Source: Verrucomicrobiota bacterium (lineage in GTDB: Bacteria; Verrucomicrobiota; Verrucomicrobiia; Limisphaerales; UBA9464). From it: 37,455 bases of DNA. The stretch's first letter is position 1. Each line of letters begins with the position of its first letter. Of this stretch, positions 1 to 37,455 are shown piece by piece. The DNA is taken from the NCBI GenBank assembly GCA_947454705.1, contig CANGKZ010000045.1, positions 1-37,455 of the forward strand, written 5' to 3'. Below the pieces are notes generated by a model, which worked only from the letters and a program-made list of their open reading frames with translations, did no database searches and had not been told where the DNA came from. The translations under genes and the position numbers were made by a program.

Positions 1-147
1 GCAGCGGATGGTCCTTCGGGACCCGGCTTTCAGGAGAAATCAGGCAGAACATATCGGCCTGAGGATCAACAGCTCCACGCATTCAATTCAGACGAACCAC
101 GAAAACCACGATTCATTAGAATCTTCGGGTTTTTCAATGAACTGTTA

Positions 148-396
148 GTGTTCGGAGCTCTGGTCACTGTAGAGATCATATCAGTATCGAAGCAGACGCC
201 GGAAGAGAAGGTGGCTCGAAACTTGGCAAAAGAAGAAGCGCGCACTCGCGGGTGGAATCTCATCAGAGTGAAAAGCGTCTTGAATGAGAGCAATCGATGG
301 GTAATTCAACTTGAACGTTTTCCACCTGACTTCGGCGGACATGCGACAGTGGAGGTTGTTGACGGAAAAGTAGTCAAATATAGTCCGGGAAAATAG
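148..396 (+). CDS. small hypothetical protein (start uncertain)
   Basis: I do not recognise this protein. It is 82 residues from a GTG start, with a hydrophobic N-terminus (FGALVTVEIISV), then a charged stretch (KQTPEEKVARNLAKEEARTRGW) and a C-terminal part that looks like beta strands. The reading frame stays open upstream all the way to base 1 with no ATG, so the true start may lie before the window, or the gene may begin at this GTG just after AACCACGAAAACCACGA-type intergenic text. It ends about 190 bp before a small lipoprotein gene on the same strand. Base composition is less GC-rich than the rest of the window, as for its two neighbours. Confidence 0.45.
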   Translation: MFGALVTVEIISVSKQTPEEKVARNLAKEEARTRGWNLIRVKSVLNESNRWVIQLERFPPDFGGHATVEVVDGKVVKYSPGK

Positions 397-461
397 GTGA
401 GTTCGCCGAAGTGGCCAAAACACGGAGCGTGCCTAGAAAAACGAACCCGTGGAGGAGCTTT

Positions 462-498
462 TGGGGTCACCCATTTGTGGGCATCTGGGGTGACCCCA
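462..498. repeat. perfect 11-bp inverted repeat between small ORFs
   Basis: TGGGGTCACCC (462-472) and GGGTGACCCCA (488-498) are exact reverse complements around a 15-nt loop. It lies 65 bp after the first small gene and 85 bp before the lipoprotein start. No T-tract follows, so a Rho-independent terminator is not clear. It could be an mRNA hairpin or a protein-binding site. Confidence 0.5.
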
Positions 499-583
499 GG
501 TGCCCCCAAGTAAAGCTAAACCAAGATGCCGCGTCTACTTGGGTTCAGCGGAGATCAACGAGTTGAAAACATTGAGCCAAGCT

Positions 584-889
584 ATGTTTGCGAAGCGAAT
601 ACTGTTCCTACCCTTGTTTGCGCTGGTCTTGTTGAGTTGTAGGGACAACTGGGGGCATGCGGTGAGGAATGGCGTAGTGATGCCGAGGGAGAGCATTACG
701 GTTGCATTGGAGAAGGCTATGAAGGAACTGAGCAAGACGAGTGATTTGAAAAAGCCGTTTGAATTGGCCGCAAGTGTAAATGACTCCGGAGACTGGATGT
801 TTTCATTCTACCTTTTGCCCAGAACTCCAGGTGCGGAGGTTATCGTTGTCGTTCGCACGAATGTTGTAACGTTGATGCCCGGCATTTAA
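584..889 (+). CDS. small predicted lipoprotein, unknown function
   Basis: From the ATG at 584 the product is 101 residues. It begins with a basic tip (MFAKR), a hydrophobic core and a lipobox LVLLSC, so Cys19 is the predicted lipidated residue. The frame is open back to a GTG at 500, but that start would bury the signal peptide, so 584 is preferred. The mature part has an amphipathic helix (ITVALEKAMKELSK) and a strand-rich end. I recognise no family. It is one of three small, lower-GC orphan genes in a row on this strand. Export and lipidation are predicted from the signal; the function is unknown. Confidence 0.65.
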   Translation: MFAKRILFLPLFALVLLSCRDNWGHAVRNGVVMPRESITVALEKAMKELSKTSDLKKPFELAASVNDSGDWMFSFYLLPRTPGAEVIVVVRTNVVTLMPGI

Positions 890-1012
890 AACCAGGCGGT
901 AAGCGGCGAGGGAATGAAAGTATCGGATCGAAATCATGTCTGAACGCCACCGAGAGAGTCTCTAATGCGAAAAAAACACACCGCCAATAAACATTAAAAC
1001 GACGTATCTGGA

Positions 1013-1651
1013 ATGAATCGAATCGTTGTTGTCGGTCTCTGTGCTGTCAGCTGCCTTGCCGCTTTTGTTGTTGGATGTCTGATCGGGAACGTGGCGAGCA
1101 GTAAGACAAAGGGATTCGGTTACGTTTTGGTTAGAGAACGGGCCGCCTCCGCTGCCACATCGCGTCCGAGTTCAGTCCGCGCCGCAAATCTTCGGGATGT
1201 GTTGGATATCTGGGCAATCCTTGCCGCAGCAGATCTGCAGATGGACGCTGAAGTGAAGCGAAGGGGGGTCCTGTTTAGACTAAGCGAGGGAATGCTCATG
1301 AGGACTTATGCGCCGGAGCGTTTGGCTCCGGTCTTTAGGGGGGCTTTGGACGCCAGAGGGTTGTCGATTGTCGACTATTTTCGGGTCGAGAAGTCGTTGA
1401 TTGGCTGCCTCCAGCGGTGGAGCAACGAGCCGGGTGTGAGCTATTATCTAATGAGAATGAGTATTCGCAGCTCGTCGATCGATGTGTTGGAGGATCGAAT
1501 GGGAACTGGGAAGTTCGTGATCTCTGAGAAGGATTGTGAGGAATTAAAGAAGGAGCTCTTGGAGTCTGTGGGGAAGGATTACCAGCGGCTGGCTGATTTT
1601 GATGACGCCGTTTTGTTCGGGTTGTTTTCAAAGGGCAAAACCAGCAGGTGA
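1013..1651 (+). CDS. hypothetical protein with N-terminal membrane anchor
   Basis: A 212-residue protein starting at ATG 1013. Residues 3-26 are hydrophobic (VVVGLCAVSCLAAFVVGCLIG) and form a signal anchor. The VVGC could also act as a lipobox, with Cys22 lipidated. The rest is mostly helical and charged, with no motif I can name. It is preceded by a 123-bp spacer that holds only tiny frames. Third of the run of lower-GC orphan genes at the window start. No promoter or strong ribosome-binding site stands out. It is probably a real gene from length and codon pattern, but no function can be given. Confidence 0.65.
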   Translation: MNRIVVVGLCAVSCLAAFVVGCLIGNVASSKTKGFGYVLVRERAASAATSRPSSVRAANLRDVLDIWAILAAADLQMDAEVKRRGVLFRLSEGMLMRTYAPERLAPVFRGALDARGLSIVDYFRVEKSLIGCLQRWSNEPGVSYYLMRMSIRSSSIDVLEDRMGTGKFVISEKDCEELKKELLESVGKDYQRLADFDDAVLFGLFSKGKTSR

Positions 1652-1810
1652 TCTCCAAAACCACACACATCCGTGGTGCGAGGGCATTTAGAGCCACCGA
1701 TTTGGGCATGAGGTCAACAGGCAAGAGGACTGCTGCTCAGGTCTCCGTTTTGGTCTCGTTTCCTCGCGATTCTGCTTGGTGGGATGCTTTGAGTTGCGAA
1801 GTAGGGAATT

Positions 1811-2294
1811 GTTCTTGAATGAGGGGCGCGACTAGATGGGGCGCGGGTGGAACCGCGCCCTCCACTGGTTTGGAATTCTGCACATGCGATGTGCACGGTT
1901 GAGGTTGGTGGTTGGATTGGGGCGCATGCGCCGCGAATCGAAGTTGTGGAGGGCGGGGTTCCGCCCACGGCCCATATTCGTTTGCGGACCGCGTGTGTGG
2001 TCGCGGGCGGTTGTATTGGACGCCTTTCGAGGCTGGGACGGTTTGGGGTGGTCTATGTCAGGCGAGTGGGATGTATTGCACGGGGGTGGTTCTTGAAGGA
2101 GGGGCGCGACTGAATGGGGCGCGGGTGGAACCGCGCCCTCCACCGGTTTGGAATTACGCACACCCGATGTGCGTGGTTGGGATTGGTGGCTGGATTGCGG
2201 CGCAGTCCCCGTGGATCGAAATCGGGGAGGGCGGGGTTCCACCCACGCCCCATATTTGTTTGCGGACCGCGTGTGTGGTCGTGAGCGGGCGGTC
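1811..2294. repeat. tandem pair of ~200-bp imperfect repeats with internal hairpins
   Basis: Copy 1 spans about 1811-2011 and copy 2 about 2089-2294, both starting at GTTCTTGA and running past GCGGACCGCGTGTGTGGTCG. Each has GGGCGCGG/CCGCGCCC arms near its left end (1839-1846/1853-1860 and 2117-2124/2131-2138). Its right half (GGAGGGCGGGGTTCC...) is roughly the reverse complement of the left, so each unit is a large imperfect palindrome. The copies differ by scattered substitutions. The surrounding 1652-2419 interval carries no convincing gene; short frames inside the repeat are by-products of its composition. Confidence 0.8.
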
Positions 2295-2419
2295 GCTTGT
2301 GGAGCTGGAGATTGCGCCCGGTTGGATTTCTGTCAGCCTTTCAGGGTCACCAGACCATTGCCGGTTCGCGTTCGATTTGGGGGAGCGTGCACCGGCTCGA
2401 ATTCTCGTCTTTCGTTGCC

Positions 2420-2932
2420 ATGAGTGCTTTGCGCTTTTCCCCGGCTGCTGCCGGTCTCCTTGCTTCCCTTTTTATCCTTCAACTTCCCGCTCACGCCGCG
2501 CGTGGGTTCGTCCTTCGGAGTGGTGCGTACCGGCGGACGGCAGTGGTTCACCCGGCGCCGACGGTGGTGGTCAAACAGGCCCCGACTCCCGCGCCAGTTG
2601 TAGTGAAAGTCGATCCCGTTGCTGCGGCCAAGGTGCAGAAGGAACGGGACGAAAAACTCTCTGCCATCGACCTCGCCGAGAAACAGCGGAACGCCAAGGC
2701 GCTGGTGGGCGTGGATGAACGCGTCGCGGCGTTTCTCAAGAAGCGAACGGAGGATGGCTCCGCCGATGCCCCTTACGATCTCGCGCAGCGCCATGAGACC
2801 GGAAAGGGCGTGCCGGTGGATCCGGCCGAGGCCCGGCGTCTTTACGCGCTGGCCGCTGAACGTGGCAACCACGACGCGGAGCGATGGCTGAAGGAGCACC
2901 CGTCGGCAAAGCCTGCATCGGCTCAGCAATAA
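2420..2932 (+). CDS. secreted Sel1-like repeat protein
   Basis: From ATG 2420 the protein has 170 residues. The frame extends upstream to 2297, but the signal peptide (MSALRFSPAAAGLLASLFIL, cleavage after LPAHA) sets this start. A Pro/Val-rich linker follows, then a helical segment with many charges. Near the C-terminus is one Sel1-type repeat: DAPYDLAQRHETGKGVPVD, then AEARRLYALAAERG and HDAERWL. Sel1 repeats are TPR-like helix pairs that mediate protein contacts. With only one clear repeat, this is probably a small periplasmic adaptor. It converges on the FG-GAP gene, with 10 bp between the stops. The role is inferred from the repeat alone. Confidence 0.82.
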   Translation: MSALRFSPAAAGLLASLFILQLPAHAARGFVLRSGAYRRTAVVHPAPTVVVKQAPTPAPVVVKVDPVAAAKVQKERDEKLSAIDLAEKQRNAKALVGVDERVAAFLKKRTEDGSADAPYDLAQRHETGKGVPVDPAEARRLYALAAERGNHDAERWLKEHPSAKPASAQQ

Positions 2933-2942
2933 AAGCCGACGA

Positions 2943-5579
2943 TCAGTCCGCCCCGGGAACCGCGCGGAAGAAGAGAATCCGGTCGGCATCCGCGGGCGTG
3001 AGGTGGAATTCCACGTGGCCGTTGGTTTGCGTTCCGATGGCCGTTGTCGGCTCCCAGTTCAGCAGATCGGAGGATTGCTCCAATCGGCGCGGCTGCGTGT
3101 CGGAGGCCTCCATCCAGAGCGTCCACTTCCCATCCGCCCACCTGGGTCCGCTGAGCAGGGCTGGAGTGGGATTGGATGCACTCTCAATCTCGGGCGCATT
3201 CGGACCCACCATCGGGAGCGCAAGGGAGCCTGTTCCGATCAAGCCTGGGATGGTGTTGACCGTGGTGCGGCTGGTTCGGAGGGAGGGGATGCCCACGCGA
3301 ATCGTTTGCGAGGTGGCGAGGCCGTAGCCGTTGGTCACGGTGACGGTGACGGTGGCGATGCCCTGAGCGCCGGGAAGCGGGCGAATCGTGAGAATGCGCA
3401 GGCCCGGATCGTTGATCGTTGCGGCATTGGTTACCTGCAGCGCGGTGAGATCGAGCAGGGTGCCGTCGGAGCTCGACGCCTTCACCGCGAGGGCCGAAGC
3501 GCGGGCGTGTTCATCGCTGACATGGAACGAAATCGCGGTGGGAGTGTTGGTTGGAATTTCCAGATTCCCGAGCCCGAGCAGTTGCGGCGGAGTGAAATGG
3601 TTGGTGTCCAGAGTCAGTGTTTTTTCGCCCGCGAATACGCTGCCTTGAAACGCCGCATCCACGCTTTGCACGGACCAGTAAATCGTGGCGGCGTTGGCGT
3701 GCGTGAGGTTCAGAAGCTGAAAGGTGCGGAACCCGGCGTTGCCGAACGTTGGCATCATGCGCGTGCCGTCCGGACGCGAGAGAGACGACATCAAATCATT
3801 CCCGCCGGGGAAGGTCCCCACGCGCAGGTTGTAGCTGAGCGGCGCGGTTTGATTTGCGTCCGTTCCCGGCTTCCAGGTGAAGAACACCCAGTTGCCCAAC
3901 ACGGTGGCCGACAGATTCACCGGTGGGGTGGGTGGCAAATTCGGAATGGCGGATCGATTCACCGCCACGCCGGCGCTGCTTTCCGGCGAGCCAGCTTTCA
4001 ACAGGTCGAGGCTCCCATCGCCGTCCAGATCTGCCGACGCCAGGGTGGCGAAATACCCCGGCGAGGCGGCTTCCTCCAGCGGACCGCCGGGAGTGAACCG
4101 CCCGTGTCCATCGTTGTGCCAGACTGCCAGAGCCGAATTGGTGGTGCGCTTCAGGGAGGCAGCCTCCATCGGGATGAACGTGATGAAGCGCGAGGCGGCG
4201 ATGAAATCCACCGTCCCGTCGTTGTCGAAATCTCCAAACGTCACACCGAATCCACGCAATCCGCGCGATCCGCCGGGAGCCCCCACGGGCACCGCGGCGG
4301 TTTGAACGAACTTGGAGGTTCCAGACTGTTGCTCGAGGAGGCGCAGTTCGCCCCGGCCGACTTCGGGCAACCGAACGGTGGTCCACAAATCGGGAATGCC
4401 GTCGCCGTTGAGATCGGTCCAGCCCGCGGCCTGGACCCATCCCTTGGGAAAGGAGGCTGGGGATCGTGCGAAGGTGCCGTCACCCAGGTTCAACATCAGC
4501 GCCCCGGTCATGTCGTTGGTGGTTCCGCCCGGAGTGGGGATGTTGGACAGAAACAAATCGATCATCCCGTCGCCGTCGAAGTCCGCCGCCACCGCCGGTC
4601 CTGCGGATACCGGTAGATTCTCGACCCCGGTGCCTTCGCTGAATCCATCGGTCCCGCGGTTCCAAAACACGCGCGGTGCCGAGTAAGTGGGCGAGAGCGG
4701 GGATCCCGATGCCGGCGGGATCACCACGAGATCGGGCAGCCCGTCGTTGTCCAGATCCGCCCACACCGTGCTAGCCGCTTCGACGTCCGACGAAGCCAGC
4801 GGGATCGGGATGAACGCCGGCACGGGGTTCTTTTCGGAGGTTGGTTTGTGTTGAAACAGGCCAACGCGCGAGTCGCCGTCGAGGGTGAGAAGATCCAACG
4901 AACCGTCGTTGTTGAAATCGGTGACCTCGCATCCGCGAAACAAATTGGTGGAGATCGTGCGGGCTGGATCCTGCGGCGTGACCGGGATGAGCGCCGCTTG
5001 ATTCAAATAGGCCGCACTGATCCGGCCCGGGATGGCGCCGAGGGTGATAATCTCCGGGTTTCCGTCATCGTTGAGATCGGCCATCTTCGCCGACAGCGTG
5101 GTCGCAAACCGGCTCCCCATCGCCACCGAAAGCCGATCGGTCAGTTCGCGTGGCAGGTAGGTGACCTGAAAACTCGTTCGATTGGTTGTCGCGATCTGAT
5201 ACGGAGCCACGGCTGCCGGTAGAATCGCCGTCAGTGTGAGCGGAAAGGTCACCGGTGCCGGAGACGTCGACTGCGACGGATTGCGAAAAAACACCGTCAC
5301 GTACCCAGTCCGCAGGCCAAATACCGCCTGCGCACTGATGCGGTCCCGATACCGATCCGGCACACTTGCCTGGACAACCGTCCCCTGAGCCGGCTGCTCG
5401 ATGACGAATGGAATGAAATCACTGAGCACCGATTGGGTCAGGACTTGGTCGGCCAGCTGGGCCACCCGTGGACCTGCATCGGCCCGGGCTCGTCCCAGCA
5501 CGCCAGCCATCCCGAGGGCTGCGAATCCGAGAATTCCGAACCACGACGCAAAGCTCCGAGACGAGGAAAATGCGTGCAT
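2943..5579 (-). CDS. secreted FG-GAP/VCBS repeat protein with Fn3-like and Ig-like modules
   Basis: An 878-residue secreted protein. The start at 5579 (MHAFSSSRSF) is chosen over an in-frame ATG 27 bp upstream because it gives a compact signal peptide ending near ARADA. The middle carries at least seven calcium-binding FG-GAP loops of the DxDxDG type (DLNDDGNPE, DFNNDGSLD, DLDNDGLPD, DFDGDGMID, DLNGDGIPD, DFDNDGTVD, DLDGDGSLD), the pattern of an integrin-like beta-propeller. Then come a fibronectin-III-like module (PPTPPVNLSATVLG), an Ig-like module, and a C-terminal module ending LEQSSDLLNWEP...FFRAV. Such tails are frequent in secreted verrucomicrobial proteins. It probably acts at the surface in adhesion or substrate binding; I see no catalytic motif. 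Confidence 0.88.
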   Translation of the reverse strand: MHAFSSSRSFASWFGILGFAALGMAGVLGRARADAGPRVAQLADQVLTQSVLSDFIPFVIEQPAQGTVVQASVPDRYRDRISAQAVFGLRTGYVTVFFRNPSQSTSPAPVTFPLTLTAILPAAVAPYQIATTNRTSFQVTYLPRELTDRLSVAMGSRFATTLSAKMADLNDDGNPEIITLGAIPGRISAAYLNQAALIPVTPQDPARTISTNLFRGCEVTDFNNDGSLDLLTLDGDSRVGLFQHKPTSEKNPVPAFIPIPLASSDVEAASTVWADLDNDGLPDLVVIPPASGSPLSPTYSAPRVFWNRGTDGFSEGTGVENLPVSAGPAVAADFDGDGMIDLFLSNIPTPGGTTNDMTGALMLNLGDGTFARSPASFPKGWVQAAGWTDLNGDGIPDLWTTVRLPEVGRGELRLLEQQSGTSKFVQTAAVPVGAPGGSRGLRGFGVTFGDFDNDGTVDFIAASRFITFIPMEAASLKRTTNSALAVWHNDGHGRFTPGGPLEEAASPGYFATLASADLDGDGSLDLLKAGSPESSAGVAVNRSAIPNLPPTPPVNLSATVLGNWVFFTWKPGTDANQTAPLSYNLRVGTFPGGNDLMSSLSRPDGTRMMPTFGNAGFRTFQLLNLTHANAATIYWSVQSVDAAFQGSVFAGEKTLTLDTNHFTPPQLLGLGNLEIPTNTPTAISFHVSDEHARASALAVKASSSDGTLLDLTALQVTNAATINDPGLRILTIRPLPGAQGIATVTVTVTNGYGLATSQTIRVGIPSLRTSRTTVNTIPGLIGTGSLALPMVGPNAPEIESASNPTPALLSGPRWADGKWTLWMEASDTQPRRLEQSSDLLNWEPTTAIGTQTNGHVEFHLTPADADRILFFRAVPGAD

Positions 5580-5712
5580 GACATGAAACGGGTAGGTGGC
5601 CTCCAAACTGGGTGTGTGTGCGACTGTGTGACTACACCATAACAGAAGTCAAGCGAGGTTCCAGCGACGTGGGGCTTGCCAGTTGGGGCTTCGCTTTCCA
5701 GCCTTCGCGGCC

Positions 5713-7122
5713 ATGTCTTCGACTGCGATTTCGACGTTCTTGCCGGTGCCAGCGGTGGTGCCGGTGCTGGATCCTGGATTCCGCCCCGCCGCGCTCGCCA
5801 CCCGCGCGTTGGAGCGCGAGGCGACGGTGCCGGTGACGCTCGCGCTGGAGCAGGCCGACGGATCGGTGTTTCACCACTCGATGCGCGTGCTCGATGCCGC
5901 GCATCCGGCCGCCGCGGCGAACGACTTCTTCGTGGAGCGCCTTGCCAAGTTCCTGCTCTGGGCCTGGGGCGGATATCGCATTTACGTGGCGGGTCCGGCG
6001 TCGCTGGCCGAATCGCTTCGCCGTCACTACACCGACACCGCGGTTGGGCGCTTCGACTCGGAGATCATCGGAAAGCGCATCTATGATCGTCCGATCGAAG
6101 TCGTGTCGGTGAAGACCGCGGCCGATCTTCCCAAGCCGCATTCCAACACCGCGCCGCTGGGCCGGCACTGGAATGGATGCCGTATCGGATTTGATCTCGG
6201 CGGGAGCGATCGCAAGGTGGCCGCGGTGATCGACGGCAAGTGCGTGTTCAGCGAAGAGACCGTCTGGGACCCGTATTTCCAGCCCGATCCGTCGTATCAT
6301 TTCGACGGCGTCATGGATTCCCTGCGCAAAGCCGCGGCGCACTTGCCCCGAGTGGATGGCATCGGCGGCAGCGCAGCCGGCGTGTACGTGAACAACCGGG
6401 TGAAGGTGGCATCGCTCTTCCGCGGAGTTCCGCCGGAGCAGTTCAACACGCGGGTGAAGGACCTCTTCCTGGACCTGCGCAAGGCGTGGAATGGAATTCC
6501 GTTCGAAGTGGTGAACGACGGCGAAGTGACGGCGCTCGCGGCCTCGATGTCGCTCGGGTGCAACTCGGTTCTCGGCATTGCGCTCGGCACCAGCACGGCG
6601 GCCGGATTTGTGACTGCCGATGGCAACATCACCACCTGGCTGAACGAGCTCGCCTTCAATCCGATTGATTACCGGATCGATGGTCCGCCCGACGAGTGGA
6701 GCGGCGACCGCGGCTGTGGCGTTCAGTATTTTTCCCAGCAGGCGGTGGGGCGCCTCATTCCGGCCTCTGGATTGGCCATCGATGGAAAGCTCCCGCTTCC
6801 CGAGCAGCTCAAGGCCGTGCAGGCCGCGATGGCCGCAGGGGACGATCGGGCGGCGCAGATTTACCGGACCCTCGGCACGTATCTAGGCTACGGATTGGCC
6901 CACTACGCGTCGTTCTACGAATTCAGCAACGTGCTCATCTTGGGGCGCGTCACCAGCGGTCCGGGCGGTGACCTGATTCTCTCGGGCGCGCGCGAGGTGC
7001 TGGATCGGGAATTCCCGGAACTGTCGGCCAAGACCGCGTTCCACATTCCCGACGAGAAGGACAAGCGCCACGGTCAGGCCGTGGCTGCGGCGAGCCTCCC
7101 GGTGGTCAACGTCACTGCGTGA
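5713..7122 (+). CDS. atypical ROK-family (sugar kinase fold) protein with N-terminal extension
   Basis: A 469-residue cytoplasmic protein. ATG 5713 is preferred to an in-frame upstream start at 5683. Residues 157-175 hold the ATP phosphate-binding loop (RIGFDLGGSDRKVAAVIDG), 267-272 the VVNDGE segment that matches the catalytic-Asp region of ROK kinases, and 289-298 IALGTSTAAG. These are ASKHA-fold hallmarks. The first ~150 residues precede the kinase core and match nothing I know; ordinary ROK kinases of about 300 residues lack them. The Cys cluster of classical zinc ROK proteins is not evident. It may phosphorylate a sugar or be a regulator; the substrate is unknown. Its stop overlaps the convergent PH-domain gene by 11 bp. 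Confidence 0.82.
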   Translation: MSSTAISTFLPVPAVVPVLDPGFRPAALATRALEREATVPVTLALEQADGSVFHHSMRVLDAAHPAAAANDFFVERLAKFLLWAWGGYRIYVAGPASLAESLRRHYTDTAVGRFDSEIIGKRIYDRPIEVVSVKTAADLPKPHSNTAPLGRHWNGCRIGFDLGGSDRKVAAVIDGKCVFSEETVWDPYFQPDPSYHFDGVMDSLRKAAAHLPRVDGIGGSAAGVYVNNRVKVASLFRGVPPEQFNTRVKDLFLDLRKAWNGIPFEVVNDGEVTALAASMSLGCNSVLGIALGTSTAAGFVTADGNITTWLNELAFNPIDYRIDGPPDEWSGDRGCGVQYFSQQAVGRLIPASGLAIDGKLPLPEQLKAVQAAMAAGDDRAAQIYRTLGTYLGYGLAHYASFYEFSNVLILGRVTSGPGGDLILSGAREVLDREFPELSAKTAFHIPDEKDKRHGQAVAAASLPVVNVTA

Positions 7123-8056
7123 TCGCGGCGCGGAACTGCCGGATTTCCTCCAGCAGTTCTCTCGCGGCCGGCAGGGATTCATTGGCCGAGGCCGAGGCGG
7201 TGACAGGTGCTGGCGCAGATGCCGCGGGTTTCACCTCATCGGGATCACCGAGCCCGGTTTCGCGGAAACGGCGCAGGCGTTCGACGATCAGGTCGCGAAT
7301 CTCGTGCGCGTTTTCCACCGCGTGGAACACGCCTTGGTGCAGCGAGGCCATCTGGGCGCCCTGATGCCCGGCGACGGCACCGCCGCCGCCTGCGGATTGC
7401 ACGCAGACATCGGCCAGTCCAAGCAGCCGTTCCAACGGTCCCTGGCTCACGGTGATTTGCTGGAGATTCGCGAAGCTCATGGTGAGTTCGCGCACCGACC
7501 ACACGCCGGATCGCAACCGCAGGCTTCGGTCGGTCACTAGATACCATCGCTGTTCGTAGTCGAGTCGAAGCACCAGATAGGTGATCGGCAACTGCACGCA
7601 GTACACGGCCAGCGAAACGCCCTTGGCCACCCACAACAGCGTGAAGAGCAGCGACGGCGTGGTGTGGGCGTACTTGGCCAGGAGTACTTCGGGTCGAATG
7701 TTCTTCTTCCGTGCCTTGCGGCGTCCTCCTTCAGGCGTGGATTTGGAGGCGTCGGCGTTTTCGCCGGCGGTCGCGGGTTGGGCTTCGGCCTGTTGGACGG
7801 GCTGGGGTGGGGGCGTTGGCTGCGGGTATTCAGCGGCGGTGCGGGCGCTCGACTCCCACTGCATCAGCACCCAGAACCAAAAGAGGAACGCCGCGAGGGT
7901 GAACAACTGCTTGATGGCCCACCCGGCGAGGTTGAGTCGGTAGAAGGCGCGTCCGGCCCGGAACACCCGCAGCGTGCCGGGTCCTCCGGCCGGGGGCTCG
8001 GGATCGTGCGGAACGCGGAGCAGCGCGAGGAGACGACGATTCAGCGCGTCGATCAT
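7112..8056 (-). CDS. membrane-flanked bacterial PH (bPH2/DUF304) protein, second of a pair
   Basis: The product is 314 residues from ATG 8056. It has two hydrophobic spans (LFTLAAFLFWFWVLMQW near residues 46-62 and a second near LLFTLLWVAKGVSLAVY). A Pro/Gln and Lys/Arg-rich loop separates them. Next is the bPH2 core (RWYLVTDRSLRLRSGVW, then ITVSQGPLERLLGLADVCVQ) and a long charged C-terminal tail. The family (PF03703, YdbS/YdbT type) has a PH fold next to membrane segments and no known enzyme activity. Its ATG overlaps the TGA of the upstream PH gene (ATGA), indicating translational coupling and a likely two-protein complex. The frame extends upstream to 8902 without a credible start. Confidence 0.82.
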   Translation of the reverse strand: MIDALNRRLLALLRVPHDPEPPAGGPGTLRVFRAGRAFYRLNLAGWAIKQLFTLAAFLFWFWVLMQWESSARTAAEYPQPTPPPQPVQQAEAQPATAGENADASKSTPEGGRRKARKKNIRPEVLLAKYAHTTPSLLFTLLWVAKGVSLAVYCVQLPITYLVLRLDYEQRWYLVTDRSLRLRSGVWSVRELTMSFANLQQITVSQGPLERLLGLADVCVQSAGGGGAVAGHQGAQMASLHQGVFHAVENAHEIRDLIVERLRRFRETGLGDPDEVKPAASAPAPVTASASANESLPAARELLEEIRQFRAAITQ

Positions 8057-8715
8057 GGCGTCGTTCCTCCCTGGGTCTGCTGTTGCTGTTGCTGCTGCTG
8101 TTGTTGCACGGCTTCGCGAAGCGCCCGGACTTCGGCGGCGACCTCGCGCAGCACCGCGGCCAGTTCGGCGTCGGAGGCCAATGTTCCTGAATGGATGTGG
8201 GAAACTTCCGTCGTGTTCGCCTTGGCCTGCGCGTGTTGGGCTCCGTGGTCCTTCACGCCGCGCATCCGCGAGTAAAGGAAGTCCCGCACCGCCTCGAACT
8301 GCGGCAGTCCTTCGATGGTCATCTCCGCGTGCGAGCTTCCGCTGGCGGTTTGAATCAGGAGCCGACCCAGCCCGAGCCAGCGTTCCACGAGGTTCGATTG
8401 CAGGTGGATGTCCTGGATGCGCGCGTAGTTCAGCAGGATTTGGCGTCGGAAGAGAATGCCCCAGCTCATCGACACCCCTTCGTCGGTGAAGTGGTATCGC
8501 ATGGAGTGGTAACGGAACCAGTGGATGGGCAGCAGGATGGGGGCGAGCGGCAGCACCACCAGGCAGCACAGCGCGTAGTAGGTCCAAAGTTTCGGATGCG
8601 GGCGGTCGATCTGATAAATCGCGGCCTCGTCGAAGCTTGAATTCACGCGCGGGATCAAGCGCCGACGGGTGGTTCCGGGCAAGGCGACAATTCGTGCACC
8701 AAAATTGGAACCCAC
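8053..8715 (-). CDS. membrane-flanked bacterial PH (bPH2/DUF304) protein with poly-Gln tail, first of a pair
   Basis: The product is 220 residues from GTG 8715; a GTG at 8646 (VNSSFDEAAIYQ) is an alternative start. A hydrophobic hairpin (YYALCCLVVLPLAPILLPI) is followed by the bPH2 domain: FRYHSMRYHFTDEGVSMSWG, RRQILLNYARIQDIHLQSN, LVERWLGLGRLLIQTASG. The C-terminus has a helix rich in Ala/Glu/Arg, then ten consecutive Gln encoded by mixed CAA/CAG codons (8079-8107) and a short TQGGTTP end. It overlaps the next PH gene by 4 nt. The pair resembles the ydbS-ydbT arrangement of Gram-positives. Function is not established; envelope stress or membrane-associated scaffolding is a guess. Confidence 0.82.
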   Translation of the reverse strand: MGSNFGARIVALPGTTRRRLIPRVNSSFDEAAIYQIDRPHPKLWTYYALCCLVVLPLAPILLPIHWFRYHSMRYHFTDEGVSMSWGILFRRQILLNYARIQDIHLQSNLVERWLGLGRLLIQTASGSSHAEMTIEGLPQFEAVRDFLYSRMRGVKDHGAQHAQAKANTTEVSHIHSGTLASDAELAAVLREVAAEVRALREAVQQQQQQQQQQTQGGTTP

Positions 8716-8734
8716 CCGGGAGGGCGGCCGTGGA

Positions 8735-8930
8735 AACCACAGATGAACACAGATTCACACAGATACGGAGTGAGGGAGGCGGTTCAAACCGCAGATGGAC
8801 GCAGATGAACGCAGATGGAGAGTGAGATAAATCACTTGAGGCCCTTCCGTCAGGTTCGTCTGCTGGATGAGTCTCAATGGCGTCCGTTCCGTGTGTTTCC
8901 ATCTGTGTTCATCCGTGTCCATCTGTGGTT
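8735..8930. repeat. CACAGATG-type intergenic inverted repeat
   Basis: Left arms AACCACAGATGAACACAGAT (from 8735) and AACCGCAGATGGACGCAGAT (from 8787) face the right arm TCATCCGTGTCCATCTGTGG (ending at 8928), its approximate reverse complement. The unit is a roughly 12-bp periodic text of (R)CAGATG(R)AC. The same family recurs at 18331-18475. It fills most of the 8716-9007 spacer, which holds no other gene. From memory, similar text occurs in many environmental bacterial genomes, but its function is not known to me. Confidence 0.75.
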
Positions 8931-9007
8931 GTTTTCCCTCTCAACTACGGGATTTAGGATGAAGCTCTTTCCCTCCGCGCGTCGGCCCCGTTAGTCTCGC
9001 CGCAGCC

Positions 9008-9868
9008 ATGAATCCGTACGCCAGTCTGGTTGCCCATCACGCCCGTCTTTTCCGCGAAGGCCGTTCCTATCCGTTGGGAGGCTTTCCGACCGCGCCCAAT
9101 CCCCCGGTGGCCGCAGGGGCCCCGACCGCGCTGATTTTTTCGCCGCATCCCGATGACGAATGCATCATCGGCGGACTCCCGCTCCGGCTCCGTCGCGAAT
9201 GCGCGTGGAACGTGGTGAACGTGGCTGTCACCCAGGGCAGCAACAAGGCCCGCCAGGCGGAGCGCTACACCGAGCTCCAGGCGGCCTGCGCGTACATGGG
9301 CTTTGGACTGGTCCAGACCGCGCCCAACGGCCTTGAACGCGTCACCCCGAAGTGCCGCGAAGAGGAACCGGCGTTCTGGAAGGAATCGGTGGCCATCATC
9401 GCCCGCATCCTGGAATCGCACCGCCCCGCCGTGGTGTTTGTGCCGCATCTCCACGATTGGAACGGCACGCACATCGGCACCCATCATCTGGTCATGGACG
9501 CCCTGGCCACGCTGCCCCGGTCGTTCTCCACGCAGATTGTGGAAACCGAATACTGGGGCCAGATGACCCGCCCGAATCTGATGGTGGAAGTGCCCGAGGC
9601 GAACGTGACCGACCAGGTCACCGGAACCTCGTTCCACGCGGGCGAGGTTCGACGCAATCCGTTCCATCTGCTGCTCCCGGCGTGGATGCTCGACAACGTA
9701 CGTCGCGGCAGCGAACTCGTCGGTGGACAGGGCGGAGCGGCCCCGGATTTCGGATTCGCCACCCTGTACCGCGCCTGCGTGTGGCGCGATGGAGCCGTGT
9801 CGCCCGCCTGGACCGGTGGTCGCACGCTTTCCGTGGCTCAGAGCCCGGCCTCACTGTTCTCGCTCTGA
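9008..9868 (+). CDS. PIG-L/LmbE-family N-deacetylase
   Basis: A 286-residue cytoplasmic protein. Residues 45-51 read SPHPDDE, the family's zinc-binding AHPDDE motif (His47, Asp50) with the catalytic-base Asp49. Residues 146-160 (PHLHDWNGTHIGTHH) supply the second metal-binding histidine cluster. The family hydrolyses N-acetyl groups from GlcNAc-containing small molecules such as GlcNAc-PI, mycothiol or bacillithiol precursors, and diverse sugars. The substrate here is unknown, and no thiol-biosynthesis partner is nearby. Length fits the family. It starts 13 bp beyond a short TTAGTCTCGCCGCAGCC leader with no clear ribosome-binding site, which is common in this genome. It is followed by a small membrane protein gene. 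Confidence 0.87.
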   Translation: MNPYASLVAHHARLFREGRSYPLGGFPTAPNPPVAAGAPTALIFSPHPDDECIIGGLPLRLRRECAWNVVNVAVTQGSNKARQAERYTELQAACAYMGFGLVQTAPNGLERVTPKCREEEPAFWKESVAIIARILESHRPAVVFVPHLHDWNGTHIGTHHLVMDALATLPRSFSTQIVETEYWGQMTRPNLMVEVPEANVTDQVTGTSFHAGEVRRNPFHLLLPAWMLDNVRRGSELVGGQGGAAPDFGFATLYRACVWRDGAVSPAWTGGRTLSVAQSPASLFSL

Positions 9869-9965
9869 ACCGGGGCTTGGGTTGGTTCCGGCATCGGGTT
9901 TATCAATGCGGCCGCGGCCGCTTTCGATTCACGGGATTTCGCGGGCTGCGGGCAGACTCCTGTCC

Positions 9966-10379
9966 ATGTGGAAGCGAATCCTGGTCGTTTTTTGTGCGCT
10001 GTTTTTCGCCGCGCTCCTTTGGGTGACTTTGGCCACGGTGCAGCGTCAGCGGAACCGCGATCGCTGGGCCGCCGAGGGACAAGCCGCCGTGGAGCGGTTT
10101 CTCCGGGAACAGCCCGATCCGCGTCTGGCCTCGCTCGGACCGTTTGAAGCGCTGCAGGGTTCCGGATGGGTTCCGCCGGTTTGGAACATCCAAGGCTACG
10201 AGTTCATCTCCCTGCACCGCACCGCCCGGTTCGAACGCGGCGTAATTCGCATGGTGATCCATGTGACCGAATCCCGCGCCAGCGACGGCAACAGCCGCTC
10301 TCCGGGCACTCCGCGCCTCGAATCCTATTCGCCGATTCAGGGGGCCACGATTTTCGTTTCCCATCCCGAATTGCACTGA
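9966..10379 (+). CDS. small single-pass membrane protein, unknown function
   Basis: From ATG 9966 the product is 137 residues. The frame extends much further upstream (to 9723), but only by running antisense to nothing and across the end of the deacetylase gene, so the start before the membrane segment is preferred. Residues 5-24 (ILVVFCALFFAALLWVTLAT) form one membrane anchor. A basic patch (QRQRNRDRW) follows, then a mixed soluble domain with SLGPFEALQGSGWVPPVW and YEFISLHR. I recognise no family. It sits 97 bp after the PIG-L gene and may share its transcript. Confidence 0.65.
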   Translation: MWKRILVVFCALFFAALLWVTLATVQRQRNRDRWAAEGQAAVERFLREQPDPRLASLGPFEALQGSGWVPPVWNIQGYEFISLHRTARFERGVIRMVIHVTESRASDGNSRSPGTPRLESYSPIQGATIFVSHPELH

Positions 10380-10413
10380 TCCAGAGATGTTTTTTTCAAA
10401 AAAGTAGACTGTG

Positions 10414-10432
10414 CGCAAAGTGCACATTTGCG
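10414..10432. promoter_or_regulatory. short palindrome upstream of efp, possible operator
   Basis: CGCAAA (10414-10419) and TTTGCG (10427-10432) flank GTGCACA, giving a 19-bp near-palindrome with a GTGCAC core. It lies about 240 bp before the EF-P start in the 10380-10669 spacer. A regulator site is a guess; no regulator gene is adjacent. Confidence 0.3.
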
Positions 10433-10511
10433 ATGGCATCAAAACATTTGGTCTATTGGTTTTCAGTCAGACGCCAAGTGGGTTTTCGGAGTGGTCATCA
10501 GTGGTAAAACG

Positions 10512-10543
10512 GGAGGCCGGTGGATGGGGATCCGCCGGCCTCC
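10512..10543. terminator. strong 14-bp hairpin in efp upstream region
   Basis: GGAGGCCGGTGGAT (10512-10525) pairs with ATCCGCCGGCCTCC (10530-10543) around a GGGG loop, with one G-T wobble. It is followed by TCACTCTTTC, a poor T-tract. It may end the transcript from the small membrane protein gene 130 bp upstream or be part of the efp leader. Confidence 0.5.
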
Positions 10544-10669
10544 TCACTCTTTCAGTCCCTGTGTCCCGCAACTGGGGGCTTGCCTTCACCTCTTCTTTGG
10601 ATAGCGTTTCCGTCTCCTGTTGTTCCGAAAGCAGGGCACTCTGACGCAATTTTACAGGTTTCTAGGCTT

Positions 10670-11230
10670 ATGGCTGTTAACGCAAACGACCTCCGCAAAG
10701 GGATGGCGATTCAGTACAACAACGACGTGTGTGTGGTCCTCGAAGTGACCCACCGCACGCCGGGAAACCTGCGCGCCTTTGTTCAGGGTATCCTCCGCAG
10801 CATCCGCACCGGCAAGTCGATGGACGTGCGTTTCAGCTCGACTGAAAAGGTCGAGACCGTGCCGCTGAACACCTACAAGATGGAGTTCAGCTACAAGTCC
10901 GGCGATGACTACGTGTTCGTGAATCCCGAGTCGTTCGAAGAGGTCACCGTGACCCCGGAACTCGTGGGTGAAGCCAAGCACTACCTCGTCGAAAACGCGT
11001 CGGTTCAGATGACTTTCGTCGAAGACAAGGCGGTCCAGGTGGAAATCCCGGCCAGCGTGATCCTCACCGTGACCGATGCCCCCGAAGGCATCCGCGGCGA
11101 CTCCGCCAACAACGTCCAGAAGGCCATCACCCTGGAAACCGGCCTCGTGGTGCAGGCCCCGCTGTTCATCAAGACCGGCGAGAAGATCAAGGTGGATACC
11201 CGCACCGGCAAGTACATGGAACGCGCCTGA
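10670..11230 (+). CDS. efp: translation elongation factor P
   Basis: A 186-residue EF-P, which enters the ribosomal E site to relieve stalling at polyproline. The three family domains are present: N-terminal KOW-like (1-65), OB II and OB III with the EF-P signature near residues 150-170 (VTDAPEGIRGDSAN) and the end IKVDTRTGKYMERA. The modified loop reads THRTPGNLRAF, so the tip residue aligned with E. coli Lys34 is Asn33, neither Lys nor Arg. No modification gene (epmA, epmB, earP, ymfI) is seen in the window. The frame extends upstream to 10520, but ATG 10670 (MAVNANDLRKGM) matches family length. A canonical terminator follows. Confidence 0.96.
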   Translation: MAVNANDLRKGMAIQYNNDVCVVLEVTHRTPGNLRAFVQGILRSIRTGKSMDVRFSSTEKVETVPLNTYKMEFSYKSGDDYVFVNPESFEEVTVTPELVGEAKHYLVENASVQMTFVEDKAVQVEIPASVILTVTDAPEGIRGDSANNVQKAITLETGLVVQAPLFIKTGEKIKVDTRTGKYMERA

Positions 11231-11309
11231 TTCGCACGGGCCCGGTTCCTTTTGATTCCAATTTTAGTTTGGTCGGGAGATTCGATCTCCTGTTCCGTGT
11301 GAAACTGAT

Positions 11310-11341
11310 CGGCCCGTCGCAAGACGGGCCGTCTTTTTTTT
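11310..11341 (+). terminator. Rho-independent terminator of efp
   Basis: CGGCCCGTC (11310-11318), a GCAA tetraloop and GACGGGCCG (11323-11331) form a perfect 9-bp stem followed by TCTTTTTTTT. It lies 80 bp after the efp stop. Confidence 0.93.
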
Positions 11342-11433
11342 GAGCGGTTGGTTTTTTGCCCTTCGGCGGCGGCAATTTTCCCCGGAGTGCAGAAGGGTTG
11401 GCGTTTTGACCGGCGGCGGGTTCACACTCCGCC

Positions 11434-12600
11434 ATGCCCCTGCGTTCGCGCTCGATTCTCGGATTGTTGGTCTCCCTCTTAACCCTCGGGACCGCATCGA
11501 CCGTCCTCCACGCCGCGCCCCCTGCCGGCTATGGCATTCCGGTCATCGACCTCGCTGGCGAGACCCAGCGACAGACCGTGGTGGACCGCCGCCCGGGTCG
11601 ATACATCGGGCATCCCACCACGGTGTTGCTCGAGGATCAGCACACGATCCTCTGCGTTTACCCGCTGGGACACGGACGTGGGGCCATTCAGTTGAAGCGC
11701 AGTGCCGATGGGGGACGCACCTGGTCGGACACGCTTCCGGTGCCGGAGAATTGGTCCACCTCGTTGGAGACTCCGACGATTCATCGTGTCATCGACGCCG
11801 CCGGGAAAAAGCGGCTGATTGTCTGGTCGGGCATGTATCCCGCGCGGCTTTCGGTGTCGGAGGACGACGGCGCGAGCTGGACCCCGCTCAAGTCCGCCGG
11901 AGATTGGGGTGGCATCGTAGTGATGGGCTCGGTCGAGCCGGTGCGCGGACATCCCGGACACTACCGCGCGTGGTTCCATGACGACGGCCGTTTCATCCGT
12001 CAGGGCGCCGTCGCGGCCAAGCCCGTGGAGTTCCGGTTGTATCAGGTGGAATCGACCGATGGCGGACTCACTTGGAGCGCACCGCGCGAGTTGTATGCGT
12101 CGTCGGCCGTTCATCTGTGCGAACCCGGGGTGATTCGTTCACCCGATGGCCGCACGCTGGCCATGCTGCTGCGGGAGAATTCGCGTCGGAAGAATTCGCA
12201 TCTGATGATCTCGCACGACGAAGGCGCCACCTGGTCGGCCCCGGTCGAACTTCCCGGAGCCCTCACCGGGGATCGTCACGTGGGCAAGTTCGCCCCCGAC
12301 GGTCGGCTGCTGATTTCCTTCCGCGACACCACCCGCGAATCCGCCACGCGCGGCGACTGGGTGGCGTGGGTGGGGCGATTCGAAGATCTCCTGGCTGGCC
12401 GTGAGGGCCAGTACCGGGTGCGGTTGATGAAGAATCACAAGGACTCCGACTGCGCCTATCCCGGCGTGGAAGTGTTGCCCGACGGAACCTTCGTCCTCAC
12501 CACCTACGGCCACTGGACCCCGGGAGAATCCTCCTGGATTGCCAGCGTGCGGTTGAAGCTCTCGGAACTCGACGCCCGCAAACCGCGCACCGCGCTGTAG
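11434..12600 (+). CDS. secreted BNR/Asp-box sialidase-like protein
   Basis: A 388-residue exported protein with a signal peptide (MPLRSRSILGLLVSLLTLGT, cleavage near LHA at 27). Four Asp-boxes of the S/T-x-D-x-G-x-x-W type are spaced along it: SADGGRTW (90-97), SEDDGASW (142-149), STDGGLTW (207-214), SHDEGATW (260-267). This is the layout of a six-bladed sialidase propeller (GH33-like, exo-alpha-sialidase superfamily). An Arg near residue 54 and Glu230 (HLCEPGV) are plausible active-site residues, but I cannot confirm the full Arg triad. It may release sialic acids or act on another glycan. The three-module enzyme gene follows after 64 bp on the same strand, suggesting a joint role in glycan breakdown. 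Confidence 0.85.
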   Translation: MPLRSRSILGLLVSLLTLGTASTVLHAAPPAGYGIPVIDLAGETQRQTVVDRRPGRYIGHPTTVLLEDQHTILCVYPLGHGRGAIQLKRSADGGRTWSDTLPVPENWSTSLETPTIHRVIDAAGKKRLIVWSGMYPARLSVSEDDGASWTPLKSAGDWGGIVVMGSVEPVRGHPGHYRAWFHDDGRFIRQGAVAAKPVEFRLYQVESTDGGLTWSAPRELYASSAVHLCEPGVIRSPDGRTLAMLLRENSRRKNSHLMISHDEGATWSAPVELPGALTGDRHVGKFAPDGRLLISFRDTTRESATRGDWVAWVGRFEDLLAGREGQYRVRLMKNHKDSDCAYPGVEVLPDGTFVLTTYGHWTPGESSWIASVRLKLSELDARKPRTAL

Positions 12601-12664
12601 TCCGTCTCCGTTTGAATTCATCGCTCCCCATTTGGTTCCAAGCGCGGTTGCCCTGCTTTTCCCC

Positions 12665-15600
12665 ATGATTCGTTCCCGCATTTCCCGCCTTCCGGCCGTT
12701 GCCGGCATCGCGTTCCTCGGCCTCTCCGCCGCCACGGCCTTCGCCGCTCAGCTTCCGGATGGGCGTATCGAATTTGGAACAACCGATGCCGCCGTGTCGG
12801 GCTCGGCGGTGATCGACGGGACCGCGGGGGTTCGCCTCGGCTCCGGTTCGGGAGTGGTTCGATGGAATTACAAGCCCACCCGCTGGGGGAAATACGATGT
12901 GGTGGCCGAAGTCCGCGCCGCGGGCGAGGTGTCGCTTGCGGTGGACGTGGCGGGGACGCCGGTGAGCTTCCGCGGAACGGTGCCCAAAAAGGGAACCGCA
13001 TCGACCGGCACCGTGACCGTGGGCCGCGTGTATGTGGCCAAGTCCGACCCATTTCAGGTGACTGTCTCCAGCGACGCTGCCGCTGCGGCGGGCTTCGAAT
13101 TGACCCGCCTCACGCTCGTGCCCGCGCCCGAGGGCGAGCCGGTGCGCGCGGGGGCGGACGGGGAGCTGGTGTTGAAGTCGTCGCAGGCCACCACTCACAG
13201 CGTCACCATGCGATACGAACCGGCCGCGGTGAAGAACTGCCTCGGCTACTGGGTGAATCCGGCCGACTGGGCCGACTGGCAATTCCCGGTGGCCCGTTCC
13301 GGCATGTACGACGTCGAAGTGTGGCAGGGCTGCGGCAAGGGGCAGGGCGGAAGCGATGTGGCGGTGGAGATCGACGAACGGAGGTTTGAGTTCGTGGTCG
13401 AGGAAACCGGCCACTTCCAGATTTTCCTGCCGCGTCGGGTCGGACGCGTGTGGCTTGAAGGCGGCGTGATGCATTCCCTCGCGATCAAACCGCAAAAGAA
13501 AAAGGCCGGCGCGGTGATGGACATCCGCCAGGTGCGGCTGGTCCCGGTGGCACCCGCTGCGGCTGCAGTGGAATCCGCTCCCAAGGGGCCTGCGACTTGG
13601 AAGACTGCCCGGCGCATTGTGGCGCTCGGCGACAGCATCACCTACGGCGGCGGATGGGTGGAGTGGCTGGAAACCTGGATGCGACTCCAGAATCCGGGTA
13701 CGACGGTGGAATGGATCAATGTGGGTCTGCCCAGCGAAACGGTTTCCGGTCTGTCGGAAGAAGGCCACGCGGGCGGCGCATTCCCGCGTCCTGACGCGCA
13801 TGAACGCCTCGATCGCGTTCTTGCCCAGACCCGGCCCGACCTCGTGCTGATCTGCTACGGGATGAATGACGGCATTTATTTTCCGTACGGCGAAGATCGC
13901 GCGGCCCGCTTCCAGGACGGCATGCGCCGACTCCACACCAAGGTCGAAGTCGCCGGCGCGCACGCCATTCATCTCACGTCGCCGATGTTTGATTCCGTGC
14001 CGCTCGCCGGACGGACCCTTCCCGCGGGACGCGACCGTTATCCGCAGCCCTACGAGGGCTACGACGAGGTTCTCACGCGCTATTCGCAGTGGTTGATTTC
14101 GCAACGCTCCGCCGGATGGGAGGTCATCGACGTGCACGGCCCGATGCGTCAGTACGTGGACGAACGACGGAAACGCGAAGCCGCCTTCACGCTCGCGGGC
14201 GACGGCGTGCATCCCAACGGACAGGGCCACTGGGTCATCGCGCGGGAAGTGCTCCGCCACTGGGGAGCGGACGCGGCGTTGGTGCTGGATGACACGCCCA
14301 ACACGCTGCTGAAGTGGCGTCCGGAAGCCCCGGCAGTCGCCGAGCGCGTGGCCCAGCGTCAGCGTATCACCAAAGATTCCTGGCTCACCGCCACCGGCCA
14401 CAAACGACCGGGCATGTCGCGCGGACTTCCGCTGGCCGAAGCTCGGGCGCAATCGGGACGCCTCAACGCCGCGATCCATGCGCTGACCGACGGACAGTTC
14501 CCCGGCAAACGGTCGCTGTGGTACGGATTCGAGCGCTTCGATTTTGAAGTCGATGGACATCCCGTCACTGTGGTGGCGCCCAAGCACGAAGCCCCCGGAC
14601 GTCCCTGGCTGTGGGAGGCGGAATTCTTCGGGCACAAGCCCAACCCCGACCTCGCGCTGCTCGGACGCGGCTTCCATGTGGTCTACCTCAGCGTGCCGAA
14701 CCTGCTCGGGTCGCCCACCGCGGTGGCCGATTGGAACGCCCTGCATCGCGAGCTGACCACGCGCTACGGGTTCTCGCCCAAACCCGCGATTTCAGGCCTC
14801 AGCCGCGGCGGTCTCTACGCCTACAACTGGGCCATCGCGAATCCCGACAAGGTGTCGTGCATCTACGGCGATGCGCCGGTGTGCGACTTCAAGAGCTGGC
14901 CCGGCGGCAAGGGCAAGGGCCCGGGCAGCGCCGGGGATTGGAAGCTGGTGCTGCAATTGCACGGATTCCGCGATGACGCCGAAGCCATGGCCTACCGGGG
15001 CAATCCGGTGGACAACCTTCAACCCCTGGCCCGCGCCAAGGTGCCGCTGCTGCACGTGTACGGCGATGCCGATGAAGTGGTGCCGTGGGACGAGAACACC
15101 GGTCTGCTCGCGACGCGCTACAAGCAGCTCGGCGGATCCATCACGCTGATCGCCAAGCCCGGCGTGAAGCATCATCCGCACGGGCTCGACGACTCGACCC
15201 CCATTGTGGATTTCATCTGGAAGCACGCCGCCGGACCCGCCGCGCAGGCGTGGCTGTTGGCCCGCGGCGGTGGACCCCAGGATGCCGCGGGCCGACCCCT
15301 TATCCGCAAGCTCGGCACGGTGGATGTGGACTTGGTGGAGACCACGCCGGTCGTGTTCCTGGGCCGACTCTGGCGCTTCGAATGGGTTCGACAGGGCGCC
15401 GGCCAGCAATACTGGGGCAATCAGCGGCAGACGAATTTCTTCCGGTTTCGCGATCCCGACACTGGTGAAGTCACGGCTCCGTTTGCCGACGGATGCGAAT
15501 TCGGCAGCGCCTTCGTGGAAGACGGCGCGGTGTACGTGACCGGCACGGTAAACCGCTCGCAGGTGGATGTGTTCGTGTCGCGCGACTTGAAGACCTGGCA

Positions 15601-16186
15601 GCGCCACACCGCCATCCCCGCCGGACGGTACGGAATCTACAACACCTCGATTTGCCGCACCGACAAGGACCACGTGCTGATGTTCGAGATCGACCGTCCC
15701 AAATCTGAGGCAGGGGTTCCGTTCACGGCGCGGTTCGCGCGATCGAAGGATTTGCTGCGCTGGAAGCTCACCTCGCCCGATTCGTCGTATTCCCGCGACC
15801 GCTACACGGCCCCGCACTGCCTGCGCTGGAAGGATGGGTGGTTCTACGACTTCTACCTGGAGGCGCACGAGGGCTACGAACTGCGCGTGGTGCGTTCCCG
15901 CGACCTGAAGCGCTGGGAAGCGAGTCCGCTGAATCCCGTTCTGCGGGCTTCACCGGAGGACAAGCTCATCGCGAACGGCCGGATTCCGGACGATCAACGG
16001 TCCCGGATTGCCAATGCGGTGAACCTGAACAACTCCGACCTCGACCTCTGCGAGCGCGACGGCCGGTTGGTGATGAACTATTCCTGGGGCAATCAGCAGG
16101 GCGTGGAGCATCTGGCGTCGGCAGTCTATGACGGCACGCTGGCGCAGTTCCTCGACGGCTGGTTCCCGAAGGCGGGCCGGCGGTGA
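12665..16186 (+). CDS. secreted three-module protein: SGNH esterase + alpha/beta hydrolase + beta-propeller
   Basis: A 1173-residue exported protein starting at ATG 12665, with the signal peptide ending near AATAFAA. Residues ~25-305 hold two beta-sandwich modules resembling DUF5077/carbohydrate-binding domains (WNYKPTRWGKYDVVAEV, then WVNPADWADWQFPVARSGMY). Residues ~315-540 are an SGNH hydrolase: GDSI with Ser324, GMND with Asn401, DGVHP with Asp513 and His516. Residues ~580-860 are an alpha/beta hydrolase: nucleophile elbow GLSRGG (Ser713), an acid in YGDADE (801 or 803) and a His in VKHHPHG (836-839). Residues ~880-1173 look like a GH43/GH32-type five-bladed propeller with repeated SRDLKTW/SKDLLRW/SRDLKRW motifs. 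It may deacylate and cleave an acylated glycan; the substrate is unknown. Confidence 0.88.
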   Translation: MIRSRISRLPAVAGIAFLGLSAATAFAAQLPDGRIEFGTTDAAVSGSAVIDGTAGVRLGSGSGVVRWNYKPTRWGKYDVVAEVRAAGEVSLAVDVAGTPVSFRGTVPKKGTASTGTVTVGRVYVAKSDPFQVTVSSDAAAAAGFELTRLTLVPAPEGEPVRAGADGELVLKSSQATTHSVTMRYEPAAVKNCLGYWVNPADWADWQFPVARSGMYDVEVWQGCGKGQGGSDVAVEIDERRFEFVVEETGHFQIFLPRRVGRVWLEGGVMHSLAIKPQKKKAGAVMDIRQVRLVPVAPAAAAVESAPKGPATWKTARRIVALGDSITYGGGWVEWLETWMRLQNPGTTVEWINVGLPSETVSGLSEEGHAGGAFPRPDAHERLDRVLAQTRPDLVLICYGMNDGIYFPYGEDRAARFQDGMRRLHTKVEVAGAHAIHLTSPMFDSVPLAGRTLPAGRDRYPQPYEGYDEVLTRYSQWLISQRSAGWEVIDVHGPMRQYVDERRKREAAFTLAGDGVHPNGQGHWVIAREVLRHWGADAALVLDDTPNTLLKWRPEAPAVAERVAQRQRITKDSWLTATGHKRPGMSRGLPLAEARAQSGRLNAAIHALTDGQFPGKRSLWYGFERFDFEVDGHPVTVVAPKHEAPGRPWLWEAEFFGHKPNPDLALLGRGFHVVYLSVPNLLGSPTAVADWNALHRELTTRYGFSPKPAISGLSRGGLYAYNWAIANPDKVSCIYGDAPVCDFKSWPGGKGKGPGSAGDWKLVLQLHGFRDDAEAMAYRGNPVDNLQPLARAKVPLLHVYGDADEVVPWDENTGLLATRYKQLGGSITLIAKPGVKHHPHGLDDSTPIVDFIWKHAAGPAAQAWLLARGGGPQDAAGRPLIRKLGTVDVDLVETTPVVFLGRLWRFEWVRQGAGQQYWGNQRQTNFFRFRDPDTGEVTAPFADGCEFGSAFVEDGAVYVTGTVNRSQVDVFVSRDLKTWQRHTAIPAGRYGIYNTSICRTDKDHVLMFEIDRPKSEAGVPFTARFARSKDLLRWKLTSPDSSYSRDRYTAPHCLRWKDGWFYDFYLEAHEGYELRVVRSRDLKRWEASPLNPVLRASPEDKLIANGRIPDDQRSRIANAVNLNNSDLDLCERDGRLVMNYSWGNQQGVEHLASAVYDGTLAQFLDGWFPKAGRR

Positions 16187-16252
16187 ACCGGGGTCCTTTG
16201 GCCCCGAAAAATTAGGCATTGCCCTCAGAAACCCGCTTTGAGAGGCTTCCAA

Positions 16253-16278
16253 TTCCCTGCCGGGCAACCGGCCGGGAA
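16253..16278 (+). promoter_or_regulatory. hairpin with GNRA loop in the rpsB leader
   Basis: TTCCC-T-GCCGG, a GCAA tetraloop and CCGGC-C-GGGAA form a 5+5 bp stem with one T/C mismatch, about 140 bp before the rpsB start. No T-tract follows. A GNRA-capped hairpin in a ribosomal-protein leader could be an autoregulatory site, but I know of no matching class. A bulged stem with CGGGG/CCCCG arms lies at 16193-16209. The rest of 16187-16417 shows no gene. Confidence 0.35.
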
Positions 16279-16417
16279 ACGATCACGGCCTATAGACGTA
16301 ACGATGCGTGTGCATTGGGCGGCCATAATCACATCGAAACCAATCCGGATCTTCCGCCGGATGGCGTCAGGAACACGTTCCTGATCACGCCGCAACCATT
16401 GGAAGCGTAAGAAGCAC

Positions 16418-17209
16418 ATGAGCAGCATCAGCATCGGTATCAAGGAACTCCTCGAAGCAGGCGTTCACTTCGGACATCAGACCCGTCGTTGGAATCCGAA
16501 GATGAAGAAGTTCATCTTCGAGGCTCGGAATGGCATTCACGTCATCGACCTGAGCAAGACCCTTCCCCAGCTCGAAGAAGCCTGCGCTTACGTCAGCCAG
16601 GTCGCGGGCAAGGGCGGTCAGATCCTCTTTGTTGGCACCAAGAAGCAGGCCCAGGAAGCCGTGAAGGAAGCCGCCAAGGGCTCCGGCCAGCTGCACGTCA
16701 CCGAGCGTTGGCTCGGCGGCACCCTCACGAACCTCAAGACCGTCAAGCGCTCCATGAAGCGCATGAAGGAAATCGAAGCCATGGAAAAGGATGGCTCGAT
16801 CAACCAGTACGTGAAGCAGGAGCAGTCCATGATCCGCCGGGAGCACGCCCGGTTGTTCAAGAATCTCGACGGTCTCCGCGGCATGGACACGGTGCCTGAC
16901 GCCATGTTCATCGTGGACGTGAAGCGCGAGCACAACGCCGTCGCCGAAGCCCGCCGCCTCAAGATCCCCATCGTGGCCATCGTGGACACGAACTGCGATC
17001 CCGATCTCGTCGACTACCCGGTGGTCGGCAACGACGACGCGATCCGCTCCGTGAAGCTGATCCTCACTGCGATCACGAACTCGATCAGCACCGCCCGTGC
17101 TGAGTTCGAATCCCGTCGCGCCCGCAAGGTCAACCCGGTCGAAGCTCCGGCTGCCGCCCCTGCTGCTGTTGAAGCGGCTCCTGCGGCTCCCGCTCCCGCG
17201 GCTGCCTAA
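16418..17209 (+). CDS. rpsB: 30S ribosomal protein S2
   Basis: The product is 263 residues. The N-terminus (ISIGIKELLEAGVHFGHQTR, then RWNPKMKKFIFEARNGIHVI) and inner signatures (ILFVGTKKQAQEAVKEAA, RWLGGTLTN, PDAMFIVDVKREHNAV, PIVAIVDTNCDP) are those of S2. S2 binds the 30S head-body junction and is needed for S1 attachment. The C-terminal tail is Ala/Pro-rich (EAPAAAPAAVEAAPAAPAPA) and longer than in E. coli (241 residues). A weak ribosome-binding site (AAGAAG, 16409-16414) precedes ATG 16418. tsf follows after 93 bp with a terminator-like hairpin between, the usual rpsB-tsf order. Confidence 0.97.
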   Translation: MSSISIGIKELLEAGVHFGHQTRRWNPKMKKFIFEARNGIHVIDLSKTLPQLEEACAYVSQVAGKGGQILFVGTKKQAQEAVKEAAKGSGQLHVTERWLGGTLTNLKTVKRSMKRMKEIEAMEKDGSINQYVKQEQSMIRREHARLFKNLDGLRGMDTVPDAMFIVDVKREHNAVAEARRLKIPIVAIVDTNCDPDLVDYPVVGNDDAIRSVKLILTAITNSISTARAEFESRRARKVNPVEAPAAAPAAVEAAPAAPAPAAA

Positions 17210-17222
17210 GTTTGGATTCCAG

Positions 17223-17254
17223 GCGCCGCGATCGTTTTGCGATCGCGGCGCTTT
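17223..17254 (+). terminator. intercistronic hairpin between rpsB and tsf
   Basis: GCGCCGCGATCG (17223-17234) and CGATCGCGGCGC (17240-17251) are a perfect 12-bp stem around TTTTG, followed by only TTT. It probably terminates part of the rpsB transcripts and lowers tsf expression, or protects the rpsB mRNA end. Its short T-tract argues for partial read-through. Confidence 0.7.
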
Positions 17255-17302
17255 CCAGTTCCCACCCCAGTTTTCGAATTCAACCGTTTCCCTCCCGTTC
17301 CC

Positions 17303-18139
17303 ATGGCTGAAATCACTCCCGCCCTCGTAGGCAAGCTCCGTGAAATGACCAATGCCGGCCTGATGGCCTGCAAAAACGCCCTGGTGGAATCGGCCGGTGA
17401 CCTCGATGGCGCCGTCGATATTCTCCGCAAGAAGGGCGCTGCCAGCGCCGCCAAGAAGGCGGATCGCGAAGCCAAGGAAGGTCTCATCGCCCAGGCCGTT
17501 CTCCCCGGTGCGCGCGTTGGCGTGCTCGTGGAAGTGAACTGCGAAACCGACTTCGTGGCCCGCAACGACGGCTTCAAGGCCTCGTGCGATGACCTCGCCC
17601 GCAAGATCGCCTCGCAGCCCGGCGTGGATCTCGAGTCCGACCGCGTCGCGCTCGTCGCCAAGATCGGCGAAAACATCCAGGTCCGCCGCTCCGCCCGCCT
17701 CGAAGTGAAGGGCAACGGCCTCGTCGCCGCCTACATCCACACCGGTGGCAAGGTCGGCGTGCTCGTCGAAGTCGGCGCCGGCAAGGAAGCCACGGCCGCC
17801 ACCGAAGAGTTCAAGCAGCTCGTTCGCGACATCACCCTCCAGATCGCTGCAGCCCACCCGACCGCGGTCAGCCGCGAGCAGGTGCCTGCCGACCTGATCC
17901 AGAAGGAACGCGAGATCGCCGCCCAGTCCGACGCCCTCAAGGGCAAGCCGGCCGCCGCGATGGAGAACATCCTCAAGGGCAAGATCGACAAGTTCCTCCA
18001 GGGCATCTGCCTCTTGGAACAGGGCTTCGTGAAGAACCCCGATCTCACCGTGAACGCGCACGTTGCCACCGTGGGCAAGGCCCTCGGCGACGAGATCGTC
18101 GTTCGCGGATTCGTCCGCTTCCAGGTCGGTGAGGCCTGA
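17303..18139 (+). CDS. tsf: translation elongation factor Ts
   Basis: EF-Ts, the guanine-nucleotide exchange factor of EF-Tu, is 278 residues here (283 in E. coli). The start is ATG 17303, not the in-frame upstream codon at 17237, because the family begins AEITPALVGKLREMTNAGLM. Signatures: the N-terminal UBA-like domain with MTNAGLMACKNALVE, AVDILRKKGAASAAKKADRE, and the TDFVARN motif (NCETDFVARNDGF) that contacts EF-Tu. The C-terminus (EQGFVKNPDLTVNAHVATVG) is complete. No strong ribosome-binding site precedes the ATG. It lies 93 bp after rpsB, and a strong terminator follows. Confidence 0.97.
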   Translation: MAEITPALVGKLREMTNAGLMACKNALVESAGDLDGAVDILRKKGAASAAKKADREAKEGLIAQAVLPGARVGVLVEVNCETDFVARNDGFKASCDDLARKIASQPGVDLESDRVALVAKIGENIQVRRSARLEVKGNGLVAAYIHTGGKVGVLVEVGAGKEATAATEEFKQLVRDITLQIAAAHPTAVSREQVPADLIQKEREIAAQSDALKGKPAAAMENILKGKIDKFLQGICLLEQGFVKNPDLTVNAHVATVGKALGDEIVVRGFVRFQVGEA

Positions 18140-18180
18140 AGTTTGAGCCTGAGGGTTTGAAACCCTCGTCATTTGCAACC

Positions 18181-18214
18181 CAGGGCGGCCCATTCGGCCG
18201 CCCTGTTTTGTTTT
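18181..18214 (+). terminator. Rho-independent terminator of tsf
   Basis: CAGGGCGGCC (18181-18190), loop CATTC, GGCCGCCCTG (18196-18205) and TTTTGTTTT. It is a perfect 10-bp stem 42 bp after the tsf stop. Confidence 0.93.
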
Positions 18215-18330
18215 CTTCCGGGCCGTTGCGCCGCTCCAACATTGGCAGATCGCCCGCACCCCGGCATCGTTCCGCCGTTCTCCACTGGTTCCTGAATCGA
18301 AAACCAAGAACCGGAAATTGGAACGTAGTG

Positions 18331-18475
18331 GAACCACAGATGGACACAGATTCACACAGATGTGGAGGCAAGCGGCAGCTTCGATGCCTGTCGGTCGTCT
18401 TCACATGTTTGGAACTCCCGGTCCTTTCCGTTCCCCGCATTTTTATCTGCGTTCATCTGTATCCATCTGTGGTTT
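18331..18475. repeat. second CACAGATG-type inverted repeat
   Basis: GAACCACAGATGGACACAGA and the following TTCACACAGATG (18331-18362) face ATCTGCGTTCATCTGTATCC plus ATCTGTGGTTT (18445-18475), their approximate reverse complement. Same family as 8735-8930. It occupies most of the 18215-18499 spacer before the ROK kinase gene; nothing else is seen there. Confidence 0.75.
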
Positions 18476-18499
18476 GAACTCCGTTTCCCCGTCTAAATC

Positions 18500-19438
18500 A
18501 TGGTCTTCATTGGTATCGAAATTGGTGGCACCAAACTCCAGCTCGTCGCGGGAACGCAGGCGGGCGAGGTGATCGATCGTCGCCGCCTCACCGTGGATTC
18601 CAACGCCGGGGGCGAGGGGATCCGGGCGCAGATCGCGGCGGCCCTTCCGGAACTCGTGGCGCGCCACCAGCCCCGCGCGGTGGGGGTGGGATTCGGCGGG
18701 CCGGTGGATTTTCGCACCGGACGCATCGAGTGCTCGCATCAGGTCCCGGGCTGGCACGGATTCGGTCTGGGCGACTGGCTGCGCGAGCGGCTCCCGGCCG
18801 GGGTGCAGGTGTTCGTGGACAACGACGCCAACGTGGCCGCCCTCGGCGAAGCGCGGTTTGGCGCGGGACGCGGGTTCAATCCGGTGTTCTGGATCAACAT
18901 GGGCAGCGGAATCGGCGGCGGTCTGGTGGTGGATGGAAGCCTGTACCACGGCGCGATTCCCGGGGAGGCCGAGATCGGGCATCTGCGTCTCGACAAAAAC
19001 GGGACCATTCTTGAGCACCGTTGCTCCGGCTGGGCGGTCGATGCCCGCATTCGTGAGGCCGTGACTCGCACTCCGGAAAATGCGCTGGGACGTCTCGTGA
19101 CCGCTGCCGGCTTGAAACGAGGCGAGGCCCGTTTGCTCGCGCAGGCCGTCGATGCAGGCGATCCGGACGCGTTGAGAATTCTGAGCGAGGTGGGGGAAGA
19201 TCTCGCCTTCGCCCTGTCCCACGCGATCCACCTGTTTCATCCGTCGGTGATCGTGATGGGCGGAGGGTTGTCGTTGGTGGGGGATTCGTTGCGCAGTGCT
19301 GTGGCCTCCGCGCTGCCGCGCTTCCTGATGGATTCCTTTCAGCCCGGGCCCGAGGTGCGTCTTGCAGGGCTCGGCGAGGACTCGGTACCCATCGGTGCTT
19401 TGGCTCTGGCCGCCTCCCGACTCGACGCCGCCATTTGA
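18500..19438 (+). CDS. ROK-family sugar kinase
   Basis: The product is 312 residues. IGIEIGGTKLQLV (4-16) is the ATP phosphate-binding loop (Glu replaces the more usual Asp), FVDNDANVAALGEA holds the catalytic Asp, and MGSGIGGGLVVDG is the second nucleotide loop. EIGHLRL gives the His of the ROK zinc site, but the usual CxCGxxGCxE cluster is reduced to LEHRCSGWAVD, so zinc binding is doubtful. The family phosphorylates glucose, N-acetylmannosamine, fructose and similar sugars. Only 19 bp separates it from a GmhA-type isomerase gene, suggesting an operon in which kinase and isomerase work on the same sugar phosphate. A CACAGATG repeat lies just upstream. Confidence 0.9.
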   Translation: MVFIGIEIGGTKLQLVAGTQAGEVIDRRRLTVDSNAGGEGIRAQIAAALPELVARHQPRAVGVGFGGPVDFRTGRIECSHQVPGWHGFGLGDWLRERLPAGVQVFVDNDANVAALGEARFGAGRGFNPVFWINMGSGIGGGLVVDGSLYHGAIPGEAEIGHLRLDKNGTILEHRCSGWAVDARIREAVTRTPENALGRLVTAAGLKRGEARLLAQAVDAGDPDALRILSEVGEDLAFALSHAIHLFHPSVIVMGGGLSLVGDSLRSAVASALPRFLMDSFQPGPEVRLAGLGEDSVPIGALALAASRLDAAI

Positions 19439-19457
19439 ATTCGCCATAGTCCCCGCC

Positions 19458-20027
19458 ATGCAGCAATGGATTGCCGATTACCTTTCCGCCCAGCAGCGGG
19501 CTCTTTCCTCCATTTCCCCGGCCCAACTGGTGCCGCTCGTTGAAGCGCTTCGTGATGTGTATCGGGCGGATGGACAGGTTTTCGCCCTTGGAAATGGCGG
19601 CAGTGCTGCGAATGCGAGCCACTTCGCCGTGGATCTCGGCAAGGGGGCCAGCGACAAGCTCAAGCGCCGCTTCCGAGTGCTTTCCCTCACGGACAATACG
19701 CCCTGGATCACCGCGCTGGGGAATGACTACTCGTACGAAGACATCTTCCTCCGCCAGCTGCAGAACTATGCGCGCCGTGGCGATGTGGTGATCACTGCCA
19801 GCGTCAGCGGCAATTCCCCCAACTTGGTGAAGGCCTTCCAGTGGGCGAAGGAAAATGGCGTGAAGACGATCGCTCTGGTCGGCGCCAAGAGCGGCAAGCT
19901 GGCTGAGATCTCGGATCACGTCGTGGTGGTGGGCGACACCCACTACGGACGCGCCGAGGACGTGCAAATGCACATCCTCCACATCCTCTGCTACGCCTTC
20001 CTCGAACATCCCGAGTGGGCTGACTGA
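19458..20027 (+). CDS. GmhA-type phosphosugar isomerase (SIS domain)
   Basis: The product is 189 residues from ATG 19458; an in-frame TTG at 19362 would overlap the kinase gene and is rejected. The SIS phosphosugar-binding core is clear: FALGNGGSAANASHFAVDLG, then VITASVSGNSPNLVKAF, then KTIALVGAKSGKLAEISDHV. The C-terminal AEDVQMHILHILC aligns with the catalytic-His helix of E. coli GmhA (192 residues). In GmhA a Glu follows HFAE; here the segment is HFAVD, so the catalytic acid may be shifted. GmhA converts sedoheptulose 7-phosphate to heptose 7-phosphate for LPS core. Pairing with a ROK kinase fits a heptose or related sugar route, but this is inference. Confidence 0.88.
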   Translation: MQQWIADYLSAQQRALSSISPAQLVPLVEALRDVYRADGQVFALGNGGSAANASHFAVDLGKGASDKLKRRFRVLSLTDNTPWITALGNDYSYEDIFLRQLQNYARRGDVVITASVSGNSPNLVKAFQWAKENGVKTIALVGAKSGKLAEISDHVVVVGDTHYGRAEDVQMHILHILCYAFLEHPEWAD

Positions 20028-20063
20028 GTCCGACCGGTTCGGCGGCAACCGATTGGAGACTCG

Positions 20064-21809
20064 ATGAACCTCTCCACAATGCGACGGTTTGAGGTTCGTT
20101 CAGAGTTCATGAATTCGGGCTGGGCTTCGAGCGCCAGACGACGGTTCTCGGCATGGCTGTGGCTGTGCCTTTTGCTGGTGGCGATGCCGTCGGCGGCGCT
20201 GGCCGATCTTCTTCCGCATGCACCGCTGATTCCGACGGAATCGGATTTCGCCCGATTGACCCGCGTCCGCGCGCTCATGGCGTCCAGCACGCGCGAGCAT
20301 CCCAGCACCGTCCGCATCGTTTTTTACGGCCAATCCATCACCACTTATCCCTGGTGGTATGAGCTGGAGCCATTGCTGCGCGCCGCCTATCCAACGGTGA
20401 ATTTCGAGGTGTCGAATCTGGCCATCCCCGGATTTCAAGATGCCTACCTGGAGCGGACCGCACCGACTGATCTCATCCCGGTGCAGCCGGACCTGCTGAT
20501 CATGCATGCCTTCGGCCCGGGCGCGGCGATGCTCAGTTTGCTGCGCGATTACCGCGCAGCCACGGGCTCCGAAGTCATCCTTCAGCAGGATTTCCCCATC
20601 GAAAAATCCGCACTCTCGGAGAACACGGATCCGAAGACGATCGACATCAACGATCAATGGTCCTTCCGAAACTACGTCTCACTTCCGTTGGCAGCAGACG
20701 GATCCGGATCCTGCCTCGCCCGATTCCGCGAGCCCTGGAAGGATTACTGCCGAACCAATGGCATCGACCCGGCCTCCATTCTGGCTCCGGATCAGTTTCA
20801 TCCCGGGCTCGATTCCGGACACCTGCTCGCGGAATACATCGCCGCCTACCTGCTGCCCTATGGGCGGAAGCCTGAGCTTGATCCATTGAACTGCCCGACG
20901 GTTCAAACGCTGGGCCTCGATGCGTCGAAGGGATGGTTCAATGGCCAACTCACCTGCGAAGTTACCGGACGCATCATTGACCTGGGCTTTGATCAGACCC
21001 TTCCCGATTCCATCGAGGTTCTCATTGATGGCGCCAAGCCTTCCGCACATCAGGAATTATACGCCAACACCCGGGTGTCGGTGACCCAGAATCACGCCTG
21101 GCCCACCCTCAGCCGCGTCTCCTGGCAGGCCCCGGTGCTGGAGGAGGAGTGGAAGTTCGTTCCGTTCGATTTCAGCTCGGATCAGGAATGGTTCCGGTTC
21201 AAGGTGATTGGATCGGTGACCGGCGAGGACGGCATCGGGACGAACACCGTGAGGTTTGTATCAAAATCGGGACGCGTGGTGATCGAGGATTACGATCACT
21301 GGCTGGCTCGCACGGTGCACTTCGACTATGGCCGGGTGCCGGACGGATTCTATGCGACCTGGAAGACCTACGTCCGCGGAGTGGACCGCGTGAACGCCGG
21401 GATCCAGCCGCCGTCTTCCCAACAGCCCGGATGGATCACGCTGGCGAACGGTCTCTCCGAGGAATCCCATCGACTCGTTCTCACCACCAAGCCCGGCTCA
21501 GAGTTCCCGTTGCGACAACTGCGGTTGAAGAGCCCTGCGGGCAAGGCTTCGATTTCGGTGATCACTCCGCCGCATCCGCCTGCGCCGGGGGAGCTCGTGG
21601 TACGAACGGTGACGGGGCAGACCTTGCTGATCTGGACCCTTGATCCTGCCTGGGTGTTGAAGTCCTCGGCTTCGCTGGATTCGAAGGCGACTTGGAAGGA
21701 AGTCCCTGCGGCGCGAATCCGGACCGGGACCAGTTCCCAGTTCCTCCTCCTTTTGGATTCCGACGCCACTTCGTTCTACCGACTCGTTCGCGTCGGAGCT
21801 TCGAACTGA
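20064..21809 (+). CDS. secreted SGNH-hydrolase-like protein with C-terminal module
   Basis: A 581-residue exported protein with a ribosome-binding site (GGAG, 5 nt before ATG 20064). The basic N-region is long, followed by WLWLCLLLVAMPSAALA. VRIVFYGQSITTYPWW (83-98) gives the block-I Ser91 in a GQS context; Gly123 (NLAIPGF) is block II; DQFHPG (243-248) gives Asp243 and His246. The GxND block III is replaced by MHAFGPG, so the oxyanion-hole Asn is not visible. The middle (residues ~280-510) looks like beta-sandwich. The C-terminus ends LKSSASLDSKATWKE...FYRLV, like the tail of the FG-GAP protein at 2943-5579. It is probably a carbohydrate esterase. It starts 36 bp after the isomerase gene. 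Confidence 0.83.
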   Translation: MNLSTMRRFEVRSEFMNSGWASSARRRFSAWLWLCLLLVAMPSAALADLLPHAPLIPTESDFARLTRVRALMASSTREHPSTVRIVFYGQSITTYPWWYELEPLLRAAYPTVNFEVSNLAIPGFQDAYLERTAPTDLIPVQPDLLIMHAFGPGAAMLSLLRDYRAATGSEVILQQDFPIEKSALSENTDPKTIDINDQWSFRNYVSLPLAADGSGSCLARFREPWKDYCRTNGIDPASILAPDQFHPGLDSGHLLAEYIAAYLLPYGRKPELDPLNCPTVQTLGLDASKGWFNGQLTCEVTGRIIDLGFDQTLPDSIEVLIDGAKPSAHQELYANTRVSVTQNHAWPTLSRVSWQAPVLEEEWKFVPFDFSSDQEWFRFKVIGSVTGEDGIGTNTVRFVSKSGRVVIEDYDHWLARTVHFDYGRVPDGFYATWKTYVRGVDRVNAGIQPPSSQQPGWITLANGLSEESHRLVLTTKPGSEFPLRQLRLKSPAGKASISVITPPHPPAPGELVVRTVTGQTLLIWTLDPAWVLKSSASLDSKATWKEVPAARIRTGTSSQFLLLLDSDATSFYRLVRVGASN

Positions 21810-21917
21810 CTTTAGCGGCGGGCGGCAGTTTGAACCGCCGGACTTCGTGTGAAGAAGGCATGAAACGAGAACCGTGGAGACGCGATGAAGCGGAGGAGGG
21901 GGAGGCAGCTGAGAATT

Positions 21918-22051
21918 GCCCAGACCTTGAGGCCTGGGATTGGACCTAAACGCGGATCAAGTCCCGCAGGGACGACAGAAACACTCCTCTGCCGTCCCTG
22001 CGGGACTCGACGGTATCCACCTCCTCTGAACCCAGGCCTGAAGTCCTGGGC
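21918..22051. repeat. nested palindrome with GTCCCGCAGGGAC and CCCAGGCCTGAAG arms
   Basis: Inner arms AGTCCCGCAGGGACGACAGA (21960-21979) and TCTGCCGTCCCTGCGGGACT (21988-22007) match at 19 of 20 positions. Outer arms GCCCAGACCTTGAGGCCTGG (from 21918) and CCCAGGCCTGAAGTCCTGGG (from 22031) are also near reverse complements. It lies in the 21810-22271 spacer between two converging genes. No ORF here is credible. From memory, similar GTCCC-GGGAC and CAGGCCTG units occur in other environmental bacteria. Confidence 0.75.
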
Positions 22052-22132
22052 TATTTTCCTTTCCGATCCCAGAAGCTGCGGTGAGACGTTGACGCAGGTC
22101 GACTCCTTGGCGCGAGTGGCGCTGCTCTCCGC

Positions 22133-22168
22133 CCCTTCAACCCTTCAGCGTTTCAACTCTTCAACCGA
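22133..22168. repeat. CCCTTCAAC-type repeat fragment
   Basis: The run CCCCTTCAACCCTTCAGCGT followed by TTCAACTCTTCAACCG is a tandem of TTCAAC units. It matches the arms of the repeat at 29904-30175 and the copy at 37262-37302. It sits about 100 bp from the end of pgk. Confidence 0.6.
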
Positions 22169-22191
22169 CCTTCCTCTGCCCCAACCCGAAC

Positions 22192-22223
22192 GCAAAACAG
22201 GCCCGGCGTGAACCGGGCCTGTT
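22192..22223 (-). terminator. Rho-independent terminator of pgk
   Basis: Read on the minus strand, AACAGGCCCGG (22223-22213), loop TTCACG and CCGGGCCTGTT (22206-22196) form a perfect 11-bp stem that runs into a TTTT stretch. It lies 49 bp after the pgk stop. Confidence 0.88.
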
Positions 22224-22271
22224 GCGTATCAGGATCAAAATTGAAACCCGCACTGCGGGGATCCGCCGCGA

Positions 22272-23525
22272 TTACTCGTCGTTGAGGGCGGAGACGCCGG
22301 GGAGGGGAATGCCTTCGAGGAACTCGAGGCTCGCGCCGCCGCCGGTGCTGGCGAAGGTGACCTTGTCGCCGAGGCCGGCCTTGTTGATCGCCTTCACACT
22401 GTCGCCGCCGCCGATGATCGACTTGGCTCCGGAGGTCTGCGTCGCGTTCACCAAAGCCTTCGCCACGGCGAGGGTGCCTTCGGCGAAGCGGGCGTCTTCG
22501 AACATGCCCATCGGTCCGTTCCACAGCACGGTCTTGGCTCCGGCGATCACCTTGGCGTAGGCCGCGGCGGTCTCGGGTCCGATGTCAAAGCCTTCGGTCT
22601 CGTCAGGAATGTCACCGGCCACCACGCGGGGGTTGATCGGTTCCAGCACGGGACGGCCCTTCTTGTTCAAGCGGCCGGTGTCTTTGAGATCCGCGACCAC
22701 GGTGTCAGTCGGGAGCAGGAACTGCACGCCGAGCTTCGCAGCCTTGGCTTCGGCGGCGAGGGCGGTGCCGGTGTGGTCCTTCTCGATGAGGCTCTTTCCA
22801 GTCTTGCCGCCGTGGGCCAGCTTGAAGGTGTAGGCCATGGCGCCACCGATCAACACGGTGTCGGCCTTCTCGAGAAGGCGGTCGATCACCTTGATCTTGT
22901 CCGACACCTTCGCGCCGCCGAGGATCACCACGAACGGGCGGGCCGGGGTTTCCAATTCATCACCGAGGAACTTCAACTCGCGTTCCATCAGCAGGCCGGC
23001 TGCGGCCTTGCCACCCCAGGCGCGCACGATGCGGGCGACGCCGCAGGTGGAGGCGTGGGCGCGGTGCGCGGCACCGAAGGCGTCGTTCACGTACACATCG
23101 GCTAGACGCGCGAGGCGGGCCGAGAACACCGGGTCATTGGCTTCTTCCTCGGCCTGGAAGCGGACGTTTTCCAGCACCAGCACTTCGCCGTCCTTCAATG
23201 CCGCGGCAGCAGCCTCGGCTTTTTCGCCGACGGTCTCATCGACGAACTGAACCGGCTTGCCGAGCAGTTCGGAAAGCTTCTCCGCCACGGGACGCAGGCT
23301 CATCGAGGCCTCGCGCTTGCCATCGGGCCGGCCGAGATGCGCGGCGAGGATGAGGCGGGCGCCCTTCGACAGCAGCAGGTTGATGGTTTGAAGGGTTTCG
23401 CGGATGCGGGTGGTGTCGTTGATCACCATCACGCCGCCCTTTTCCTCCATGGGCACGTTGTAATCCACGCGCATGAGCACGCGCTTGCCGGTGACGTCGA
23501 GAGTGCGAACAGAGAGTTTGGCCAT
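22272..23525 (-). CDS. pgk: phosphoglycerate kinase
   Basis: The glycolytic enzyme that transfers phosphate from 1,3-bisphosphoglycerate to ADP, cytoplasmic. The product is 417 residues, slightly longer than most (about 390-400). The start is ATG 23525 ([11 protein letters not shown]), not the in-frame codon 30 bp upstream. Signatures in order: RVDYNVP (substrate loop), [50 protein letters not shown] (nucleotide site) and [12 protein letters not shown] at the C-terminal hinge. No gapA partner is adjacent. The 5' region holds a minus-strand terminator-like hairpin 116 nt upstream of the start, so expression may be set by attenuation. Confidence 0.97.
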
Positions 23526-23640
23526 AAATCGTTTTCTGCCCCAAAAGGGCGGCAAACGCTAACGGCCGGGGCGGAGGGAGTCCACGGGGTTTTTGAGGAT
23601 CGGGCGTCGGCGCGGCCCGTGTGGCAAGGCATCCGGCCAA

Positions 23641-23669
23641 GAAAAAAGCGGGCACCTCACGGCACCCGC
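23641..23669 (-). terminator. minus-strand terminator hairpin upstream of pgk
   Basis: On the minus strand GCGGGTGCC (23669-23661), loop GTGA and GGTGCCCGC (23656-23648) form a 9-bp stem with two G-U pairs, then TTTTTTC. On the plus strand the same positions give two C-A mismatches, so the stem is only good as minus-strand RNA. That supports transcription in the pgk direction. Confidence 0.75.
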
Positions 23670-23775
23670 CTAACCCAAACAACCAAACTAAACCTCCTTT
23701 GCCGGACCAGAATTGGAACGGCGGAAACGATCCTGAAGCTGTAGTCGCAACGGTGAGCGTTCCCTGAAACTGACG
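23641..23775 (-). ncRNA. candidate small RNA or attenuated pgk leader
   Basis: About 135 nt on the minus strand between a possible promoter (23807-23784) and a terminator hairpin (23669-23641), with no ORF of note. It holds AAAGGAGG (minus strand, around 23702-23695), a perfect Shine-Dalgarno-like run not followed by a start codon at normal spacing. GGGAACG can pair with either CGUUUCC or CGUUCC further on, so two alternative folds exist. It may be a stand-alone sRNA or a leader that controls pgk by premature termination. I cannot assign it to a known RNA class. The 5' end is an estimate. Confidence 0.4.
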
Positions 23776-23783
23776 GACCCATT

Positions 23784-23807
23784 GACGCTTATGCTCCGGG
23801 GGCGTTC
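23784..23807 (-). promoter_or_regulatory. possible ECF-type promoter (GAAC-N16-CGTC)
   Basis: The minus strand reads TGAACG, then CGTCAA with exactly 16 nt between GAAC and CGTC, preceded by an AT-rich stretch. This is close to -35/-10 elements used by several extracytoplasmic-function sigma factors (e.g. sigma-W/sigma-M type TGAAAC-N16-CGTC). Such short matches can arise by chance. Confidence 0.3.
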
Positions 23808-23969
23808 AAACAATTTCTTTAATGATGCCCCAATCGATTCGTGAACAACGGATTCCCAGTCCGGAGATTGCAATTCGCATGGGGTCGAATGGCAGTTTTG
23901 TCCCGTGAAGTGGGGGGATTTCGGTGGCGCGATCGAATTGGCATCAAGCCCCGCGGGCGCGACGAATCG

Positions 23970-24040
23970 GGGTCGGAGTGAAGTCCGGGGACGCTGCGGT
24001 GCACGCGGCGCGCAGGCATCCCAGGACTTCACCCCGACCC
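23970..24040. repeat. inverted repeat with GGGTCGGAGTGAAGTCC arms
   Basis: GGGTCGGAGTGAAGTCC (23970-23986) and GGACTTCACCCCGACCC (24024-24040) match at 16 of 17 positions; weaker complementarity extends outwards to about 23950 and 24055 and inwards. It is another intergenic palindrome, in the 23526-24110 spacer between two minus-strand genes. Confidence 0.7.
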
Positions 24041-24110
24041 ACGATCGCGGCCCGTCCGGCGGCGAAGGAGCGTCGTACCGAATTGGATTCAATGCGGAGG
24101 GCGGTTTGCT

Positions 24111-24440
24111 TCATGCGGCCTCCGCGATCAGATGATCCATTCGGGCGTGGATGCGTTCCTGCCGCTGCGCGCGCCGCCGGGCCAGCAGCAGTTTCTCGGC
24201 AAACAATTCAGGGAACACCAGCAGGGGGTGGGCTTCCAACCAGGCGAGCGAGGCCGCCTCATTCGCGGCGCGGCGAAGCGGCGCGAGGAGCGACGGACTG
24301 GCGGTCCGGGCCACGGCTTCCCGCAGGAGGCGGTTCTTCAGTCGTTCCAGATCACTTTCCGTGGTCCGGGTGAACGGTGCGGGCGGTTCCAGCGCCGGGC
24401 CAAAGCTGGCCAGCGGAGGTTCGAGTAACGTGCTATTCAT
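24111..24440 (-). CDS. small helical protein, unknown function
   Basis: From ATG 24440 (MNSTLLEPPLASFG) the protein has 109 residues; the frame is open further upstream to 24518, but that region is a terminator hairpin. After a Pro-rich N-terminus, the rest is almost wholly helical and rich in Leu, Ala, Arg and Glu (ESDLERLKNRLLREAVART, then AANEAASLAWLEAHPLLVFP, then LLLARRRAQRQERIHARMDH). I know no family. It may be a small regulatory or scaffold protein. The gene reads towards pgk but is separated by 585 bp containing an inverted repeat and a terminator, so it is not obviously in the same operon. Confidence 0.6.
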   Translation of the reverse strand: MNSTLLEPPLASFGPALEPPAPFTRTTESDLERLKNRLLREAVARTASPSLLAPLRRAANEAASLAWLEAHPLLVFPELFAEKLLLARRRAQRQERIHARMDHLIAEAA

Positions 24441-24512
24441 ATCGAGTTCTGTGAGGTTCAATGTGTCTTTCGTGTGGTTCGAGAGGGTGTCGGTGAGGTG
24501 CCAAAACAAAAA

Positions 24513-24545
24513 ACCCACGGCTGCCGGGGCAGTCGTGGGTTTTTG
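24513..24545. terminator. bidirectional terminator
   Basis: ACCCACGGCTGC (24513-24524) and GCAGTCGTGGGT (24529-24540 region) form a 12-bp stem with one G-T. It is flanked by AAAACAAAAAA on the left and TTTTT on the right. On the minus strand it ends GGGTTTTTTGTTTTGG, the stronger direction, 25 nt past the 45-residue ORF. Confidence 0.85.
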
Positions 24546-24564
24546 AAATTGACCTGGTTTTGTA

Positions 24565-24702
24565 TTACCTGGAATTCACTCCCACTCCGCCCCCGATTGG
24601 GGTGCACTTCCCGGCCTGATGCCAGGAGGACGCCATCGCGGCGCCTTGCTGAAGGCGCTTGGCGATCGCTGCGGTTACTGCGTTGTTGCAGGTGAGATTC
24701 AT
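24565..24702 (-). CDS. probable 45-residue small protein
   Basis: A short minus-strand frame from ATG 24702 to TAA 24567-24565. It begins MNLTCNNAVTAAIAKRLQQG, continues AAMASSWHQAGKCTPIGGGV and ends GVNSR. Codon third positions are mostly G/C, as in other genes here, and a strong terminator follows 25 nt after the stop, which argues for a real transcript. A TTGACA box (24747-24742) lies upstream, with a poor -10. There is no good ribosome-binding site, but efp, tsf and pgk lack one too. It has an N-terminal helix with Ala and Gln, two Cys, and a Gly-rich end. I recognise no family; a chance ORF is possible. Confidence 0.45.
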   Translation of the reverse strand: MNLTCNNAVTAAIAKRLQQGAAMASSWHQAGKCTPIGGGVGVNSR

Positions 24703-24874
24703 CTCGAACAGGACGGGCTTTTCTCATGAAGTGACCCCGGGTGTCAAGAGTCCGTCCCAATTCCTTTGGGCCTCCATCCGGGCACTTCCTCCCTATTCAA
24801 ACTCGATTTGGAGCCATCTGCCTCCCGGATATTGCTTCCGGGTTCCCGCTCCGCGAGGGTAGGGGCTCTTGACG

Positions 24875-26443
24875 ATGCGACGCTGCCTTGCCGCCCTTTT
24901 GATTTCCGCCGGTCTCTTGGGCCGGGGCGGATGGGTGGAGGCTGCCGGGGTTTCATCGACGGGCACCGCCGCCGTTCCAAAAAAGGGACAGCCCTCCCGG
25001 CCGGACCCCTCGTGGATCGAGGCCGGTCCGCTCTTCCACCAGTTCGGCCTCACCCTGGAGTCCGGCACCCGCGAAGAATTCCTCGGGCCGATCTTCAGCT
25101 CGCAAACCCAACCCGGCGAGGCGGGGAAGGGCAGCTCGACCCTCTGGACCATCGCCCCGTTCTTCTCCCGGTTTGAGGATCCGGAGATCGAACGCTCAGA
25201 ATTCGAATTCCTCTATCCGGCGGTCGGGTATTCCAAATTTGGTACGGAGTGGCGTCTGCAGATCGCCCAGTTCCTCAATTTCCACGGCGGCACGACGGTG
25301 GATGGCGAGGAAAAGCACCGTCGGAACCTGTTCCCGTTTTTCTTCTCCCAGAGCTCCACGCAGCACACCAACGACTACTGGTCGCTCCTTCCGTTTTACG
25401 GGCATTTCCGGAACCACCTGTTCCGGGACGAGGTCCGCTTCGTTGCCGCGCCGCTGTATGTCTGGTCGCGCAAGGGGTCGATGGAGACCGACAACTACCT
25501 GTTTCCCTTCATCCATTTCCGCCACGGCGGCGGGGTGAAGGGTTGGCAGGTGCTGCCGCTCGCGGGACACGAGACCAAGGCCGCAGTCACCCGCACCAAT
25601 GTCCTCACCGAGGAGCCCGAGGTGCTGCCCGGCTACGACAAGTGGTTCGCCGCCTTCCCGTTCTTCCATCACGAACGTCTCAATATTGGTACGACCAATG
25701 AGGAGACGCGGCGGATCCTGATCCCATTGTACAGCATTCAGCGCTCTCCGGCGCGGGACAACACCACGCTGCTCTGGCCGTTTTTCACCCACACGGTGGA
25801 TCGCGAGAACCGCTTTGTGGAATGGGGGCTTCCGTTCCCGTTCGTCGGATGGGCCCGCGGCGAGGGCAAGCACGCCAACCGGCTGTGGCCACTGTGGGGC
25901 AAGGCGACCAACGAGGTGATGCAGTCCGACTTCCTCCTCTGGCCGCTCTACACGCACCGGCACATCAAGACTCCGGAGATCGAGCGCGAGCGCACCCGGA
26001 TTCTTTGGTTCCCCTATTCCGACACGAAGTTGGTCAATCCCGTCACCGGCGATTACCGGCGCAAGTGCGACCTCTGGCCGCTGTTCAGTTCGAGCCATGA
26101 TCTCGACGGACGCGAACGCTTCCAGTTCCTGGCCATCAGCGAGCCGATCATCCCGGGGAACAAGTCGATCGACCGCAACTGGTCCCCGCTGTGGTCCCTG
26201 TATCGCGCCGAGAAGAATCCCAAGACCAAGCATTCGAGCCAGTCGTTGCTTTGGAATCTGTGGCGGCGCGACGCGCGGGAGACCGAGATCCGGAATTCGT
26301 TCTTCTTCGGTTTGATCCGCACCCGACGTGAGCCCGGCACCGAGGGGCTGCACTGGCGGTTTTTGTGGCGTTCTTTTCCTCCGGCGAAACCGGTGACGAA
26401 TCCAACCGCTGTCGCGAAACCGGCCACACCGGGCAAACCATGA
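24875..26443 (+). CDS. secreted LWP-repeat protein next to the Mla operon
   Basis: A 522-residue exported protein. ATG 24875 follows a purine-rich GAGGGTAGGGG, and the signal peptide is MRRCLAALLISAGLLGRGGW ending near VEAAG. From residue ~90 to ~460 it repeats a short aromatic motif (L/F)-W/x-P-(L/F)-(F/Y/W): LFPFFF, LLPFYGH, AAPLYVW, LFPFIHF, VLPLAGH, FPFFHH, LIPLYS, LWPFFTH, LPFPFV, LWPLWG, LWPLYTH, LWFPYS, LWPLFSS, PLWSLY, LWNLW. Centres lie 17-23 residues apart, with two gaps of double length. A regular strand-turn-strand solenoid or outer-membrane barrel is likely. The permease gene starts within about 50-120 bp, so this may be an envelope partner of the lipid transporter. The function is not established. 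Confidence 0.85.
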   Translation: MRRCLAALLISAGLLGRGGWVEAAGVSSTGTAAVPKKGQPSRPDPSWIEAGPLFHQFGLTLESGTREEFLGPIFSSQTQPGEAGKGSSTLWTIAPFFSRFEDPEIERSEFEFLYPAVGYSKFGTEWRLQIAQFLNFHGGTTVDGEEKHRRNLFPFFFSQSSTQHTNDYWSLLPFYGHFRNHLFRDEVRFVAAPLYVWSRKGSMETDNYLFPFIHFRHGGGVKGWQVLPLAGHETKAAVTRTNVLTEEPEVLPGYDKWFAAFPFFHHERLNIGTTNEETRRILIPLYSIQRSPARDNTTLLWPFFTHTVDRENRFVEWGLPFPFVGWARGEGKHANRLWPLWGKATNEVMQSDFLLWPLYTHRHIKTPEIERERTRILWFPYSDTKLVNPVTGDYRRKCDLWPLFSSSHDLDGRERFQFLAISEPIIPGNKSIDRNWSPLWSLYRAEKNPKTKHSSQSLLWNLWRRDARETEIRNSFFFGLIRTRREPGTEGLHWRFLWRSFPPAKPVTNPTAVAKPATPGKP

Positions 26444-26491
26444 ACGCTCTGAATCGTAACGACGGATGCGCGACGGGCTGCCCCTCCCGCT

Positions 26492-27319
26492 TTGACATGG
26501 CGACGGCTCGCGGCACTCTGGCGGTCGATCGGGATCGCGGTCGGACTCTCCTTTCCTGACATGTTCCAGAACCTGGGTGAAATGCTGATGCTGCTGGGCG
26601 CAACGCTGCGCGCGCTCCCGCGTGTTTGGCGCGACCGGCGCAAGGTGGGCGAGCAGTTGTTCGATATCGGCAACGCCAGCCTCTTCATGGCCTGCACTCT
26701 TTCGCTGTTCATCGGCGGCGTGCTCGCGTTGCAGACCGGTCCCGTTTTGTCCGAACGCGGTCTCGGTTCCTCCCTCGGCGGCCTCGTTGCGCTGGGTCTT
26801 TGCAAGGAGCTCGCGCCCGTGATGATGGCCGTTCTCATCGCCGGACGCATCGGATCCGCCATGGCCGCCGAGCTCGGATCCATGCGGGTGTACCAGGAGA
26901 TCGATGCGCTCCGGACGCTCAACATCAACCCGATCCACTACCTTGTGGTGCCCCGGGTGATCGCCATCAGCATCGCGCTCCCTTGCCTGGTGGTGTTTGC
27001 CAATCTTACTGGATGGCTCGGCGGCGCGGTGGTCGCCAGCATGAATGACCGCATCGGAGTTTCGTGGAACGCCTACTTCGGAAATCTCCGCCAGGTGGTG
27101 GAGTTCTCCGATCTGGCCAACGGCATGATCAAGTCGTTCGTCTTCGCCGTGGTCATCGGCGTGGTGTCCTGCCACCAGGGCCTCACCACTCTGGGTGGTC
27201 CGCGCGGCGTGGGACGCAGCGTGACCAAGGCCGTGGTCAACTCGATCGTCTTCATCCTGGTCCTCGACTATGTCCTCACCCGCCTGCTTCTGCCGCTCGA
27301 CAAGGGCTGGCGCTTTTGA
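26492..27319 (+). CDS. mlaE: MlaE-family ABC transporter permease
   Basis: The inner-membrane permease of an MCE-type lipid transporter (E. coli MlaE, 260 residues). The product is 275 residues from a TTG at 26492, or 252 from ATG 26561 (MFQNLGEMLML); the start is uncertain. Family features: QLFDIGNASLFMACTLSLFIGG, GLGSSLGGLVALGLCKELAP, the conserved AGRIGSAMAAELGSMRVYQEIDAL coupling region, then several further membrane spans. Upstream is the LWP-repeat gene. The MlaF ATPase gene begins 3 bp after its stop, so the two are surely co-transcribed. In E. coli the system carries phospholipids between membranes. Confidence 0.92.
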   Translation: MTWRRLAALWRSIGIAVGLSFPDMFQNLGEMLMLLGATLRALPRVWRDRRKVGEQLFDIGNASLFMACTLSLFIGGVLALQTGPVLSERGLGSSLGGLVALGLCKELAPVMMAVLIAGRIGSAMAAELGSMRVYQEIDALRTLNINPIHYLVVPRVIAISIALPCLVVFANLTGWLGGAVVASMNDRIGVSWNAYFGNLRQVVEFSDLANGMIKSFVFAVVIGVVSCHQGLTTLGGPRGVGRSVTKAVVNSIVFILVLDYVLTRLLLPLDKGWRF

Positions 27320-27322
27320 CCG

Positions 27323-28099
27323 ATGACGATGCCCCCGAACTCATCCAACGGCATTCCGGTTTCCATCCGGTCGCTTCGAAAATCCTTCGGACACCAGGAA
27401 GTGTTGAAGGGACTCGAATTCGAGATCCGCAGCGGCGAGGTGTTCGTCCTCATGGGACCGAGCGGCTCCGGCAAGTCGGTGTTCCTGCGGCATCTGATCG
27501 GCCTTGAATCGCCGGATTCTGGCGAGATCCGCATTGGCAATGAACTCGCCACCGCCGAGGGCGTGGGCGACCGGTTCCGTCTGGCCATGGTGTTCCAGAG
27601 TGGCGGATTGCTGAACTCGCTCACCGTGGCGGAGAATGTCGGTCTGATGCTCACCGAGCATCGGCTCAAGTCGCCGGACGAAATTCAGAAGATCGTGGCC
27701 GATCGACTAGCCCTGGTGCGGCTCGGACCCGAGGTCGCCGGCAAGCTCCCCAGTGAACTCTCTGGCGGCATGCGCAAACGCGTCGCCATCGCCCGCGCGC
27801 TGGTTTCCGATCCGCAGCTCATTCTTTACGACGAACCCACCAGCGAGCTCGATCCCATGGTGGCGCTCACCATTGGACGCGAGATCCTCAAGCTCAACCG
27901 TCGTACCGGCGCGACCTCGGTTGTGGTCACCCACGATCGGGACTTGGCCTTCGGCATCGCGGACCGCATCGCCTTTCTGGTGAATGGCCATCTGGTTGCG
28001 ATTGGCACCCCCGATGAAATCCGGGCCATGCGCCACCCGGTGCTGGAAGAATTCCTGGCCGCTGACTTCAAACGATCGACCGACGACGACTCCCGCTGA
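27323..28099 (+). CDS. mlaF: MlaF-family ABC transporter ATP-binding protein
   Basis: The cytoplasmic ATPase, 258 residues, driving the MlaE permease. Walker A GPSGSGKS (45-52), Q-loop Gln92 (VFQSGG), signature LSGGM (146-150), Walker B LILYDEPTSELDP with Asp170/Glu171, and switch His204 (VVTHDRD). The sequence after the signature (RKRVAIARALVSDP) is typical of the Mla/Mkl subgroup. ATG 27323 lies 3 bp after mlaE; mlaD starts 36 bp after its stop. All catalytic residues are present. Confidence 0.95.
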   Translation: MTMPPNSSNGIPVSIRSLRKSFGHQEVLKGLEFEIRSGEVFVLMGPSGSGKSVFLRHLIGLESPDSGEIRIGNELATAEGVGDRFRLAMVFQSGGLLNSLTVAENVGLMLTEHRLKSPDEIQKIVADRLALVRLGPEVAGKLPSELSGGMRKRVAIARALVSDPQLILYDEPTSELDPMVALTIGREILKLNRRTGATSVVVTHDRDLAFGIADRIAFLVNGHLVAIGTPDEIRAMRHPVLEEFLAADFKRSTDDDSR

Positions 28100-28135
28100 G
28101 TGCCGAGTCCTGATTTTCCTCCCTTTCTTTTCGCC

Positions 28136-29131
28136 ATGAAAAACACCCTCGAAACCCGCCTTGGCCTGTTCTTCGCCTTAGTGGTCATCGCCGCGTTCAT
28201 GCTGTTCGAGCTGATCGGCAGCGGTGCGTTGTTCTCGCGCGGCAAGGTGCTGCGCGCGCAGTTCGCCACGGTTCGCGACCTGAAGTCGGGCGACCCGGTG
28301 AAGCTCGCCGGCGTGACCATCGGCCGGGTCAAAACCATTCACTCCCCCAAGGCCGGCAAGGTGGAGGTGGATTTCTCCGTCGATCCCGATGCCGACGTCC
28401 GCACCGATAGTGTGGCCTCCGTGCTCTTCGCCGGGTTGATGGGACAGAATTTCGTTTCACTCAGCTTTGGTACGGACACCGCCCCGCTCGCCGATGCCAA
28501 GACGCTGCTGAAGTCCAAGGATCAGCCCGACCTCGCGGCGATCATGACCAAGCTCGATGGTGCGGCCGACGGCGTGCAGAACATGACCAAGAGCTTCACC
28601 GGCGAGGAGTTCAACAAGCTGCTCGGACCCTTCACCGACTTCCTCAAGCAGAACCAGCCCCGCCTGGTGGCGATCCTGGGTAACCTGCAGAACATCTCCA
28701 CCTCGATCGCCGAGGGACAGGGCACCGTCGGCAAGTTGATCAAGGAAGATGCGCTGTATCAGTCCGCACTCTCCACCGTGACCAACCTGAACCAGACCGT
28801 GTCGGATGTCCGTCCCCTCGCCGAGGATGCCCGGGCTGCCGTGGCCGAGGCGCGCAGCATGGTTTCCAATATGAACAAGGGGGAGGGCACGGTTGGAAAA
28901 CTGCTGAAGGACGAGAAGCTTTATACCGAGACCACCACCGCGATGACCCAGCTCAAGGAGATCTTCCAAAAGATCAACGGAGGCCAGGGAACCGTGGGTC
29001 AATTGGTCAACGACGCCACTTTTCTTAAAAATGTGAAACTCACGCTTCAGAAAGTCGACAAGGCGACGGAAGGCCTTGAAGACACGGGTCCGCTCACTGT
29101 GCTCAGCTCAGTGATTGGGAATCTTTTCTGA
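28136..29131 (+). CDS. mlaD: MlaD-family MCE substrate-binding protein
   Basis: The product is 331 residues from ATG 28136 (MKNTLETRLGLFF); an in-frame GTG at 28100 would add a non-conserved tail. One membrane anchor (residues 9-27) is followed by the MCE domain (about 38-112: VRDLKSGDPVKLAGVTIGRV ... VLFAGLMGQNFVSLSFG). After it come a coiled, Gln/Asn/Thr-rich helix and three copies of GxGTVG(K/Q)L (GQGTVGKLI, GEGTVGKLL, GQGTVGQLV). E. coli MlaD is 183 residues, so this has a long C-terminal extension of the kind seen in Bacteroidetes- and Verrucomicrobia-like MCE proteins. It presents lipids to MlaE-F in the periplasm. Confidence 0.93.
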   Translation: MKNTLETRLGLFFALVVIAAFMLFELIGSGALFSRGKVLRAQFATVRDLKSGDPVKLAGVTIGRVKTIHSPKAGKVEVDFSVDPDADVRTDSVASVLFAGLMGQNFVSLSFGTDTAPLADAKTLLKSKDQPDLAAIMTKLDGAADGVQNMTKSFTGEEFNKLLGPFTDFLKQNQPRLVAILGNLQNISTSIAEGQGTVGKLIKEDALYQSALSTVTNLNQTVSDVRPLAEDARAAVAEARSMVSNMNKGEGTVGKLLKDEKLYTETTTAMTQLKEIFQKINGGQGTVGQLVNDATFLKNVKLTLQKVDKATEGLEDTGPLTVLSSVIGNLF

Positions 29132-29230
29132 TACGTTTTGGGCCGGTGCGGCGTCCCGTTTCGCAACCGAAACTGGACTTGCAGTCATCGATGCGAATAG
29201 TACGCGGAAAGGATTTAAACCCAACCCGCC

Positions 29231-29872
29231 ATGGTTCGCTTCATCCTCAGGGGACTCACACATCCGCTCGAACACGAGCTTCACAGCGGAGTCATCACCA
29301 TCGGTCGCAATCCCTCGAACGAGTTTATCATCTCCGATTCGAGCGTCTCCAGTGTTCATGCCGAGGTCACCGTGGATCCGGAAGGGCCCACGGTTCAGGT
29401 GAAGGATCTTCAATCGACGAACGGCACCTTCATCGACAGCAGCCCGATTGAAACTGCGGTTCTTCGTCCCGGGCAAACCCTGCAGTTGGGCGGCGTCGAA
29501 TTGCGGCTGGATTGCGAAGAGTTTGAGATTCGCATTCCCACTGCGGCGGTCACGCCTGTCGCCGCTCAGCCTGCTGGAGTAGTGGAGGTGTTGGAGGACG
29601 GCACGACGGCCTGTTCGCGAAATCCTTCCCTGCGCGCCACGCACGAAGCCGAGCTGGGCTGCATGGCGGTGGTCAAGTGTCCTGCGGTCTTTAACCTCGC
29701 CTCGCTGCGTGTTGTTAAGTTGTCCGGCGGCAAGGCCGGCGTGCTGCTCTTCTGTCCCGACTGCAACACCCGCTGCCGGCCCATTCCTGGCGTCTCCGAC
29801 CAGGCCTCCAAAAAGAAGGGCCTCCTCGCCCGCTTCACGCAGACCGTCCACCTCGGGTGGAAGAAGAAGTAG
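29231..29872 (+). CDS. FHA-domain protein with C-terminal Cys cluster
   Basis: The product is 213 residues. The forkhead-associated domain (1-90) binds phosphothreonine peptides: Gly25-Arg26 (TIGRNPSNEF), Ser40/His43 (VSSVHAE) and Asn64-Gly65 (STNGTFID) are the recognition residues. The C-terminal half has Cys and His at TACSRNPSLRATHEAELGCM, then KCPAVF, and CPDCNTRC (about 175-182), which looks like a zinc-binding module. It starts 99 bp after mlaD on the same strand; a shared transcript is possible but not certain. A Ser/Thr kinase partner is not in the window. It may link signalling to the envelope unit, which is inference. Confidence 0.85.
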   Translation: MVRFILRGLTHPLEHELHSGVITIGRNPSNEFIISDSSVSSVHAEVTVDPEGPTVQVKDLQSTNGTFIDSSPIETAVLRPGQTLQLGGVELRLDCEEFEIRIPTAAVTPVAAQPAGVVEVLEDGTTACSRNPSLRATHEAELGCMAVVKCPAVFNLASLRVVKLSGGKAGVLLFCPDCNTRCRPIPGVSDQASKKKGLLARFTQTVHLGWKKK

Positions 29873-29903
29873 AAGTGTTGTGGGGCAAGGCGCGATGCGC
29901 GGC

Positions 29904-30175
29904 AGTTGAAGGGTTAAAAAGATGAAGGGTTGAAGGGGAATCCGACGCTGGCACGAGGGGTTCTCTCATTCGTTTGGAGTCCCGTCTTCAGACGGTTCGG
30001 GGAGGCGTGTCTCGAGGCATGCAGGCGGTTGAGTTCCGACCCTCCGCTGGCCCCGAGTCCAACAGCAGAGCCGCGTAAACGCGGGACTCCAAACGTGTGA
30101 CGGAGACCGCGTTTCCCCTTCAACGCTTCAACTTTTTAACCCTTCAACCGCCGTTTCTAGGTTTAACCCTTCAAC
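29904..30175. repeat. nested palindrome with CCCTTCAAC outer arms and GGAGTCCCG inner arms
   Basis: The left outer arm GTTGAAGGGTTAAAAAGATG (near 29905) and the right outer arm CTTCAACTTTTTAACCCTTC (near 30126) are near reverse complements. The inner arms CGTTTGGAGTCCCG (29971-29984) and CGGGACTCCAAACG (30082-30095) are exact. The element fills almost all of the 29873-30187 spacer between an FHA gene and a minus-strand gene. No gene is seen inside it. Confidence 0.8.
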
Positions 30176-30187
30176 CCGCCCACGGGC

Positions 30188-31552
30188 TCACGGCTTCGCC
30201 GCAGCGGACACCAGCTTCCAAAGCTTGCCCTTGCCCGGGTTCAAGCCCGTGGTGCCGGCGGTCATCAGATAAAGTTCTCCGTCACGGTCTTCGCTCAGCG
30301 CGCAGAAATAGCCCGGCATTCCCGTGAAATCGGCGAGGGGCAGTCGCTCCAGCGTCCATCGGGTTTGTCCCTTCGGTCCGGGGCGTCCGGCCAGAAGCGT
30401 TCCCTGCGGCAGACCCCAGTTCCGGGTCCAGTCGGCAAACACATAGGTGCCGTTCAGCGCGGGCATGGACCGGCCGCGGTACACGTAGCCGCCGACGATG
30501 CTCACGCCCACCGTGTCGGGACGCGACTTCGCGCCCGGATGGCGGTACTCCAGAATCGGATCCAACAAGGTTTCTCCCCGGCTGCTCTTCAACGCGCCGT
30601 CTCCGGCAGGAATGGCGTTCGGTGCCTTGGGGTTGAACGGATGAAATCCTTCGCGGAGGTTCCATCCATAGTTCCCGCCCTTGCGGATGATGTTCACTTC
30701 CTCAAACAGATTTTGCCCCACGTCGGCGGCGAACAATTCGTGACGCCCCTTCCGATCAAAACTGATTCCCCACGCATTGCGCAGGCCGAGCGCCCAGATC
30801 TCCGGAAGCGCGCCCGGGGTTTTCACGAAGGGATTGTCCTTCGGAATTCCGTGGCCCGAGGGCGTGGAGATGTCGAGACGCAGGATCTTGCCCATCAGCG
30901 TGTCGAGCCGCTGAGAGTTGCCGCCTTCCGGACGTTTGCCTTCGTCGTTCGCCGCGCCGCCGTCGCCCACCGCCATGTACAAATAGCCATCCGGCCCGAA
31001 CGCGAGCCGGGCTCCGTTGTGATTGGCAAAGGGTTTGTCGATCTCCAGCCGGACGATCTCCGAAGCGAGGTCCAATTTTGGTACTGCTCCGTCCGCGAGT
31101 TTGAATTCGCTCAGTCGGAGGGTGTTGTCGAATCCCTCCGGGGCTCCCGCACGCAGGGGGGCGCTGTAGGTGACGAAGATCCGGCGATTCTTCGTGAAGT
31201 TTGGATGTAGAACGAGGGAAAGCAGTCCGCGCTCATCGAAGGCACCGGCGTTGAGCTTGCTCATCCGGGACCGCAGGTCGCCCACCACATCCTCGGTCAA
31301 GGCGCCCTCGGCATTCAGCCAGCGGATCCGGCCGTTTTGCTCGATCAGGAGCGATCCGCCCTTGGGCAGCGGAGTGACTCCCAGCGGTTGATCGAGTCCC
31401 TCGGCGACAAGCTTGAGCGTGACGGCGGGGCCGGTGCCGATGGCGGGAGCTTCCGCAGGAGCTGCGGTTTCGGCAAAAGCCTCGAAGGCTCCAGCCGATG
31501 CAAAGAAAGCCACGAGGCCGGTTGAAAGCACGGTTTGAGGATTCGGGATCAT
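30188..31552 (-). CDS. PQQ-type soluble sugar dehydrogenase (GSDH family), copy 2
   Basis: A 454-residue exported protein with a signal peptide (MIPNPQTVLSTGLVAFFASA...). It matches the glucose/sorbosone dehydrogenase six-bladed propeller family: AFDERGLLSLVLHPNF, NHNGARLAFGPDGYLYMAVG (His of the PQQ site, then GDGG), GLRNAWGISFD, ADVGQNLFEEVNII, KGGNYGWNLREG. Members oxidise aldoses with PQQ in the periplasm, but many homologues have no proven activity. It lies 118 bp downstream of a paralogue of similar length on the same strand, so this is a tandem duplication. No PQQ synthesis genes are in the window. Confidence 0.88.
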   Translation of the reverse strand: MIPNPQTVLSTGLVAFFASAGAFEAFAETAAPAEAPAIGTGPAVTLKLVAEGLDQPLGVTPLPKGGSLLIEQNGRIRWLNAEGALTEDVVGDLRSRMSKLNAGAFDERGLLSLVLHPNFTKNRRIFVTYSAPLRAGAPEGFDNTLRLSEFKLADGAVPKLDLASEIVRLEIDKPFANHNGARLAFGPDGYLYMAVGDGGAANDEGKRPEGGNSQRLDTLMGKILRLDISTPSGHGIPKDNPFVKTPGALPEIWALGLRNAWGISFDRKGRHELFAADVGQNLFEEVNIIRKGGNYGWNLREGFHPFNPKAPNAIPAGDGALKSSRGETLLDPILEYRHPGAKSRPDTVGVSIVGGYVYRGRSMPALNGTYVFADWTRNWGLPQGTLLAGRPGPKGQTRWTLERLPLADFTGMPGYFCALSEDRDGELYLMTAGTTGLNPGKGKLWKLVSAAAKP

Positions 31553-31597
31553 GGACGGGGAATAGTTGCTTCAATTACTGCGGGCGCAACAAGGCAA

Positions 31598-31623
31598 GTT
31601 CCCGGCCGAAGAAGGCCGGGAAC
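31598..31623 (-). terminator. hairpin between the two sugar dehydrogenase genes
   Basis: GTTCCCGGCC (31598-31607) and GGCCGGGAAC (31614-31623) pair perfectly around GAAGAA. On the minus strand it sits 48 nt after the stop of the first gene, followed by a poor T-tract (TTGCCTTGTTGC). It is a likely weak terminator or mRNA-stabilising hairpin between copies. Confidence 0.55.
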
Positions 31624-31670
31624 GGAGAGGGTAGAAACCGCTGACTTCGAACCGAAGGACCGCGCGCAGA

Positions 31671-33047
31671 TCAAGGATTGGCGACGACGGGTTCCGGAGG
31701 CGCGAGCTTCCAGACTTTTCCGCGTCCCGGAGTCAGGGTGGTGGATCCGTTCGTCAGCACGTAGATCTCGCCGTCGGCGTCCTGACCGAAGGCCGCCACG
31801 CAGCCGAAGGCCTTGCCGGAACCGGTCACGCGGAGCGGTTCGACGGCCCATCGACCAGTGCCCGACGCAGGACGGCGCGCCACAAAGAGGCGGCCCTGCG
31901 GGGTGCCCTGCGTGCCGGTCCAGTCACCAAAGACATAGTGTCCCACGAGCTCCGGCATGGCCTTGCCGCGATAGACGTATCCGCCGGTGATGCAGATGCC
32001 GAGGGCTTCGGAATCGCCTCTCCAGCCGCTGGCGTTCTTGTAGGCGGCCACCGGATCGATGAGCGCTTCGCCGCGCAATCCGCGCTCCGGCTTCGACTCG
32101 GCGGGGAGTTCCGGATGTTCGCGGTTCATGCCGTCGAACCCTTCGCGCAGGGGCCAGCCGTAGTTGCCGCCCTTCTTGATGATGTTCACTTCCTCCCAGC
32201 GCATCTGGCCGACGTCGCCGACGAACAGTTCATGGCTGCCACCGCGATCAAAGGTCATGGCCCAGGGGTTCCGGATTCCATAGGCGTAAATCTCCGGACG
32301 CCCGGCCTTGCCGTCGGCGAAGGGATTGTCCTTCGGAATGCGGTAGGCGGTTCCGTGTGTTGAGTCGGCCCCGGAGACGTCGATGCGGAGAATCTTCGCC
32401 AGCAGCACCGAGGTGTTCTGGCCGTTGCCTTCGGGGGCGTGTCCGTTGCCGATGTCGCAACCCTTCGGTCCGCCGCCGTCACCCACCGACACGTACAGGA
32501 AGCCATCCGGACCAAACGCGATCCGCCCGCCGTTGTGGTTGAAGTACGGCTTGTCCACTTCAAGCACGATGCGTTCGGAGGCGGGATCGATGTGCAGCGG
32601 TTCCGCGGCGGGGAGGGTGAACTCACTCACGCGCAGGGTGCAGTCGTAGTCCTGCGGAGCGCTGGCGCGGCGCGGTGCGGTGTAGGAGGCGAAAATGCGG
32701 CGGTTCTTGGCGAAGTCCGGATGCAGGGCGAGGCAGAGAAGTCCGCGCTCATCGAACGCGTTGTGATTGATGGCGGAGAGTTTCGACGCCAAGTCCACCA
32801 CCGGAGCTTCGGTCAGCTTGCCGTCGCGGCCGATGAGGCGGATGGAACCGACCTGATCTGCAACAAGGGCGCGTCCATCGGGCAGCGCATTGTAGCTCAG
32901 CGGTTCCACAAGACCGCTGGCGACGAGCTTGAGCGAGATTCGGGTGGGTTCCGCTGCGGAGAGCGATCCGGTCAGCGAGAGGGCGGTGGCCGCAGTGAGT
33001 GCCGAGGCAAGAGAGAGCAGGGACTTCATCGGGTGAGTGGGAATCAT
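31671..33047 (-). CDS. PQQ-type soluble sugar dehydrogenase (GSDH family), copy 1
   Basis: A 458-residue exported protein. Its start is either ATG 33047 or ATG 33029 (MKSLLSLASALTAATALSL), the latter giving a more compact signal peptide ending near LSAAE. Family segments are all present: ALVADQVGSIRLIG, AFDERGLLCLALHPDF, NHNGGRIAFGPDGFLYVSVG, GIRNPWAMTFD, FVGDVGQMRWEEVNII, KGGNYGWPLREG. It is upstream of the paralogue at 30188-31552 and clearly homologous to it along the whole length. This copy adds CDIGNGHAPEGNGQNTS in one loop. It is predicted to be a periplasmic aldose dehydrogenase; the substrate is unknown. Confidence 0.88.
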   Translation of the reverse strand: MIPTHPMKSLLSLASALTAATALSLTGSLSAAEPTRISLKLVASGLVEPLSYNALPDGRALVADQVGSIRLIGRDGKLTEAPVVDLASKLSAINHNAFDERGLLCLALHPDFAKNRRIFASYTAPRRASAPQDYDCTLRVSEFTLPAAEPLHIDPASERIVLEVDKPYFNHNGGRIAFGPDGFLYVSVGDGGGPKGCDIGNGHAPEGNGQNTSVLLAKILRIDVSGADSTHGTAYRIPKDNPFADGKAGRPEIYAYGIRNPWAMTFDRGGSHELFVGDVGQMRWEEVNIIKKGGNYGWPLREGFDGMNREHPELPAESKPERGLRGEALIDPVAAYKNASGWRGDSEALGICITGGYVYRGKAMPELVGHYVFGDWTGTQGTPQGRLFVARRPASGTGRWAVEPLRVTGSGKAFGCVAAFGQDADGEIYVLTNGSTTLTPGRGKVWKLAPPEPVVANP

Positions 33048-33250
33048 CCTACGGGTCCGCGGCCGGTTGGAAAGCGGGGAATCGGTGAGTCATTCCCGTT
33101 GACCGAACGGCCCTGCCTCCTCAACGAACCTGAACGCTGCTTCCGGTGCGAATTGGACGGATTAACGACCGAAAAGGTGCCACGGCGGAGGAAGGGGAGA
33201 ACCTTTGAGCGGCCCCCCGGGGCTTCCGGGCGGGAGCGTAGTTCCCATTG

Positions 33251-33508
33251 CTACCGGGAGAATTCGATGTGGTCGCGATGCGCGTTTACCTGCTTCTGCG
33301 CCGCAACGGTCAGGGCAACGATCGCAACCAGAGCCAGAGCAGGCAGGGCGAGATATTTTCCGAGGGTGTAGGACGCTTGAAAGACCTTGAAGCTCGGGCG
33401 ATCGACGCCGCAGTGGGTGCAGCGAACGTCGGTATCCAAGATGAACTTCCGGCACCCCGGAGTGGGGCATCGTTCCAAATGACCGGCGTTCAGGACGGGA
33501 AGGCTCAT
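33251..33508 (-). CDS. small zinc-ribbon membrane protein
   Basis: The product is 85 residues. Residues 14-33 carry CPTPGC and CTHC, a C-x4-C-x10-C-x2-C pattern typical of a zinc ribbon. Residues ~53-71 form one membrane span (LALPALALVAIVALTVAA), followed by a short basic tail. It resembles small anchored zinc ribbons of unknown function in many bacteria. Upstream on the same strand is the PEP-CTERM gene (70 bp away). The 33048-33250 spacer on its downstream side holds no gene. Confidence 0.72.
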   Translation of the reverse strand: MSLPVLNAGHLERCPTPGCRKFILDTDVRCTHCGVDRPSFKVFQASYTLGKYLALPALALVAIVALTVAAQKQVNAHRDHIEFSR

Positions 33509-33578
33509 GGCTTTAAACCGTGGCCGGGATCGATGTTTTGTCCCGGTGGGATGAGCCTCCGCCGGCCATGGTGTCGGG

Positions 33579-34457
33579 TCAAGCGCGCTTCTGGCGGCGG
33601 CGCCAGTGCATCCACTGACCGGCGATCACCAGGCCCACGGCACCGATCGCGGCATTGGTCGCGGGCTCCGGAACCACGTCGGCATAGGTTGTACCCACTT
33701 TGATTTCATCGACGCTGAATCCGAGATTCCCCGCGATCGACAACGCGGTGACCGTCCCCACGTTGAAACTGCGGGTGGCGTTTGCCACGCCTTCCGCGGA
33801 GCCGACACCGGGATTGATGAACAGGCTGAAGGTATCCGAGGCCGATCCTGCGCCGAACACGGCCTTCAGCACGAGGAGCACTGGGGTGTTGACGGTGGCG
33901 GTGGTGGAGCTGGCGGTCTGGGCGGTTCCCACTTGGTCGATCAGGTAGGCACCGGAGTTCGAGTTAAGGCCGAATCCCGCGCTGGCTGCCGATCCGTTCA
34001 GGCGGAGTTCCGCGCTCTTGGTGCCCACCGAGGCTTGGGGACGGAGCACGAAGCTGAAGTAGGTGGTGCCGGCCGAGATTCCCAAGGAGGACGACAGGGT
34101 GCGGCTGAGCGGCGTTGTCAGGGAGTTGGCGTTCATGTTTGCCCGATTTCCCGTGGTATTGTAGCCGGGCAGGCTTCCGGATCCCACCGTGGACCCGGCC
34201 GAACCGCCGGACCACGCGCCTGAAAATCCAAACGAGCCTCCGCCAGTTTGCGTGTTGATCTGGGATCCAATCGTGTAGTTGAACGGTTCGTAAGCGCTGA
34301 GTGCCGCATGCGCCTGCGGACTAGAAATCAGGGCGATGACTGTGACCATGGCCCCCATGGCCCCGTGTCGTGCCGATGCTCGAACGGCGCACAACGGCCT
34401 GGTGAGAATGCGGTTGTCTGCTGGATTCGGGACTCGGATCTGTTCGTTCGATTGCAT
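33579..34457 (-). CDS. PEP-CTERM sorting-domain protein
   Basis: The product is 292 residues from ATG 34457; ATG 34358 (MGAMVTVIALISSPQAHA) would give a shorter, more usual signal peptide. The mature part is Gly/Ser/Thr/Asn-rich and predicted to be a beta-sandwich, starting LSAYEPFNYTIGSQINTQTG. The C-terminus has the PEP-CTERM signal: VVPEPATN, a hydrophobic span (AAIGAVGLVIAGQWMHW) and a basic end (RRRQKRA). Such proteins are cleaved by an exosortase and are linked to exopolysaccharide or biofilm matrix. No exosortase gene is in the window. Confidence 0.87.
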   Translation of the reverse strand: MQSNEQIRVPNPADNRILTRPLCAVRASARHGAMGAMVTVIALISSPQAHAALSAYEPFNYTIGSQINTQTGGGSFGFSGAWSGGSAGSTVGSGSLPGYNTTGNRANMNANSLTTPLSRTLSSSLGISAGTTYFSFVLRPQASVGTKSAELRLNGSAASAGFGLNSNSGAYLIDQVGTAQTASSTTATVNTPVLLVLKAVFGAGSASDTFSLFINPGVGSAEGVANATRSFNVGTVTALSIAGNLGFSVDEIKVGTTYADVVPEPATNAAIGAVGLVIAGQWMHWRRRQKRA

Positions 34458-34845
34458 GGGTTCTTTCCCGCTGTAGGAGGGGCATCTGAGTCGCTTGTTC
34501 CCTCTCTCAACGTAAATTTACTATCGGATGAGGGATCAATCCTCGACAGCGGGGGAACTCCCAAAGTGCTGTACGCGAGCGAGAAATGAAGAATCAGGGC
34601 CCCCCCCTCTGGTGATAAGAGGAGCGCGTAGGGCCGCCAAGGTGCCCCCCGGGGAGCAGCGCCTCGTCTTCGGGGGTACGAATCCGCGTCTTCTGCAGTG
34701 CACCCGCCGAATTCCGGAGCCACAGTCGCTCCTTCCGACTCACCCCGATGCCCCGGGTCGCTGGATGCGCGTTTCATTTGCGGTTCGAAGCGCGCAGGAA
34801 TTCGCGATGCCGATGGCGAATGCGACGGGTGGTCTCTTTGCTCGA
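34458..34845. other. divergent intergenic region with no clear feature
   Basis: A 388-bp spacer between the divergent PEP-CTERM and beta-helix genes. The beta-helix frame is open through part of it (from 34528), but the protein sequence there has no family features. I see a run of Cs near 34600, a short CCTCT/AGAGG hairpin beside it, and no convincing promoter. Both genes must be transcribed from this interval. Confidence 0.5.
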
Positions 34846-37215
34846 ATGAAAACCCTCCATCTGCTGGTGATCGGTCTCGTCACCCTGGTTGCGCGCGCCG
34901 ACTATCATGTGTCGCCCTCGGGAAATGACGCCAACCCGGGCACGCTCTCCAAACCGTTCGCCACGATTCATCGCGCCCAGCAGGAGGTTCGGAAAAAGCC
35001 CGGAACGGTTTATCTCCGCGAAGGCACCCACTACTTGAAGGAGCCCCTCCTCTTCACCGCCGCGGATTCCGGAACCGCCCGCCGGCCGGTGGTGTATCAA
35101 TCCTGGAAAAATGAGAAGCCGGTCATCAGCGGCGGCGTGAAGCTGGAAGGTCTCGATTGGAAACCGTACCGCGACGGCATCCAGGTCACACCGGTGCCCG
35201 ACGACCTCGACACCGAGGAAATCTTCGTCAACGGCGTCCGACAGATCTTCGCGCGCTATCCCAATTTTGATCCCTCGGCGCAGTACTTCGATGGATTCGC
35301 CGCCGACGCAATCTCCACCACTCGTTCCGCGCGTTGGGCCGATCCCACCGGGGGATACTTCCACGCCATGCATCCCGCGCTGTGGGGTGACTTCACCTGG
35401 CGCATCACGGGCAAGGCCCCCAACGGCGAAGTCACCCGCGAAGGCGGCTGGCAGAACAACCGCGGGGGTGCGGTGCACCAGACGATCCGGTTCGTTGAAA
35501 ACATCTTCGAGGAGCTCGACGCACCCGGGGAATGGTTTCTCGATCGCAAACAGCACCGGCTCTATTTCCATCCTCCGGCGGGACTCGACCTCGCCAAGGC
35601 GACCTTCGAGGCCACCCGCCTCCGGACGCTGGTGGAGTTCCGCGGCACCGAGACGTCGCCGGTCCGGTTCGTCACCCTCAAGGGGATTACTTTTCGGCAC
35701 GCCGCGCGCACGGTGATGGACACACGCGAGCCGCTGTTGCGTTCCGACTGGGCCATCTATCGCGGCGGCGCGCTGCGGTTCGAAGGCGCGGAATCCTGCA
35801 CCGTGGACTCCTGCTTCCTGGATCAACTCGGTGGCAACGGAATCTTCGTAAACCATTACAACCGTAATCTAACCATTCGCGGATGCCAGATCTCCCGCGC
35901 CGGCGCGAGCGGCATCTGCTTTGTCGGCGATCCTAAAGCAGCGCGCAGTCCGTTGTTTCACTACGACCAGGTGAATCGATTGGAGGACATCGACCGGACC
36001 CCGGGCCCGAAATCATCCAATTATCCCGCGGATTGCTGCGTGGAGGATTGCCTCATCACCCTCACCGGACGCGTGGAGAAGCAGACCGCCGGAATTCTCA
36101 TCGACCTCTCACGACGCATCACGGTCAGCCACTGCTCGATCTACGACATGCCGCGCGCCGGGATTAACATTGGGGATGGCTGCTGGGGCGGACACGTCAT
36201 CGAGTATTGCGACCTCTTCGACACGGTGAAAGAAACCGGGGACCACGGATCGTTCAACTCCTGGGGACGCGACCGCTACTGGCGCCCCTCGATTTCCGAA
36301 GTCAACGCGTGGGTGCGTCAGGTGCCCGAACTGCCGCGCCTCGATGCCGTCGAGCCGGTCATCCTGCGCAACAACCGCTGGCGTTGCGACCACGGCTGGG
36401 ACATCGACCTCGATGACGGGTCCTCCTTCTTCGTGATCACCAACAACCTGTGTCTCCGCGGTGGCATCAAATGTCGCGAGGGATTTGGTCGCGTGGTGGA
36501 AAACAACATCATGGTCGGCTCCGGCTTCCATCCCCACGTTTGGTACGCCAACAGCGGGGACATCTTTCGTCGCAACATCGTCTGGACCGATTACCGTCCC
36601 GCCCTCATGCCTCCGCCGCCGTGGGGTCTCGACCTTGATCGCAACCTGCTGCATCGCGAAAGAGCCCCCGCTGCCCCGGCCGACGTGTTGCAGCGCAGCA
36701 GCGGACGGGATGCCCGCTCGTTGAGTGGTGACGCGCAATTCATCGCCCCCGGGCGTGGGGATTACCGCGTGAAGCCCGGCTCCCCGGCGCTGGCGCTGGG
36801 GTTCATCAACTTCCCCATGGATCAATTCGGTGTCACCAGTCCCTCGCTCCGGAAGCTCGCGAGAACCCCCGTGCTTCCGGGCCAGGCAGTCGCGACCACC
36901 GACAAAAAATCGGTCCGGGAGACCGCCGCACGCACCTGGTTGGGTGCGAAGGTTCGCAGCATTGCCGATGAAGGGGAAATGTCCGCGTTCGGACTTCCCG
37001 GAGTGGCTGGAGTGCTCCTGTTGGAAGTGCCGCCGCGATCGACCCTCGCGCGCGCCGGCCTGCGGGCCAACGACGTGATCCTGTCGGTCAATGGATCGCG
37101 CATTTCCGATACCCGGGCGTTGATTCGCGAGGTACCTGCCATCGCCGGATTCCAATCGGTGACCCTGCGCTACTCGCGTCAGCAGAAGGAATCGGAAGTC
37201 ACCGTCGGCGAATAG
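34846..37215 (+). CDS. secreted right-handed beta-helix enzyme with C-terminal PDZ domain
   Basis: The product is 789 residues from ATG 34846, chosen because it starts the signal peptide (MKTLHLLVIGLVTLVARA). The mature part opens with YHVSPSGNDANPGTLSKPFA and IHRAQQEVRKKPGTVYLREG, the start of DUF1565/parallel beta-helix proteins. The central part (residues ~250-560) has repeated beta-helix rungs with Cys-rich turns (CTVDSCFLDQLGGNGIFV, CQISRAGASGICFVGD, CCVEDCLITLTG). Its architecture resembles GH141-like glycosidases, but I cannot fix active-site residues. Residues ~705-789 form a PDZ domain (RSTLARAGLRANDVILSVNG), which may hold a peptide or a partner. A secreted polysaccharide-acting enzyme is probable. 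Confidence 0.85.
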   Translation: MKTLHLLVIGLVTLVARADYHVSPSGNDANPGTLSKPFATIHRAQQEVRKKPGTVYLREGTHYLKEPLLFTAADSGTARRPVVYQSWKNEKPVISGGVKLEGLDWKPYRDGIQVTPVPDDLDTEEIFVNGVRQIFARYPNFDPSAQYFDGFAADAISTTRSARWADPTGGYFHAMHPALWGDFTWRITGKAPNGEVTREGGWQNNRGGAVHQTIRFVENIFEELDAPGEWFLDRKQHRLYFHPPAGLDLAKATFEATRLRTLVEFRGTETSPVRFVTLKGITFRHAARTVMDTREPLLRSDWAIYRGGALRFEGAESCTVDSCFLDQLGGNGIFVNHYNRNLTIRGCQISRAGASGICFVGDPKAARSPLFHYDQVNRLEDIDRTPGPKSSNYPADCCVEDCLITLTGRVEKQTAGILIDLSRRITVSHCSIYDMPRAGINIGDGCWGGHVIEYCDLFDTVKETGDHGSFNSWGRDRYWRPSISEVNAWVRQVPELPRLDAVEPVILRNNRWRCDHGWDIDLDDGSSFFVITNNLCLRGGIKCREGFGRVVENNIMVGSGFHPHVWYANSGDIFRRNIVWTDYRPALMPPPPWGLDLDRNLLHRERAPAAPADVLQRSSGRDARSLSGDAQFIAPGRGDYRVKPGSPALALGFINFPMDQFGVTSPSLRKLARTPVLPGQAVATTDKKSVRETAARTWLGAKVRSIADEGEMSAFGLPGVAGVLLLEVPPRSTLARAGLRANDVILSVNGSRISDTRALIREVPAIAGFQSVTLRYSRQQKESEVTVGE

Positions 37216-37261
37216 GACCGGACTTCGTACTGGTTGAATGCAGTGGCGCGGTCTCCCGCGT

Positions 37262-37302
37262 CGGATTCCCCTTCAACGCTTCAACTGCCGTTTTTAGGTT
37301 TA
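37262..37302. repeat. CCCTTCAAC-type repeat, single arm
   Basis: CGGATTCCCCTTCAACGCTT is followed by CAACTGCCGTTTTTAGGTTT and AAC. It shares CCCCTTCAACGCTTCAAC with the right arm at 30116-30133 and GCCGTTT(T/C)TAGGTTTAAC with 30150-30169. Its inverted mate is not in the window. The rest of 37216-37455 holds no gene I can support. Confidence 0.65.
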
Positions 37303-37455
37303 ACGTCATTGGTGTCCGAAGCCGGTGACTAAAGGGAAGCGAGTAAAAGGCTGAGACGGGGCACGGCGGCGGTTTCCGTGAGGTGTTCGCGGACTGCGTG
37401 CCTCAACCACCGAACGAACTTCACGGAGCGCTGGGTAGCCTTCCTGGTGTCGAGA

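Follow-up and report, generated by a model that had tools for sequence, protein, structure and literature searches.

In Escherichia coli, lipid hand-over by the Mla system is carried out by the MlaA-porin complex and MlaC. Chloroplasts combine an MCE transporter, TGD1-2-3, with TGD4, a separate β-barrel protein of the outer envelope, while the bridge-like lipid transfer proteins LptA, AsmA/TamB and VPS13 have a long β-sheet with a hydrophobic stripe. A minimal MlaEFD system has been described from Veillonella parvula, where a β-barrel fused to MlaD is proposed to hand over the lipid, and passages of the same report describe the MlaD proteins of the PVC group, the very group from which the present locus comes, as lacking a fused barrel and ask whether non-homologous proteins replace the missing components (PMC10665443). 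It is a standing question by what means MCE transporters that have neither MlaC nor a fused barrel connect to the outer membrane, and the locus described here offers a concrete and conserved candidate.

The window analyzed is the whole 37,455-nucleotide stretch of contig CANGKZ010000045.1 (assembly GCA_947454705.1) from a Verrucomicrobiota bacterium of the order Limisphaerales. It contains a gene for a putative exported repeat protein, here referred to as LWP, directly upstream of mlaE, mlaF and mlaD. On balance we favor the reading that a variant Mla (MCE) lipid transporter has LWP as its own fourth component, located at or in the outer membrane and dedicated to this system.

The LWP gene and its distribution

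The LWP gene (24875..26443, + strand) is present in one copy in the genome and encodes 522 amino acids, the open reading frame starting with ATG at 24875 and an in-frame TTG being located at 24869. When the translation was inspected by eye, the first 24 residues (24875..24946, + strand) were recognized as a probable Sec signal peptide, and no lipobox or membrane anchor was seen in the window protein. The homologues also have hydrophobic leaders, their starts having been selected for that feature, and the LWP protein is apparently exported.

Searches of Pfam, NCBIfam and PDB with the window protein gave no match, in agreement with the preliminary description, which knew of no characterized family of this kind. 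None of 50 family members matched Pfam, two family profiles had no match in PDB at the sequence level, and the family members gave only weak matches to NCBIfam, all below cut-off. Among the latter, NF047486 (LA_1737 family C-terminal domain) matched the last strands of one homologue, L223, with 15.1 bits (E 0.016), far below the 60-bit family cut-off and a lead only; two members of LWP alignment A3 gave E 0.36 at best, and the open-access papers listed for LA_1737 look unrelated. No description of an LWP-like protein was found in the open-access literature, a scope outside which most subscription papers fall.

LWP was identified in 55 of 58 genomes comprising the source genome and its relatives, in 241 of 293 genomes of Limisphaerales, in 265 of 288 genomes of another class within the same phylum, and in only 48 of 132 genomes of a second order of its own class, these counts being samples of a collection in which related genomes are counted separately and E-values apply per genome; some weak matches in the phylum-wide survey (E 1e-3 to 1e-9) may be due to chance. 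MlaE, by contrast, was found in 132 of the 141 Verrucomicrobiia genomes, and the low LWP count in the second order speaks against the favored reading. No LWP relatives were found on viral contigs or on plasmids. As delimited by its homologues, LWP is a previously unnamed protein family, widespread in Verrucomicrobia-type bacteria. It is nearly universal in no fewer than one order and one additional class of this phylum, and would, if this holds, add an undescribed family to the envelope proteins.

A four-gene unit with mlaE, mlaF and mlaD

Downstream of LWP and on the same (+) strand are mlaE, encoding the permease (26492..27319; Pfam PF02405, 1.9e-72; TIGR00056 above cut-off), mlaF, encoding the ATPase (27323..28099; PF00005 (ABC_tran), 3.6e-31), mlaD, encoding a long MCE protein of 343 amino acids (28100..29131; PF02470, 4.5e-16, residues 48-124), and a gene for an FHA-domain protein (29231..29872; PF00498, 2.2e-16). 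All three core parts of an Mla/MCE transporter, the permease MlaE, an ABC-type ATPase and a protein with an MCE domain, are thus encoded together. The successive intergenic gaps are 48, 3, 0 and 99 nt, and the first three, across LWP-mlaE-mlaF-mlaD, are in line with the single operon that had been suggested from spacing and strand. No sigma-70-like promoter was found within 24400-30300, and terminator-like sites were not above chance (four, compared with 6.4 in shuffled sequences). One of the terminator-like sites (26525-26544) nevertheless falls within the first part of mlaE.

LWP homologues usually lying away from mlaE-F-D had been named in advance as a refutation, but a genome-neighbourhood survey showed that they mostly adjoin these genes: mlaE follows LWP directly in 92 of the 108 loci with enough contig, including 41 of 55 in the own order (not counting five others truncated at the end of a contig), 13 of 13 in the second order of the class and 38 of 40 in other classes. 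Outside the own order, 51 of 53 loci retain the arrangement, with LWP proteins that are 19-28% identical to that of the window; within the own order LWP is located away from mlaE in 14 of the 55 loci, which counts against the favored reading. Where the two genes are adjacent, mlaF and then mlaD follow in 91 of 92 loci, and the LWP-mlaE distance is at most 150 nt in 77 of 92, which is operon-like. The conserved gene order supports LWP and mlaE-F-D as a true four-gene unit.

The FHA protein, which had been joined to this unit in the preliminary description, did not hold its place. Its gene was detected by tblastn in nine of 54 loci, all from the own family (many of the other loci have early contig ends or mla genes elsewhere), and it was therefore placed outside the core unit, as a neighbour kept only within that family. 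Neighbourhood clustering revealed no conserved fifth gene, as no cluster keeps one place across groups; the clusters were shadow frames of mlaEFD, genes common to single groups, and one cross-group cluster. This last cluster appears by eye to be ornithine-carbamoyltransferase-like. Among the 40 loci of other classes it is located upstream in 14, and in seven of 13 second-order loci it is found mostly far downstream and on the other strand.

Neither MlaA nor MlaC is encoded within the unit or by the neighbouring genes that were scanned, as had been noted before. MlaC (PF05494) was found in none of 24 genomes, the control being positive in E. coli and Caulobacter. The MlaA domain (PF04333) was identified in seven of the 24 genomes, and the source genome has one, on another contig (C24) and inside a 666-residue protein.

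A conserved C-terminal peptide in MlaD

MlaD consists of a transmembrane segment, the MCE domain and a long helical-looking part (the segment and the helix judged by eye), and ends in a hydrophobic peptide of 14 residues (29087..29128, + strand) that is conserved in LWP-type MlaDs. This C-terminus is absent from the preliminary description and was an unpredicted finding. Of 91 LWP-linked MlaDs, 79 end in Phe and 10 in Leu (89 together). Of the two exceptions, L203 is a frame that borders the end of its contig, and L060, as judged from sequence and stop, is a shifted frame. The final residue is Phe in 30 of 30 MlaDs from the source genome and its relatives, and within this group the tail is kept in all eight genomes where LWP and mlaEFD lie apart. 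A small control set was formed by 12 MlaDs encoded at mla loci of other kinds (10 of the own class and two of other classes); none ends in Phe and one, in L193, ends in Leu. Fisher's test against the first 10 controls only gave 3e-12, a value that ignores relatedness between sequences. One lineage (G035) has neither LWP nor the LWP-type MlaD. Together with the conserved gene order, the shared occurrence of LWP and the MlaD tail shows the two proteins, at the sequence level, to be a dedicated pair.

The repeats as predicted strands of an antiparallel β-meander

The (L/F)WP(L/F)(F/Y/W) motif had been reported in about 15 copies. The repeat is real, but this number is an overcount: the strict motif occurs four times (5000 shuffles: mean 0.01, maximum 1), and 11 sites match a relaxed version, hydrophobic-hydrophobic-Pro-hydrophobic-aromatic, for which the shuffled sequences gave 0.51 on average and 5 at most. 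With degenerate units included there are ~23 repeat units, for which the reported spacing of 17-23 residues holds except for one gap of 34 residues. Across 191 homologues, Pro is found at 18 positions in at least 60% of the weighted sequences, at several of them in 99-100%.

Mean-field coevolution was calculated on 191 and then 217 LWP sequences, leaving out partial sequences and columns with more than 30% gaps. Consecutive repeats pair antiparallel, with a mean ladder score of 4.50 compared with 2.22 (sd 0.76) for other pairs; 14 of the 22 neighbouring strand pairs score more than 2 sd above non-neighbours, and 10 of 22 exceed the non-neighbour maximum. Conservation and coevolution together predict an antiparallel β-meander of ~23 strands (25016..26374, + strand), most with a conserved Pro mid-strand, and support a topology in which each repeat is one strand of a 22-24-strand meander with Pro opposite Pro. 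An antiparallel meander of neighbouring strands is also one of the features of outer-membrane β-barrel proteins. AlphaFold2, run on the window protein and two homologues (three sequences), gave a pLDDT of 29.8 and no usable model.

Of the barrel or solenoid proposed earlier, the large β-sheet is backed by coevolution, but barrel closure gives no clear signal: the first-last strand pair (52-497, antiparallel) scores 3.85, ~2 sd above others, and several non-neighbour pairs equal it. LWP could instead be an open periplasmic β-sheet ribbon, soluble or membrane-tethered, along which lipid would slide, as with LptA, AsmA/TamB or VPS13-type bridge proteins, with the Pro row as the floor of a groove and the lipid passed on by MlaD, so that no crossing of the outer membrane is required. 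We regard this as rather unlikely, even though several observations besides the weak closure agree with it. Judged by the Pro-Pro register, the row of motifs crosses the strands at almost a right angle, without a systematic alternating shift, and loop lengths show no even/odd asymmetry of the kind that would point to an outer-membrane topology (p 0.44). Furthermore, the interval from W460 to G479 spans 18-21 residues in all 84 sequences of the own order and 34-44 residues, corresponding to one extra strand, in 121 of 133 sequences from outside the order, and a variable strand number speaks against a closed antiparallel barrel, which should not tolerate such change. However, a central stretch of about six residues is hydrophobic on both faces of the sheet, which is unlike a porin and would also be unexpected in a soluble groove whose outside is polar, and the tether would have to do without a visible anchor or lipobox. 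The last strand, moreover, resembles the C-terminal strand of outer-membrane proteins, and in a few members of the family (e.g., L229, L262, and L198) the chain stops at this strand with a Phe. Against an outer-membrane barrel, most LWP proteins have a tail beyond the last strand, and the C-terminal residue of the 217 proteins is Pro in 35% and Phe in 5%.

Proposed role in lipid transport

In the favored reading, with LWP as a fourth Mla component, MlaE and MlaF would make up the inner-membrane pump, and MlaD, by analogy a hexamer, would extend outward as a tube. The C-terminal hydrophobic peptide of MlaD may dock onto LWP, and is the predicted contact point between the two proteins. The 22-24-strand sheet, at or in the outer membrane, would then assume the lipid hand-over performed in E. 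coli by MlaA-porin and MlaC, or proposed for the fused Veillonella barrel. LWP would come into contact with lipid and is probably located at the outer-membrane end of the four-gene system. At the sequence level, the four-gene unit, the dedicated pairing, the β-meander topology, the special MlaD C-terminus and the missing MlaC single out LWP as the leading candidate for the outer end that this Mla lipid pump otherwise lacks. We further suggest, tentatively, that a four-component Mla system of this kind may be phylum-wide, in which a 22-24-strand Pro-ladder sheet of new fold, bearing a hydrophobic band on either face, would act as the port for lipid in the outer membrane and be held by the C-terminal peptides of an MlaD hexamer, six in all.

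The dedicated MlaD pairing alone does not demonstrate lipid handling, and an accessory outside the lipid path, such as a docking platform, an assembly factor or a stabilizer that serves the MlaD tube where it meets the cell wall or the outer membrane, could also have such a pairing; we find such a role improbable, as the large sheet and its phylum-wide conserved hydrophobic band exceed what an adaptor would need. An unrelated secreted or surface protein placed beside mlaE-F-D by chance would fit the 14 own-order loci with LWP elsewhere, but was rejected as extremely improbable in view of the 92 adjacent loci, the gene order kept in other orders and classes at low identity, the MlaD tail that accompanies LWP even when the genes are unlinked, and the joint absence of both from one lineage.

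Comparison with known systems

The unit shares MlaE, MlaF and MlaD, the pump and its MCE protein, with the E. coli Mla system (MlaFEDB-MlaC-MlaA-OmpC/F), and differs by its long MlaD with the special tail and by the LWP gene beside mlaE. It differs from the six-part proteobacterial Mla also in MlaC, absent from all 24 genomes searched. The likeness of the LWP sheet to LptA, AsmA/TamB and VPS13 is a working analogy, with no sequence match to a solved structure, and LWP is set apart by a mid-strand Pro in most strands and by its two hydrophobic faces. With TGD1-2-3 and TGD4 it would share, by architecture only, the combination of an MCE transporter and a separate β-protein. With the MlaEFD system of Veillonella parvula cited above, the unit has in common a long MlaD and the lack of MlaC, and would share β-structure at the far end; the β-rich part is here a separate protein of 22-24 predicted strands instead of being fused to MlaD. 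If LWP is indeed an outer-membrane lipid port of the kind tentatively suggested, it would represent a third envelope-crossing architecture beside MlaA/MlaC and the MlaD-fused barrel.

The LWP gene and its neighbours

The LWP gene (24875-26443), present as a single copy in the source draft genome (5.45 Mb, 80 contigs), encodes an aromatic/proline-repeat protein of 522 residues with a signal-peptide-like N-terminus. It lies on the same strand as mlaE, mlaF and mlaD, which follow it downstream, and these are followed after 99 nt by an FHA gene, also on that strand. Searches of Pfam, NCBIfam and PDB gave no match for the protein itself, in agreement with the preliminary description, which knew of no characterised family for it. 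Among fifty LWP family members, no Pfam match was found, PDB gave none with two LWP-family profiles, and NCBIfam yielded only weak family matches, all below cut-off. No description of the protein was found in the open-access literature. The LA_1737 C-terminal family, which bears a Leptospira name, was matched weakly (15 bits) by residues 405-458 of the LWP protein at locus L223 and may be a distant relative from beyond the phylum.

Elsewhere in the window, a protein of 1184 residues (12632-16186) combines a GDSL-type lipase with prolyl-oligopeptidase-like and GH43-like parts, both of them weak matches. Two adjacent glucose/sorbosone dehydrogenase-type (GSDH) genes lie in tandem on the minus strand (30188-33047), and 34528-37215 encodes a right-handed beta-helix protein with a C-terminal PDZ domain. 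The product of 33579-34457, with VPEP near its C-terminus, resembles a PEP-CTERM sorting protein by eye and had no match in Pfam.

Distribution and gene order

Genome-by-genome searches covered the phylum. The LWP protein was identified in 55 of 58 genomes comprising the source genome and its relatives, in 241 of 293 genomes of the order, and in 34 of 141 of the class, where it was found in the source order (21 of 23) and a second order (13 genomes), which we take to be Opitutales, and in no other order. The second order sampled alone gave 48 of 132 genomes, the phylum as a whole 184 of 387, with some matches weak, and the class of genome G425 265 of 288. Since MlaE is present in 132 of the 141 genomes of the class, many carry mla loci without LWP. 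The source genome has three MlaE genes, so the LWP locus represents one of several kinds of mla locus.

Adjacency was counted at loci on sufficiently long contigs. The preliminary description had tied the LWP gene to mlaE-F-D, and this was confirmed: mlaE directly follows it in 41 of 55 loci of the source order, 13 of 13 of the second order and 38 of 40 of other classes. Sequence identity to the window protein is 21-26% for the second-order homologues and 19-28% for those of other classes. Of the 92 adjacent loci, 91 continue with mlaF and mlaD in order, and in 77 the LWP stop codon is at most 150 nt from mlaE. Twelve of the 14 source-order loci lacking the adjacency belong to the source family. 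Membership of the FHA protein, also proposed, did not hold: the gene was detected at 9 of 54 loci, and every one of them belongs to that family. Neighbourhood clustering revealed no further gene family with a fixed place across groups; nearest to a fifth gene came an ornithine-carbamoyltransferase-like cluster, which lies upstream at 14 of the 40 other-class loci and at a different position in the second order, where 7 of 13 loci have it.

MlaC was detected in none of 24 genomes by a search that was positive in the controls E. coli and Caulobacter, and MlaA was found in seven of the 24. Six of these seven matches sit in frames of 599-748 residues. The MlaA domain of the source genome (L336:3501-5501, on contig C24, separate from the window contig) is part of a 666-residue protein whose second half weakly matches alpha/beta-hydrolases.

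The C-terminus of MlaD

LWP-adjacent MlaDs of the source class end in a GP..(V/L)xG..LF-like peptide and those of other classes in a SP.VTFSSIFFGAF-like peptide. Of 91 LWP-linked MlaDs, 79 terminate in F and 10 in L; of the remaining two, one is cut by a contig end and the other lies in a shifted frame. Twelve MlaDs from other mla loci were compared with these. The ten from the class, including one from the source genome, have polar or charged tails with R, K or P as the last residue. The two from other classes finish in P and, at locus L193, in L, the L193 tail being of another kind. F is thus last in 0 of 12 and L in 1 of 12. Among 30 loci fetched from the source genome and relatives, the LWP-type MlaD, with its conserved hydrophobic C-terminal peptide, ends in F in all 30, including eight genomes where LWP lies away from it. 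It occurs in 57 of the 58 genomes, and the only genome without it, G035, also lacks LWP. In G007 and G042, which have this MlaD, LWP was not found; both assemblies are incomplete (86% and 57%, respectively).

Repeats and strand topology

The "about 15 copies" of the repeat reported previously reflect a genuine pattern that was counted loosely: the strict motif is present four times and a relaxed variant 11 times, in both cases well above shuffled sequences. In an alignment of 191 homologues, 18 positions carry proline with a weighted frequency of at least 60%, and several of these reach 100%. Residues -3 to +2 around the proline are mostly hydrophobic or aromatic, which places hydrophobicity on both strand faces, and those further out are mostly polar or charged. 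Mean-field coevolution, with 191 and then 217 sequences (effective number 192), linked consecutive repeats by antiparallel ladders (e.g., 212-226, 118-129, 229-260, and 442-458). Neighbouring pairs, 22 in all, had a mean ladder score of 4.50, compared with 2.22 (sd 0.76) for the remaining pairs; 14 of the 22 lay more than 2 sd above the remaining pairs and 10 above their maximum. Because of these ladders, and because proline faces proline across neighbouring strands, mostly within two residues, we interpret every repeat as a single strand in a predicted meander.

The first and last strands scored 3.85 as a pair, raised but not unique among pairs. The weakest neighbouring pair is 460-479 (score 1.6), and the spacing from W460 to G479 is 18-21 residues in all 84 source-order sequences but 34-44 residues in 46 of the 49 sequences from the second order and 75 of the 84 from other classes. 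The number of strands close to the C-terminus therefore varies by one among orthologues. This variation speaks against a simple closed barrel and leaves room for an open sheet. The last strand looks like the C-terminal strand of outer-membrane proteins, and a few members stop at this point with Phe, but most carry a short tail beyond it. Of 217 members, 35% end in Pro, often preceded by acidic residues. By comparison, Pro is last in 8% of MlaF from LWP loci, and it does not figure among the most frequent final residues of MlaE.

Proposed function

The LWP protein is very likely a functional partner of the adjoining MlaEFD. We favour, with some reserve, a role at the outer-membrane end, where it would serve either as a port for lipid or as the site on which the MlaD tube lands. 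That it instead forms an open periplasmic bridge, as the varying strand number would allow, seems unlikely. A 2023 Veillonella study proposes an MlaEFD whose MlaD carries a fused barrel, reports this barrel as completely absent from MlaDs of the PVC group, and raises the question of whether non-homologous proteins stand in for missing components (PMC10665443). The LWP protein fits the vacancy left by the absent barrel of PVC MlaDs, with the difference that the Veillonella barrel is part of MlaD, whereas LWP is a separate protein.
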